Under the pieces are notes generated by a model that was not told the DNA's origin, did not search any database, and was given only the letters and a program-made list of their open reading frames with translations. A DNA stretch of 64,000 bases from NCBI GenBank assembly GCA_039105265.1, contig JAPFFF010000004.1, positions 5,518,001-5,582,000 of the forward strand. Reading direction: 5' to 3'. Numbering within the stretch: position 1 is the first letter of the stretch; each line of letters begins with the position of its first letter. A program made the position numbers and the translations under genes. Positions 1-64,000 of this stretch are shown piece by piece. The DNA is from Tritrichomonas musculus. Lineage: Eukaryota; Parabasalia; Tritrichomonadida; Tritrichomonadidae.

Positions 1-385
1 GATAATGAAAAAATCACTTTATTTATGATTATTATTGATTATTATATCGAATATGAAAAGAAATTTTCTTTTTGTTTTATCCAGAATATAATTTAAAAAA
101 GATATTATGCAATCGGTGAAATATCAATTATAAAGTATCTTTTTAATAACATCTGTCAAAATATATTAAATTGGCAAAAGATTGTTTAGATGTAATTAAT
201 ATTTGCTTCTGATTTAAATGTTTTTCAACAACAAAAATATTGGAAATTGAATGCAAAATAATCGTTCACTATTTTATTTCCAAAAAAAAATATTTTATTT
301 CCAAAAATATTTTAGCGGTTTTATAAACCATTCAAATCATGCTATTTTATTTCCAAAAAATTCTAATCTATTTCCGAAACAGCTG
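1..385. mobile_element. Right part of a Tc1-like MITE, cut by the window edge
   Basis: Bases 4-388 match 25081-25465 almost perfectly in the same orientation, with only a few substitutions, and both copies end in the terminal repeat whose inverse starts CAGCTGTTTCGGAAATAGAT. The terminus is followed by a TA dinucleotide at 386-387, the expected target duplication. After that the flanks differ (CGACAAAT here, CTCTATAT in the other copy), which fixes the element boundary. The left half lies outside the window. It has no coding capacity. Confidence 0.8.
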
Positions 386-444
386 TACCGACAAATAATT
401 CGTTAAAAAGTCATTTATTCATTAAATATAAATTAAATAATAAT

Positions 445-2067
445 TTAATAATTAAATAAATCAATTCGAATGATATTTACATTTGACGGAAATGCTTTTT
501 TATCAATATCATACAAAGTTGAATAAATTGTAATTTCCTCCAAAGATGAGCATTGCTTGAATAAGTTAGGCCCAACTTTATTTAAAGAAGGAGGGAATGC
601 AATTTTTTTCAATGATTTACATTCCTCAAATGCATACTCTTCAATTTCTTTCAATGATGAAGGACTCTCAAAAAAGACATCAGTTAAAAAATCACAACCA
701 GAAAAAGTGTAACAAGGAATAACTAGAATAGATGAAGGAATTGTTATTTGTGTAAAAGCGCATTTCACAAATGCATGATATCGAATTGTAGTCACTGTAT
801 TTGGAATTTTAAAACTTTTCAAAGAAGTGCAATAAGAAAAAGCGCCACCGCCAATCTCAACAACAGAAGACGGAATATCGACTTCCTCCAATGATGTGCA
901 ATCCCCAAATGCGTTGCAATCGATTATTTTTACAGAAGGAGGAATGGTTATATCAGTCAGTGCTTTACAGCCGTAGAAAACATTTTCGCCAATATAACTA
1001 ACTGATGGAGAAATTGTCACTTTTTTCAACGATTTGCAGTAACAAAAAGCTCCACCTAAAAAAAATCCATATTCAATTTCATTTACAAAAGAGCTCATTC
1101 GAACAATATTGATATTTTTATCGTTTCGAAAAGAAACATCAACACATCTTATACCTGTTATAAAAATGGCCATGTCAAGACTTGTTGTAACCGTCTTTTT
1201 AAGACGATTAATTTTTTTATAAATATTTTTGTAGAATTCAGAAGGATACTTTATTTCAATTGAAACACTTTTGATTTGATTCAAATGGTGAATAAATTCA
1301 GATGACTCGAGAACATTTGAAAGAAATAACCGTTCTGTAACATTATAAAGTACGTTTACTTCTTCCTCTTTTTTTAATTCAATCAATAATTGGTCGGTGT
1401 CTTTTGCTAAAATTGAGAGGCATTTCATCTCTTCTGGAACGAACTGCATAAGGTAGATCAGCAGATTTGTGATATTTACGAAGTATTGGGCTATATAATT
1501 ATTTGACACTTCTGGAAAAATTTTTGAAATGACAATTAATTGTAAATTCAAACAGAGTTCATTGAAAATATTAATTTTTACTTGATCAGGAGAAATATCT
1601 AAAGACAACAGAGCACTTTCTGTATTTTCTTCTTCCTTTTCCTCTTTTATTTCTTTTTCTTCCTTCTCTTTTTCTTTGTTTTCGTTTTCTTCTTCTTCTT
1701 CTTTTTCGTTTAAAATTAGTTTTGTAAATTCTTCCATTTTGTCAATCGTTTTTAGATTGGATTGTAAATTTGTTTGTAGATTATTGAATTGTTTATTGAT
1801 TTCCTTTTCTAGTTTTCTCTGTTTGTTCCCTAATTCTTGGATTTTAAGATCTTTTTCGTTGATCATCTGTCGTAAAATTTTCTTTTCTTCTTTTTCTTTA
1901 TTTATTTCCCCTTCTAGGCTTTCAATTACTAATTTTTGTTCATTTATAATATTTATAAATTTGACATGCAAGTCTCTTTGAATTAATAATTGTGAATCCT
2001 CGTTAATGCCAGAATGCTGATCATCAGACAAAGGATACTCTAATTCCAATTGGTCTTTTTGAGACAT
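445..2067 (-). CDS. Coiled-coil plus LRR_5 (BspA-like) leucine-rich repeat protein
   Basis: A 540-residue protein starting at ATG. Residues about 45-150 are Glu/Lys-rich and predicted coiled coil, with a run of acidic and lysine residues near 120-150. Residues about 155-310 form a globular linker. Residues about 310-540 are LRR_5 repeats of the trichomonad/Treponema BspA type, with the recurring pattern C-x-S/A-L-x-x-I/V-x-I/F-P-x-S/T-V and F-x-x-C. There is no signal peptide or membrane segment, so a cytoplasmic protein is more likely than a surface adhesin. Residues about 255-330 resemble the equivalent part of the LRR_5-Sel1 protein at 10929-12233, so the two share an N-terminal module. 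No clear Inr is seen upstream. Partners are unknown. Confidence 0.85.
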   Translation of the reverse strand: MSQKDQLELEYPLSDDQHSGINEDSQLLIQRDLHVKFINIINEQKLVIESLEGEINKEKEEKKILRQMINEKDLKIQELGNKQRKLEKEINKQFNNLQTNLQSNLKTIDKMEEFTKLILNEKEEEEENENKEKEKEEKEIKEEKEEENTESALLSLDISPDQVKINIFNELCLNLQLIVISKIFPEVSNNYIAQYFVNITNLLIYLMQFVPEEMKCLSILAKDTDQLLIELKKEEEVNVLYNVTERLFLSNVLESSEFIHHLNQIKSVSIEIKYPSEFYKNIYKKINRLKKTVTTSLDMAIFITGIRCVDVSFRNDKNINIVRMSSFVNEIEYGFFLGGAFCYCKSLKKVTISPSVSYIGENVFYGCKALTDITIPPSVKIIDCNAFGDCTSLEEVDIPSSVVEIGGGAFSYCTSLKSFKIPNTVTTIRYHAFVKCAFTQITIPSSILVIPCYTFSGCDFLTDVFFESPSSLKEIEEYAFEECKSLKKIAFPPSLNKVGPNLFKQCSSLEEITIYSTLYDIDKKAFPSNVNIIRIDLFNY

Positions 2068-2169
2068 ATAAATAGATAAAACGATTATCTCTTTGATATT
2101 ATCTAATAATAATAATTATATTTATTCAATTAAATTTTTCAAAATTTTGAATGTATAATCTATACGTTT

Positions 2170-2290
2170 AAATTATTAATAAATTTAATGATTTTCAACT
2201 TATCAATAATTACAGGGCTAAGTTTATCTTCAATTACGACATAATCACCATTACTGATATGCTCACCTAATCAATTTTCGACGTCTCTTG
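2170..2290 (-). pseudogene. Short coding relic, unidentified
   Basis: Read on the minus strand, about 35 residues look protein-like (LGEHISNGDYVVIEDKLSP), ending in a stop near 2170. An in-frame TGA lies just before this stretch and no start codon is present. It is the likely 3' tail of a lost gene. The family is not recognised. Confidence 0.3.
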
Positions 2291-2305
2291 TTTTTATGTA
2301 TTTAA

Positions 2306-2500
2306 ATATTAGAAAATAAAAAGAAGAAATTGAGTACAGTTGCTATTGTGTTCATTGTACTTGCTTGCCTTGTTTATATGATTGGATTGATTGTTGCTAT
2401 CATTTTGCTTCATCGTGCTCAATACTGTAATATGTCTAAAAATAATATTGGACCATATCAACCTAAGAAGTCCCCGTATCCAACAAAAAATTTGTATTAA
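2306..2500 (+). pseudogene. Orphan transmembrane segment plus cytoplasmic tail
   Basis: A reading frame open after a TAA at 2303-2305 encodes a short basic stretch (KKK), one hydrophobic segment of about 25 residues (STVAIVFIVLACLVYMIGLI) and a Tyr/Pro/Lys tail ending SPYPTKNLY before TAA at 2498-2500. There is no ATG ahead of the membrane segment. This looks like the C-terminus of a single-pass surface protein that has lost its ectodomain. A 3' exon is the alternative. Two similar orphan anchors lie at 16623-16970 and 27975-28217. Confidence 0.45.
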
Positions 2501-2600
2501 TAAATAGATATATATGTTTTTTTTATAAAAATTTCTTTAAGACATTCTATTTTTTTTTTTTTTTTTTTTTATCTCTTATTAATTTGCTAGTAAAACATAA

Positions 2601-3540
2601 CTACATAAAAGCATTTTGGAATTCTATTTTTTCATTAGTGCTGTTTTTATCATTTTGGTATTCTAATATTTTTTCTTGATTGTTTTCATCCACTTTTTGG
2701 CCTGTTTCTGTAAAAACATGTGAATCAATGAAATCAATGTATTTATAACAATCTTCTTTACTCACTTCTTCTATGATGAAATCTTCATCTATCTTTAAAA
2801 GATAAATAATGTCATCAAAACTTGGCCTTTGGTTAGGATCTTGAGACCAGCACTCTTCAATTAAAACTTTGAATCTGTCAGGTATTTTTTCTTTGATAAT
2901 AGGACGTTTACCTTTTACAACTACTTCTTGGGAAATTATACTGGCTTAATCGATATCATCAATTAATGAAAAAGAATAAATATCCATTGATTTTCTGTAT
3001 TTATTTGTTTCAAAAACATCTGGCGCTGTATAAACAAGTGTTCCTGTTTCGCCAGAGATAGATTGATGAGTCATACTGGCTGTCATAAAAAATCGGCTCA
3101 TCAAACCAAAATCACCTTTTTTTTTTGAAGAAGGAATTCATCCAAATAAAAGTTAGATGGTCTCAAACAACGATGAATAATATTATGTGAATGCATATAT
3201 GCCATACCTGAAGCAATTTCATATATATTGATCAATTTCTTTGTTGAATCACATCCGTTTACCTTAACATTTTTTTTTCAAGGTCAAGAATTTGTTCAAG
3301 GGAGCCGTTAGAGAACATTTCAGTTATAATAACAGACTTTCGTTCTTTTTTGAAATCAAATTGGCTGAATCCTACAAATTTTAATAACGAGGGATGATTT
3401 AAATGTGAGATTATGTTCAATTCATTTGGTAAACTTTCTATCTCATCATCAGAGATTCTTTTTATTTTGCGCCTTGACATGAAAGCCGCAAATTGTTTTT
3501 GAGTTTCTTTCTCGCAAATTTTACATATTTTATATTCGTT
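2601..3540 (-). pseudogene. Decayed protein kinase domain (third of a tandem array)
   Basis: On the minus strand an N-lobe (residues like LNHPSLLKFVGFSQFDF and VIITEMFSNGSLEQIL) runs in frame from the preceding kinase unit, then breaks near 3259. The rest is found in other frames: a catalytic loop changed to HRCLRPSN (the usual HRDLKPEN has lost its Asp), an intact GDFG, a D-x-Y-S-F segment and W-x-x-D-P-x-x-R-P-S-F. An in-frame TAA sits near 2947. The tail ends in a short segment (KEDCYKYIDFID) that also follows the other two units, then a TAG at 2601-2603. It belongs to the TKL-like kinases that are numerous in trichomonads. Loss of the catalytic Asp plus frame breaks makes it non-functional. 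Confidence 0.7.
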
Positions 3541-4533
3541 GCATTTAATCATAACATCTTGCTTTTTATATCGATTTAAATTGTTAAAGCATTTACATGT
3601 CATATCATCTTCTGTCTCATCAATATGTGCTAAATTAGTATTTGCTCCATTTATAGGTGAATTGACATTTTTCACTTCTTGATAATTTCCTTCATTTGTA
3701 TCATTTCTATATATTGTGTTAATATAAGCAATGTGATTGTAATATTCTTCTTTATTAACATTTGGTGTTATGAAATTTGGATTCTTTTCTAGTTGATTGC
3801 ATATTTGTCTAAAATATGGTCTTGAGTCTTTATTTTCATTCCAACACTTTTGATTTAAATTTTTATAACAAAAAGGGATAGGTTGAGAGAATTTAGGGCG
3901 ATACCCCTTTAATATTGCTGCGGTTAATTGATTTAGATTAAACTCTAAAAAAGGAATTTCACCTGTTATTATTTCATATACAATCATTGCATATGAGTAA
4001 ACATCTCCTTTATTACTATACTCATTATTCTTTATTATTTCAGGAGCTGAATAATCATATGTACCTTTAAAACCGCTTTTATTTCATTATCCAAGAATGA
4101 TTTTTCATTCATATTTTTAGCCATCCCAAAGTCTGCTATTTTAGGATATAAATGCTCATCAAGAAGAATATTTGCTTGCTTTAAATCACGATGAATTTAA
4201 ATATGCCATTCCTGCCGCAATTCCATATATATTAATAAGCTTTTTTGTATCATCCCAATCATGCTTTACGATACCTCTCCTTTCCAACTCGAGAATATCA
4301 TCCAATGATCCATTTATTGCATATTCGGTAATAATCACTGGCTTTGGTTTTCCTTTGAAGTTAATTGGACAGAATCCAAAAAATTTCAGGATCGGTTGGT
4401 AAGTCAACGCTGAAATTATATTGATTTCTCTTGATAAATTCAAAATAGTATCATCGGGACATTCGTCTATTCCGTATTTTGATACTTTTGCTGCATACAC
4501 AGTATTATTTTGTTTATCAATGATTTTATACAC
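3541..4533 (-). pseudogene. Decayed protein kinase domain (second of a tandem array)
   Basis: All main kinase motifs are still readable on the minus strand but in three frames. These are YAAKVS (the VAIK lysine), a hinge like [24 protein letters not shown] and ADFG just below 4190, APEII near 4040, GDVYSYAMIVYE, and C-W-N-E-N-K-D-S-R-P. Frame breaks lie near 4190 and 4083. From 3987 downward one frame carries the end of this C-lobe directly into the N-lobe of the next kinase (to 3259), so the parent gene encoded several kinase domains in one polypeptide. The motifs are well preserved, so decay is recent or one break could be a sequence error. Confidence 0.7.
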
Positions 4534-4577
4534 ATTTCCAAAGCATCAATTTCAAATTTTTTTTTGCTTTCGAAATT

Positions 4578-5215
4578 TTAGTAAGATCGCTTGATCCAAG
4601 GTTGACTCTTTAAATGTTGCCTTGTAAAATCGCGAAACTTTTTGTAGTCGATTTTAACCTTACGAAATCTTTGATTCTGTGTTTTAATATAATTATCAAG
4701 TTCGGAAACTTCTTTGTTTTTATTATATTTATTTTGAATTTCATCAATGAATTGAATAAAGTTTTGGAATTCTTTTTTGTCAACATTTTCTGTGATGAAT
4801 TCTTGATTTGATTTTAAATGATTTAATATTTCATCGAACGTCGGCCTTCCTACAGGATCATGAGCCCAAAACTTGCTAATAAGATTCTTGTAGCATTCTG
4901 GTGTCGTTTCATTGAGTTCTGGACAATATTTTTCCTTATTTCGTTCATTTAAAAACGGTTTTTCATTTGTGATTAGCTGATATGCAATCACTCCGAAAAA
5001 ATAAACATCTCCTGCTGAACTAAAAAGTTGACTTGTGACTTGTTCATTAGGTTTGTAAACGTCATTATCATAGTAAAAATCTCCAGGAGTTTGAATATCA
5101 GAAAGCGAATCAATAGGATTTTTTGACAAAATCTTAGAAATATCAAATCCTGTGATTTTTGGGAATAAGAAATCATCAAGAAATATCAAATCCTGTGATT
5201 TTTTGACAAAATCTT
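4578..5215 (-). pseudogene. Kinase C-lobe fragment (first of a tandem array)
   Basis: About 200 residues of a kinase C-lobe: ITGFDIS in place of the DFG motif, D-V-Y-F-F-G-V, W-A-H-D-P-V-G-R-P-T-F and the same short tail (KKEFQNFIQFIDE) found after the other two units. The N-lobe and catalytic loop are missing. A segment of about 35 bases reading AAATATCAAATCCTGTGATT is duplicated at 5141-5160 and 5181-5200, so the 5' end was rearranged. There is no ATG at the 5' end. It is probably the truncated first domain of the same polykinase gene. Confidence 0.65.
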
Positions 5216-5325
5216 TTAAAAAGTCAAAGAATTAGGTAATATATTGATTAATTAAATGAATGGAAAAATTGCACTTTTTGTAAAGTTTTCAATTTGAGAA
5301 GTCTGTTTTTTAAGAGTAAATTTCC

Positions 5326-5334
5326 TCATTTTTC
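5326..5334 (+). promoter_or_regulatory. Inr-like initiator
   Basis: TCATTTTTC lies 2 bases before the ATG at 5337. It fits the trichomonad initiator TCA(C/T)T(A/T)(C/T)TC, the site recognised by the IBD-type factor. It supports 5337 as a genuine gene start rather than random sequence. Confidence 0.6.
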
Positions 5335-5336
5335 TG

Positions 5337-8300
5337 ATGTCTCAAAGTGATAGCATTGAAGCCTCTTTTTTTCAGGCAGTTAAACTTGGAAATATTGACA
5401 ATGCCAAACTTCTGTTACAGAATGATAAACTTAATATTAATTATCTAAATATTTTAATTATATTTTTTAATAAAATTCAAAATTATATTTTTCTATGAAA
5501 TTTAAAATCATAATTATCTATTATATTCACATCAAATATTTTAATAAAATTCAAAATCATATCATTTAATAAAATTTAAAATCATATCATTTAATGAAAT
5601 TCAAAATCATATCTTTCAATAAAATTCAAAATCATATCTTTCAATAAAATTTAAAATCATATCTTTTAGTCAGATTCAAAATCAAGTTTTTCAGTGAAAT
5701 TCAAAATCATATCTTTCAGTGAAATTCAAAATCAATTCATTCAATGACATTTAAAAACATATTTTTTAATCTGATTTGAAATCAAATTTTCCAATATAAT
5801 TAACAATCATATCTTTCAATAGCATTCGAAATTGATTTTTTTAATGGAATTCAAAATCATATGTTTCAATTACATTCAAAATAATGATTTTAGACGAAGT
5901 TAAAAATCATATCAATTAAAGAAATTTAAACATAATATTATTTTATAAAACATCATTATATTTAGCAGTTGAAAACAGAAACATCGAAATCGTCAAGCTT
6001 TTATTAAATAATGATAAAATTGATATCGATATTGCTTATATTTTAAATAACCTTTTTATTTTATAATATTCAAGATCATTTTTTTCTATGAAATTCAAAA
6101 TCAAATTTATCAATTATATTAAAAATCATATCTTTCAATAAAATTCAAAATCATATCATTTAATTACATTCAAAATCATATCTTTCAATGATATTCAAAG
6201 TCATTTTTTTCAATGATATTCAAAATCACATCTTTCAATAAAATTCAAAATCATTTCTTTCAATCTCATTCATAATCATATAATTATATTACATTCAAAA
6301 TCATATCTTTAATGAAATTCAAAATTATACCTTTTAATGAAATTCAAAATCATTTTTTTCAATTACATTTAAAGTCATATCTATTAATCAAATACGAAAT
6401 CATATCATTTAATAAAATTCAAAATCATATCTTTCAATCACATTTAATATCATATCATTTAATCAAATTTAAAATCATTATTTTCAATAAAATTCAAAAT
6501 CATGTTTTTCAATCAAATTCAAAATCATATCTTTCAATATGATTTAAAATCATATTTTTCAATCAAATTCAAAATCATATTTTTCAATCAAATTCAAAAT
6601 CATATCTTTCAATCTCATTTTAAATCATTTCTTTCAATCAAATTCAAAATCATATTTTTCAATGAAATTTAAAATTATATTTTTCAATCAAATTCAAAAT
6701 CATATCTTTCAATATGATTTAAAATCATATTTTTCAATGAAATTCAAAATCATATTTTTCAATCAAATCTTAAATCATATCTTTCAATATCATTCAATAT
6801 CATATCTTTCAATGAGATTCAAAATCTTATCTTTCAATACAATTCAAAATCATGCCTTTCAATCAAATTCAATATAATATCTTTCAATCGAATTCAATAT
6901 AATATCTTTCAATCGAATTCAAAATCATAACTTTCAATAAAATTAAAAATCATATTTATCAATGAAATTCAATATCATATATTTTAATCAAATTCAAAAA
7001 CATATCTTTCAATACAATTCAAAATCATATCTATCAATGAAATTCAAAATCATATTTTTCAATTACATTCAAAATCATATTTTTCAATGATATTAAAAAT
7101 CATATCTTTCAATTACATTCAAAATTATATCTTTCAATAACATTCAAAATTACATCTTTCAAAAGCATTCAAAATCATAACTTTCAATTACATTCAAAAT
7201 CATATTTTTCAATCTCATTTAAAATCATATCTTTCAATGTAATTCAAAATAAAATCTTTCAATAACATTCAAAATTATATCTTTCAATGACATTCAAAAT
7301 CATATCTTTTAATATAATTCAAAATCATATCTTTTAATATAATTCAAAATCATATTTTTCAATGCAATTCAAAATCATATCTTCCAATGCAATTCAAAAT
7401 CATTTCTATAAATCAAATTCAATATCTTATCTTTCAATCGAATTCAATATCATATCTTTCAATGCAATTCAAAATCATATCTATCAATCAAATTCAAAAA
7501 CAATTTTTCAATCAAATTCAAAATCATATCTATCAATCAAATTCATAATCATATCTTTCAATATGATTTAAAATTATATTTTTCAATCAAATTCAAAATC
7601 ATATTATTCAATGTAATTCAAAATCATTTCTTTTAATCTCATTCTATCTCATATTTTTTGATGAAATTCAATCTCATATCTTTCAATAGAATTCAAAATC
7701 ATATTTTTCAATCAAATTCAAAATTATATCTTTCAAAGAAATTCAAAATCATATCTTTCAATTACATTAAAAATCATTTCTTTTGATGAAATTCAAAATC
7801 ATATCTTTCAATCTCATTCAATCTCATATTTTTCAATTTCATTCAATCTCATATCTTTCAATAGAATTTAGAATCATATCTTTCAATCAAATTCAAAATC
7901 TTATCTTTCAATCTCATTCATAGTCATATTTTCAAATATGATTCAGAATCATATTTTTCAATCAAATTTAAAATCATATTTTTCAATCTAATTAAAAATC
8001 ATATTTGTCAACAGAATTCAAAATCATATCATTAAATATGATTCGAGACCATATTTTTTAATAGAATTCAAAATCGTATCTTTCAATATGATTCACAATT
8101 ATACTTTTCAATCAAATTCGAATCATATTTTGCAATATGATTCAAAATTATATCTTTCAATCTCATTTGAAATTATATCATTCAATATAATTCAAATCAT
8201 GACATTTAATTACATTCAAAAGTCATTCTTTCAATGAAATTCAAAATTATATATTTCTATAATGTTTCATTAGTTAAATCTAAAACCGTATTACAGCTTG

Positions 8301-8527
8301 CTGATGAAATTAATGATACTGAAATTTTAAGACTTTTATGGGAAAAAAAAGTACAACAACGACTAATGAAACAAACAAATGACCCAATAATGGATAAATT
8401 AATACAAAAATCGAAAAATGATACATTAACAACTGAGCCATTTCAAAGATTGGCAAATAAACAAAAGTCATCTGATTTGCTTAATTTGTTGTTTTCATCA
8501 TTACAAAAAAATGACAACAAATCATAA
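5337..8527 (+). CDS. Ankyrin-repeat gene split by minisatellite spacers
   Basis: Three coding blocks lie on the plus strand. Block 1 (5337-5450) starts MSQSDSIEASFFQAVKLGN and ends like an ankyrin repeat. Block 2 (5947-6039) is exactly 31 codons, KTSLYLAVENRN to DIDIAY. Block 3 (8261-8527) carries a last degenerate repeat (KTVLQLADEINDTEILRLLW) and a Lys/Asn-rich tail of about 60 residues to TAA. The spacers (5451-5946 and 6040-8260) begin ATTTTAA and end TTTTAT or TTCTAT, the same borders as in the larger locus at 47395-53477. Removing them keeps the frame and gives a small protein of about 157 residues. The known trichomonad branch/acceptor ACTAACACACAG is not seen. Whether the blocks are joined in RNA is unknown; a decayed gene is the alternative. 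Confidence 0.55.
5451..5946. repeat. Spacer 1 of the small ankyrin locus (degenerate 25-bp repeat)
   Basis: AT-rich spacer of 496 bases built from the same 25-base unit as 6040-8260 (roughly ATTCAAAATCATATCTTTCA plus AATNA) but more diverged at both ends. It contains stops in all forward frames and sits exactly between two ankyrin coding blocks. Confidence 0.75.
6040..8260. repeat. 25-bp minisatellite array, about 88 copies
   Basis: A 2221-base tandem array of a 25-base unit with core AATTCAAAATCATATTTTTC followed by AATNA. The position after CAAT varies most (G, C, A or T), and substitutions are scattered rather than clustered. Since 25 is not a multiple of 3, three successive units give a 75-base protein period, which produces long spurious open frames of the form FKIISFN-IQNHIFQ-NSKSYL at 6312-6542, 6662-6877 and 7362-7571. 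These are not genes. The array lies wholly inside the second spacer of the ankyrin gene. Confidence 0.9.
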
Positions 8528-8975
8528 TCAATAAATATCACTTTAACTCATCTTTGCTCTATTTATTTATAAATTTCATTTAAGTGATAATTCAATTTTT
8601 GTTTATAGTAACTGTTCACGAAGTGCTACATATTGACCTTCTATCAATTTTTTTTTATTTATGACTGTTTATGTAAGGATACAGTCATTAATAAAATTCT
8701 GAGTGGTGATAAAATTCTGAGCGGAAAATTTAAAAAAATTTTTAATAAAAATTTTTAATTTTGCATTTTTCTTCGTATAGAAAGATTTAAACTATAAATG
8801 AAATATATCAATATATTAAGCATTTGATAAATAATATAAATAAATATAAAATAGCCATAAAAAATTGTAATTTGCGTATTTTTTCTATTAAAGATGATGA
8901 AAAAGCAAAATCAAAATATTTGATCATATCATGTATTAACTTAAAACTAAATTGTAAAAATGACTTTTATATATA
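8528..8975. other. Non-coding AT-rich spacer
   Basis: Nothing coding is seen. A short direct repeat, ATAAAATTCTGAG(T/C)GG, occurs twice near 8691-8722. Confidence 0.5.
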
Positions 8976-9186
8976 GTCTTTCATAACAAATGATAGTAAA
9001 AGTGTGGTTATCCGTATTAACATTTAGGAGAAAAATAGAATTTAAAAAAATTAATGTTCGTTTAAAATTAAGAAGAAATTTTAAAATGCTATAACCTCTA
9101 TCATAGTTATTATATGAAAACTATATACCAGTAATTATATCTATTGGTATACAATTAATATATATATATCATTTGTTATGAAAGAC
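8976..9186. mobile_element. TA-target MITE, 211 bp
   Basis: Inverted termini GTCTTTCATAACAAATGATA at 8976-8995 and 9167-9186 are perfect over 20 bases, each flanked by TA (8974-8975 and 9187-9188). The size, TA duplication and lack of coding fit a mariner/Tc1-mobilised MITE. A 29-base T run follows at 9192-9220. Confidence 0.75.
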
Positions 9187-9188
9187 TA

Positions 9189-9191
<3 letters not shown>

Positions 9192-9220
<29 letters not shown>
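9192..9220. repeat. Poly-T tract, 29 bases
   Basis: Uninterrupted T run directly beside the right end of the MITE at 8976-9186. Confidence 0.9.
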
Positions 9221-9380
9221 GAATTAGTATTTGGTCAAAAATGATAAAGCAAATTTATTGGCTAATATCTTAATTTTAACTCGACAAATTTTTGATTAAT
9301 ATATCAATTTATAATTTAATAAAAAAAATAATGATTTATAGACTATTTTTTTTTTTTTTCAATCAAAACAACTTGTTGAT

Positions 9381-10586
9381 TTAGGTGTGGAAATTTATCC
9401 TTTAAACAAAATTTTATCCTAAATTTATCCTAAATTTTTTTTTTAAGAAAAACTCGTAAATTTTAAGTAATGATCTGAGGAAAGCGTGGAAAAACAAAAA
9501 AAAAAACAAAAATTTTTAATTTAAATATAATATTTATTTATTATTAAAAAGGAAAGTTTTTGTTTAAATAATATCATTTTTAGCTGTTTTATTATCATTA
9601 TTTGGAATATTATTTAAAATTTTTATTGCAATTTTCAAAATTTGCGAGAATTGCTTTTTTTTCATCGAAAAAAATTAGTTAATCAAAAACAATGATGAAT
9701 ATGTAAAAAAAGGTAACAAAATATTTTTTTTCATCATCTCACATTATATAATAATGATGTGATTGGTTAAAAAATCATCGTTTTTTAATATAAATAATCA
9801 TATCTTTTGTTTATCTTAATTAAATTCTTATTAATGTCAATATATATAGTTTATGTATATTTATATATATATATATGATATAAAATGAAGTTAATTCGTT
9901 TTATTATTTGGAATATTCATTTTGAATTAATTCTATCTATTATAAAAATTCAATGCACGATTAACTATTTTTGAATTCTATAACTTTTTTTATTTATAGC
10001 TTAATTGAAATTATTTCAATAAGTATATTCAATATCTTTTTGAAATAAATATAATATAATATATGATATATCATATATTTATTGTAGATTTTACGTATTT
10101 TTAGATTCAATTATATTCAAAATTTTAGAAAATTTTGAGAGTAAATTAATAGAAAAAAATTTTACGTTTAGAAATATTTTTTTTGGATGGAATCAACTTT
10201 GTTTACAAGAGAAAGCATTTAATCATTATATGAACAACAATTATCGTTAATAGTTCTAGCAATTTGTAACAAATTTTATCCTGTTTTTCTATTTTTGCTC
10301 ACTTTTTTTTTTATTTTTTATTAACTTCGATACTGACTGTCAATTTAATATTCAGCGATATATTTACAAAACAAAATTTATTTATCTACTGCAATATTGC
10401 AAAAAAAAAAAATCCAAAATTTTTATTTTTATTCCAAAATTTTTATACTTTCTTTTTTTCTCCAAAAAAAAAGCATATATAAATAGATACAATTTATCAT
10501 ACACCACTTTTGCTTATTTTTTTTTATTTTTTTTTTTTATCCCAAACTTATCCTAAAAAGTGACAAAAGGATAAATTTCCACAACT
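9381..10586. mobile_element. Non-autonomous DNA element, 1.2 kb, with 11-bp flanking duplication
   Basis: The ends carry inverted copies of TGTGGAAATTTATCCTTT (left near 9386-9403; right near 10566-10583 in inverse). Identical AACTTGTTGAT copies flank the element at 9370-9380 and 10587-10597, as expected of a target duplication of 9-11 bases (Mutator/MULE-like or a related type). The interior is AT-rich with many T and A runs and no gene. The outermost few bases of the two termini do not match well, so the exact ends may shift by a few bases. Confidence 0.6.
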
Positions 10587-10868
10587 AACTTGTTGATCTT
10601 GTTTTTACAAAAGAAAATCAAAATTGTGGTGCAAAAACGCAAATTACTAATATAATCCTGTTACTAATGTTGTATATCCTTTCAAAACATAAAATTATAT
10701 TTTCAAGTCAAAGATATTGAGAATTATATTATTTTCACGAATCAGTCATTCAGCTAAATTATAAGTAGATTTAAACTTTATCGCTTACATTTAAAAAAAT
10801 TTTTCTAATTTTGAACAACAATAAAATAGAAATAATTGAAAAAAATTGATTTTTATTTCTGTGGGAAA

Positions 10869-10877
10869 TCATTATAA
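10869..10877 (+). promoter_or_regulatory. Inr-like initiator ahead of a short upstream frame
   Basis: TCATTATAA lies 3 bases before ATG 10881. That ATG opens only 8 codons (stop at 10905) in the same frame as the gene that starts at ATG 10929. Either a short upstream frame precedes the main start, or the start region has been altered by a nonsense change. Confidence 0.45.
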
Positions 10878-10928
10878 AATATGGAAAAAAAGCACTTTTA
10901 CATTTAACTTTTGCTATTATTAAAAAAT

Positions 10929-12233
10929 ATGAAAAACGGGATCATATGTACCTTTGAAGACTTTTCTAAACTTGATTCAGATATCCAGTGCAACTCCTTG
11001 GTCATTACAAGTAATCAAGAAAATGAAACAAAAATTTCAAATCTTCTGAAATTTCTGAATGATCAAGGAGGCAATTACCTTTTTACAACTAGATACCAAA
11101 GCGATGTTGAAACTTCTGAAATTATATCTCAAATAAAAGAAATTGCAATTTCCAATCAAGTGATAGAAGATTTATATTCAAAACGCCTGCTAAACTCATC
11201 CGGATTTGAAAATCATTTGGGCAACTTCGAAACAATTTCAATTAAATTGATATATCCATCGTCTTCATTCGATAACATATACAATCAAATAATCGATCTT
11301 AAATCGAAACTTTCTACGCGCACAACGATTATCTTTAAAGTTTTTATCAGCGGAACCAGCGAAATCGACGAGAAATTTTCTCATTATTCAAACGTAGATA
11401 TTATAGAGATTGATAAAACAGTTACTTCAATTAAAAATAATTCATTCAATAAATGTTCATCTCTGAAAAAGCTCACAATTCCTACTTCTATAAAATCAAT
11501 TGAAAATAAAGCTCTTGATGGATTAACGCCATCAACCCAAATCATAATTCCTCCACCTAACGATCTTAATATTCCAGACGTACTATATTATTTTGGCCTT
11601 CTTTATATGGAAGGAAAAGTAATTGAAAAAAATTACGAAAAAGCATTTGAATACTTGAACAAATCAAGAAAAATTGACAGCCCTGATTTACTATATTTTT
11701 TGGGCGTTCTTTATGAAAAAGGAGAAGAAGTTAAACAAGACTTAACCAAAGCAAAAGAATATTATGAAAAAGCAGCTAACCTTGGTAAATTAGATGCATT
11801 GTATAATCTTGGTCTTCTTTACATGGAAGGAAAAGGTGTTGAAAAAAATTGGGCAAAAGCAATTGAATACTTTGATAAATCTGGTAAAATTAACGATCCA
11901 GATTTACTATATCGCATAGGTACCCTTTACGCAAAAGGAGAAGAAGTAAAACAAAATTTCACAAAAGCAAAGGAATATTTTGAAAAGTCAGCAAACCTTG
12001 GAAATTCAAATGCATCATATAGTCTCGGTCTTCTTTATCTAGGTGGATACGGTGTTGATAAAAATTGCGCAAATGCAATTAAATACTTGGATAAATCTGG
12101 TAAACCTTATGATCAAGATATACTATTTTCTTTAGGTGTTGCTTATCTAAGAGGTGAAGGTGGTGAACAAAATACTAAGAAAGGAATTGAATACTTAAAA
12201 AAATCAAAGGTTTTTGAAAATTCAAATACTTAA
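10929..12233 (+). CDS. LRR_5-Sel1 repeat fusion protein
   Basis: A 434-residue protein from ATG 10929 (MKNGIICTFEDF); the frame is open a little upstream but without another usable ATG. Residues about 1-140 match the N-terminal module of the LRR protein at 445-2067 (for example FENHL...I-Y-P-S and IFKVFISG). About two LRR_5 repeats follow near 140-200 (CSSLKKLTIPTSIKSIENKA). Residues about 205-430 are six Sel1/TPR-like repeats of 36 residues (LYYFGLLYMEGK...NYEKAFEYLNKS). The Sel1 repeats alternate two sub-types (LYMEGKGVEKN and LYEKGEEVKQD), so the array grew by duplicating pairs. Sel1 arrays are protein-interaction scaffolds. No signal peptide or membrane segment is seen. The specific role is unknown. 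Confidence 0.85.
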   Translation: MKNGIICTFEDFSKLDSDIQCNSLVITSNQENETKISNLLKFLNDQGGNYLFTTRYQSDVETSEIISQIKEIAISNQVIEDLYSKRLLNSSGFENHLGNFETISIKLIYPSSSFDNIYNQIIDLKSKLSTRTTIIFKVFISGTSEIDEKFSHYSNVDIIEIDKTVTSIKNNSFNKCSSLKKLTIPTSIKSIENKALDGLTPSTQIIIPPPNDLNIPDVLYYFGLLYMEGKVIEKNYEKAFEYLNKSRKIDSPDLLYFLGVLYEKGEEVKQDLTKAKEYYEKAANLGKLDALYNLGLLYMEGKGVEKNWAKAIEYFDKSGKINDPDLLYRIGTLYAKGEEVKQNFTKAKEYFEKSANLGNSNASYSLGLLYLGGYGVDKNCANAIKYLDKSGKPYDQDILFSLGVAYLRGEGGEQNTKKGIEYLKKSKVFENSNT

Positions 12234-12554
12234 ATTGTGTTTTAAAACACAAATAAACATTTAAATTTTGATCATTTATTTATTTATTTATTAACGTAAA
12301 GTTGCACAAAAAAGAAAAGTCACCTCATTTAAAAAGTTCAACTTTTTAATAGAATTTTTTCATAAAAGCACGTTTGAAAGTGACTTATCGTTTTTAAAAT
12401 AGCTTTATTTTTTGTTTTATACTTTTTTTTCTGGAGAAAAATGTGATTTGATGAAAATCCTCAATTATTTGAGTATTATAATAATATAATTAATATTTCA
12501 CAAAAAAAAAAAGGGCATGAAATGATTTTTATTTCAATATACAAATCAATGTTA
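12234..12554. other. Non-coding spacer
   Basis: AT-rich with a short TTTA microsatellite near 12271-12291; nothing else recognised. Confidence 0.5.
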
Positions 12555-13740
12555 CTACAATTGTAATCCAAATCCTTCATAAAAAGCATTTGATATATTT
12601 AATTGACTAGATTTTTCATTTAAATTGCTATTTTTATTTTCATTAAAGACAATTTCAAGATTAAATAAAGCTTCTTTAAGATTTTCATTCGCAGAAGGTA
12701 TAAAATAACTAATTACTTTTTCTATATTTTGTTCCATAAATATTCCTTCATAATAAATAATTCCCAAAATATTTTGAGCAATAGGATCAGTATTATTTGC
12801 TGCTAAAGTTAAATAATACATTGCTTTATTAATATTTAATATTTAATTTTTTATTTTTTACAGAATAATAAAAGATGCCAAGATTTTTTTTGAGCATCAA
12901 ATGGTCAATTTGATAAATTTTTAATAGCTGATTGCAATAAATATCTTTCAGCTAATTCATAATTTTGCTTTTTATATTTATTATCAAAAAATAATTACAC
13001 CTAAATTATTTTGAGCCATTGGATCATTTTGATCTGCTGCAAGTTTAAAACATTCAATTGATTTATCTATATCAAACTTATTATCTAAATAAATTAAACC
13101 TTAATTATATTGTGCTTCTTTCAAATTTTGATATGTTACAAGAATGAAATAATTAATAGCTTTATTATTATTTTTTTGAATAAATCACTGCCAAAATTTT
13201 TTAGAAGGTACAAAGTTTAAATCAGACAAAATACGTAAATAATTAATACTAAATTGTATATCGTGTTGTATATATTTTCCTTTATAATAAATTAAACCAA
13301 GAATGAATAAAGCATAAAGAAGATTTTGATTAGCAGCAAGTGTAAAATACTGGATTGCTTTGTTGACATTCTTTCTTTGGAATTTATCTTGAAAATAAAT
13401 AAGTCCAAGATCATATTCTATGTCTCAACATGATATAGCTCAAGTTTTTTCAGATATTTAAAAAATAAGAAAGTATTAAATCAAATTTTTCTCTAAAATA
13501 AAACTTTTTATTAATTAATTTTATCATATCATATATATTTTGGTTTGCCATTGAAATGAATAAATTTAACGATATTCTTTTAATTTTTCTCCAATTTCTT
13601 GATTTCTAAGTCTGGAGATATTTTTGAAATAATCTTCATTATTTCATATGGTTGAGTTTTCTAAATATGTTGCCATCGTGAATTGTTATTTGTCATCAAG
13701 AACGATGAAAATATATCATTTTGAAATTATCATTCATCTT
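12555..13740 (-). pseudogene. Decayed Sel1-repeat gene
   Basis: On the minus strand Sel1 repeats can be followed from about 13400 down to 12555 but only by changing frame and passing several stops (for example near 13105 and 12990). The last 88 residues are intact: a Sel1 repeat (AQNILGIIYYEGIFMEQNIE) and the ending ISNAFYEGFGLQL. The kinase-Sel1 protein at 38922-42293 ends in almost the same way (ISHLFYEGFGIDL), so this is a broken member of that family. Kinase remains were not found. Confidence 0.75.
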
Positions 13741-13761
13741 AATCTTGTCAGCATTTATTTT

Positions 13762-15408
13762 TCATCCATTGTAGATATTTTGTTTTTCAACTTTTTTTAC
13801 TATTAAATAGCGTCTATCATTATGAGAGGGAGTTTTAGCACGTCTTTTATAAACAACCTGATCATTGTTTTTCAATAAGATATTCATTCGATTTTTATTA
13901 TCAATTTCTTTTCTCATTGTCACATAGTATTGCCTATCTTTATTTTTTTGTTGATCAATCCTGCTTTTTTTGCAATTTTTTTCTATCATTTGAAGTTTTG
14001 TTTGTTGACTTCCATGAATTTTCTTATCTTTTTCATCCTCGTTATCGAATGTCTGAGCTTGAATTTTTGTGTTGAGCACCAAAAGAGACTCTTTCTTATA
14101 ATAAGCAGGCGAACGAGTTGATTGAGACTTCCTCGTTGAAGTTGGCGATCTTCTTGAAAAAGCTCTTGTTTGTGGCATTGTTTTTGCTCTTTGGAAGGAA
14201 TCATTTTCTTGTAAAATTTTGATTCTTTCTTTCTTCACTCTCAAAATTAAATGATTTCGACAACTTTTCTTTTTATCCATGATTTTCTTACGCAGATCCG
14301 GGAAATTTGGATAGATTGACAAGTCTGCTTTTGTTGGTTTTTTGAGCATTTCTGGTTTGATTCTGGTTCTTTTTAAAGCCTCAACTGTTGCATATTCGGT
14401 AAAATACGGAATTGTGTCATATTTGTCAATGTCATAGATTGATATCAATGCATCATTCATATTGATTGCGTTGTTTTCATTTTCCTCTTCTTCTTCTTTT
14501 CGTCTTAGTTCTTCTTTTTCTCTTTGTTCTCTTGCTTTTCTTTCTTCTTCTTCTCTAATTTTGCGTTCTTCTTCCTCTTTTGCTTTTCGTTCGGCTTCTT
14601 CTTTTCTTTTTCTTTCTTCTTCTTCTTCTCTCAATTTCCTTTCTGCTTCTTCTTGTATCTTTTTTTCTTCGATGAGTTTTCTTTTTCTTTCAATTTTTTC
14701 TCTCATTTTTTTGTTTGCTTCTTGTTTTGTTTTCTTTTTCTCTTCTTCTTCTCTTAGTTTGGCTTCTGCTTCTTCTTTGGCTTCTCTTTCTAGTTCTTCT
14801 TTAGTTTTGACAACTACTTCTTTTGTCACTTTTTTGTCAGATCTTTTTTTATATTCTTTTCTTTCTCTTTCTTTTCGTTCTTTTTCTTTTCTTTCTGCTT
14901 CTTCTCGTGCTTTTCTCTCAATTTCTTCTCTGGCTTTTCTCTCTTTTTCTTCTTTTTCTCGTTGTTCTGCTTCTTCTCTGGCCTTTCTTTCTGCTTCTTC
15001 TTTTGCTTTTCTTTCGGCTTCTTCTTTTTCTCTCATTTTGGCTTCTTCTTGTGCTTCTTTTACGAGATTTTTTATTTCTTCTCGTTTCTTTCTAATTCTT
15101 TCTTCTTCTTTTATTCTTTTTTCTTCTTCTTCTTGCAATTTTTTTTCTGCTAATAATTTCATTTTTCTATTTACTCTTTCTCTCAGTCTTTTGTTGGCTT
15201 CTGAATGTGCTTTCTTTTCTGATTGTTCTTTGTCTCTTTCTTCATCGTCATTTTTAACATTTTGATTTTCATTTTCATTTTTTTCTGGCTCTTTTACTTG
15301 ACTTTCTTCGTTTATCACCTTTTTATCTAAATCTTCTTTTGTGTTTGGAGTTATTTCTTCATCTCCTCCCGGAAATGCATCTTTAGTAAGAGATAGGGAT
15401 TCATCCAT
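13762..15408 (-). CDS. Highly charged coiled-coil protein
   Basis: A 548-residue protein from ATG 15408. Residues about 20-310 are almost entirely Glu, Lys and Arg in long helical heptads with repeated E-E-A-E-R-K-A-R/K-E-E segments, predicting a long single helix or coiled coil. Residues about 330-400 are more complex (YDIDKYDTIPYFTEYATVEA) and may be a small folded or binding region. The C-terminus is basic, Ser/Arg-rich (SRRSPTSTRKSQSTRSPAYY). The composition resembles cytoskeleton-associated proteins such as those of trichomonad costa or axostyle, but that is only a guess. Open frames on the opposite strand (Ser/Phe-rich) are shadows of the repeat. Confidence 0.85.
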   Translation of the reverse strand: MDESLSLTKDAFPGGDEEITPNTKEDLDKKVINEESQVKEPEKNENENQNVKNDDEERDKEQSEKKAHSEANKRLRERVNRKMKLLAEKKLQEEEEKRIKEEERIRKKREEIKNLVKEAQEEAKMREKEEAERKAKEEAERKAREEAEQREKEEKERKAREEIERKAREEAERKEKERKERERKEYKKRSDKKVTKEVVVKTKEELEREAKEEAEAKLREEEEKKKTKQEANKKMREKIERKRKLIEEKKIQEEAERKLREEEEERKRKEEAERKAKEEEERKIREEEERKAREQREKEELRRKEEEEENENNAINMNDALISIYDIDKYDTIPYFTEYATVEALKRTRIKPEMLKKPTKADLSIYPNFPDLRKKIMDKKKSCRNHLILRVKKERIKILQENDSFQRAKTMPQTRAFSRRSPTSTRKSQSTRSPAYYKKESLLVLNTKIQAQTFDNEDEKDKKIHGSQQTKLQMIEKNCKKSRIDQQKNKDRQYYVTMRKEIDNKNRMNILLKNNDQVVYKRRAKTPSHNDRRYLIVKKVEKQNIYNG

Positions 15409-15676
15409 AATTCTATATTCTCAAAAAATAATACTTTCAATTTTGTTCTATGAAAAGTTTGAACTTTTTAAATGATGAATAAAATAAATTTTTTTATCTT
15501 CACTTTTTAAATTAGTTATAAATAAAATTAATTGAAATATAATAAAAATATATATTATTATTATTGCGCAAATTTTTAATGTTTAAAATGTTGAATCAGA
15601 AAACTCCATTTTATCTTCACATACAGGAGAATTTTTATCAACGGCAATGTTATTTTCACATTTTCATCTTTGGGAT

Positions 15677-16627
15677 TCAAAACAAAATGATCGCCAGTTG
15701 AAAATTGGATATATATACATCATTAAATACCAAAATAGTCAGTTCTGGATAATCGCTAATGACAGATAAAAGTGTTGTGATATCTTGAATCCTAAAATAT
15801 TTTCCTGAGCATTTATAATTATAATCATTATCAGTGCAATAGCAAATAATATCGTAGTCAAAGCGATATCTAATATCACCATGTGTATATAGGGCCTTTA
15901 AATCCATGAAATAATATTGTTCATTTGAAGATTTTGAAATGACAGTGATATAATTAGTATAACAAAAGCAATAAAGCTTGATTACACCATATGCATCACC
16001 ACTCATATAATATGCTATTATTTCGCCAGTGTAAATCGTGGTTTTTAAATTTCTTGAGCAGTCAAGTTTTGCTTGATATTAAAAATGAGTTAATATGTAA
16101 TCATTTGGAAAATTAGAGTTAACAGTGAACTCTTCGGGAAAAGTTATGTTTAAAAAGCCGGCAATATTTTTGAACTTATTATTTATTATTATTCCATCTT
16201 TTTCATATGTTAAGTTCAATGGTTTATATATTAATAAATCATCCTCTTCTTCTTGATAAATGTAACAGTTATGAATCTTAGTCCAATTAAGTGGAATAGT
16301 TAAATTGTCATCTTTACCTACAGACAAAACAGTGTCTTCAGGAAGATTATCATCTTTTTCAGAGTTTTCAAATGGAATAGAATGATGAGAATCATAAAGA
16401 AGTTTTCATTCATCGCTAAAGTGATAATATGTCTAATTCTTTGAGTAATGAATCTCTTTTGAATTAAAAAGTGTAGTTAGATATCGAGGAGCAGCTGAAT
16501 AGATTGATAATTTTTCTGGGATTTTAATTATATAATTCTTATCCATACTCATAATTGTTGGACTTGGTAAAAATTCAACTGATTCTAGTGAACTTGTGAA
16601 CTCAATTAATTGAGTATTATAATTCAA
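15677..16627 (-). pseudogene. Broken gene, family not recognised
   Basis: Three minus-strand segments (about 16627-16433, 16327-16079 and 16006-15677) follow each other with frame changes and stops in the short gaps, and together give about 290 residues. Features seen are many Tyr, Asn and Asp residues, N-glycosylation-type N-x-T/S sites, and paired Cys (CYCTDNDYNYKCSGKYF), which suggest an extracellular domain. There is no convincing signal peptide. The 5' end stops at 16627-16640, exactly where an unrelated plus-strand surface-protein tail begins. Confidence 0.5.
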
Positions 16628-16970
16628 ACCTGTATTTCATGAAACATCTGAATTTTCTGAGTCCTCTCTATTTTCTCCTTCAAAAATGCCAATGGAAGCT
16701 CCATTGCAGATTAAAGGCGGTGGTCTAGGAACGCCTGCCATTGCTAGCATTGCGGCTGGTGCTTTTGCAGCGGCTATCATTATTGCTTTGCCTGCTTTTT
16801 TGGTGGTTCGATGAAGGAAGAACAAAATTAACCTGGAAGAAGCCAATGAAACAGCAGATACTGCTTCTTCAATTAACACAGAAAATCCAATTTACAACAA
16901 GGCAGGAGATGACAATCCATTTAAAGAGGAATTTTTAAATTTTGATCGACAGGATAGCACTGCTTTGTAG
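16623..16970 (+). pseudogene. Orphan anchor and tail of a Pmp-like surface protein
   Basis: The frame opens after a TAA at 16620-16622 and has no start. It encodes two F-S-x-S-x-x hexads (FSESSLFSPSKMP), a Gly/Ala-rich linker (GGGLGTPAIASIAAGAF), a hydrophobic anchor (AAAIIIALPAFLVV) and an acidic tail containing NPIY (NPxY-type sorting motif) and DNPF, ending at TAG. One in-frame TGA (16812-16814) interrupts it right after the stop-transfer Arg; both sides remain in the same frame. The hexads match the stalk of the giant protein at 29796-35936, so this is the C-terminus of a lost relative. GC content is higher than its surroundings. Confidence 0.75.
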
Positions 16971-17425
16971 ACAGAATTTTTCAACAATAAAAAAATAATA
17001 TTCTTATTATTATTATTAATTAAATTTGTTTATGATCATTTTTTTATTTCAATGCACGACAAGATCCAAATATATGATTATATTTAAAAAAATGAATTAT
17101 TAAAAAAAATAAATATTTTTATAATATGAAAAAGTACTTATGAATAAATGTTCGTCAATGTCTTGTTTCATTTATGAATTTTATTTAAATTTGTTCATAA
17201 TCATGAAGATATTAAATAATTATATATTTTGTATAAGAATTAAACAATAATAGTATTTACTAAATTATGTGATTGATGAACATTAAAAATGTACAAACAA
17301 GAGTTTTGTTCATGTTCTTCATCATATGATACGATAAAAATTGAATCATGAATACATTAAATACGATAATTTTTGAAAAGTTTATATACGATTTTTTATT
17401 GAAAAAATATGAAATAAAAATGATT
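16971..17425. other. Non-coding spacer
   Basis: AT-rich, with no gene or repeat recognised. Confidence 0.5.
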
Positions 17426-17434
17426 TCATTATTT
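17426..17434 (+). promoter_or_regulatory. Inr-like initiator
   Basis: TCATTATTT lies 4 bases before the ATG of the IBD gene. Its first six bases match the TCAYWW core that IBD proteins themselves bind, so self-regulation is conceivable but not shown. Confidence 0.6.
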
Positions 17435-17438
17435 TTTT

Positions 17439-17939
17439 ATGCTAGCTTCAAATTCTAGTAATCAAAATTTTCCGGCTTATTTTGAAATCCTTGACGAAGA
17501 AGACAGAGAAAAATACAAGAAATTGAAGTATTATATTGCAAATTCAGGGAAAAAATATAAAAGATATCAGAGAGTTGAATCTTTAAAAGATGCACTTCAT
17601 TGGGCATATTGTTATTGTATTAAACATGATTCAAATGATTGGAAACGATGTCTTATTTGTGGGATATTCTGGACAGATCTTGATACAATAATTATTAATA
17701 ACCATCAATTACAAATCTTGATCGATAAATGTAAATCTTCAATAAATGATGCTATTTTAAGAATGGGATATAAAACGATTCCTTTCTCATCATGTGAAGA
17801 AACTAAATTAATGTATAATAATCCATTTTTAAGCGAAAAAAGTATTGAATGGAAAAATTGGACTGTTAGAAAGAAATTATTGTTTCCTCATATTTATTTT
17901 CAAAATAATTATAATCATCTTATTGAAAAATGTTATTAA
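17439..17939 (+). CDS. Initiator-binding (IBD) domain protein, IBP39-like
   Basis: A 166-residue protein from ATG 17439. Residues about 15-150 match the parabasalid initiator-binding domain, the winged-helix domain first described in Trichomonas vaginalis IBP39, which binds the Inr at transcription starts. Diagnostic stretches are DWKRCLICGIFW near 66-77, the helix INNHQLQILIDKCKSSIND near 85-104 (the likely recognition helix with K-C-K-S-S-I-N), a following GYKTIP, and W-x-x-W-T-V-R near 145. It is shorter than full IBP39, with no RNA polymerase II-binding C-domain. It is most likely a DNA-binding paralogue. The residue match is strong and restricted to this lineage, so it is the best taxonomic marker in the window. 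Confidence 0.85.
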   Translation: MLASNSSNQNFPAYFEILDEEDREKYKKLKYYIANSGKKYKRYQRVESLKDALHWAYCYCIKHDSNDWKRCLICGIFWTDLDTIIINNHQLQILIDKCKSSINDAILRMGYKTIPFSSCEETKLMYNNPFLSEKSIEWKNWTVRKKLLFPHIYFQNNYNHLIEKCY

Positions 17940-18642
17940 ATATTGACTAATATGAAATATTTTGCTTTTTAATGGCTGTTTAAAAAATATATTTCTTCCT
18001 CCATTACTCGAAATTGAACATTTCAATTTATCAAAATTGACCAATATTGTCAGAAATTTTGGAAAAATGAATTATTTATCATAGAATTATTTAGTGGTTC
18101 AAAAAATTAAAGAGGATATGCCATCTTTTATAAAGATATATTATAGAATTGAGAAACAAGTTTCTTAATTTCCTGAACATTATAAGTAATGAATGGTCAG
18201 AAATACGATATTTAATTATTTTCAATCCTCCAAAGTCATATGATTCTTATTTATTATTTAATTTATAATTGTGATACAATAATATATGTCCATTTATAAA
18301 AGATCTTTTTGATATCTGTCTGTGGGATTTCATATTTAATAGTAAGAGTATAAACTTATTTATATTTTAAATTTATATGATGAGGAAAAATGTTCAGTCC
18401 AATTTGAAATTAGATATCTGGTTTTAATCTGGTATGTCTCTTTTGGCTTTTTTTGTTTGAACGTCGATATTTATTTATAAATTTTAAGCTTTTTCTTATT
18501 TTTTATTTTGTTTCATTTTTAAGAAACGAATTGGAAAAATTGAATTTTGATTTCAATGAATGAATCAAAAAAATTTAAAAAAAATCATATTTATAATAAT
18601 TTAAATATATTATAATAATATAAATGACTCTAATTAACAAAA
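17940..18642. other. Spacer with a possible short coding relic
   Basis: Most is AT-rich non-coding. Around 18020-18180 on the plus strand a protein-like stretch (KLTNIVRNFGKMNYL, then KEDMPSFIKIYYRIEKQV) is interrupted by stops. It could be the decayed 3' part of the IBD gene or another relic. Confidence 0.3.
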
Positions 18643-21168
18643 TCACTGGTTAGACATGAATTGGTAAATCATTTGAATTGCAGGCAACAAAATTTCAGCT
18701 CCCTGAGATTCCTGCAAAATGACGATGAAACCAGGCTCATTATTCAATGTCTCCTTCATTTGACCAGGGAACAGCTGGATCAGTGCCACCATTGCCTCCA
18801 CGGAAGTCTTCAGCAATTTGTCGCCATGCTCATTCATTCCTCCAACAGATTCCAGTAAGTCAATCAAAGTGTCGGCGACCTTCGAAGTAATTCCTTGATT
18901 ATTTTGGGCCAATGTCAGCATCACTTTTTGAAGGCAACTTAAGAAAGAAGAGACGATATCGTCGATATCGAAATCATCCAACAATTCATCGTCATCTTCC
19001 TCTTCGGTAACAGCTATTATATTGCTGATATCGTTTTCACAAACAGAAACAAGTGGCTCCAAAACATTCGGCGCAACTTCAATGAAAACTTGAGGAGCTT
19101 TTGTTGCCAAGTCGCCAATTGCGCCAGCCACGAATCTCTTTGATTCAAGAGGAATCTCACTATTAGCAAGTGCCTTAGTTAAAGCTTCCAAAAACTTCAT
19201 TGCGAAAGGAGAAAGATCGAAACAATCAGAGAGAAAAGAAGCGCCCAAAGCTGCAGAAGGAATTGATTTTGCGCTTTCGTAATTTTCAAGTCCATGTAAA
19301 ATGAATTCAGCAACAACATTCAAATAAGGGAAAGATTGCCCTGCTGCTCGTGCCAGCGAAGACAAAGGTGAAAGAAGAGCAGCTGCTTCATCTGGATATT
19401 GATTGAATGTTGTTTCAAACAAACTCCAACTTAATTGAATTGATTCGTCATTGATTTCGCCAGTCAAGCGAACAAGAATCGCTTGAAGAAGAATGCAAAT
19501 TTGATTAATTATCCAGAAATCAGAATGATTTTCAATCGACTCCTTCATGATTTGTAAAATGGCACCCATCAACGGTTGAAGGAATTGATTGGGACACCTC
19601 AAAACTGCATCTTGAAGAGACGAAAATGCTGATTGTGAAAGAATGAATGAATCAGGCATGTTCGAACGAACAGCAGCCATAAGAAGAAGCGACAATGCTT
19701 TTCCTGTGTAAGGGAAGCCTGGAAATTGAATGAAATCGGCGGTTGCTGATGCTGCCGTTGAAGCAAGATTAACATCGACGTTGCCGATCATCAAATTCAT
19801 AACTAACGTTGAGAGATGGACAATTTTAAGGCCAATTTGTGGAATTAGGGCTGCAAAAGGGCATGAATCACCTTTTTTCAAAATGGAATTCAAAATCGCA
19901 TGGACACAGTAAACAGCGGTTTGTTTGACACGTGGTGAGCTATCGTTCAAACCGTTATAAATTAACGATAATGATTCAATTAAAATTGGGGAGCAATCAC
20001 AAAATTGAATAATGAAATTGAGACAATTGAGAGCTCCTTCTCTTAAGGCGAAATTTTCACCTCCTTCTGACATCGCAAATTCATGAACAAATTTGAGAAG
20101 AACCGGCATCGATTGTTCTGGAGAGGTTGCAACAATCGCTTGAATGGCTGTGGCCGCTGCAATGTGTGGTTCGTAATCTTCTTGGTTATCACATTGATCA
20201 AAGGGAATTTTAACCGATATCTTGAACAGAAGTGGAAGTAGAATATTGGCAATTTGATTAATGATATGGAGTTCAGCATTTTGAGTAGATTCGCATTCTG
20301 CTATTGATTTCCAAAAAACACAAATGTTTATGATCGTTTCTCTATCGCTTTCGTCTTGAGTTAGCTCAACAAACGATGATTCAGCAATCTGTTGAGCTAC
20401 TAACTCTAGCATCGGATAGAAATTGATTGCAAATTGGGTCCAGCAACGAAAGGCTTCTGCTTTCGTTTCTGGATTGGATGACATGGCAAATAATGCCGCA
20501 AAAAGAGACTTGACATTATCATCATCCGTCAAAATTTCGGCCATGTTGTCGATAATGGTACATAAAATTTTAAGACAGTATTGTTTCATTACACTGGTAA
20601 CGTTTTGATCTTGCGATGATAAATATCCAAAAAGAGCAGATAAAATTGTATTTAATTCGTCGTCATGTACAACTGATACTAAAAATAAATCAATTAAAAC
20701 CGTACTTATTGATTCGAAGGCTTGAACTGAGGTTGGCGAGGTAAATCCAGTAATTAAAGTTTTGGTGATTCCAAATTTATCTAAGGTAAGAACATCGATA
20801 CACGCGATACGAGAAAATAAATTTGCTGCTCCTATTCGAATGTTTATAATTTCATCGGAAAAACAGTTGGAAGATGATGAAAGTAATTGAGTTATAACTT
20901 CATCTGGAATATTTAAAGCTAAAAATGGATTTTGTTTTGGATCTTCAACAGAAGTTGGAAAAGGTTGGTAACTTAATATAATTGCGAGTTGTCTAATAGC
21001 TGAAGCAAGTTCGATGTTCGAATATATTTGTATCATTTGTAAGAGAAAACTTGCTAAATCAGATTTTCGAAAAGCTTCTATTATTCCCCATGATTGTTGA
21101 AATTCAGGCGTTTCTGGATTTCCAGTTAAGTTTTGAATATGTTGAATTGTTATTTGTAAATCCATTTG
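18643..21168 (-). CDS. Importin-beta family nuclear transport receptor (IPO4/Kap123-like)
   Basis: HEAT-repeat protein of 841 residues if started at ATG 21168. The frame is open 27 codons further to 21249, but the first codon there is TTG and no upstream ATG is seen. The ATG at 21168 is preferred because the importin N-terminal pattern begins right there (MDLQITIQHIQNLTGNPE, then AFRKSDLASFLLQMIQ and LASAIRQLAIIL). Tandem amphipathic helix pairs continue to the end. An acidic loop (EEEDDDELLDDFDIDD) near residues 715-730 is typical of the IPO4/IPO5/Kap123 group and is thought to contact cargo or Ran. Length is slightly below the usual 1050-1110 residues, mostly in the C-terminal part. It should carry cargo such as histones or ribosomal proteins into the nucleus with RanGTP. 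GC is higher than in the repeat genes around it. Confidence 0.8.
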   Translation of the reverse strand, partial: QMDLQITIQHIQNLTGNPETPEFQQSWGIIEAFRKSDLASFLLQMIQIYSNIELASAIRQLAIILSYQPFPTSVEDPKQNPFLALNIPDEVITQLLSSSSNCFSDEIINIRIGAANLFSRIACIDVLTLDKFGITKTLITGFTSPTSVQAFESISTVLIDLFLVSVVHDDELNTILSALFGYLSSQDQNVTSVMKQYCLKILCTIIDNMAEILTDDDNVKSLFAALFAMSSNPETKAEAFRCWTQFAINFYPMLELVAQQIAESSFVELTQDESDRETIINICVFWKSIAECESTQNAELHIINQIANILLPLLFKISVKIPFDQCDNQEDYEPHIAAATAIQAIVATSPEQSMPVLLKFVHEFAMSEGGENFALREGALNCLNFIIQFCDCSPILIESLSLIYNGLNDSSPRVKQTAVYCVHAILNSILKKGDSCPFAALIPQIGLKIVHLSTLVMNLMIGNVDVNLASTAASATADFIQFPGFPYTGKALSLLLMAAVRSNMPDSFILSQSAFSSLQDAVLRCPNQFLQPLMGAILQIMKESIENHSDFWIINQICILLQAILVRLTGEINDESIQLSWSLFETTFNQYPDEAAALLSPLSSLARAAGQSFPYLNVVAEFILHGLENYESAKSIPSAALGASFLSDCFDLSPFAMKFLEALTKALANSEIPLESKRFVAGAIGDLATKAPQVFIEVAPNVLEPLVSVCENDISNIIAVTEEEDDDELLDDFDIDDIVSSFLSCLQKVMLTLAQNNQGITSKVADTLIDLLESVGGMNEHGDKLLKTSVEAMVALIQLFPGQMKETLNNEPGFIVILQESQGAEILLPAIQMIYQFMSNQ

Positions 21169-21440
21169 ATTGATTAATCCAGATTTTGTATCTAGGATTT
21201 CAATTATTTTTAATCGTCCTAAATTTTGGATTTGGTCGACCAAATCCAATTTTAATATATTTTTTTCATTTTTATAATTAAAATATTTATTTTTAAAAAT
21301 ATATATTAAATAAATATAAATGTTTTATAAAAAATATCATTTTCTTTTATAAAATCGAAATAAACTAAAAACAATATAGAGACCAAATATTTTCTCAATT
21401 TGAAATTTCAACGTACAAATTTTTATGGAAATACAATATA

Positions 21441-22940
21441 ATGGTTGAGCATTTTACATCGATTCTTTCATGTCATTTTTCATTTATAACAGATAGCAAG
21501 CCTGAACCATGTACACTTGTAATTGATATTACTAAAGAAATGTTAAATATCAAAATATTATATTCTTATTACGGTGAACCAAAATCAATAGATTTCAAAT
21601 ATGATGAATATAATAAATTGCTCGTATATAAATTAGGTTGTGTTTTTATGAATGATTCAAATACAGAAAAAAATGTGTATTTTTATTTTTTCAATAACGA
21701 AAACGATATCAAGCGATTTATTTTCATTTTAACAGATTCTGGTATGATTGTTCCACAAAGTATTGATCAAACTGATCAAACGCAATTTGAATTTCTATCT
21801 CATCATTCGTTTGTTCCAAAAGGCAATTATACGTTTACATTACCATTGATTATTACTAATATTAAAAAAATATTAAAAAACAGAGTTAAAAAAATCAAAG
21901 CTGATGATGTTATTCCATCTAATGACGCTTTTTATTCAAAAATTTATCCGTTTTTACACAAAATTGAAGAAAGAAAAATAAAAAAGTTAAAAATCGCCAA
22001 CAAAAATAAAATCAGTGGCAGTTTTAAATCACCAGATCAGTCAACATTAATAATTAAAATGGTCGCAAAAGTTCGGGCTCACAAAAACGAGTACAAACGG
22101 TTATTTCAAGAAATGAAAAAAAATCTAGAAAATGAAAAATTTTCAAAATATTTTCAAATGATTGAATCTGATTTCCAAAGAATGAATAGTACTGAAATTC
22201 TATCATCAATATATACAGAAAAATTGACAAAAACAATCGGTTTGATTTGTATGAATGTTTGTAAGGTTTACATTTTCTCTCAAAAAGTGGAATATTTTCA
22301 AAATAATTTTTTCATTGCTTTGAAATTGGCACTTTTGTTGATTGGTGGAGATCGAATCAAGAATTTCGTTGATTGCACTTTTTATGGGAATTCAAAAAGA
22401 GAACTGAAATCACTTTTTCAATTGATACCAAGTGATGTGATAAAAATAACCGAAAATGAATTTGAATATGAGAGTTTAGTCTATTCTCTTTATTCGTATT
22501 TGATGAAATCATTGTCTGCGAATGTGTCTGATTTGATGAGTAATTCGTTTCAGTTCTTCATGTCTTACTTGGAATATTTGGTCCCTTATTCAGGTGCCCT
22601 TTTTGTTTTGACAAAAATAAAATCATTCAATTTTCTTGAAAAAATGGTTGAAAATTTGTTTCTGTTTTCGTTTAAAAGTCCCTGGATTGCATGGCTCTTC
22701 ATAATGAGAACAAATGATCGTGAATTGGCAGTCGAATCTATCGTTGCATCAATCATCTATCATTTGGTGCCCAGAATTGTTAGCGAGAAAATTGACAGTG
22801 AAATGTCAATTGAAAGATTTCTGCCAAATTTTGAACATGAACTTCAGAATGATTCCAACTTAGTAAAAGAAATTGTTGATGTTGCAACATGCTTCTATTT
22901 TTACCAGAAACCAGAGAGTGAGAATCATTCATTTATATAA
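21441..22940 (+). CDS. Unrecognised 499-residue protein, possible PH-like N-domain
   Basis: Starts at ATG 21441, divergent from the importin gene with about 190-270 bases between them. Residues about 1-115 alternate strands of hydrophobic and polar residues ending in a helix (NDIKRFIFILTDSG), as in PH-like domains that precede TBC domains in trichomonad Rab-GAP-like proteins. Residues about 150-200 are basic (KKILKNRVKKIKAD). Residues about 210-480 are helical, with F-x-x-x-F/Y-rich segments (YFQMIESDFQRMN, FFMSYLEYLVPYSGALF). The arginine and glutamine fingers of TBC GAPs are not recognisable, so a degenerate TBC domain is only a weak option. No signal peptide or clear membrane segment is seen. 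Function is unknown. Confidence 0.7.
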   Translation: MVEHFTSILSCHFSFITDSKPEPCTLVIDITKEMLNIKILYSYYGEPKSIDFKYDEYNKLLVYKLGCVFMNDSNTEKNVYFYFFNNENDIKRFIFILTDSGMIVPQSIDQTDQTQFEFLSHHSFVPKGNYTFTLPLIITNIKKILKNRVKKIKADDVIPSNDAFYSKIYPFLHKIEERKIKKLKIANKNKISGSFKSPDQSTLIIKMVAKVRAHKNEYKRLFQEMKKNLENEKFSKYFQMIESDFQRMNSTEILSSIYTEKLTKTIGLICMNVCKVYIFSQKVEYFQNNFFIALKLALLLIGGDRIKNFVDCTFYGNSKRELKSLFQLIPSDVIKITENEFEYESLVYSLYSYLMKSLSANVSDLMSNSFQFFMSYLEYLVPYSGALFVLTKIKSFNFLEKMVENLFLFSFKSPWIAWLFIMRTNDRELAVESIVASIIYHLVPRIVSEKIDSEMSIERFLPNFEHELQNDSNLVKEIVDVATCFYFYQKPESENHSFI

Positions 22941-23108
22941 ATGAAGACTGAGTTGCATCCATTCTTGTTTTCCGAAGATGTTGAACTAATTAGTTTTTAA
23001 ATATTTATATGATTGTTATTTTTCATTGTGTGAATTAGCATGATGAATCTACTGGCTGCTTGAATATATGTTATTTTTTAAAAAATTGTTTTAAACCAAA
23101 TAAACATA

Positions 23109-25467
23109 GAGTATATGGAAAAAAAAAAATTATGAGACAAAATAATATTAATCACCATTTCACATAAATAGAAAAGATTTAGAAATCTGAGATTTTGCAG
23201 TTTTATTTATCATTATAATTGATGTAGTATCATCGTATTTTTGCTTATTTTTATGAAGGTAAATTCTCAATATAATTAATCTACATTTTTTTAAATAATG
23301 ATTAATTTTGAATTTTTTAATGGTATTTTATTTTCAAACACATAATATATTATTTCCTTATAGAAAAATTTAATATATAAGGAGTATTACATGATATATT
23401 TTAATATATGATATCATATCGAACTTATCAAAAAGTTGATAAAAAAAAGAATTAACAAAAAACTATCATTTCTTAATAATATTTGAAATTATTTGGGTAT
23501 TTGATATTAAATAGATATTTTTATTTCATATATATCAAAAATTAATAAAAATATTAATTTTTCACAAAATATCAATATGATTATTTGATTTTCATTTTTC
23601 GGTTTTTACCCTGTTATTATAATGTTAAAGATGTCCACAATGGAATTCCAGAGTTTCAGTTTTGTAACTTTATGGTACATGATTTTTTTCTTACAGAAAA
23701 GAGAAAAAAATTTTTTTTGGTAAAAAAATATAATAATGCACATTAAACCTCAAGCTAAAAAAAATTACTTCCGCAAATTAATTAAGTGCATCTTATACAT
23801 TTATTATTTATAATTGATGAATTGAAATATTTCATATATAATGAATTGAAAATGATTCAATTTTTTTTCAAAAAATACCAATTATTTTCAGAATGCAATG
23901 AACTTATTTCAATTTATCAATATATTCATAATATATGATTGTATATAAATTCGTTTTCCATATCATATTCTTTTGTAATCATTTTTTTCTTGTGAAAACC
24001 TAGATATAAAATATTTTTAATTTTTAATTTTTTCAATTCATCAAACATAATAAATTGACAAAACCAATTAGAAATCAATAAACACATAATATATATTTTA
24101 ATGAGAAATGACGTTCATTTGAAATTGTTTGTCTAATAGAGTTTTTTGCATTTTATTTAAGAAGAATGTGATATTCATAATTCAACAAATATATTTGATT
24201 CAAAACATTATCTTAGATATTTACAACTCATATATGATATATATTATTTTCCCCAAAATTGATAAGAATCTATTAAGGATATGTTAGGATGACCCCAAAA
24301 GTGAAGTGAAAATTATGTACAAATTATTTGTAATTTTTTTTCTGTTTGTAGTAGGCTTTAGGAATTGATAATAATAAGAAACAATTAAAATCATATTACA
24401 TTAATAATTATTACTTATAATACAAAAGATAATTATTATTTCAGAAAATATGCTTAAATTATTTTTTTTTTACAATATTTTTTTAGTTTATTATTTGTTT
24501 CACATCTAACTGAGAAAATGCATTTTCATTTGGATATAAAATTAGAAATTATATGAAAAACATTTATTACTAATTATTATTAGAAAAGCTCTAATATTTT
24601 GAGAAAATTTATTTATTTTTTTATCCGACCAAATATAAATTGACCATTAATTTTTTTTTGTCCATTAATTTTTTTTTTTTTCCATATACAGCTGTTTCGG
24701 AAATAGATTAGAATTTTTTTGAAATAAAATAGTAACCGTTTTATTTTTTTGGAAATTAAATATTTTTTTTTGGAAATAAAATAGGAACGATCATTTTATA
24801 TTCAATTTTATCATACTTAAAAACAGAATTAAAAGATAGATTAAAGAAATTTTATGGCGTTTTACACATTATTATGCTAATATATACACGAGTTTTGTTT
24901 TTAACAGTTCAATATGAAACATAGAGTATGTTATTGTGTTTTTAATATGATATTACTAAAATATTGTTTTCATCCAAAATTACTCAATAAAATCTTCAAT
25001 TTATTGACAATTATGCATTTTTTTTTATTTTTTAATATGAAAATTGATGATAATGTATAATTTAAAAAAACTCTTTCATTAATGAAAAAATCACTTTATT
25101 TATGATTATTATTGATTATTATATCGAATATGAAAAGAAATTTTCTTTTTGTTTTATCCAGGATATAATTTAAAAAAGATATTATGCAATCGGTGAAATA
25201 TCAATTATAAAGTATCTTTTTAATAACATCTGTCAAAATATATTAAATTGGCAAAAGATTGTTTAGATGTAATTAATATTTGCTTCTGATTTAAATGTTT
25301 TTCAACAGCAAAAATATTGGAAATTGAATGCAAAATAATCGTTCACTATTTTATTTCCAAAAAAAAATATTTTATTTCCAAAAATATTTTAGCGGTTATA
25401 TAAACCATTCAAATCATGCTATTTTATTTCCAAAAAATTCTAATCTATTTCCGAAACAGCTGTACTC
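23109..25467. mobile_element. TA-target DNA element A (1.58 kb) interrupted by a MITE
   Basis: The left end GAGTATATGGAAAAAAAAAA (after TA 23107-23108) is repeated in inverse at the right end. There the last bases CCATATA are separated from CTC by the inserted MITE 24689-25462; TA follows at 25468-25469. A partial inverse copy of the right 300 bases lies at 28410-28950 and preserves the uninterrupted end (TATAGAGTATATGGG), which proves the nesting. The interior 23130-24390 is AT-rich with no gene. It is a non-autonomous mariner/Tc1-type element by its TA target. Confidence 0.65.
24689..25462. mobile_element. Tc1-like MITE, 774 bp, nested in element A
   Basis: Termini CAGCTGTTTCGGAAATAGAT and its inverse lie at both ends, with TA duplicated at 24687-24688 and 25463-25464. 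The inverted termini extend about 130 bases with a small indel. The right 380 bases are also present at the start of the window (4-385). No transposase. CAG-starting ends and TA targets are typical of the Tc1/mariner group. Confidence 0.8.
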
Positions 25468-25481
25468 TATATTTTTTGATA

Positions 25482-26278
25482 GGGGGGTCAACCGCCGAAA
25501 ATGTGTCAAAAAATATATTTTTTAAAGATAATGATAAATAAATGATGGAAATATATTCCTTACTTTATATAGTTTATTTTAAAATATTTATTATTAAATT
25601 TCATCTATAGGTCCACAAAAGGCAACAACTTTTCGAAAATTAAAAAAAAAATTAACCATAATTCACCATTTTATAAAAAAGTGGCTTTTATGATTATTTG
25701 AATCAAATTGATTAATATTTTAAGTTTTATTCAAGAAGGTTATTATGAAAATATTTATTTACTTAGGTTATCAATTTAAAATTAATTTTTGAATCACAAT
25801 TTAAATTATTTAAATATCATAATAATATAATCAATGATATATATTTCAATCTATCATAAAATTGATTTTTAATAGATTTTCTCTCTTATTTTTTAATATT
25901 TTTATTACATTTGCATCAATTTCATATAATCATTTAGAATATAACTATCATATAACATTTTATGTAATTAAAGAGCAGAATTATAAAATTATCACATTTA
26001 AACCTGTTTTATAATCATTTCAATGGCAGAACAAAGTCTTTTATTAATTATCTTAATGATTTTACTGAAAATTTTTAAGAAATAACTCAATTTTCAAATC
26101 ACAAGTCATTACAACTTTAATGCTTTGCCTTTTTTGGCCCTATAGATAAAATTAGGAAAAAATATTTTTAATAAATAGTATATTCAATGAACTATATAGT
26201 TCTATAATTATTATACAAAAATTCTCAGATTTTAAGTTTGCTTTAAAATTTTGACAAAAATTTTACGGTTGACCCCCC
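25482..26278. mobile_element. Fold-back TA-target element, 797 bp
   Basis: The ends read GGGGGGTCAACCG and its inverse CGGTTGACCCCCC, flanked by TA at 25480-25481 and 26279-26280. A second inverted pair lies inside (CTATAGGTCCACAAAAGGCA near 25610-25629 against the inverse near 26125-26145), so much of the element could fold into a hairpin. No coding sequence. It sits 12 bases from the end of element A. Confidence 0.75.
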
Positions 26279-26402
26279 TATATTTTTTGTTATTCAAAAA
26301 TTGTGATGCAAGTTATGAACTTTTTCAGAGAAATAAAAAGGTTATATATCGTTCTCCTGTCAAGTCTAAAATAGTTTGTTTATCAAAAGTGATATTTTTA
26401 CA

Positions 26403-27839
26403 TTATGAAAAAAATAAATTTTCATGATCATTAATTATGTATTCGTTTATACCGTCAGTGAAAACCGTTTCCTTTTTCACATAATAAGTTCCAGAAACGA
26501 TTTTCCTTCCACCATCAACATGCAAAAGATGATCTGGATTAACGGAATCACAGAACGGGAATTCTTTCCCAGGAGGTATCGGATTTGCTTTATAAGCTTT
26601 TTCCTTGTTCATCATCAAAACATTTTTATCATTTTTGACATCAACGTTTACTTGGTAATAACCGGAATAAACGTATCTGATATTGTAAACTTTCCACAAA
26701 TCATTTGTTGCACAAATCACGCCTGATTTATCAGAATCAGCATTTTCAACAAAACTGTCGTATCCAAAGCAGTACGTGTTTTCAAGACCGCCTGTCAAAA
26801 AGTCGCTGAGCAAAATTCGGTTTTTGTTCGTGTCACCTGCGATGATGCAGTTATCGTCAAGAAATAGACCATAACGATAGAATTTGACACATGTGTCAGA
26901 TTCCGCTGTCAATTCAATCCGACCAGATTTCAATTCAAATTCTGTCAAAGGTCGATAACTGATGTTATCGCTAATTTGAATTGAAACAAACCGATCTTTT
27001 TCAATATCGGTGATCGGAACTTCAACTTTTTCACCAAAACGATAAGAAATTGAATTAATAATGGCGGTTTTCTTAAAAACAGAGGCTTTCTCTACCAATT
27101 TGCAGAATTTTTGATTATTGTTTGTTAGACCATTTATCGATTCAATTTCACCACTTTTTAAGCCAATAAATTTATTTTTGAATGAAAAATCAAAATTTCC
27201 AATTTCTCGCTTACTTCCTTCAAAATCTCTCTTGAGAACATTTCCATTATTATCGTATGTAATTTTTGGTTCAATTGAATCAAGTAAAACTGATAGAATT
27301 CTTCCATCGTCATCAATAACAACTGATGAAAAATATGAGAATATGCAGGCTAAGCCTTGACTAGTTTTCGTTGAATTTGTTGTAGCTGTTTTGTCAACAC
27401 TTGATGAAATTGAAAGATTAAGTTTGTAATTTATTGCTGTGAAAGAGTTGCTTTTGCAATCTTCGATGGCTTTTGAGGTTGCTCTTATGAGTTCGTTTGG
27501 GTAGTCTTCTTTTTTGATGTTTGATATTTCTGGTATTGGCTTTCTAAGAATTGATGATCGAAATGAATCAGCTTTTTTACACCAATTTGCAATTTGTGAA
27601 TTATCACCATAAAAATTGCGGCTTTCGTATCTTGTTTTAAATATTGTTGTTCTATCTGCTGCTGCAATACAACCATCAATGATTGGTATGCGATTTTCAA
27701 TTGCGTCTATAGTAATATCAGAAATAATATCTTTTTCATCTAATATAATAGCAATAATTGTTGCTTCGATCTTAATTGAATTTGGAATACAACTAAAATC
27801 AGAAACAGATATTCCCATCCCAAATTTATAGTGTTTCAT
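26403..27839 (-). CDS. Bacterial-looking secreted-type protein of unknown function
   Basis: A 478-residue protein from ATG 27839 (MKHYKFGMGISVSDFSCI). The frame is open 9 codons further but begins with TTG. Residues about 5-100 show a beta-rich motif, GMGISVS...IEATIIAIILDEKDIISDI followed by FKTRYESRNFYG and WCKKADSF. From memory this resembles a domain found, often in tandem, in hypothetical proteins of gut Firmicutes (pattern G-x-V...VDxTVAAVVLDxxGKI...YxTKxELGxxYGM...W). A related second copy spans about 145-235 (FSYFSSVVIDDDGRILSVLLDSIEP). Residues about 270-478 form a separate beta-rich domain (YYVKKETVFTDGINEYIIND). No signal peptide is clear. It is closely hemmed in by transposons. 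Bacterial origin is inference. Confidence 0.7.
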   Translation of the reverse strand: MKHYKFGMGISVSDFSCIPNSIKIEATIIAIILDEKDIISDITIDAIENRIPIIDGCIAAADRTTIFKTRYESRNFYGDNSQIANWCKKADSFRSSILRKPIPEISNIKKEDYPNELIRATSKAIEDCKSNSFTAINYKLNLSISSSVDKTATTNSTKTSQGLACIFSYFSSVVIDDDGRILSVLLDSIEPKITYDNNGNVLKRDFEGSKREIGNFDFSFKNKFIGLKSGEIESINGLTNNNQKFCKLVEKASVFKKTAIINSISYRFGEKVEVPITDIEKDRFVSIQISDNISYRPLTEFELKSGRIELTAESDTCVKFYRYGLFLDDNCIIAGDTNKNRILLSDFLTGGLENTYCFGYDSFVENADSDKSGVICATNDLWKVYNIRYVYSGYYQVNVDVKNDKNVLMMNKEKAYKANPIPPGKEFPFCDSVNPDHLLHVDGGRKIVSGTYYVKKETVFTDGINEYIINDHENLFFS

Positions 27840-27974
27840 TTTATTATTAACTCCTTGATAATTCAATTTTTTGGCATTTACTTAATTTTTTATCGTATTT
27901 TATTCAATTTCTGAAAATAGTTTTATTATACAAAATCTCATACTATAAAATGAGAATACTTATTTAATTAGATT

Positions 27975-28217
27975 TTAAGGATATGTTAATTGATCATTAT
28001 CATTAAATCTTTTATCATTTACATTAATTTGCCCACTAAAGTTTGCATTGCTATTTTTAATTGGTAGTTTCTTTCGGTAAAAAAAAAAGAAGTAATAAAT
28101 AGGAAAAACAGAGCATACAACAGCAAAACTATAAAAAAAACAAATAATTAAAATGCACCATCTGATTAAAAATCTTTCTTTTTGAGCTTTTTGGATCTTT
28201 GCTAGGATAATTACTGA
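27975..28217 (-). pseudogene. Orphan transmembrane segment plus cytoplasmic tail
   Basis: After a TGA, a minus-strand frame of 80 residues reads a basic lead (LAKIQKAQKERFLIRW), a hydrophobic segment of about 30 residues (CILIICFFYSFAVVCSVF), then a basic stop-transfer (YRKKLPIKN) and a polar tail rich in Asn and Asp, ending QLTYP and TAA. No ATG precedes it. It looks like the 3' end of a membrane protein gene whose 5' part has been lost. The element-A fragment starts 192 bases upstream. Confidence 0.45.
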
Positions 28218-28409
28218 TCATTACCACTTCTTTCTTCAATGAAATTATCATAAATATAAACTCTCCAAATTATCATAATTAGATAAATAATTGTATAAAT
28301 CTTCATGTCAACTATATCAATGCTTTCATATCTTTATTTATTTAATATATTAATTTTATGTTTATATGAATAATACTAATATTTGTCGATAATTTATGGA
28401 TAAAATATA

Positions 28410-28950
28410 GAGTATATGGGAAAAAAAAAATTAATGGACAAAAAAAAATTAATGGTCAATTTATATTTGGTCGGATAAAAAAATAAATAAATTTTCTCAA
28501 AATATTAGAGCTTTTCTAATAATAATTAGTAATAAATGTTTTTCATATAATTTCTAATTTTATATCCAAATGAAAATGCATTTTCTCAGTTAGATGTGAA
28601 ACAAATAATAAACTAAAAAAATATTGTAAAAAAAAAATAATTTAAGGTACAAATCCAGTACGTTATTTTTTGTAAGTGAGAACGTTTATTATTTGAATAG
28701 ATGGGGGTCTTTGAAAAAGTTTAAATTGACAAGGTGTGTTTTTGACATTTATTTTACATTTTTCTTAATTCAATGACATGTTATGTAAAAAATAGTCAGA
28801 TATTCGATTTTTTATATAACATGTCGATTTTTTCTTATAAAGTGTCAAAAAAAATGGCGGTTACGTAACGTACTGGATTTGTACCTTAAGCATATTTTCT
28901 GAAATAATAATTATCTTTTGTATTATAAGTAATAATTATTAATGTAATAT
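28410..28950. mobile_element. Partial inverse copy of element A carrying a TTAA insertion
   Basis: From GAGTATATGGG (after TA 28408-28409) to 28950 the sequence is the inverse of about 24390-24688 with few changes. Its terminus is intact where the other copy is split by the Tc1-like MITE. It is interrupted by the 240-bp TTAA element at 28646-28885. Similarity stops at ATTAATGTAATAT, so the rest of the element is missing. Confidence 0.8.
28646..28885. mobile_element. piggyBac-like TTAA MITE, 240 bp
   Basis: Perfect 20-base inverted ends GGTACAAATCCAGTACGTTA, flanked by TTAA at 28642-28645 and 28886-28889. The uninterrupted sister sequence near 24450-24460 contains a single TTAA (inverse AATTTAAGCAT), so this is a direct filled-site/empty-site comparison. 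TTAA targets and exact duplication are typical of piggyBac-family transposition. No coding capacity. Confidence 0.9.
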
Positions 28951-29512
28951 AAAAAGTTTTCATTCAAAAATCAAAAAAAAAAAAAAAATATCATTATAAA
29001 AAGTTGTATCGTTTTCATTCAAAAATCAAAAAAAAAAAAAAATTGATGGTAAAAAATCATTGAAATCATATACCAAAAAAATTATTTATAATTATTGTAT
29101 ATGAAAAAAATAACTTTCCTTTGTTATTTTTTAAAAAAATCGAATTTGCAATCATAAATGTATTTATGACGAATTATAGCGTATTTAAACGTTTAAGTCC
29201 ATTCAATTAATCTTATTCCTCCTGAAAATATTGAATAAATTAATCGAAAACTATATAAAAAGCAAACAATTTTTTCAAAGAATAAGTATTAAATTTCTGT
29301 CTGAAATCAAAATTTTCAATTCAAAGAATGGTTATAGTAATTATTTTTATAGTAATATAAAAAACTAAAAACGTATTTTTCTTCAAAGAATATTTCTATT
29401 TATATGAATATTTAAATAAATAATATTAGTATTTTGTAATAATAATAAAAATAACTTTAAACTAGCAAAACTACAATTATTTTAGAAGATTTCTAAAGAT
29501 TTCTTTTTTCAA

Positions 29513-29559
<47 letters not shown>

Positions 29560-29795
29560 AAAGGTTTGTAGCCATTTCCCTCATAATTTTTTAATATGAT
29601 TTTGATATTCTTTTCAACGCAGTTTTCTTTAATTAAAATATGTATAAGTTCCAAAATAATAGAATTTATAGTTTTATTTATTCTTTGATATAATAAAATA
29701 TGCAAAGATTAATAATAATATAGCTTCTTTATTGATAAATTTTTAGTTTTTAATATCTTTGAAAATTGAAATGATCTTGATCTTTATTATTATCT
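28951..29795. other. Non-coding spacer with A-rich repeats and a 43-base poly-T tract
   Basis: TTTTCATTCAAAAATC followed by 13-15 A occurs twice (about 28957-28987 and 29012-29042). A run of 43 T occupies 29516-29558. No gene is supported; the lysine-rich open frame across the T run is an artefact. Confidence 0.7.
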
Positions 29796-32700
29796 ATGTT
29801 CTTTTATTTGTTGATATGCTTCAAATTAATCCAAAACAATTCAACGATACTAAAGCATAATATGCATATATCTGATTTCGTTATTAAGCAATGTAATGAA
29901 ATAACTACAAATGTTGCCAACAAAAAAGAAAGAAAAACTGAATATTTTTATTGCAATAGTGGTTATGTAACATTCCATAATTGTTTCTTTGAAAATATAG
30001 AAATGGCAAAAGATAAGGCTTCACATTTACTGCATTCTGAAACAGCTCATCTTTCAATTTTGAATTGTAAATTTAGCAATATCAAATATTCAGATGCCAT
30101 GATTTATCTGCAAACTACTAAAAAAAGTAAAGATTTTCATTTTACGCTAACTTCAAATGAAATATACAATTGTGAAACTCGTAATTCAAATGGAAGAATT
30201 GTTTTATCGCATTCACAAACAAATGACGTACAAAACAACTATATTTATTGTAATATAATGACAAATTTAGCTCAAGCTTTTTATTTTTACTATACTGATG
30301 ACATTTCTTTTATTAATAATACAATTATAAATGCCAAATGTTCTGATATGGGAAGTGCAATTTACACAAAGGAAGATGGAAATGGAAACACTCTCCAAAT
30401 TTCTAATTGTGTTTTTTCCAATTGTCGCGGTAAGCGTGGTTCAATTATTTACATTAATGGATTAGGCTCAGACATCAACATAGAAAAATCAACTTTTACA
30501 GATTGCAAGAACTTGGAAATTGATGGAAGCTTTATAAGAATTGGTGTACAAAAGAATAAAAAAATAACTTTTACGGAATGCAACTTTGTTTATTTAGAAA
30601 GTTGCTCTAGCAATGGAGGAGTTGGCATATTAATCGATGATGTCACAATAGATACATTTACAAGATGTGTATTTAAGCATATAAATCACAACCATAACTC
30701 AATTGGAAGCGGAGCGCTGGCATATGAGAGCTCAAAATCAGACCTTATTATTGATAACTGCACTTTTTATAATATTACAGATTCGCATAATGGCGGTGCT
30801 ATTTACTTCAATTCTAAAGATAAATACTTAAAAGTTGATAAGTGTTATTTTGAACAAACAAAGTCCAGCGTTGATGGCCATTCTATTTGTATTCTAGCGA
30901 GTAATACATACACAATTACTATTTCAGATTCTCATTTTACTGATTGTGGATCGTTAGCAAATACTTATGTTATCAATATTAATAGCGTTAACTTTGACTT
31001 TTTCAATAATGAAATTACTTTTAATGATCCATTAAATAGCTGTGGTTGCATAAAATCAAACAAATATCAAGAACATAACTATCGAAATAACCTTTTCAAA
31101 AATGCTCATGTTGATTTTGAATCAAATTCTGCAGGAATTGATGAATCTAATTCTGCTGGATCAAATAAAATTGAAATAACTAACAATATATTTGATGGCA
31201 TTTCTGGTCCAAGTGAAGGGAGATGCTTTTATGTAAAGTATCCAAAAGATTCCACTGGTCTCATTATTTCGGGTAATATTGTTCAGAATTGTCCAGCTGG
31301 TGGAATTTTCATAAAATTATTATTTGAAACACAAATCAATGAATTTGTGTTTCAGAATTTTCAGTTCATTAACAATTCAGTTAGTGATGTTTCTTACAAT
31401 AAGTATCATTCATGCTCCCAAATATATGTTCAAAATCCAATGAATGGAAATTTTGGAGGTGAAGTCACTCTCAAATTTGAAAACTGCACATTTCAGAATA
31501 ATGCAAGTCCTAAACAAGGTGGTGCTTTAGCTTATGGAAGAAACCAGTACAATTCATATTGTAAAATTATTATTAATAATTGTTTGTTCGTTGGCAATAG
31601 TGCAAAAGAAGGTGGATCTGCACTCTCACTTATTGTTTATCAAGGTTGTGAAATAACAAACTCTCGTTTCACTCAAAACAAATTTGAAACAGGAAGTGGC
31701 TCCATCTATATTGAAACTGATTTTGACTGTCCAAATGTAAATGAAAAGCCAACAAGAAGTCCTGTAATAAGCATCAGTAATTGCATTTTTGATGATACCG
31801 AAGGAAAGGATGCAGGAATTGTTATTAATAGTTCACCAAATGCACCTGTTTCGATTCAACATTGCACCCTCAATAAATGTGGAAGCTCAGGCCATTCAAT
31901 TGATATTCAATCAAGCGTGCAATCAACATTTATTCATAATTGTACTCTAAATGCTGGTCCTGGTGGAGTGTATGTGCATAGTGCAGGCAAGATTGAATTA
32001 TCATACAATGATTTTGTTAAGACATCAACGGACTCAGCTTTATCAATTGAGTCTGAAGATGCGTCAGAAACAGTATCAATTACCCAATGTCTTTTTGATT
32101 CTTGTTCAGGAGCAGTTCATAGTTGTTTCTATATTTCAGCACAAACTGATTCTTTTGAATTTAAAGACATTATAATTCAAAATTCCAAACTAGAAGGCTG
32201 TGAAAATTATATTGGTTCATTGAATTTGAAAGAAGGTTTTACATTCACAATGACAAACTTTTCTTTCAAATATAATTCTTGTTCTAGTTTGTTTGGTGGT
32301 GGTACAGGAATGTTATTTAGTGGAATATCTGAATTAACATTTAATATTTGTGAGTTTTCAAACAACGAAGCTCATCAAGATAAAGCATCAAGTCGTCCTC
32401 TAGAAAACTCTCCAGATAATCCTTATTATAATGGCGATGGAGGTGCTATTCAAATTGGATGCCAAAAAGATACAAAACTGAAAAAAGTTACTTTTAATAT
32501 GTGCAGCTTTAATAATAACAAAGCCTTCAGGCATGGTGGAGCCATTGCGATACAGACAGTAAATGAAGTAGATCTTATTGATTGTAAATTTGATGAAAAC
32601 ATTGCAAACTTTAATTTTGAATCATCGGGCACACTGTTATTTGAAAATCATTTTCATAAAAAGAAAGAAGGAAGAGGAGGAGCCATTTATCTGAATCCTG

Positions 32701-35700
32701 CTGCTGGATGTTCAGAGTCATTCACTAGTGCATTTACAATTAATAATTGTGAATTGAACAAAAATAATGCTTATGATGGTTATGCCATTTATGTTGAAGG
32801 TGATGATCCAACAACTAAGTTTGTTTTCATTAAAAATCAATTTATAGACAATTATAATGAAAATAATCGTGATAGTGATCCAGCCATAATTTATGGAGCT
32901 GTGATTGCAACCGAAATCTGCTCCATTACACATGATACACTTCATCAACAAGAGAATCCTGAAAATGATAATGTGTTTTCTTATTCTAAAACTATAAAAG
33001 TTAATGAATTATCTTGTGTTGATCATTCTGGCAGAACACCTACACATGCATTCACTGAGTCTGATTATTTCCCTTCAGATCTATTCACTCCTTCGATTTC
33101 TTTTTCTTATTCTGGTTCGTTTTCTCATTCAAATGCATTTACAGACTCAAATCATTTTACTCCATCCAATTACTTCCCAGGTACAAATAACTTTACCAAA
33201 TCTGATGTATTTTCAAGATCTGATTATTTTACAAAGTCAGGTTCTTTTTCATTATCGGGCCACTTTACAAAATCTGATTATTTTTCAAAGTCAAACCAGT
33301 TTACAGACTCAGAAAAATTTTCAAAATCAAGCAGATTTACTCATTCAGATATCTTTTCAAAATCAGAAGCTTTCACTAAGTCGGCTTTGTTTTCAGAATC
33401 AGAGCACTTTTCTATGACAAATGAGTTTTCAGTGTCTGATTTCTTTACAAAATCAAATCAATTTTCAAATTCAAACAAATTTACTAATTCTGATTCATTC
33501 TCTGAAACAGGTTCTTTTTCAAAATCTGATCTATTTTCTTATTCAAGACTGTTCACAAAGTCAGATCACTTTACAGAATCAAATATCTTTTCGAATTCGA
33601 ATTTGTTCTCAAAATCAAACCAATTTTCTAAATCAAATCAGTTTTCTGAAACTGATTCTTTTTCAAAAACAGGCTGGTTTTCTGATTCGGGTCACTTTTC
33701 TGAAACGAATGAATTCACTACATCTGATGCATTTACTAGTTCAGTCCAATTTTCAAATTCAGTAAAGTTCACTATTTCAAATCCTTTTTCAGAAACGGGT
33801 TCTTTCTCGAAGTCTGATTTGTTTTCAAATTCTGATTTATTCTCAAAATCAGGTCATTTTTCAGATTCACAACATTTCACTTATTCAAATCAATTTTCAA
33901 ATTCAAAACAGTTTTCCAATTCAAATCAATTTTCAGAAACGGGTTCTTTCTCGAAGTCTGATTTGTTTTCAAATTCTGATTTATTCTCAAAATCAGGTCA
34001 TTTTTCAGATTCACAACATTTCACAAATTCAAATCAATTCTCAAATTCAAAACAGTTTTCCAATTCAAATCAATTCTCTGAAACGGGTTCTTTCACAAAA
34101 ACTGAATCTTTTTCAGAATCAACTTGTTTCACAGAATCAGGTCATTTTTCAATCTCAGGTCATTTTACTGAAAGTAGTCCTTTTTCACTCTCAAATTCTT
34201 TCTCATTAACAGCCAAATTTTCATTTTCGCATTTGTTTAGTGAAACAAAAGAGTTTTCTCTTACAAGCCAATTTACTAATTCTGGAATGTTTACTGAGTC
34301 AGATACATTTTTGCCTTCATGCAAATTTTCTTCTTCAAATGAATTTAGTAAAACGCAAGTATTTTCAAATTCAAAAAAGTTTTCTATTTCAAATGAATTC
34401 AGTTTATCTGAATCATTCTCAACTTCAAGAAGTTTTTCTGATTCATTTTTCTTTTCGGTTTCGAAGAGATTTTCTGAATCTTGCTTTTTCTCTAATTCAA
34501 AAATGTTCAGTTATTTTCAAAAGTTTAGCTTTTCAATAAGCTTTTCCACATCTGATGATTTCACGATATCAAAATGTTTCACACAATCGAAGACATTTAT
34601 GCCAACATATGACTTCTCGGATTCAAAGAAATTTAGCAAAACTCAGCATTTTACTTTTTCGACTTTATTTACATATTCAAACGAATTTAGTTTAACGAGT
34701 TCATTTTCATATTCAACAAGATTTACAAATTCATTAAAATTTAGTGAAACGTCATCATTTTCAAAATCAAAAGAATTTTCCCATTCAAAAGATTTCAGTC
34801 CTTCACATCCATTTTCGGCCAGTGTTCCATTTTCTAATTCAATTCAGTTTAGCGAATCAATATCATTTTCGCCATCAGTTGAGCCAATTCCAACAGGAGA
34901 GCCAAAATGCGAATTTTTCGAAGATGGAAATGTAACCTTGTCGTATGATTGCAAATATATATTTAACAACGATAGCAAGTTTGTCTATGTTCACGTTTTA
35001 TCAACTATTTTCACTGGTTCAAAAGATGAAAACGAAGGTGGCGCTGTAAGTCTCATTAATTGTGGGATTTTATGTAATAATACGCATTTTATTGACTGTG
35101 TTGCACAAAGTGGTAGTGGAGGTGGTGCAATATACATCAATAATTCATTAAATATTGAAAACAATGCAACTTTTATTGATCTTCAATTTATACGTTGCAT
35201 TGCTGATTATGGCGGAGCTGTTTATCTTTACTCTAGTTCTGATCTTTATGATATTTCTTTCACGAGATGCTACTTCGAAAGCAATAGCGCATTGTTAACG
35301 AAAAAGCCATCAAATGGAATAAATGATTATCTATTTGGAGGAAGCGCTCTTTTCTTAGCATGCAAAAATTCTCTTGTTATAAACTGTACATTCTTGCATA
35401 ATAAGAATGGTGGAGCCATTAAAATATATGACGTTTTCGAAAGAAATAAGAAGAGAATCACACTTGAAAATAGTGAAAATAAAATTTCAATTCTCGGATG
35501 TCAATTCGAGCAAAATGAAAACTCAAAAAGTTCGATTTTTTATGAGGAAAAAAATGGAAATCCAATTGAAGTTAAAGACTGCAACTTCAAAGGTAAATTA
35601 AACAAAGGTTCACATTATATTGATGGTAATTTTCTTACTAAAGAAAAAATTCAAATTAGTTCCTGCAACTTTGAAAATGATGTGAATAATTCAGTTAACT

Positions 35701-35936
35701 TCAATAGCATCAATGATTTCCAGATAAAAGTTAACAGAAAAGGATATTTGAAATTATTTTCGTTTACTTTGTATATTGATGCAGGTTGTATTGCTATCAT
35801 TGCATTGATATTTGCTTTTATTGCCATATGCCTTATATTATTGTATTGTTCAATGCATGATAATGAATCACAAGAATTATTCATAAATGAATTGAAAGAA
35901 AATTCATTTTCCAAAGAAGAAAAATCATTGTTATGA
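29796..35936 (+). CDS. Pmp-like giant surface protein with F-S-x-S-x-x stalk
   Basis: A 2046-residue type I membrane protein. The N-terminus (MFFYLLICFKLI) is a probable signal peptide. Residues about 20-1075 are a right-handed beta-helix of the polymorphic outer membrane protein type, with many GGA(I/L/V) motifs (GGALAYG, GGAIQIG, GGAIYLN) and F-x-x-N motifs (FSNN, FNNN), plus Cys-rich C-x-F strands. Residues about 1083-1695 are roughly 100 hexads F-(S/T)-x-(S/T)-x-x. Residues about 1697-1985 return to beta-helix (GGAVSL, GGAIYIN, GGAVYLY, GGAIKIY). A hydrophobic anchor at about 1988-2012 precedes a 34-residue acidic tail. A 144-base segment coding eight hexads is tandemly duplicated at 33791-33934 and 33935-34078. 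Trichomonads have a Pmp-like family thought to act at the surface, perhaps in adhesion; the function here is inference. Confidence 0.9.
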   Translation: MFFYLLICFKLIQNNSTILKHNMHISDFVIKQCNEITTNVANKKERKTEYFYCNSGYVTFHNCFFENIEMAKDKASHLLHSETAHLSILNCKFSNIKYSDAMIYLQTTKKSKDFHFTLTSNEIYNCETRNSNGRIVLSHSQTNDVQNNYIYCNIMTNLAQAFYFYYTDDISFINNTIINAKCSDMGSAIYTKEDGNGNTLQISNCVFSNCRGKRGSIIYINGLGSDINIEKSTFTDCKNLEIDGSFIRIGVQKNKKITFTECNFVYLESCSSNGGVGILIDDVTIDTFTRCVFKHINHNHNSIGSGALAYESSKSDLIIDNCTFYNITDSHNGGAIYFNSKDKYLKVDKCYFEQTKSSVDGHSICILASNTYTITISDSHFTDCGSLANTYVININSVNFDFFNNEITFNDPLNSCGCIKSNKYQEHNYRNNLFKNAHVDFESNSAGIDESNSAGSNKIEITNNIFDGISGPSEGRCFYVKYPKDSTGLIISGNIVQNCPAGGIFIKLLFETQINEFVFQNFQFINNSVSDVSYNKYHSCSQIYVQNPMNGNFGGEVTLKFENCTFQNNASPKQGGALAYGRNQYNSYCKIIINNCLFVGNSAKEGGSALSLIVYQGCEITNSRFTQNKFETGSGSIYIETDFDCPNVNEKPTRSPVISISNCIFDDTEGKDAGIVINSSPNAPVSIQHCTLNKCGSSGHSIDIQSSVQSTFIHNCTLNAGPGGVYVHSAGKIELSYNDFVKTSTDSALSIESEDASETVSITQCLFDSCSGAVHSCFYISAQTDSFEFKDIIIQNSKLEGCENYIGSLNLKEGFTFTMTNFSFKYNSCSSLFGGGTGMLFSGISELTFNICEFSNNEAHQDKASSRPLENSPDNPYYNGDGGAIQIGCQKDTKLKKVTFNMCSFNNNKAFRHGGAIAIQTVNEVDLIDCKFDENIANFNFESSGTLLFENHFHKKKEGRGGAIYLNPAAGCSESFTSAFTINNCELNKNNAYDGYAIYVEGDDPTTKFVFIKNQFIDNYNENNRDSDPAIIYGAVIATEICSITHDTLHQQENPENDNVFSYSKTIKVNELSCVDHSGRTPTHAFTESDYFPSDLFTPSISFSYSGSFSHSNAFTDSNHFTPSNYFPGTNNFTKSDVFSRSDYFTKSGSFSLSGHFTKSDYFSKSNQFTDSEKFSKSSRFTHSDIFSKSEAFTKSALFSESEHFSMTNEFSVSDFFTKSNQFSNSNKFTNSDSFSETGSFSKSDLFSYSRLFTKSDHFTESNIFSNSNLFSKSNQFSKSNQFSETDSFSKTGWFSDSGHFSETNEFTTSDAFTSSVQFSNSVKFTISNPFSETGSFSKSDLFSNSDLFSKSGHFSDSQHFTYSNQFSNSKQFSNSNQFSETGSFSKSDLFSNSDLFSKSGHFSDSQHFTNSNQFSNSKQFSNSNQFSETGSFTKTESFSESTCFTESGHFSISGHFTESSPFSLSNSFSLTAKFSFSHLFSETKEFSLTSQFTNSGMFTESDTFLPSCKFSSSNEFSKTQVFSNSKKFSISNEFSLSESFSTSRSFSDSFFFSVSKRFSESCFFSNSKMFSYFQKFSFSISFSTSDDFTISKCFTQSKTFMPTYDFSDSKKFSKTQHFTFSTLFTYSNEFSLTSSFSYSTRFTNSLKFSETSSFSKSKEFSHSKDFSPSHPFSASVPFSNSIQFSESISFSPSVEPIPTGEPKCEFFEDGNVTLSYDCKYIFNNDSKFVYVHVLSTIFTGSKDENEGGAVSLINCGILCNNTHFIDCVAQSGSGGGAIYINNSLNIENNATFIDLQFIRCIADYGGAVYLYSSSDLYDISFTRCYFESNSALLTKKPSNGINDYLFGGSALFLACKNSLVINCTFLHNKNGGAIKIYDVFERNKKRITLENSENKISILGCQFEQNENSKSSIFYEEKNGNPIEVKDCNFKGKLNKGSHYIDGNFLTKEKIQISSCNFENDVNNSVNFNSINDFQIKVNRKGYLKLFSFTLYIDAGCIAIIALIFAFIAICLILLYCSMHDNESQELFINELKENSFSKEEKSLL

Positions 35937-36581
35937 TGATAAAATCGAGAAAAAAATTAATCTGATGATATTTATTAGATTATTGATGATACTAATTGAT
36001 GAAAAATAATATCCAATTCAAAAAGTATCTATAAATAATCGTTTTTAATTTAAATTTTAAATAAACAAACTTTATCAATTTGATTACTTCTGTTTTTATT
36101 GTTCTGTATGGATTTAATCTATTATGGCAGTGATTATTGAGTTTAATAAAGTAAAGTTTTTTTGGAATTGGTTCTTATCTGCTTGATCGGCATTTAATTC
36201 TTTTTCTCAGGAAAAAAAAAAAGGGTTTTTTAATAAGATCTTGCACCAGCAACCTTGGAACTAAATACTGATGACTGTCCGCAACTTTTTCAAAAGAAAC
36301 TGTCCAAAAAGCAAAGTATTTTTTTACATCATTTTTAGACAGTCCAAATATTCCCATATTTGGGCAGCTAATTCAATTGTGGACTGCCCTTCATATTATA
36401 AAATTTTGAATTTTAATCGAAATATTTGATAATACAAATAAAGTATTTTTTGATAAATTAACAGTTTGTCAAACCTACTTTTTGATTGTTATCCTTCCAT
36501 TTCTGTAGTTTTTAAAGCTACTTTTAAGAAAAAGTAAAAAAAAAAATTTCTGAATTCAGGAAAAATATTTTTACTAAAATG

Positions 36582-36615
<34 letters not shown>

Positions 36616-37715
36616 GTATCATTAAAGTAATTATCAAGATAAAGTGAGAGAAATAAAAGGGGTCGATTCAAAAAATAATTATTTTCAAGGGAAAACGATA
36701 ATAAAAAAATATTTTGAGAAAAAAATATTTGAAAAAAAAGGTCGTACAACTAAATTGAAAAAAAAAAAAAATTAAATAAATTTATATTTATCTTAATAAA
36801 TAATTTAATTAATAATTATAATATATAATTTATATATTTTATATCCAATATTATAAAATGTAATGGTTGAAATAAAGACTTTAATTAAAATTCAATAATT
36901 ATCGATTTCATATATATTTGCATCATTTAAAAAATATAGATGTCATTTGAATGGATATACTATGTGTTATACAAATAATATTTTACTTTTTGACGAAATC
37001 CTTCAGTAATTGAAATATTAAACTTTTTGTATTTATGAAACCAAACAACTAAATCTTCATTTTTAGAAAAAACTGACATTTGATTTAGAATGAAATTCAA
37101 ATATATTGGAAAGTAAATGCATATAAATAAAATTGTATTCTTCATTTGGCTCCTGTAACGTCCAATTTTTTTAAAATCATCATTTAATAATTCAACAAAT
37201 TCAATTTTTCTGCATTTTTAGCTAAAAAATGAATTTTTTTTTTCAATAATAATAACTATTTTTTATAACACTTAATGTTTTAAAAGCATATAAAAAGATA
37301 TAAAAAGAATTAATGATTAGAATAAATTATATAAAAAGTTATCCCTATTCTAAATTTTTATAAATGTTATAAAATTCTTATCAAAAATAATTAAAATAAA
37401 TTGAGATAAAATACTCAAATTTATTTTCTGAAGAAAAATAAATATATACTTATATCCTTTTAGTTTTTATTTTAATTTGAATTTTGTACGATGCAAATAT
37501 TTATAAAACTGATTATTATTATTTTAATAAAATATAATTAGTTTAAACAAACCAATCATTGAGTTTTACTGTTAAAATTCAGTTTTACGACCTTTTTGAA
37601 AAAAATATTTTTCTTAAAATTATATTTTCTGAAAAAATATACAATTTTTTCTTAACTTGATCGTCGACGATCAATAGAAAACTCGCTTTTTTGGGGGCAC
37701 TTTACTTGGAAAAAA
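35937..37715. other. Non-coding region with coding relics and a poly-A tract
   Basis: A minus-strand relic at 36175-36357 reads MGIFGLSKNDVKKYFAFW followed by VSFEKVADSHQYLVPRLLVQ; GGGCAGTCC-type repeats around 36340-36395 border it. Its family is not recognised. A 31-base A run lies at 36582-36612. A minus-strand frame at 36960-37145 starts MKNTILFICIYFPIYLNFIL, like a signal peptide, but ends after 61 residues; it may be a fragment or chance. Confidence 0.4.
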
Positions 37716-38792
37716 TGGGTGGTGCAACGATAAAAAAATACTTTTGTTTTATATTTATAATTTAAATATAATGATATGTATTATAAGAGTTAAATGAGGT
37801 CCAGAACTACAAAATTAATGCTGCGCAACCATATATGTATATTAAAATTGAATGAGGAAAAAATTATCTTATTCAGAATTTTCTCAATTTGAAATTCAAT
37901 AAAATCTTATCAAGTTTTGTTTCTCAGAAATTATTAGTAACTTAATTCTTATGTTTTTATATTAACATTAGAATCCACTAATATTGAATATGATATTTAT
38001 TTATAATTATATACATATATATATTATAATATTTTTAATAACAATTACAAGTTATTTTTAATAAGATATAATAATTTAGAATTGAGTGAAATAAAATAAT
38101 TATATTTATACAATATCATTCAATAAATTAAGAATGGTGCTTGAAATAATTTTTCTAAACTATTATCAAAAACTGTTAAGTACAAAAAAAATTTTTAATT
38201 TATGCTTATTTTATTTATTATAAACATATTTAAAATGAAAATCAAATATATATTAAATATAACTTATATATGATATGAAAACCAAATAATACATAATGAT
38301 ATTAGATATATATTGAATGGTATTTGATGCAAATTTCATTTTGAAATAAAGTTGCGCACGATTAAATGTGATTATTTTATAGTATACAATCATATATATC
38401 ACATAAATAAAAATATGTATTGATACTTTATATTATTTAGAATTTGTTTGATATTTCAGAAAAGTTAAATCTATATTACAAACAACCAAAAAATGCAATT
38501 TTTTTAATCACATTGAAGATAAAATTATTTTTAACTAAATGATTAGAAAATGGAAATGTATTTGAATATAAAATAATACATTATACTACTGAAAATCAAT
38601 ATCATTTCATGATATTTCACATTAAATGATTTCCAAAAAAGTTTGAATAGCTCAATGAATTATCGTTTAAAATTATTTAATTAAAAATATAAAGAGTTCT
38701 ATATGGAATTTGTTTAATTATATCAAATAGAAAAAGAGATATTCATAAATTTTCAAAAAACGTTTAACGTATTTTTATCGTTGTACCACCCA
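37716..38792. mobile_element. MULE-like non-autonomous element, 1077 bp
   Basis: The ends read TGGGTGGTGCAACGATAAAA and the inverse of TGGGTGGTACAACGATAAAA, a single mismatch in 20. Both are flanked by TTGGAAAAA (37706-37714 and 38793-38801). A 9-base target duplication fits Mutator-like elements. The interior is AT-rich with no transposase. Element ends could shift by one base because of the A run. Confidence 0.75.
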
Positions 38793-38921
38793 TTGGAAAA
38801 ATATACCATTCAAAATATAATATAAAATTCATTCAATTTATTTGCCATATAAATTGTTTTAAAAAAACAATTGTATTTAATTGAACACATCTCTCATATT
38901 TTTTTTACTTAAATAATCCGA

Positions 38922-41900
38922 ATGAGCTTAAACATTATCGACAATTTCATGAGATTTCATGCATTATTAGAAAATAATAGTCTTTGCTTCAGAAAAGAAA
39001 ATTTTAAAGAAGTTCTTCTAGGTTTTTTTTTTCGATATATATCAGAAACTTATTCATGCAATGAGGCTGAAAAGCAAAAAATTATAGAAAGTGCGAAAAA
39101 TTCAAATGTAATTATAATTGACCAAAACAAATGCTTCAACGAAAAAATGAACAAAAAAAATCTTATTTTATGTTTTGAAAAATCATTAATTGTTTTGGAT
39201 GGTTCATCAATATTGTATCTTAATGATATTTTATCAGCAAATGCTAGAATGTCAATTTGTTATTTATCAAATTCTAAAGAGATCATTCAAGAAAAGTTCA
39301 ATGTTAAAAATTCAGAAATTAAAAATGATTCGAACTTTATAGAAGAAATCCAAAATCTAAGTCTTGGTCTCACTTTAATTACACAAATTAGAATAATGAA
39401 GCAAATTTGGTCATTTATTTCTCCATGTATATTAAATTATTTATTAATTAAAAGCTATATTGGATGTAAAAAATACCGAATCCAAAATTTTATTTATGAT
39501 TTGGAAAATGATTCAAAACTAGAGACTATTAACCAAAACGAATATATCGAATTACGAATTATTGGAAAAGGAAGTATATCACAAAGTGTTCTTATTTACC
39601 ACATAAAAAGAGGCGAATTATATGCATTAAAAAAAGCATATTCAAAAGATTTTGAAATCCCGAAATTAGTTCAACGTGAAGTATCAAATTATAAAAAAAT
39701 CAAGCATCCATTCCTTCCAAAATTTTATGGTACTGTTCAAGATAAAGGCTATATTATAACTGAATATATCAAAGGTGAAACGTTACTTAAGGTAAAAAAT
39801 ATTAAACTATCGTATGATGAAAAAGCTACAATTCTATTCGAGTTGATGATGATTATCAAATATTTTCATGATAATAAATTGATCTATCGAGATTTAAAAC
39901 CAGATAATGTCATAATAGATGAAAACAAAACAGCCGTTTTAATTGATTTTGATAGATTAATTGAGAATGACACTAATCAAGAACACACTTTGAACTTTTT
40001 CTCTGATTTTTGTGACCCAGAAATCAATATAACAAAGAAATTTACATTTGGAAGTGATATTTATTCACTTGGGAAAATGATTGGTTATTTGTTAAAGCAA
40101 AAAGAAGCAGATATAAATTCTAAAAAATCTTTTGTAGACTATATTTATACAATATGTACAAATGAATCATCAACAAAAAGACCTTCTATTTTGGATTTAA
40201 TTAAATTATATATTTTGAATTTTCATGATAAAATTAAAATTGAGCAATTATTTTGCACGTATAAAGAACATTTTATGCATTTTGAAGAAATTAATAAGAT
40301 TTTGAAAAAGTATGATGAGTATAAGAATGGTCCAATATTAAATTTTTTCCTAGGTAATATTTATAATGAAGGAATATATATTCCAAGAAACATTCAAAAA
40401 ACAATTCATTATTTTACTCTGGCCTCTAATCAAAATCACAGAGAAGCACAATATGCACTTGCTTTTATTTATCATGAAGGTACAGATATTCCACGAGATA
40501 TTAAAAAAGTAATATATTATTTATCATTAGCAGCAGATCAAAATCATCCAGAAGCCCAATATTATCTTGGTATTCTTTACGTTGAAGGGAAAGAAGTTCA
40601 AGCAGATTATAAAAAAGGGATTCATTATTTCACACTTGCCTCCCATCAAAATCATTCAGAAGCGCAACTTGTACTAGGTTTCATATATCATGATGGAATA
40701 TATATTCAACAAGACATCAACAAATCAATTCATTTTTTAACTCTAGCATCGAGACAGAATCATCCAGAAGCTCAATTTTCACTTGGTCTATTATTTTATG
40801 AAAATAAATGTGTCCAGCGTGATATAAACAAATCAATTTATTATTTTACTCTTGCTTCAAATAATAATCATCCACAAGCTCAATATTTACTTGGTTGTAT
40901 TTTTTATGAAAATAAATACATTCGAGAAGATATGAACAAATCAATTCATTATTTCACATTGGCTTCAATTAATAATCATCCAAAAGCTCAATATTGCCTT
41001 GGAGTTTTTTATTATAATGGAAATTATGTTCCACGAGATATCAATAAATCAATTCATTATTTCTCATTAGCTTCAAATAAAAATCATTTAGAATCTCAAT
41101 TTTTTCTTGGACTGATTTATTTTTCAGGGACTTATCTTCCAAAAGATATCAATAAAGCAATTTATTACTTATCCTTAGCTTCAAGCTATAATCATCAGGA
41201 TGCACAATTTTTGCTTGGTATTATTTATTATGATGAAGATTACTCTCAAAGAGACATCAACAAATCAATTTATTATTTCACATTAGCATCTAATCAAAAT
41301 CATCCAGAAGCGCATGATTTCCTAGGACGCATTTATTATGAAGGAAAGTATGTCAAACAAAATATCAGTAAGGCAATTCATTATTTTTTGCTTGCCTCGA
41401 GCCAATGTATTTCAAATTCGCAATTCACTCTTGGTCAAATATATTTTTTGGGACAATATGTTCCTCAAGATATCATGAAATCAATCCATTTTCTGACACT
41501 TGCGTCAAATCAAAATCATTTTGATGCGCAATTTCAACTTGGACTCATTTATTATTTGGGTTTATTTATTGAACAAAACATCAAAAAAGGGATTTATTAC
41601 ATAATTCTTGCTTCAAAGAATGGAAGCTGGGATGCTCATTTTTGCTATGGGTTTTTGCTTCACGAAGGAAAGAGCCTTAAAAGAGACATTGATGGAGCAA
41701 TACATTATTATAAAGAAGCATCAACGTTTAATATTCAATTTGCTAAAAATAATCTTGGAGTTATCTACTTAAAAGGATTTGGAAACCAAATTAAAAAGAG
41801 TGTTGGAACTGCTGTTGAATATTTTGATGAAGCTATTCGAAGAAAAAAAGATTATTTATCTATGTATAATCTGGCACATACTTACATATATGAAGAAACA

Positions 41901-42293
41901 ATCAAGCAAGATATTGATAAATTGGTTGAATTATTAATTGAATCATCCAGTCACTTCCTTAATTCTGTAATTTTATTAAGTATATTCTTAATTAAAAATT
42001 TTGGATTTGATATAGAAAGAATCAAGAGTGAAATTACAAAACGTGCAGGAAATAATAGCAAATTGGTGTTAAAAGTATCCAATATTGTCAAATTCATCAA
42101 TATATTAGGGAAATCAACTTTTGAGTCATTATTTGATATATATCGAACCAAAATTTTTTTATACAACATTGAAGCAAAACCTATTCTAATAACAAAAATA
42201 ACAGAAATCAAAATTAAAGAAGTGAGTCCAAATTATCCAAAAGCAAAGAATATATCACATTTATTTTATGAAGGATTTGGGATTGATCTTTAA
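38922..42293 (+). CDS. Protein kinase fused to a Sel1-repeat array
   Basis: A 1123-residue protein from ATG 38922. Residues about 1-200 are a helical N-terminal region. Residues about 208-425 are a kinase domain: GKGSISQSV loop, YALKKA (ATP lysine), catalytic YRDLKPDN in place of HRDLKPDN, and DFD in place of DFG, followed by SDIYSLGKMIGYLL. The catalytic Asp, Asn and metal-binding Asp are present, so activity is possible. From about 470 to 970 there are some 14 Sel1 repeats of 36 residues (AQYCLGVFYYNGNYVPRDINKSIHYFSLAS). The C-terminus ends ISHLFYEGFGIDL, shared with the decayed gene at 12555. No membrane segment. Sel1 arrays probably recruit substrates or complexes; the pathway is unknown. 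It resembles trichomonad kinase-Sel1 proteins. Confidence 0.9.
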   Translation: MSLNIIDNFMRFHALLENNSLCFRKENFKEVLLGFFFRYISETYSCNEAEKQKIIESAKNSNVIIIDQNKCFNEKMNKKNLILCFEKSLIVLDGSSILYLNDILSANARMSICYLSNSKEIIQEKFNVKNSEIKNDSNFIEEIQNLSLGLTLITQIRIMKQIWSFISPCILNYLLIKSYIGCKKYRIQNFIYDLENDSKLETINQNEYIELRIIGKGSISQSVLIYHIKRGELYALKKAYSKDFEIPKLVQREVSNYKKIKHPFLPKFYGTVQDKGYIITEYIKGETLLKVKNIKLSYDEKATILFELMMIIKYFHDNKLIYRDLKPDNVIIDENKTAVLIDFDRLIENDTNQEHTLNFFSDFCDPEINITKKFTFGSDIYSLGKMIGYLLKQKEADINSKKSFVDYIYTICTNESSTKRPSILDLIKLYILNFHDKIKIEQLFCTYKEHFMHFEEINKILKKYDEYKNGPILNFFLGNIYNEGIYIPRNIQKTIHYFTLASNQNHREAQYALAFIYHEGTDIPRDIKKVIYYLSLAADQNHPEAQYYLGILYVEGKEVQADYKKGIHYFTLASHQNHSEAQLVLGFIYHDGIYIQQDINKSIHFLTLASRQNHPEAQFSLGLLFYENKCVQRDINKSIYYFTLASNNNHPQAQYLLGCIFYENKYIREDMNKSIHYFTLASINNHPKAQYCLGVFYYNGNYVPRDINKSIHYFSLASNKNHLESQFFLGLIYFSGTYLPKDINKAIYYLSLASSYNHQDAQFLLGIIYYDEDYSQRDINKSIYYFTLASNQNHPEAHDFLGRIYYEGKYVKQNISKAIHYFLLASSQCISNSQFTLGQIYFLGQYVPQDIMKSIHFLTLASNQNHFDAQFQLGLIYYLGLFIEQNIKKGIYYIILASKNGSWDAHFCYGFLLHEGKSLKRDIDGAIHYYKEASTFNIQFAKNNLGVIYLKGFGNQIKKSVGTAVEYFDEAIRRKKDYLSMYNLAHTYIYEETIKQDIDKLVELLIESSSHFLNSVILLSIFLIKNFGFDIERIKSEITKRAGNNSKLVLKVSNIVKFINILGKSTFESLFDIYRTKIFLYNIEAKPILITKITEIKIKEVSPNYPKAKNISHLFYEGFGIDL

Positions 42294-43326
42294 ATAAATA
42301 TCTATAATAATAATTATTAAATTTTTAATCTTCTAATTCGAATGTATAATTCAGAATTTTTTTTTAGATTTATCTTTCCAAATAATATCTATTTTATTCA
42401 GTGAAATAAGATAATTAATTAGATCAATATTTTTGGATTCTAATGCATCAAACATGATTATAAAGGAGCAGAATCGTTGCATAAAGCATGTTTTGATGGC
42501 TAATTTGAATTTGAAAAACGTTCACTATATAAATATTAAATGGCAGAGAATATCAAATGTGGGATAGCTGCTAATCTTTCTGTCCCCTATATCAGCTTGT
42601 TTCTTACCAATTGATGCTGTTTTCTGAAAAGAATAGAGAAATAACATACCGTGGGCTTACAGAGAATCAATAAAAATTATGATAGATTTTTTTACATGAA
42701 CTTTTACTAAAATGAAATTTTCATTCAATTTTCAATCAACATTACTGATTCAGCAATTCTCGAAATTTATCAAAGTGAGAGTAAAAAGAATATGAATATA
42801 AGCAATAGTATTTAAATATTATTTATTTTATTATTAATAAAATGAGAATTTACATTCTTTTTATATATTTAAATGAAAATATCACAAATAATTATTGTGA
42901 AAAAAGATAATTAAACTTCCATAATTAACACATAACAATCTAAACTTCATCAATACATTTCATCTGTAGAGTATTGAGAGGAAACTTTGAATTCTTTGAA
43001 TTCCGTTTATTCTGCTTTAAAGTAAGTATATTCCCTAGAAATTGCAGGATAATAGATGGCTGTAAAGTATAGAAACAATAAATCATGGATTTCCCTTCTT
43101 TTTTTGGGCACTAATTCAAGAAAATGTGGGCATTTCTTTAATATATCAAATATTGATTATATCAATTGAATATTTTAAATTTAATAATATAATAAATTAT
43201 TTATCAAATAATTAGCTAATATTTATGAAAAAAATCTATTTTTCAATGAGATAAATATCAATTTAAAAAAATATAAAAAGGTTTTTATATCACATTTCAT
43301 ATTTTTGTATTCTTTAATTCATTTAA
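42294..43326. other. Non-coding region
   Basis: AT-rich; no gene. Around 42545-42700 on the minus strand a short coding-like stretch (FQKTASIGKKQADIGDRKI) is bounded by stops and could be a relic. Confidence 0.4.
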
Positions 43327-43656
43327 GGGACCACTATCATATTTTTTTGTAAACATTTCAATATTGAGAAAACTCATAGAAAAGAAAATTCAATAGTTGT
43401 TATCTCGGAAAAAGTTTAAAACTTTAAAATTTCACCATTCCGATCATTTTTGTAAAATTTTTACTCCTTTCAACTTTTAAATTTTTATTGAAAAAAGGGA
43501 ATAGGCTTAAAAGAAGAATAGAAATAAATGATATGTAATTTATATAATTTATATATACCAAAATATAGCAAAAATACTCAAGAAATAATTTTTTTTAAGT
43601 CAATTAATTTTGTGATAACTCATAGAATTTTTAACATAGAATTTGATAGTGGTCCC
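43327..43656. mobile_element. Second TTAA-target MITE, 330 bp
   Basis: Ends GGGACCACTATCA and its perfect inverse TGATAGTGGTCCC, each flanked by TTAA (43323-43326 and 43657-43660). Size, TTAA duplication and lack of coding fit a piggyBac-type MITE. The termini differ from those of the element at 28646-28885, so at least two TTAA families are present. Confidence 0.8.
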
Positions 43657-43660
43657 TTAA

Positions 43661-45089
43661 GAAGGAATATTATGCATTTATAATAAATATAATAATGTGA
43701 AATATTTTCATTATTTGTTAAATAATTAAAAAAAATAGCTGAAAAAAGTGTATATCTATAAAGATAAAAAAATTTTTAAATCGATATGAGGTTTTGATAA
43801 TTTAAAATCATAATATCTTTATAAACATTCAATTTTAACTAAAAATTACTTTTTATAATATTATAACATTATTAATAAATGCATATATCTTTTTAGGTTA
43901 ACTTAAATAATACTAGTTATTAGCTATTCAAAGATTAATTAAAAATTAAAACAAATACTATATTTCTATTAAATGAAAATCAAATTATTATTTGATTAGC
44001 CATTAATATGATTTAATTATATTATATAATGTTATTCTTTGATCAATTATAGAAGATATCGTCATCATATCAAATTATATGCATATCAAATTATTATGAT
44101 TATTTTTTATATCTCATCAAGAGGTAGAAAAAAAATTTATTTGCCTGAATTTTAGATAGATTTCATGCCTATATAATCTTTATAATATAAGCATTTTATT
44201 TATCCATTTTGATACGAATCCTTCTTTTCAATCTTGAGAAAAATGTTCTTTAAAATTGAGAGAAATTTTTTAATACGGCTAAATTATGATGAAATTACTT
44301 ATGCATTTGCTTTTTATTCATTGCCATGATAGTGGATTACTAAGATGATTTTTAAATAACTTTAGCCTATTATGTAAAAAAAGTAAATTATAATTATTAT
44401 TAATTTTTTTTTTTTTTGTTTAAAAAAGGGACCATTCATTCTGAGTATAATATCTTGATGCATCTAAAATAAATAAATTATTTTATCATATCTTTTATTT
44501 GATATCTCAAAGATATTATGGGAAAAAAGCAAGAAAATGATTTGTACGTTTATTTTACAAAAGGGAAACTATTAGTTTAAATGCTTAAAAATAATAAAAA
44601 TCATCAAATTTATCCAATGTTATATCTAAATATCTGTAAATAAAATCACAATTTGATATCCACCTCAAGAAAAATAGAGTATTTTAATTATTCATTCAAT
44701 TTTTAAATTTGAATACTTTATTTTTTCATTTGAAATGAATAAAAAAATTGGTTTTTTGGCTTGATAAAAGCTTTTTTTAGTTTATTTTGGCTCAATAATA
44801 TAATATGTTTTAATTTGATCAAAAAATTGGTGAATATCATTTGTTTTAATTTTTTTTTACATATTATCTCATCATGATCATCAACATATCTTGATTTTTT
44901 TTTTTTAATTTATGAGTTTTACCAAATGAGAATGATTGGAATAATTTGATTTTTAATGATTTTCTCTCAGTTTCCCTGTTGGCTATTAAAAAAAAAACAT
45001 TATTATATATTAAAACTTGTTTATTATAGAATGGTTGATTTTATTTGGTTATCTTTCAACATACGAAGAATTTCCAATAGAATTATGAA
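43661..45089. other. Non-coding region
   Basis: AT-rich sequence without a gene. AAAAGGGACCATT at about 44423-44435 is matched in inverse at 46169-46183, but no target duplication was found. Confidence 0.45.
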
Positions 45090-45411
45090 GTATATTTTAA
45101 GTTTTTATCATTTAAGATGGTATAAATTAAAGCTTCATATTCAAAAAAATGAGAATCAATCCATGATTCATATGATTCTATTAGATTTTCATCTGATATT
45201 TTAGCGGTATGCTACTTTCTCTATCTGAGCAATAATCTGAACCATATCATATTTTGAATAAGCTAACATAATGGGATAATTTATTTCTCATTTGCGATCT
45301 CTCAGGCAATGCTAAATAATCAGGTAGGTGTAGCCTTAAAATGTGTTCTTCATTTCGACTTTGGTAATAGCGCCTATTCATATCAAAAGAATTTGGAGAA
45401 TTTGCATCCAT
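45090..45411 (-). pseudogene. Small decayed gene, unidentified
   Basis: A minus-strand frame starts at ATG 45411 and runs 54 codons (MDANSPNSFDMNRRYYQSRN, then LPDYLALPERSQMRNKL) to TGA at 45247-45249. After one frame change the text continues as YDMVQIIAQIEKVAYR and, in another frame, ISDENLIESYESWIDSHFFE to a stop near 45090. The composition is that of a real protein. The family is not recognised. Confidence 0.45.
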
Positions 45412-47394
45412 TTTAGAGAAAAAAATTATTTTGTGATATGACCAAACAGCCTTTTAATTTGAATGATCGGAGCATTTACTCCCAACTTTTTCTATAAATC
45501 ATATCATATTTTTTGTGATATGACCAGATTATGAAATGCTTCGATCATTATTTCATCCAACTTTTTCATTTATTCATATCATTTTTTCTAAAATCTTATT
45601 TATATCTTAAAATTCAAAAGAAGATTTTTTATGCAAATTTATATTTAATTTTTTAATTTATTTTTAATAAATATATATTCTTTAGTTCCTATGGTCCTGG
45701 GCCAATTTTTATAAATCTTAATATCAAGTAAAATTTTCTAAAATTTTCATAAAAAATATATTTATCTTGGATTAAAATATATAAATTGTTTTTGTATTTT
45801 GCCTTTAAAAGCATTTATACTATTAAATTAATTTTAACATCAAAATAATTGAATAAAATAGACTTTAAAGCATTTCTAAAAGCGTTTTTATTCATTCGAG
45901 AAATTTGTTAAATTTAATACATGATTATCTTAATAATTTGTCAAAAAATTTATAATATTAAAGCAATATTATTTTTTATGATAGAAATTAATTTTATATT
46001 ATATTTAATAATTTATATAAACCATTTATATTACCTCAAAATAGAAATATTCAATTTTATCACTAATCAATAATTCTTTGATTTATTATGTAAATTCACT
46101 TTATATTTCCAAGCAATCTTAATATATATAATTTCCAAACAATTTGAAAATTGAAAAAGCATCTCTCTCCAAATGGTCCCTTTTATCGACATTTTTATGA
46201 TGCTTTTTCATTTATCAAAAATGACATTTTTTGAGTATCTCGATTTTATGCAAAATCTATAATGATAAAATCAGATATTATAATTTAAAATACTTATATT
46301 TATAATTAAATTTTTAATTTTGGAGTTTAATTTTTGGCATACGCCGTGATATGATCCATCGAATTTTCATTTTTTTCATTTTTGAAATATAAATATCTTT
46401 GATTAAAAATTATATATATCTTATTAATTGCTTTGATTAACATATATGTTTATTAATGAATATATATTTATTTTTATAAATTTTAAACTCTATTATTTAA
46501 AAATTTTCCTACTTCTTCTCATCACCTATTTTTTATTGGCTTTATCTATACAATTAACCTATTATATATGATATATAAAATTAAAATATGCATTGCTTGT
46601 TTAAATAAAAATTTGTTTGATAATATTTTCGCCAAAAGAAAAATATTAAAATTTTATAAGCTTCTCGTTGAGGAAACTATAATTATCTGTCCAAATCATT
46701 AAAAATCAAATGGTAATTAATATATAAGTAATATTTTGTAAACACAAAATTGTAAAACCATCTTTGTCTCCTGGAAAATGGAATACAATTAAATTTTACG
46801 TTTTATAAAAAATTGTTTTTATCTTACAAGTTTTTGATTAATATGCATATTTTTTTGATAAAATTAAATAATAATTTGATTTTAAAAATAGTTCTATTAT
46901 TTTTAGCCAAAAATATTTGAATATATGAACGAAAACCATTATCAAAATTTGTATTTGAATAATGAAAATTATTCGAATTTCTCCTTAAATTAAGATATTT
47001 TAATATTTATATAGATAAAATAAAAATATTTAAGCATTTATACTTTTTTAATAAAATAATTAAAATAAATAATCTTCAATACAAATCAAGATAAAAATAT
47101 TTAAAAAAAAAGGTGATGTGAAAACATTTTTTTGTCCAAAAATATTTTTTTGTCAACCAAATATATTTAAACAGGTTTCAGTAAATCGGAACAAATGGTC
47201 AATTAAAATCATACTTTTTGAATGATTTATTCTTTCAAAAATGGCAAAACCGGATTTTCAAGGTCAATTTGTTGTTCCGATTTTCAAGGTCAATTTAAAT
47301 AAATTAATCAATTTTTATTGGTAAGTAATTGAAAAAAAAAATTATTCCCACTTTTTCAATATATAAAATAATAGTTAGATAAAAAATTTTAGAA
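45412..47394. other. Non-coding region with a short direct duplication
   Basis: TTTTGTGATATGACCA occurs at about 45429 and 45509, followed by related text (GATCGGAGCATTTACTCCCA; GATCATTATTTCATCCAACT), so an imperfect 80-base tandem repeat lies at 45429-45590. GATTTTCAAGGTCAATTT is repeated near 47254 and 47279. No gene. Confidence 0.55.
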
Positions 47395-48501
47395 ATGGAT
47401 TACTTTAGCTATTTGAAAAAAATGCAATGCATTCAAAAAAGTATTCTTGATTATATCGAAACAGAAGAGAATATCGATGAAAATTACGAAAAATTGATTT
47501 ATTTTTTCAATGATCAAAATATTTTCGAAGATCCGCATATTTTTAAAGAAATCATTACATTAATATTGTGTATATCAAACAATCATCATAGAACAGAGAC
47601 TTTTTTTGCAAAAATTGATCGAATTATCCTTTTTTTCAAAGACGCAATTCTTAAAAATTTCTCAAATTACGAAATATTCACAATTTTCCGCAAAAACTAC
47701 CGAATATTGTTATTTATGCTAAAAGAGAATATCCTCAAAATCGATATTTCAGTATTTTCGAAACTTAAAAATAAAACTTATAGAAAAGCATATTATCCAA
47801 ATTATTTTATTCCAGAATTCAGAGAGCTTCTTGCAGAAAAAGACAAAATAAAGAGCAAAAGGCAAATACCAGATCCTTCCAAACAAAACATTGGGAGAAA
47901 CTCCGAAGAATTTGAAAGAAAACGAGAAATTGCTGAAAATGACGATCAAATTTGTGAAATAATTCGAAAAGACTCAGTTGAGGACTTTATATCGTACATA
48001 TCGAATTCCAGTTATTCGCTTACATCGACAGTTGGATCATCAATCTTTGAAACAAATGCGTTTTTGATTAACAAAAATCCGACTTTAATTGAATACGCAG
48101 CTTTTTATGGGTCTCTCAAAATTTTCAATTACTTGATTGAAAATGAAATTGAATTGACGCCATCATTATGGCTATTCGCCGTCCATGGTCAAAAAATGGA
48201 ATTACTTCATATTCTTGAAAATAACAAAATAATGCCAGAAGACATGTCTTACAAAAATTCGCTTCTTGAGTCAATTGCATGTCATCACATTGAAATGACC
48301 GAATATATTATGAAAAAAGTTCAGAGGATTGATAAAAAAGCGATTATTGAGGAGAGTGTTCGTTATAATAATTACGAATATTTTCCTGTTGAAATGATCG
48401 TCAATCCTGATATTTTTTATGAGTTATGCAAGTATGATTATATTTCAATTGTTGAATTTTTCTTGAAGGAAAAAATTGACTTTAATCAAACTAAAATTTG
48501 A
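47395..48501 (+). CDS. DUF3447-type N-terminal part of an ankyrin protein
   Basis: A 368-codon open frame from ATG 47395. Residues about 1-110 match the helical N-terminal region of trichomonad ankyrin proteins (ILDYIETEENIDENYEKLIY, ISNNHHRTETFFAKIDRI, IFTIFRKNYRILLFML). Residues about 190-365 are the DUF3447-like domain with degenerate ankyrin helices (TLIEYAAFYGSLKIFNYLIE, SIACHHIEMTEYIMK). The last coding helix, ISIVEFFLKEKIDFNQTK, is half an ankyrin repeat. The frame then meets ATT TGA, which is the start of a spacer of the same type as those between the modules downstream. The domain is thus cut off mid-repeat and continues after 48907. The protein probably ends prematurely here unless the spacer is removed. 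Confidence 0.8.
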   Translation: MDYFSYLKKMQCIQKSILDYIETEENIDENYEKLIYFFNDQNIFEDPHIFKEIITLILCISNNHHRTETFFAKIDRIILFFKDAILKNFSNYEIFTIFRKNYRILLFMLKENILKIDISVFSKLKNKTYRKAYYPNYFIPEFRELLAEKDKIKSKRQIPDPSKQNIGRNSEEFERKREIAENDDQICEIIRKDSVEDFISYISNSSYSLTSTVGSSIFETNAFLINKNPTLIEYAAFYGSLKIFNYLIENEIELTPSLWLFAVHGQKMELLHILENNKIMPEDMSYKNSLLESIACHHIEMTEYIMKKVQRIDKKAIIEESVRYNNYEYFPVEMIVNPDIFYELCKYDYISIVEFFLKEKIDFNQTKI

Positions 48502-51500
48502 ATTCAATTGTTTGAATAAAATTTCAAAAAAGCAATTATTTTTAATTGCATTCTTGATCAATTAATTTTTATAGAGTTTTTTGATTTAATTAATTAATAA
48601 AATTCCAAAAAAATAAATTTGTTATTTATAGAATTCAAAATCATTTTATTTCTAACCGAGTTTTAAACCAAATATTTGAATGAAATTCTTTAAAACATTT
48701 TTTTATGGAATTTAAATATATTTTAATGGAGTTTTTAGAAATTTTTTTTTATTTGGTTATTAATAAACTATTTTTAAATAAAATTTCAAATTAATTAAAT
48801 TTTTATGTAATTTCAAAGTAACTGTTCGAATATCGATATTATAAATTTAATTATTAAATAAAATTTTAAATGTTCGTCTATAATACAATTTCTTTAAATA
48901 AATTCATAATACTGCATTTTTTGTTGCAGTTGAAAAAGGAAATGTTGAAATTGTTGAACTTTTATTGGCTTGTAAAGACGTTGATATAACTATTAAATCA
49001 ATTTTCTAGTTAATATTTGTCATAAAATTTCATTGGAAATTTTTAAATATCGTTTTAAATTTAAATTGTTCATTTAGTTTTCGAGTAATTATTTAAATCT
49101 CATTTTATATCATGTATTTGAATTTCATTTCAAACCTGATGTTTAAATGCAATTCCTATTTGATCTTATTAATTGCATTCAAAAAAAATATTATTTTTAA
49201 TGCAATTCTAAAAATTTTTATTTTAATCCTATTTCAATTTTAATTATTTGATGGAATTGAAAATAGAATATTTAAATCATATTTCATATATTAAAATTTA
49301 AATGAAATTTCTTATTAAATAGTTTTATGTAATTCTAAAAATAAATACTTTAATCAAATTTTTATAAAAATTATTCATCAAATTTAAAATAAGTTTATTT
49401 TTATATGATTTTACAAAATAAAATATTTTAATGAAATTCTAAAAATTAGTTTTAATGCAATTTTCATTGATTTTTTTTAATAAAACTGCTTTACAAGTTG
49501 CAATTGAAAGAGGAAATCCAGATATTGTTAAAATGATACTGGAACGTCCAGAAACAGATGTAAATGCAAAATCAATTTTAATAACCATTTTTTATACTAT
49601 TCAATTTATTTGTCTTTGAATTATATTTCAAATCAAACAGTTTTAATCAAATTAAGCAAAATATTTTTATAAAATTTCAAATTTGTTTTTATTGAATATA
49701 ATTCACAATGTTTTATTATTTATATGATTTTAGCATATATTATTTTTAATCGAATTTTATAATTGTATTTTTTCATGGAATTTCAAATTTATTTTTTAAA
49801 TCAAATTTTAAATCATTATCATTTATTACATTATAATTTAAGTGTTTTCATTCAATTCCTTAATATATTATTTTTCATTCTATTCCAAATAAAGATTTTT
49901 TTATTTCGTTCTAAATCATTTTATTTTTAATCAAATTTTAAATAGTAATTTTAACAAAATTTAATTAATTAATTTTTATTCAATTTCGAATACTAATATT
50001 TTTTATTATGTTTTAAATTCAATGTTTTAATGAAATTTAATCTTATTTTTTTATAAACCACCGCTATATATAGCAATTGAGTATGGAAATCCATTAGTTG
50101 TCCAGCATCTATTAGAATGTCCAAATATTGAAATTAATGTAACTGCAGTTTTATGTTAATTATTATAAATAGCATTTTAAAATATCAAATATTTTCATAT
50201 AATTCAAAATATTATTATTTTTATAAAATTTAATATAGTTCGTTTAAAATACAATTCCAAAGGAAATAATTAATGAAATTATAATTTTTTGTATTTTAAT
50301 AAAATTAATTTTATTTTGAATGAAATTATAAAATAATTTTTTAATTCAATTTGAAATTATTTTATTTTCAATAAAATTTCAAAACAATGATTTCATAAGA
50401 CTGTTCTTCATATTGCATGTAAGAATGGAAATACAAATATTATAAAACTTCTTTTACAACGTAAAGAACTTGATATCAATATGAAATCCGTTTTATTATT
50501 ATTTTATTTCATATTGTTTTTCTTAAGTTTTTTTAATATCATTTTAATAATATTTTTTTTTAATTATGTTCTATATATTTATTTTTTCATAAAGTTACAA
50601 ATAATATATTTAAATCAAATTTCATATTTTTTATTTTAATAGCATTCAAATTTAATTTTAGAAATGGAATTGAAATTAGAATTTTCAAATGCAATTTTTT
50701 TTCAAATTTATAAATATAATTCAAAATCAATATTTTTTTCATTTCGTTTCAAATTTAAAGTTATAATGAAATTTTGACCAATATTTCACAAGTCTGTTCT
50801 ATATTTCGCTGCTCAAAATTCAAGCCCTGAAATAGTTGATCTTTTATTAGAACGCCAAGATATAAATATAAATGATACATCAATTAAAAATTATTGTTTT
50901 GAATAAGATTTCAATTTTATAAATTTAATGAAATTTCAAGTGATTATTTAAATGAAAATACAATTTAAATTTTCTTTTTTTAATATGATTATCAATTATA
51001 ATTATTAATCTAATTTGAAATTAATAGTTTTAATGGAATTTTTAATATTGTTTTTTAATACTGTTAAAAAATAATTTTTTTAATATAATTTTAATAATCT
51101 ATATTTTTCTTATATAATTCATAGAAATATAATTTAATGTAAGAACATCCTTGCACATTGCTGTAAAAAGAGGAAATATTGATATTATACAAAGCTTGTT
51201 AGCATATAAAGATATTGATGTTAACATCAAAACAATTTTTTTATTTGATTGTTTTTATTTAGTTCAATTCAAAATGTTTTAATGGAGTTTATTCAAAATT
51301 AAAAATAAAATTTGAAATGAAAAGATATTTCATAAAATTCAATATTTTAACTTTTCATCAAATTTTTGATTAAAATATTTTAAATTTCGTTTTAATTTTA
51401 TGATTTTTAATGGAATTACAAATAAAGATATTTCATTCTGTTGATGAGATTTCATTTGATAAATTTTCGTAACGTTTTTAATTTAATAATAATTTATTCA

Positions 51501-53249
51501 ATTTATGAATAAATTGGTTTTATTATATTTCACATTTAAATATTATAATGAAATTTTGTATTGTTATGATTTATCATATTTCAATTCATAATATTTATAA
51601 AACTGCATTATGCCTTGCTATAGCGAAAGGAAAGGTTGAAATCATTAAGCTTTTATTGGCACATAAAGATATAAATGTCAATATTCCATCAGTTTAAAAT
51701 ATTATATTTTTATAAAATTCAAGATAAATGATTAAATTACATTTTAAATTGAAATATCAGTTATTCGGTTTATAAAAATATTTCTCATGACATTAAAAAT
51801 TTAACATTTTAATATAATTTCAGAAAAATAGTTTTAATTATATTTTATGATTTGTTATTTTAATAAAATTTTTATATATGATTATTTAATAACATTTAAA
51901 TAAATGCATTTTTGAATCGAATTTAAAGTGAATTGATTTCATCTAGTTTATAAATTTGATTTTTAAATATCATTTTAATTCAATTATTAAAATCTAGTTA
52001 GTCAAAATTATATCTTATTACATTTCAAATAATTATTCGAATGAAATTTCTAAATTAATTTTTATAGCACGCCTTTGCATATGGCCATTCATGGAAAAAA
52101 TGTTAATCTTGTGAAAACTTTAATTGAAAGAAAAGATACCGATGTTAACTTGAAATCAGTTTTTTTAAAAAAAAAAATTTATATCATTTCAAATAATTTT
52201 ATTTTCATTCAATTTCTAAAAAAAAAAATTAATACAATTAAAATATTTAATGTTTGAATTCTATTTCAAAGTATGCTTTTTAATGACATTTTAAAATCAT
52301 TTTATTAATATGATTCAAAAAAAAAAATTAATGGGATTCAAAAATTATAATTTTAATAAAATTTATTTTTAATTTTAATAAAATTTTATATAAAAATATG
52401 TCTAATATAGTTTTTATAGAAGCTTAAAAAACATCATTATTTATTGCAATTGAGAAAAAAAATATTGAAATTATTCGTTTACTGTTATCAAGGCAAGACT
52501 TAAATGTGAATGAACGCTCGATTTGAAATTACTTTTTTTGAATATAATTTCAAATCATCTTTTTTTATATCATTTCAAAAAAAAATTTATACTATTTCAA
52601 ATAATATATATTTTTATAGCATTTGAAAGCAAATCATCTTATAAAATTTCAGAAAAATATTTTTTTATTCAATTTAAATAAATGTATTTATAAATACAGT
52701 TTCAATTATTTAATTATTTATATAATTTCACAATGATTTTTGTTTTATACAGTTCTTCAACATATATTTGAATAAGATTGCAAAAAAAAACTTTTTTTAT
52801 AAAATTTTAAAATAAAATAATTTTATGAAATTTTAATTTACAAATTTTTATAAAACTCCTTTATACACTGTTTTTCTAAAAGGTAATGTTGAAATGGCTA
52901 AGCTTTTGCTCAGTAGACCAGATGTTGAAGTAAATCAAAAAACAATTCAATTTTGAATTTTTAAATATAATTTCAAATTAGTTATTATTTGAATATCGTT
53001 TTTTTGCAATTATGAGTTCTTATAAAGTTTTTAATCTTTAATTTTCATTACATTTATCAATTAAATATTTAATAAAGTTAAAAATATTTGATTTTTATTC
53101 AATTAAAAATTAAAATATTAATCAAATTTTAAATTCAATGATTTTATGATTCAATTTCAAATTTGAAATTTGAATGAAATTTTAAAGCAAATTTGCAAAT
53201 ATGATTCGAAATAAAATTATTCAAATGTTGTTTGTTTCTTATATTTTAT
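48496..53249. repeat. Eleven intron-like AT-rich spacers between ankyrin modules
   Basis: Spacer lengths in order are 412, 481, 480, 249, 300, 259, 364, 374, 269, 331 and 305 bases; a twelfth of 66 bases (53346-53411) has no stop. They begin ATT or GTT followed mostly by T (7 with A, 4 with G) and end TTTAT or a close variant just before the A-R-N codon of the next module. Inside they are made of degenerate units such as TTTTAATGAAATTTCAAAAT, a blurred form of the 25-base minisatellite of 6040-8260. Canonical GTAYGT donors and the trichomonad acceptor ACTAACACACAG are absent at the borders. Confidence 0.75.
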
Positions 53250-53477
53250 AGAACACCCCTTCATTTGGTTGCAGAAAGAGGATATGTTCAAGCTATACAG
53301 ATTTTATTAGAAAATCCAAGTATTGATATAAATATAACAGATGAAATTTTATTCTCAAAATATAATCAAATTTTGTTTGGGTATTTAATGATTATTTATG
53401 ATTATTTGTGGAGGACACCTGCTGATATAGCTCTAAATGAAAAAATAAGAGCAATGATAGAATCGCATTCAAAGTAA
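48908..53477 (+). CDS. Ankyrin module array: eleven 31-codon modules plus C-terminus
   Basis: Modules on the plus strand lie at 48908-49000, 49482-49574, 50055-50147, 50397-50489, 50790-50882, 51142-51234, 51599-51691, 52066-52158, 52428-52520, 52852-52944 and 53250-53342. Each is exactly 93 bases without a stop or indel, of the form K/R-T-(A/P/S)-L-x-(I/V)-A-x-x-x-G-N-x-(E/D)-I-(V/I)-x-x-L-L-x-x-x-D-(I/V)-x-(V/I)-N-x-K-S. The last runs on through a short in-frame spacer to a final half repeat (RTPADIALNEKIRAMIESHSK) and TAA at 53475-53477. Joined to 47395-48495 in this order the product would have about 750 residues and the DUF3447-ankyrin layout usual for trichomonads. A codon-level match of all modules with stop-filled spacers argues that the coding parts have been under selection until recently. 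How, or whether, they are joined is not established. Confidence 0.7.
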
Positions 53478-53599
53478 GTCAATTAAAGATTTATAAAATC
53501 ATTAATAGTTTAAAAAAAAAATTATTTAATATGTTTCTTTCATATTTTTTTTTATTCATTTTAACAATATGAAAATTTTGATATATATGTTATTTGGAT

Positions 53600-54380
53600 T
53601 AAATTTTTATGATCTTTGCTTTGTGAGATATATTTGGATATTTCCAAGTAACTTTTGAAAGAATTGTTATCTGCTCAATAAAATAAGGAAAAGCTCTTTC
53701 GCCAATTCTAAGTACAGAATGTGGAATTATGATATGTTTTAAATATGTATCTTGAAAAGAACATTTTTCCTATTGAAGTTAAAGTTGGTGGAAGTATGAT
53801 TTACCTTAAAGATCTACAATTTTAAAATGCAGAATTTCAGATATAAATCACATATGATGTAATTAAGGCATTATTTAATGATCTACAAGTGTGAAAAGCG
53901 CAATCGTTAATTCTAAAATATTTTATATCATAATTTGGATTTATTAGTGACTAGCATTCTTTTTTAACACATTTTCTGCCTGAATTTATAGATGATAGAA
54001 TTGATACTTGTTCTAATTCAAAGCATTGCAAAAAAGCATGTCTTTCTATTGAAACTGCAGAAGAAAAAATTGAGACACTCGTAAATGAAGTACAATTATT
54101 AAATGCACTAATTTTTTGCTGTTTTTAAATGCATCAAATGTTTCATCATTTGGCATGGTCTGTTTGATTTGTTCCTGATAATGCAATAGAATTTGATTCA
54201 TTTTTTCATTGAAATTTTGATTGTGGTGATGATGTTCTCCGATTCTGCTGATGATTTCTAGAAATTGGTGCATTTCTTCTCGATTTTTATAAATTTCTGG
54301 AAAATTTTCTTCGTTGAGTTCCTCATCAGAATTCTCAAGAAATTTGTGTATTGATAAGTAAAGTTTTAAATTATTTTCAA
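53600..54380 (-). pseudogene. Decayed DUF3447-N/LRR_5 gene
   Basis: On the minus strand from about 54380 the text IHKFLENSDEELNEENFPEI, then FLEIISRIGEHHHHNQNFNE and IKQTMPNDETFDAFKNSKK aligns with the N-terminus of the ankyrin protein at 47395 (ISNNHHR...SNYEIFTIFRKN). After a frame change near 54110 it continues as LRR_5 repeats (FNNCTSFTSVSIFSSAVSIE, RHAFLQCFELEQVSI, LPPTLTSIGK, IIIPHSVLRIGERAF with several stops) to about 53600. Trichomonads do combine this N-domain with LRR_5 repeats. The gene is clearly broken. Confidence 0.7.
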
Positions 54381-55654
54381 TATAATTATCTATTGCATTA
54401 TAGAAAAAAAAAGTAATTATTCAATGTTTTGAAAAAATTGTATGAGTTCACATAAAAATTGAATGTTATATTATTTTTATAAATGGATACAAATTTCTTT
54501 TTTATAATAGCATATAAAGTGTGTCCTCGATTAGGAGGACAATGTGAGATTTTGTCAAAAAAAATCAATTTTATCATCCATTAGTACAATTTGGATAAAT
54601 TATATCAAATTTACTTTGCGAATTTAGGAAATAATTCAGAATTGTAAACTAATTACTCGTATTATATACCAATATTAGCAAAGATTGATGGTGAAACAAT
54701 ATTTAGAAATCATCAAAACCAAGAAATATTCATAAATCTAAACTAAACATATAAAAGCATTTTAAGAAATTGGTTAAGTCATTATTTATATATGCATTTA
54801 TGAATCAAAAAATGGTTTATGGGGAATGTATCTTAATTGTACACAGAAGAAGTATTCTTAAAATAAAATGATTTTTTTAAGTATCAGGCTGAGTTCGGCT
54901 TTTTAATACCTATAATTACATATAAGATAATATTCAGATTATTTTTGAATGTTCTTGGCCGGATTATTTTAAGTAATATTTTTAATATAAATTTAAATGA
55001 TCTATATTAAAGCAAATAATAAATTAAAATATTTAAAAAAATGTTCATTTCATAAAAATGAAAAGTTTGTAGTAATATTTTATTCATTATAAAAATAGAT
55101 ATTATTATTTATAAATATTTTGCTTATATATTTTTTATTTTGAATATAAATAGAAACTATAGTTTTTCTGTCCTATAAAAATTAGTTTTAAAAAAGTTTT
55201 TATTGCAGATTTTCCATTTTAAATTTTTTTACGATATATGTAAACTTCTCAAAAATATATTTCCTAAATATCTTTTATTTTTAATAAGTTAATAAGCAAA
55301 TATTTTTATGAATGTAATATATTAATTGTATCTTATGAATAAAAAGTACAAAATGAAAAAATAAAACCCAAGGATTGTAGTTAGATATCTATTTTAACAA
55401 ATATATATAGATGTAAGTTGATTTTTTATTATATTTTGTTAATTTAAACTATTAATTTCCAATTGTTTCTTTTCTTTTTCTAATAAAATAAGGAAATAAA
55501 TTGATCGTACCTGTGAAAAATTTTAATTTGGTGAAGTGAAGCGCGGGCTGAAATAAATGATCATCATTTTTCAGTAAAAAATTAAATTAAACAATAATTT
55601 TGAAAAAGAAATGAAGAGAGCTGAGACGTTACATGGTTTTTAGTAAAAGGCAAT
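54381..55654. other. Non-coding spacer
   Basis: AT-rich, with no gene or repeat recognised. Confidence 0.5.
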
Positions 55655-55663
55655 TCACTTTTA
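55655..55663 (+). promoter_or_regulatory. Inr-like initiator
   Basis: TCACTTTTA lies 7 bases before ATG 55671 and fits the TCAYTW initiator. It indicates that the bacterial-type gene downstream is transcribed from a native trichomonad promoter. Confidence 0.6.
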
Positions 55664-55670
55664 TTTTTTG

Positions 55671-56774
55671 ATGCAATTATATACAAAAGATGCGTCCGAC
55701 TATAAGAATGAGCCAATTTTCATGGGGAAAAATAGAAATGTTCAGAGATATGACATCCAAAAGTATCCATTTTTTGCAGAAAGAGCCAAAACCATCCGTG
55801 GATTATATTGGTCTCCCGAAGAAGTCAACATGTCGAAAGACAGAGCAGATTTTAAAGACTTATCACCAGGACTACAGCATGTTTTTGTCAGTAATTTAAA
55901 GTATCAGACATTACTTGACTCATTAATGGGAAGATCATTAATGATGACCGTTGGCCGTGTTGTTACCAACCCAGAATTTGAAGAATGCCTTGCCTGGTGG
56001 GATGTATTTGAAGTCCTTCATAGTAAGAGCTATTCCCACATCATCCAGGGAATTTTTGACGATCCAAGTCCAATTTTCGATGACATTTTAATCAACGAAT
56101 ACATAACAAAAAGGAGCCAATCAGTTATTCAGTACTACGACGCCCTGGAACAAGCCACAGACGAATATGCAGTGAAGAGGAACCATCTAGACACAATCAC
56201 GAAAGAAGAAATTGAAAATCTAAAAGAAAAGATTTTGCTAGCAATCGTTAACATTAATATTCTTGAAGGAATCAGGTTCTACGTCTCGTTTGCATGCTCA
56301 TTTGCCTTTGGAGAGAATAAAATTATGATTGGCAATGCGAGTATTTTGAAACTAATTGCCACCGACGAATGCCAGCACTTGATCCTTTCTCAATATCTTC
56401 TTAAAATTCTCCAGCGAAACGAAAAAGAAGGTTTCGTTGAGTTGTGGAATAAAAATAAAGAAAAAATAGTTGAAATGTACCGTGTAGCTTTTGAAGAAGA
56501 AAAAGAATGGGCAGCTTATCTCTTCAAAGATGAATCAATGATTGGTCTAAATGAGGCAATTTTGGTTGAATATTTGTCTCACATTCTTTACACAAGAATG
56601 GCGGCAATTAATCTCCCTCCAATTGTTGAAGAAAGAGAAAATCCTATCCCTTGGATTAATAATTGGATTCAATATGGTAATGTTGAAACTCTGCCTCAAG
56701 AAAATGAAAACGTAAGCTACACAATTGGTACACTTAAATCTGATATTAAAATTGATGACATAGAAATTCTCTAA
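55671..56774 (+). CDS. nrdB: Ribonucleotide reductase class Ia small subunit, bacterial NrdB type
   Basis: A 367-residue protein from ATG 55671; one upstream codon is open but is TTG. It makes the beta subunit that houses the di-iron/tyrosyl radical needed to reduce ribonucleotides to deoxyribonucleotides. All ligands are visible: Asp83 (TLLDS), Glu114 and His117 (FEVLHSKSYSHI), radical Tyr121, Glu199 (NILEGIRFYVSFACSFAF), Glu233 and His236 (ATDECQHL). The C-terminus (NPIPWINNWIQYGN ... IGTLKSDIKIDD) has the layout of Escherichia coli NrdB rather than of eukaryotic R2, suggesting acquisition from bacteria or a phage of bacteria. Length is close to the family norm of about 375. The large subunit is not in this window. 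GC is higher than its flanks, and codons are not decayed, so the gene appears functional. Confidence 0.93.
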   Translation: MQLYTKDASDYKNEPIFMGKNRNVQRYDIQKYPFFAERAKTIRGLYWSPEEVNMSKDRADFKDLSPGLQHVFVSNLKYQTLLDSLMGRSLMMTVGRVVTNPEFEECLAWWDVFEVLHSKSYSHIIQGIFDDPSPIFDDILINEYITKRSQSVIQYYDALEQATDEYAVKRNHLDTITKEEIENLKEKILLAIVNINILEGIRFYVSFACSFAFGENKIMIGNASILKLIATDECQHLILSQYLLKILQRNEKEGFVELWNKNKEKIVEMYRVAFEEEKEWAAYLFKDESMIGLNEAILVEYLSHILYTRMAAINLPPIVEERENPIPWINNWIQYGNVETLPQENENVSYTIGTLKSDIKIDDIEIL

Positions 56775-58645
56775 AAGTAGGATAATTTAATTTTTTTCCA
56801 TTTTTTGATACTTGAAAATGTTTTTTGAGCAAATTTAAATAATTTTTGGTTTAATGATAAATATGAAATATCATTGATTTTTGTTTCATATTAGAATTTT
56901 ATATAGATAATTGAAGCCATTCAAAAAATTAGAAAGTGCATTCAATAAGATGAAAGTTGATTCTGAGAAGATTTTAAAAAAGAAAAGAATCATTATCTGA
57001 ATATTTAGATCTGTAAACATCTTTGAAAAAACGAATCAAATGATATATTTAGAGAATTATTTTTGTGGTTTTAATATCGAGAATATTAACTTCAGTTTTT
57101 AAGGCATAATCTTTGCTCAAATCAATAGTGTTAGTGTAATTGATGAATTTATAATCTTCAATGAATAATTACAGGTCCACCAATTCAAGTTGAACGTCAA
57201 TGGTGTTCAAGATATATATCCTCTTAAATTTTTAAAACTTTTTCTGAGACACTCATTCAAATATTTCGCAAGAATGAGAAGACTTGTAACTTGAGTTGCT
57301 AGACCTGTATGATTCTATTGATGTTTTATAATTCAAAGCATTAATTGAATCTTTATTTCTGAAAGTGTTTCACTAAAACCATTATTGATAAAAAAATTTT
57401 ATATAAAACCTCCCTATTCAATTGATTCAAACCTTTTAAAATTTAGAAACCTGAATGAGAATTCCATTTATGAGAAAAAAAATGATATCAATACAAGAGA
57501 AGTCCAAATTATTTCATTCTTTATATTAAATTTTTGAGAGTATATTTGGTCTTTTTTGGAAAATTATCTTCAATGTAAAAAATATATATTTAACATACCT
57601 TTATTTAAAATTTCATTAAGTTATGTCATGCAATAATTATATGACTTTTTGGCAAAATATAAAAAATTCTAATTATCCAAATAATCTCTCTGATCATATG
57701 ATTTTCAAAACTTAAAACAATATTTTAATGTATAATCATTATGATTCTATTTTTTCACTTTATCAACTAATTTTTCAATCAATATGAAAAAATTTAGATG
57801 ATTATTTTTGGCTCATATTATATTTTATATTATAGTGTTGTTCATTCGAATAGCATGAATTAAAATTATAATCAATCAATCAAATTTATAAAAAAAAGAT
57901 ATTTTTAAAATTATATATATGATAAACTAATATAAAATGATATGTTTTTGAATCAGTTAGTATTTTATTTACTGAGGTATTAGAATGGAATTAGATTCTG
58001 AAAAATATGTTTTGAATTATAATACCATTATTGAATTAGTGAAAAAGTTAAAGAATTTTTAACTTACAAAAAGCAAATAAAAAAAGATATCCATTTTTTT
58101 CAATATGTAGAGCATTGATGCAGCAAAACTCAAATAATTTGCCCATTTTTTGTTTTTTAATAATTTTTATCATTTTTTATTTTCTCATTATAATTCATCA
58201 TTATTATTAATTCATTTTATCATATAAGAATAATTATATTTTGTTTTAAAAAACATACTATATCATCATATATTTTGGTTTTTTGAAAGCGTCTTAAAAT
58301 CCTCACAAATTCGGAGAATGTTTATTTTTTGAATATTCGTCATTTTTCTCTACGAATTATTTCGTTTCAGATTATAACTTCTTTTATTAATCTTTAACTA
58401 ATTTTCTCAACTAAATTTTTTTCTGGCTTTGTTGTTTATTTTCTATTTTAATGGCATCAAAAAAATTTACTGAGCCTTCGATGTTTTTTATCATGTTTTA
58501 TATTTAAATTGTATTAACAATTGCAATCAATGGAGATTCATTAATATAACAAAAGTAAAAAATGCAAAGAAAATTGAAAGACATTTTTCTTTATTCAAAA
58601 TTGAATTAAATCTTTTTGATTAAACCTTTTAAATTTTGTGTCATA
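56775..58645. other. Mostly non-coding; one 25-codon frame and possible relics
   Basis: ATG 57985 to TAA 58062 codes 25 residues (MELDSEKYVLNYNTIIELVK); it could be the N-terminal stub of a lost gene. On the minus strand around 57050-57480 short coding-like stretches (NGFSETLSEIKI, LILAKYLNECLRKSFKNLRG) are separated by stops. Nothing further is recognised. Confidence 0.35.
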
Positions 58646-58653
58646 TCATTTTC
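58646..58653 (+). promoter_or_regulatory. Inr-like initiator
   Basis: TCATTTTC lies 11 bases before ATG 58665 and matches the trichomonad initiator over eight bases. Confidence 0.5.
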
Positions 58654-58664
58654 AATATTTATAA

Positions 58665-59180
58665 ATGATGAAAAGAAATCAAACAATGAATAGAATTATT
58701 ATTCAGATTGGAAATATAAAAGAAGTTTTTGAAATGAATCCGAATGAAACGATGATTGATTCTAAAGAGAAAAGAAAACAAAAAGCTGATCATATGAATA
58801 ATATCATTAAAGATATCAGCATTGAAAATATGACGAATATCATAAAAGAAAATCAAAAAAAGATCAATGAAAGATTAGCACGAAATGCATTAATTAATGA
58901 AGAAAAATTAAAACGGAAACGTAAAAGGAAATCTAATTCCAAATCAAAAACAAATGCAACAGATGTTGAAAAAGATGAAAATGAAAGTCAAAAAAATCAG
59001 AATGAATCATATTTAAGATTAACTGATAAAAACTTTTTCTTTGATTTTGATGATAAAAAAACAAAATCAAAATTCAAAGAGAAAACAAAGACAATAATTG
59101 AAGAAGATGAAGAATTTTTTTCTAGTGATTCATTCTTTTTGAATGAGGGTGATGAATATTTTTTGGATCATTTACCTTAG
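58665..59180 (+). CDS. Small charged protein, unknown function
   Basis: A 171-residue protein starting at ATG 58665 (a second ATG follows directly). Residues about 25-90 are helical and charged (ENMTNIIKENQKKINERLAR). Residues about 93-106 are a strong basic cluster (KRKRKRKSNSKSK) that could be a nuclear localisation signal or nucleic-acid contact. The C-terminal third is acidic and Phe-rich (FFFDFDDKK, EDEEFFSSDSFFLNEGDEYF), similar in character to an acidic activation or binding tail. No known domain is recognised. The Inr upstream and absence of stops support a real gene. Confidence 0.6.
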   Translation: MMKRNQTMNRIIIQIGNIKEVFEMNPNETMIDSKEKRKQKADHMNNIIKDISIENMTNIIKENQKKINERLARNALINEEKLKRKRKRKSNSKSKTNATDVEKDENESQKNQNESYLRLTDKNFFFDFDDKKTKSKFKEKTKTIIEEDEEFFSSDSFFLNEGDEYFLDHLP

Positions 59181-59699
59181 TTAAATATTGAACCTTAGAG
59201 CTGATATTTTTTTAAAGAGAACTTGGTTTACAATAATATAATATAATTCATTAATCAATTAATTTTTTCAATACTTTACAAAATATCAACAATTAATAAA
59301 ACTTTTGACTATTTAATCTTCTGGAAAACCTCCCCTTTATTTTTTTTACCTAAGTTTAACATCATAAAAATGTCTGATAATAGAATTTAAATATAACCAT
59401 TTTATCTTCAATTTTGTAAATTGTTATTAATGCTTCAATTACTAATTAACTAAGCTTGTTTCACTTTTGTTACCGAAATTATCATTTTGGTAAGAGAAAA
59501 TAAGGATATTTAAAAAAATCCAAAATTTTTATGAATTTCAGTATAATGGAAATTAATATCGTCACAGATTACATTTTTATGAAAAAAATTTTTTGAAGAT
59601 TGTTTAATTATATTGGATGATTTTTAATTACACCGATACGATTATTAAATAGCTATTTATATTTAAAGATAATCATATTTTATTCTTTACATATAATTT
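59181..59699. other. Non-coding spacer
   Basis: AT-rich, nothing recognised. Confidence 0.5.
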
Positions 59700-60345
59700 G
59701 ACGGTCTTTGAAAAAGTTGATATAAAAATTTTCTTTTTCACTAAAATTGTGTTAATATATGGTCTTTTCTTTTAAAAAGTTTATGATTTGAGAGCAAATT
59801 TGGTCGATTTTCGAATTATTAGAAATGCAAGCTTTTTTCCTCTAAAATAAGAAAAAATCATTACTTCTAAAAATCTGCATCTTTTAAGCTTAATATTAAA
59901 ATTGGAATTCAGATTTAATATGATGACTGCTGAATTATCATTTAGAAAATTTGTAGTAGACAACTCTAGAATAAAAAATAATTATTTCAAGAGCTTTCTT
60001 AAGCTTTTATAGGTAATCTAGGTGATGACGACCACTAATTTCGAAATTTGTGAATTACATAATGAGATCTTGGTAGTAGTAGTCATCTCCCAAATGTAAA
60101 GTACACAGTTTAAAAACACATCTTTTAAGCTTTCGTAGGTAAACTAAGGAAAGACAACCGCCAATTTCTGAGTCTAAGATTTACTTATTGAAAAAGTGTT
60201 TGCAATTAGCACCTGAAAATAAAGTACGTAGTTGAAAAGCTTACTCTTAAGCTTCTGTTGATAGTTCAAGAATTGATCATCATCATGGAAATAAATATAA
60301 AAATGGCGCTTAAAAAAAACATTATAAAATTTTTTCAAAGACAGT
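59700..60345. repeat. Inverted-repeat block with three 122-126-bp tandem units
   Basis: The ends read GACGGTCTTTGAAAAAGTT and the inverse of GACTGTCTTTGAAAAAATT. Inside, three tandem units start with AAGCTT at 60001, 60127 and 60249. Each has AAGCTT-x-x-x-TAGGTAA-x-CTA, then a GACGACC-x-C-(C/T)AATTTC segment in the first two, and AAAGTAC-x-x-AGTT-x-AAAA before the next. Units have diverged by many point changes. No coding or target duplication is evident. A TCTTTGAAAAAGTT 14-mer also occurs inside the TTAA element at 28646. Confidence 0.6.
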
Positions 60346-60951
60346 CTTGGTCACTTCACCGTATCATATGAACTATTATTGGAATTTCATAATTTTCTTC
60401 ATATGAATTTTTAAAAATGGAATATCTTTTTTTTTATTATTATTATTATTTTAGGTTTTTGGAAAGATTAATAAACTCTCTTCCAAAATCTGGACCTTTG
60501 AATTTTTTTGAGAAAAGTCAATAAAATTATTTTTATTTTATATGAAGGGGAATAAGAAGCGAAAAAGTGCATTTGAATGAGTGCCAGTGATTAAGACTAA
60601 TTACAGAGGAAGAAGAATTATAAATGACGTCCAACTAGAGATAAAAAAGAATCAGTGATTATGAAATAGTACAGATGTTGATTCCTCTCAATCCTTGATT
60701 TTTCCTAATCTGCCATTTGTCATCATCCCTGATACGTTTTCAGTTATAGTTTATTAACTTCTCTGGTTCTTTTTTATTGGAATTCAGTCATCATCTTTGA
60801 TTCGTCTTCATCGGTAGTTTTTCATCCTCAGTAATTTATAATTGATTGATGATGTAGAATCATTGAATGGGGAAAAATAATAGAAGATTGTATACTATAT
60901 ATGAAGAAAAATTATATATAATAAGATTCAAATATCAAGAAGGATAGTATA
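60346..60951. other. Non-coding spacer with short scattered repeats
   Basis: ATTACAGAGGAAGAAGA near 60600 and inverse-type copies such as TTCGTCTTCATCGGTAGTTT near 60801 recur. Related copies (TTCCTCTTCATCTGTAGTTC) lie on the far side of the mariner element near 62300, so the mariner may have inserted into a region of related repeats. Confidence 0.4.
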
Positions 60952-62202
60952 GGGTGGGGAAAAAGTCCGTTCAATGGCCAAAAAGAGTCAAATTTCGATT
61001 TTTATTTAAAATTTTTTATTATAATTAAAGAAAATTCCCTTCTCTTTCAATTACCATTTTAAGTCTTTCTATCCAGTTTTCATAGACTTTTTTCCATGTA
61101 TTTTTGTCAATTTTGTTCATAATTTCGGTTATTGAATTTAATAGCTCTTCACCAGTTCTGTGTTGTGTTCCTTTTAATTGATCCTTGACAAAGCCGTACA
61201 AGAAAAAGTCATTTGGACTAAGGTCAGTCGAAAAAGGGGGATGATCAGGTCGTTCCATATTTAATTCACTGATTTTTGACATAGTCATTTTTGAATTATG
61301 AGGACGGACGTTATCCATGTGGATCCTTACTTTTATTGATTGAGGTTTTGTCTTAATTTTATTTGCTTGTTCATTTAATTTTGGCAAAATTGTTGTGCAC
61401 ATGTAAGTTGAATTAAATCCTGTATTTGGTAATAAAAATTCAATGAGGACTGGGCCCGCTATAGAAAATGATGTGAAAAACATGAATTTTTATCACTTTT
61501 TTGCCTTCTTGGAATTTGAGGTCGTGAATCACTGTCCGTCCACATTCCATCAAAAAAATAGCAAAGGAAAAACCAGGATTCATCACATGTGATTAATTTC
61601 ATTAATTGCCCTTCTGAAAAATGAAGCAATTTTGACAGAAGTTTGTTTGAATAAAAAAACCTTTTTTGTTTTTGTTCGTTTGATAGTTCATGAGGAACCC
61701 ACTTGAAAAGTACTTTTTTGAGATGCAATGATTCGGTCAGTATTTTTTTACAGTGTTCTTATCTATCCCTATAACGAATGCTATGCAACGACATGAAGCA
61801 GAAGGGCAATCTAAAATGAAGTCTCGAACAGCTTCCACTTTTTCTAAACATAATGGTCTTCCGCATCGAGGAAGATCTGAAACGGTTTGACGACCGTTAT
61901 CAAATTCACGCATCCATTTGTATATGAATCTTTGTGTAGGACATTGAGGTCCATATGCTTCTGTCATTTGTGCGAAGGTATCTGTGGCATTTAATTTTCT
62001 AAGCCAGCAAAAGTGAACAACACTCCGAAATTCCTCATTCATATTTTTTAAAAAATAAACGTCCAAGAAAGAAAAGTGACCATTTTAATCAAAATCGAGA
62101 ACATGATAAACAAGATATCAATGAATTATTTTATAACTTCAGTATATTAAAAAATTCCATTATTAAAGAAACATTTCAATTGAACAGACTTTTTCACCAC
62201 CC
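60952..62202 (-). mobile_element. mariner element, 1251 bp
   Basis: Inverted termini GGGTGG(G/T)GAAAAAGTC(C/T)G then TTCAAT span 24 bases with two mismatches. TA is present at both sides (60950-60951 and 62203-62204). The element contains one minus-strand transposase gene. Its size and structure match the mariner elements known from trichomonads, where Tvmar1 of T. vaginalis is about 1.3 kb. The transposase is broken, so this copy cannot move by itself. Confidence 0.9.
61025..62042 (-). pseudogene. mariner transposase, frameshifted
   Basis: The reading starts at ATG 62042 (MNEEFRSVVHFCWLRK). Residues 1-100 are a paired helix-turn-helix (HTH_48-like) domain with GPQCPTQRFIYKWMREF and the linker GRP-x-C (here CGRPLC). 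The catalytic domain shows the three acidic residues: D in TCDESWFF, D in IHMDNVRPHN and D in LSPNDFFLYG, with 34 residues between the last two (DD34D, the mariner signature). One frame break lies in an A7 run at about 61743-61749, followed at once by a stop, and a second near 61480-61495. It cuts and pastes at TA when intact. Other motifs are well kept, so decay is recent. Confidence 0.9.
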
Positions 62203-62204
62203 TA

Positions 62205-62450
62205 TAAATAAAGATAAAATATAATGATAACGAATTACAGAAGAAAAATAATTGCAGATGAAGAAGTATCTGAGAATGAGATGAATCAACATCCCTGATT
62301 CCTCTTCATCTGTAGTTCGTCGTCATATGTAGTTTGTCATCATTTTCCATATTTAATTCTTATTTTTTGGGACCTCAAAAAAGATGAGAGAATTTTAATC
62401 TTATTCAAAAAGTTTCCTTCTGAATCAAATTGGAGTTGCCAAAGTTTGCC
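62205..62450. other. Spacer with short repeats
   Basis: ATTACAGAAGAAAAATAATT near 62236 and TTCCTCTTCATCTGTAGTTC near 62300 echo the sequence left of the mariner element. No gene. Confidence 0.4.
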
Positions 62451-63770
62451 CAAAAAAAGAACAATCTACTTTTAGAGCTGCACACAGGGGATTTCGTCTG
62501 ATAGGGCCTATAAATTTAAAAAAATGAAATTCAATATATTTTAACTATATTATTACAGATTTGTGTTCTTATTATATAAGTAATTTCAAGTAAATAAATC
62601 CTTTATACCATCTGAAAATTGAGCCATATCCAGGTATAATTACAGCCAAGATTATAGTTATATTGTTGTTTTTCGTTGTTCCAGTTGCCAAAGGACGAAC
62701 TGGTACAAATAAGTAGTGCATTTTTTTGATCAGTTAATGTGAGCATTATTTTTGTCCATATTTTCTTTGCGATTTGAAATCCTATTGAGTTTCGTTGTGA
62801 GTCACAAATCCATGTTTTTTTTATTTAACTCTTGTAATTCCTTATTGACCAATCTTACAGAGATATTTTTTACACGGGCCATAATTGTTCAGATAAACCG
62901 TTCTTTGTTCCTCTGTTAACGTTGAAAATCCATTACAGTTGCAAATAAACATGATTTAGCTTTATTTGAAAATTTTGATGGGTTAGATATTTTTTTTTTT
63001 ATTTTGAACAATATTGCCATCATTAAAGCATTCATTTGATATCTGATAAGATCTTTTCTCTGAGATACACCTATCCCCTTCATTAGAAGCTGATGCTTTC
63101 GATTTAACCCATTCTCTTACTAATTGAGTTTTACTTTTAACATTGCTTTTTGATAGAAAATCATTATATAATTTTGTTCTTAACCTATAATGATTAATAA
63201 ATGCATTATTGTTTAGTTTAAGATTTGTTCCATTATATATATATATATATATATATATAGTATTATGAATTCTGGTTCAAATAGTATTATGATTTTCATC
63301 TAATTCATATTCGATAATATTTTTTTGGCATGAAACAATTTTTCTCGAATTTTATTTTCATAATCTTTAAAGATATTATATAAATTGCTTTTAATGCTAC
63401 ATCTAAAAATACATTTAAATATTTGAAATGCTTATGAACAATATATTTAATTGAATTATTTATATTTTTATCAACCAATCGATATGATCTCTAAACTGAA
63501 TCATTTTCATAAATTACATTAAAATTTTTCTCAAATGTTTGAGAAATATAAAAATAAATAATGAAATAGCTTTGATTTAATACAATGACAGGGAAAACAT
63601 CCCCATTTGACTTTAGCCGTCTTTGCTGTCTCTCAGTTAATTAGTTTTCTGATGAAGTTGTACTGGAATCTTGAACATTGATTTCTTTTCTTGGATGTGA
63701 TTTTATAACATCATAATTGAAATATTATGGAGCAATATTAGTTTTCTTATAAAAGAAAATATAATTTTGC
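62450..63770 (-). pseudogene. Heavily decayed gene, possibly transposon-derived
   Basis: Protein-like stretches on the minus strand run from about 63700 to 62470 in changing frames: GDVFPVIVLNQSYFIIYFYI, RLVDKNINNSIKYIVHKHFK, then after an (AT)n microsatellite (about 63233-63259) INAFINHYRLRTKLYNDFLS, SKTQLVREWVKSKASASNEG, then GFSTLTEEQRTVYLNNYGP, and finally NNITIILAVIIPGYGSIFRW. The last stretch is reminiscent of the L-x-x-I-x-x-x-V-x-P-G-S-x-I-x-x-D-x-W segment of ISXO2/Merlin-type DDE transposases, but this is weak. The family is unsettled. Confidence 0.35.
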
Positions 63771-64000
63771 TTTTTTGAGTAGAGTCTGATATCTCATTTT
63801 TCAAGTAGTTGTTTACATGTGCGTCATTTCATTGATAAAATTTATCATTTATAAATAAAAGGACATCAAAATGCCTTTAATTGGAATTAGTATTATTATG
63901 AATGATCATTGAATGTATTGAATAATATTCATTTGTATTACTTACTCCCCTGGTTGTTATCGTATATATTTGTTCTGATTTACAGATTTCTTCTTCTTGA
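63771..64000. other. Window end, nothing recognised
   Basis: AT-rich sequence without a supported feature. Confidence 0.4.

Follow-up and report, generated by a model that had tools for sequence, protein, structure and literature searches.

Among described systems, schistosome micro-exon genes have exons of several codons and long canonical introns; they share with the locus reported here a large coding share in many tiny symmetrical exons, but here the exons would be single codons and the introns 22 nt. The mitochondrial byps (translational bypassing elements) are likewise short AT-rich units lying between codons within coding sequence, but they are sparse, whereas the units considered here form periodic trains. 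U12-type AT-AC introns, with their AT..AC ends, frequent AT start and 5' ATATCC motif, have the AT start in common with our units, but AC is the end of just 15 of the 687 units obtained with a parser that favours AT ends, and RTTTNAAA stands where ATATCC would be. In euglenid-type nonconventional introns base pairing brings the intron ends together, whereas no end pairing or special folding is seen in the units here. AT-AC introns are also mentioned in the excerpted text of PMC13149111, which describes microexons of 3-15 nt as rare, in frame, flanked by ordinary splice signals and often situated in loops and charged; the resemblance lies in in-frame exons as small as one codon, and the difference in their occurrence here by tens in succession, with a 25-nt spacing and unusual ends. 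The 15-16-nt introns of Stentor are similarly AU-rich and very short; according to the excerpts of PMC9505925 they keep conventional 5' and 3' splice sites, with the branch point at a fixed position. In Trichomonas vaginalis and T. stableri, type B introns, as presented in the excerpted part of PMC12316389, are GT-AG introns whose 5' motif is conserved and whose branch site is merged with the 3' end; they occur one per gene, or two in three T. stableri genes. They too are parabasalid, T-rich and of similar length (23-28 nt there; 18-30, mode 22, here), but the units here end in AT/GT..AT, lack such a motif and number about 150 per gene (PMC12316389, same excerpts). For trains of 22-nt introns with one codon between each pair, there is no counterpart in the literature searched.

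The window analysed is a 64,000-nt stretch of the genome of Tritrichomonas musculus, a protist of the mouse gut. The gene under study lies on its + strand and opens with a first exon of 367 codons (47395..48495; C-terminal end ..KEKIDFNQTK) specifying an N-terminal ankyrin/DUF3447-type domain, after which eleven open 31-codon ankyrin modules alternate with AT-rich, stop-filled spacers. Pfam gave no match to exon 1 alone; its relatives are named DUF3447 domain-containing protein in NCBI/UniRef, and the joint presence of ankyrin repeats and a related N-terminal domain fits a DUF3447-type ankyrin-repeat protein. Exon 1 and the modules share the point in the ankyrin repeat at which they end. Judging from the sequence, we think it probable that this is a working ankyrin-repeat gene whose linkers are encoded as trains of micro-introns with single-codon exons between them, the units being removed. 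Each ~22-nt unit would be non-coding, and the 3 nt between neighbouring units would form one codon, itself a complete exon. With 153 micro-introns left out, exon 1 would be joined to 11 ankyrin exons, 141 one-codon exons and the last exon, giving a single protein whose 31-residue ankyrin modules are separated by linkers of 9-18 residues. Removal would most likely take place in RNA, one unit per event. Such an arrangement, if confirmed, would be a new kind of gene architecture.

In this parse, exon 1 is followed by train 0 (48496..48907), with 15 putative single-codon exons (KCRKRREGGLKVIKT) and 16 micro-introns, and by ankyrin exon 1 of 31 codons (48908..49000). Trains 1 (49001..49481; KILLFACAPGHEVQQMEA) and 2 (49575..50054; TYQKIMRGQYSSFQKSYE), each with 18 single-codon exons and 19 micro-introns, lead to ankyrin exons 2 (49482..49574) and 3 (50055..50147). 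Train 3 (50148..50396; nine exons, SIKTEKESK, and ten micro-introns) precedes ankyrin exon 4 (50397..50489), and train 4 (50490..50789; 11 exons, IIYKQSGAIFE, and 12 micro-introns) precedes ankyrin exon 5 (50790..50882). Train 5 (50883..51141; nine exons, KETMLGTII, and ten micro-introns), whose units score lowest on average among this gene's trains in the parse, is followed by ankyrin exon 6 (51142..51234), train 6 (51235..51598; 13 exons, LGKKQFGSKFYEH, and 14 micro-introns) by ankyrin exon 7 (51599..51691), and train 7 (51692..52065; 14 exons, KYSDIYKNRLILYE, and 15 micro-introns) by ankyrin exon 8 (52066..52158). Then come train 8 (52159..52427; ten exons, ISTSDMGKKI, and 11 micro-introns), ankyrin exon 9 (52428..52520), train 9 (52521..52851; 12 exons, IITSKSTITKKE, and 13 micro-introns), ankyrin exon 10 (52852..52944), train 10 (52945..53249; 11 exons, IIKYKSQSEMV, and 12 micro-introns) and ankyrin exon 11, with 31 codons plus one Glu codon (53250..53345). 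The last train (53346..53399), divided by hand on end motifs as in the other trains, would consist of a micro-intron (53346-53366), the codon CAA (53367-53369) and a second micro-intron (53370-53399), and the last exon (53400..53477) reads DYLWRTPADIALNEKIRAMIESHSK and then the stop TAA.

A sequence-only reading of this DNA had reported eleven intact 31-codon modules at irregular spacing; all are indeed open, with starts from 48908 to 53250, and the irregularity stands, although the start-to-start distances measure 342-574 nt and not 343-580. As it also stated, stops fill every spacer frame except in the last: the 11 spacers (249-481 nt, GC 0.10-0.14) hold 3-18 stops per frame, and the last short spacer (53346-53399) has one stop-free frame. 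Of 3731 31-codon windows in the concatenated spacers, only 192 (5.1%) are open in a given register; hence, eleven consecutive open modules are not a product of chance. The closest paralogue, L041, retains all 11 modules and their order. The proposal that the modules are joined in the product, against which a dN/dS near 1 would have counted, is supported by a value of about 0.29 (modules, dN 0.28 and dS 0.96; exon 1, dN 0.26 and dS 0.97). Joining is very likely because purifying selection acts on the modules just as it does on exon 1 and because relatives exist in which modules occupy one continuous frame. Continuous genomic frames match modules 3-5 together with their linkers, the best at 39% over 108 residues with 324 nt stop-free. 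Related proteins such as P0242 carry comparable linkers. We part from the earlier reading over the spacers, which it took as non-coding between coding modules: they themselves appear to be coding, at one codon per ~25 nt, and the gene would therefore be broken into some ten times as many pieces as it proposed.

The spacers have a periodicity of 25-26 nt. We parsed 51 of them, 11 from this gene and 40 from paralogues, into 687 units and 636 triplets; they follow a grammar in which units of 18-30 nt (mode 22; RTTT...NAT) stand exactly 3 nt apart. As the parser, with an allowed unit length of 17-30, imposes some parse on any sequence, the evidence lies in the score: the mean per unit is 7.72 with a 3-nt gap, against 3.2-4.6 with gaps of 1, 2, 4, 5 or 6 nt and 3.26 for shuffled spacer interiors. 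Unit boundaries are stable without the length prior in 679/687 cases. The consensus is RTTT..AAA....TTTTNAT, of ~22 nt, with the 5' end RTTTNAAA; ends are AT..AT in 531 and GT..AT in 129 of the 687, under the parser's preference for AT ends. Module boundaries placed by protein alignment (72 and 67) show RTT and NAT, with no GT or AG consensus. Covariation between unit ends showed nothing notable, and the folding energy of 200 sampled units equals that of shuffled ones.

The triplets behave as codons. Stops are absent from 263 triplets (20.9 expected) and from a further 373 (40.1 expected), that is, from all 636, whereas random triplets planted in the same trains contain a mean of 59.75 stops, all recovered by the parser. 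Shifting the register gives 81/263 stops at -1 and 37/263 at +1, and antisense triplets have stops in 22/263 and 43/373 cases, against none in sense. Triplets of loci L075 and L077 are also stop-free (0/35 and 0/55; 3.2 and 8.9 expected). With 3 nt between units and this codon behaviour, the triplets match microexons in size (3-15 nt) and in keeping the frame. The peptides that they spell align between the window gene and L041 with a score of 206 (shuffled, -12 +- 19, maximum 47, n=1000), against -29 to -111 for non-corresponding train pairings; 8/10 spacers contribute, and trains 5 and 8 have no alignable peptide in the paralogue (scores -1 and 3). Codon changes are conservative, with a BLOSUM sum of 58 against a null of 20.8 +- 10.1 (0/2000 as high). 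There is no third-position excess of change in the triplets (46/45/44 of 121), and their synonymous excess is not significant (12 vs 10.3, p 0.12). The triplets have an unusual base composition with few T in position 3; if T is avoided there, this may account for the lack of both excesses.

The relatives bear on the linkers as well. Glutamate is the last linker residue in 75/206 of the relatives' linkers and 28/51 of the train-coded ones, against ~10% at other linker positions in both; in this gene's own trains, only 4/11 linkers end in E. Against 25 such relatives, alignment with the real linkers beats all 40 shuffles in 3/3 genes. Comparison of P0243 with L017 suggests that codons contiguous in one are single in the other. 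The joined product of this gene is absent from the protein-database matches listed (the best 120 of 456, 3402 and 128), and no retrieved protein with >75% identity to the first exon of any of 30 loci spans a train, while P0243 spans one unit. A genome search for contiguous modules joined as N-x-K-S-I-F-x-K-T, a guess that took no account of linker codons, returned 0 matches.

Were each whole spacer instead a single non-coding intron removed in one step, with its triplets untranslated, as the sequence-only reading came near to proposing, selection on the modules and the AT-richness and many stops of entire spacers would be accounted for. This is improbable given 0/636 stops where ~60 are expected, the conservation between paralogues of triplet-spelled peptides, the continuous-frame relatives with linkers of similar length and last residue, and the better alignment to these with the real linkers. 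Similarly improbable is translational bypassing, whereby the triplets would be codons and the units would stay in the mRNA, each being hopped over by the ribosome. Units in trains do fall between whole codons, as hops require, and known splice-site consensus is not seen, but some 150 hops per protein would be needed across units varying from 18 to 30 nt, and some units in other ankyrin genes (L001, L057) apparently split codons, as placed by motif and ambiguous by one base.

The units are also ~25 bp tandem repeats, and might be minisatellites in a decaying gene family, with the stop-free triplets reflecting a DNA constraint and remaining untranslated. The odd triplet bases and flat third position would agree with this, but we give it little credence in view of the module dN/dS, the stops confined to the antisense triplets, the peptide conservation and the continuous homologues. 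Ordinary parabasalid GT-AG spliceosomal introns that merely escaped annotation are hardly credible: the known type B length is also 23-28 nt (in the excerpts of PMC12316389), but the splice sites contradict them. G is missing from 238/687 units, GT from 411/687 and AG from 577/687, and 0/687 units are GT..AG, a count partly imposed by the parser because it favours AT ends. The patterns GTATGT N4-30 ACTAACACACAG (the 3' motif with branch site) and TACTAACACACAG, as written, each occur 0 times in the genome, and GT-AG ends leave the canonical 21 nt in 0/24 short spacers and 18 nt in 2. A cassette reservoir for gene conversion, such as lamprey receptors have, was rejected: the order of the modules is preserved in L041, and the trains appear to be protein-coding.

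We favour, then, micro-intron trains with single-codon exons. A wider proposal, which we advance tentatively and rate somewhat below an even chance, is that non-GT-AG micro-introns (RTTT..NAT, ~18-30 nt) occur genome-wide and are excised exactly by machinery other than the ordinary spliceosome, that stretches of protein as long as 88 residues are encoded at one codon per 22-25 nt, and that linkers lengthen or shorten one residue at a time as 25-bp units are gained or lost. Two U6 matches score 42.5 and 42.0 bits, just below Rfam's 44, and have an ordinary ACAGAG box; a U1 snRNA model found no match, in a search whose control was uninformative. If the reading as trains with single-codon exons is true, genes with mostly such exons and ~150 22-nt introns requiring exact removal exist in a lineage described as intron-poor. 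That would challenge current views of how small exons and introns can be and of how splice sites are recognised, and would show that tandem repeats, commonly masked as non-coding DNA, can code. The T. musculus annotation cuts this gene's relatives off at the first unit and, on the same condition, would omit parts of many proteins.

A second gene in the window (5337-8527, + strand) has the same layout, with 107 putative single-codon exons and 0/107 stops. Its exon 1 (5337..5450) starts with ATG and has 38 codons, its end being placed by hand at the first unit; a train of 19 single-codon exons (KEYKKEKKQEEDLISGYEE) and 20 micro-introns (5451..5946) leads to a 31-codon ankyrin exon (5947..6039). 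A second train (6040..8263), with 88 single-codon exons and 89 micro-introns, would encode an 88-residue linker rich in Q/E/M/R/L, for which a search found no continuous copy, and the last exon (8264..8527; VSLVKSKTVLQLADE...KNDNKS, then stop) has a hand-placed start uncertain by one unit end. A kinase at 3259-5231 (- strand) was rejected as a micro-intron carrier: its frames either overlap or are offset by one or two bases. In both L041 and the window gene, neighbouring units resemble each other no more than random pairs do (identity 0.527 vs 0.528) and are thus not recent duplicates, unlike those of the second gene, which are mutually alike. Because of this similarity we infer that trains would grow by duplication of a 25-bp unit, gaining one residue per copy. 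The same layout recurs in two further arrays elsewhere in the genome.

All eleven of the 31-codon ankyrin modules claimed by the sequence-only reading for the gene at 47395-53477 (+) were found, each of them open, and exon 1 (47395-48495) ends at the same point within the ankyrin repeat as the modules do. The genome searched, that of Tritrichomonas musculus (193.4 Mb, 746 contigs), belongs to a gut commensal of mice and is described as having 46,131 genes, of which 2,500 contain introns, in a paper whose main text does not contain the word ankyrin (PMC11978803). Exon 1 has at least 114 match rows in this genome (111 of 2792 candidates scored), mostly extending to query residue about 358-368 among the matches listed. 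By our own count of these listed rows, which includes split and duplicate ones, the open frame that holds the match measures 330-457 aa for 99 and 602-1263 aa for the other 15; hence, most are frames ending soon after the domain. In 9 of 11 loci examined, a later open frame starts with half an ankyrin repeat followed by leucine-rich repeats, judged by eye to be of the BspA type, and in several, spaced ankyrin modules lie between the N-terminal and this later frame.

The spacers between the modules have a period of 25-26 nt by autocorrelation. We fitted a grammar in which a micro-intron-like unit (17-30 nt, scored for an RTT start and an AT end) alternates with 3 nt, forming a train, to 21 spacers taken from the window gene and its paralogue L041 and to 30 spacers of 12 further loci among L016-L043; criteria for choosing the 30 were module score, completeness, and the lengths of frame and spacer (L015, L021 and L040 were omitted as duplicates; L012 and L013 fall outside the range). 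The parser forces some parse on any sequence, shuffled included; the evidence is the score, which over the 51 spacers is 7.72 per unit when the gap is 3 nt, falls to 3.2-4.6 for a gap of 1, 2, 4, 5 or 6 nt, and is 3.26 after shuffling. Removing the length prior left the boundaries of 679 of 687 units unchanged. As parsed, the units mostly end in AT and start with AT (531/687) or GT (129/687), although these RTT and AT ends are favoured by the scoring and are not independent evidence; the only grammar-independent features are AAA at +6 to +8 and the boundary logos made before the grammar (72 and 67 module ends). G is absent from 238, GT from 411 and AG from 577 of the 687 units. A genome search for the pattern of two successive units gave 34 exact places, and the reversed control none.

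Judged from these sequences, the triplets between units are codons. There are no stops in 636 triplets, where positional base composition predicts 20.9 + 40.1; random triplets planted at the same places carry 59.75 stops on average, all of which the parser recovers. Registers shifted by -1 and +1 give 81/263 and 37/263 stops, the antisense reading 22/263 and 43/373, and shifts of 2 or 3 nt only 0 or 1, since such registers fall in conserved unit ends.

The paralogue L041, closest to the window gene among the matches listed (61% in exon 1), has the same 11 modules in the same order, with similar spacer lengths (e.g. 481/489, 480/460, 300/299). Over 341 module codons dN is 0.28 and dS 0.96 (pN/pS 0.43, bootstrap 0.35-0.52); thus, the dN/dS near 1 that the sequence-only reading had named as counting against joined modules is not seen, and the modules evolve like exon 1 (dN 0.26, dS 0.97). 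Corresponding trains of the two genes give alignable peptides, such as TYQKIMRGQYSSFQKSYE / VFQKVLQGHGKYIKSYE and SIKTEKESK / SITIQKESK, with a total score of 206. Shuffling the order gives -12 ± 19 (47 at most in 1000 shuffles), and pairing trains that do not correspond gives -29 to -111; trains 5 (score -1) and 8 (score 3) make no contribution. Triplet bases agree at about 63%, and ungapped unit interiors at 46% versus 41% for random units. The replacements in the 85 changed codons are conservative (BLOSUM sum 58 versus 20.8 ± 10.1, 0 of 2000; 31 positive-scoring versus 25.3, p 0.0095). Synonymous changes among them are not in excess (12 versus 10.3, p 0.12), and over the 121 codons the third position is no more variable than the others (46, 45 and 44 differences by position); T is avoided at the third base, which may limit silent change. 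Linkers of a single gene can also be alike, as at the locus L034 (KKSDNQSRKEK, KISEKSEYKEK, KKSDTKLRKEK).

Comparable linkers occur in relatives with continuous frames. In the protein sequences of such relatives, among them the 831-aa T. musculus protein P0242 (M9Y10_037314), ankyrin modules alternate with linkers, e.g. DVNTKS-RLKKIVPKEKNIIKEE-TALNLA. Many continuous genome frames match modules 3-5 with their linkers (at least 162 rows from the 150 candidates scored out of 3637), the best listed at 39% over residues 4-111, with 324 nt, no stop and 108 codons for 108 residues. Aligned to 25 linker-bearing proteins, hand-picked from the list, the real linkers outscore each of 40 shuffles in all three genes tested; for the window gene the score is 359.4, versus 348.2 ± 3.3 shuffled, 300.9 without linkers and 280-348 in wrong registers, of which +2 (347.6) does as well as shuffling. 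The last linker residue is E in 75 of 206 linkers of 41 database proteins and in 28 of 51 train-coded ones (the window gene contributing 4 of its 11), E making up about 10% of linker positions other than the last two in both sets; median lengths are 15 and 11, respectively. Amino-acid composition correlates at 0.87 between the sets, a weak point as base composition alone yields 0.81. The protein P0243, 83% identical to the locus L017 in exon 1, reads NINAKSAD, then VFLFFYGLN, then KTPLQ. In L017, by manual division, NAKH, N, D and KTPLI follow one another with one unit between each two. If VFLFFYGLN is one unit read through, codons contiguous in P0243, known from the protein alone, would be single in L017, with the protein length equal.

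Tests support the grammar, the codon status of the triplets, selection on the modules and the presence of comparable linkers in continuous relatives, and we infer that the units are removed from RNA; ribosomes hopping over them would be the alternative. The removing activity could be a spliceosome that accepts unusual ends and proceeds codon by codon, or it could be new. Two matches to U6, at 42.5 and 42.0 bits slightly below the Rfam cut-off of 44, have the usual ACAGAG box and indicate that a spliceosome is likely present, with a U6 not visibly adapted. The trichomonad introns described in PMC12316389 are GT-AG, of about 25 or 50-196 nt, and number one per gene, or two in three T. stableri genes. 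No such layout appeared among the titles and abstract starts listed in a search on Tritrichomonas ankyrin genes and introns, parabasalid introns, tiny exons and introns, microexons and translational bypassing, whose coverage mostly excludes subscription journals and bioRxiv. The protein-database matches listed hold no joined product of the window gene, and among the proteins retrieved none with more than 75% identity to the first exon of any of 30 loci crosses a train, save P0243 with one unit; this silence is hard to weigh because the sources lgn and ena may or may not hold RNA-derived contigs.

A second gene of this layout, at 5337-8527 (+), has exons of 38 and 31 codons and a last exon, with hand-set ends beside trains of 20 and 89 units, giving 19 + 88 = 107 single codons without a stop. 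Its array at 5441-8275 comprises 104 successive 22-nt units with 97 of 103 gaps exactly 3 nt, and the triplets are of 25 kinds with 0 stops (5.4 expected from base composition). The long linker reads NEYKYDDKLYEEYQKHQKQMQQLQEQMEQIETQRRKEQTEYDYNSYLVNDIIAAQRAQ..., and a search for a continuous copy of it found none. The units of this gene, including the 89 similar ones of 22 nt in its 2.2-kb train, resemble each other closely (0.61-0.98 per position), so that the trains here seem to have grown lately through duplication of units. By contrast, adjacent units in the trains of the window gene and L041 show no greater similarity than random pairs, and hence these trains are old.

Other ankyrin genes (e.g. 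L001, L002, L003, L007, L050, L057 and L059) carry, at the ankyrin loop, short spacers that consist of a single unit or a few. Strict-motif boundaries leave exactly the 21 nt that a canonical repeat requires in 8 of 24 such spacers, the top count among 34 lengths tried (next 4), and the lax motif in 11 of 24 (next 9); GT-AG boundaries do so in 0 of 24. The L002 spacers of 21 and 22 nt contain no G. Units of 19 nt occur at L075 (35/55 gaps of 3 nt, 0 stops in 35 triplets), where trains precede a frame of EEEHEKQMAEK coiled-coil repeats and ankyrin repeats are absent, so that the single-codon layout may extend beyond ankyrin genes, and at L077 (55/66 gaps, 0 stops in 55 triplets), perhaps a gene almost wholly of single codons. 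The L077 train is partly duplicated and apparently runs into a short terminal exon that carries a stop. At L033 the frame of the N-terminal ankyrin-type domain continues unbroken into a region that by eye resembles a large GTPase-type domain (motif GDLRTGKST).

Elsewhere in the window, kinase-like frames at 3259-5231 (-) overlap or are shifted by 1-2 bases; micro-introns were rejected there, and a pseudogene or assembly errors are perhaps involved. A 2046-aa frame at 29796-35936 has beta-helix and Chlamydia-PMP-type repeats (Pfam) with an 18-bp repeat region, and Sel1-repeat proteins (Pfam) are encoded at 10911-12233, with a leucine-rich (BspA-type) part, and at 38922-42293, with a protein kinase domain.
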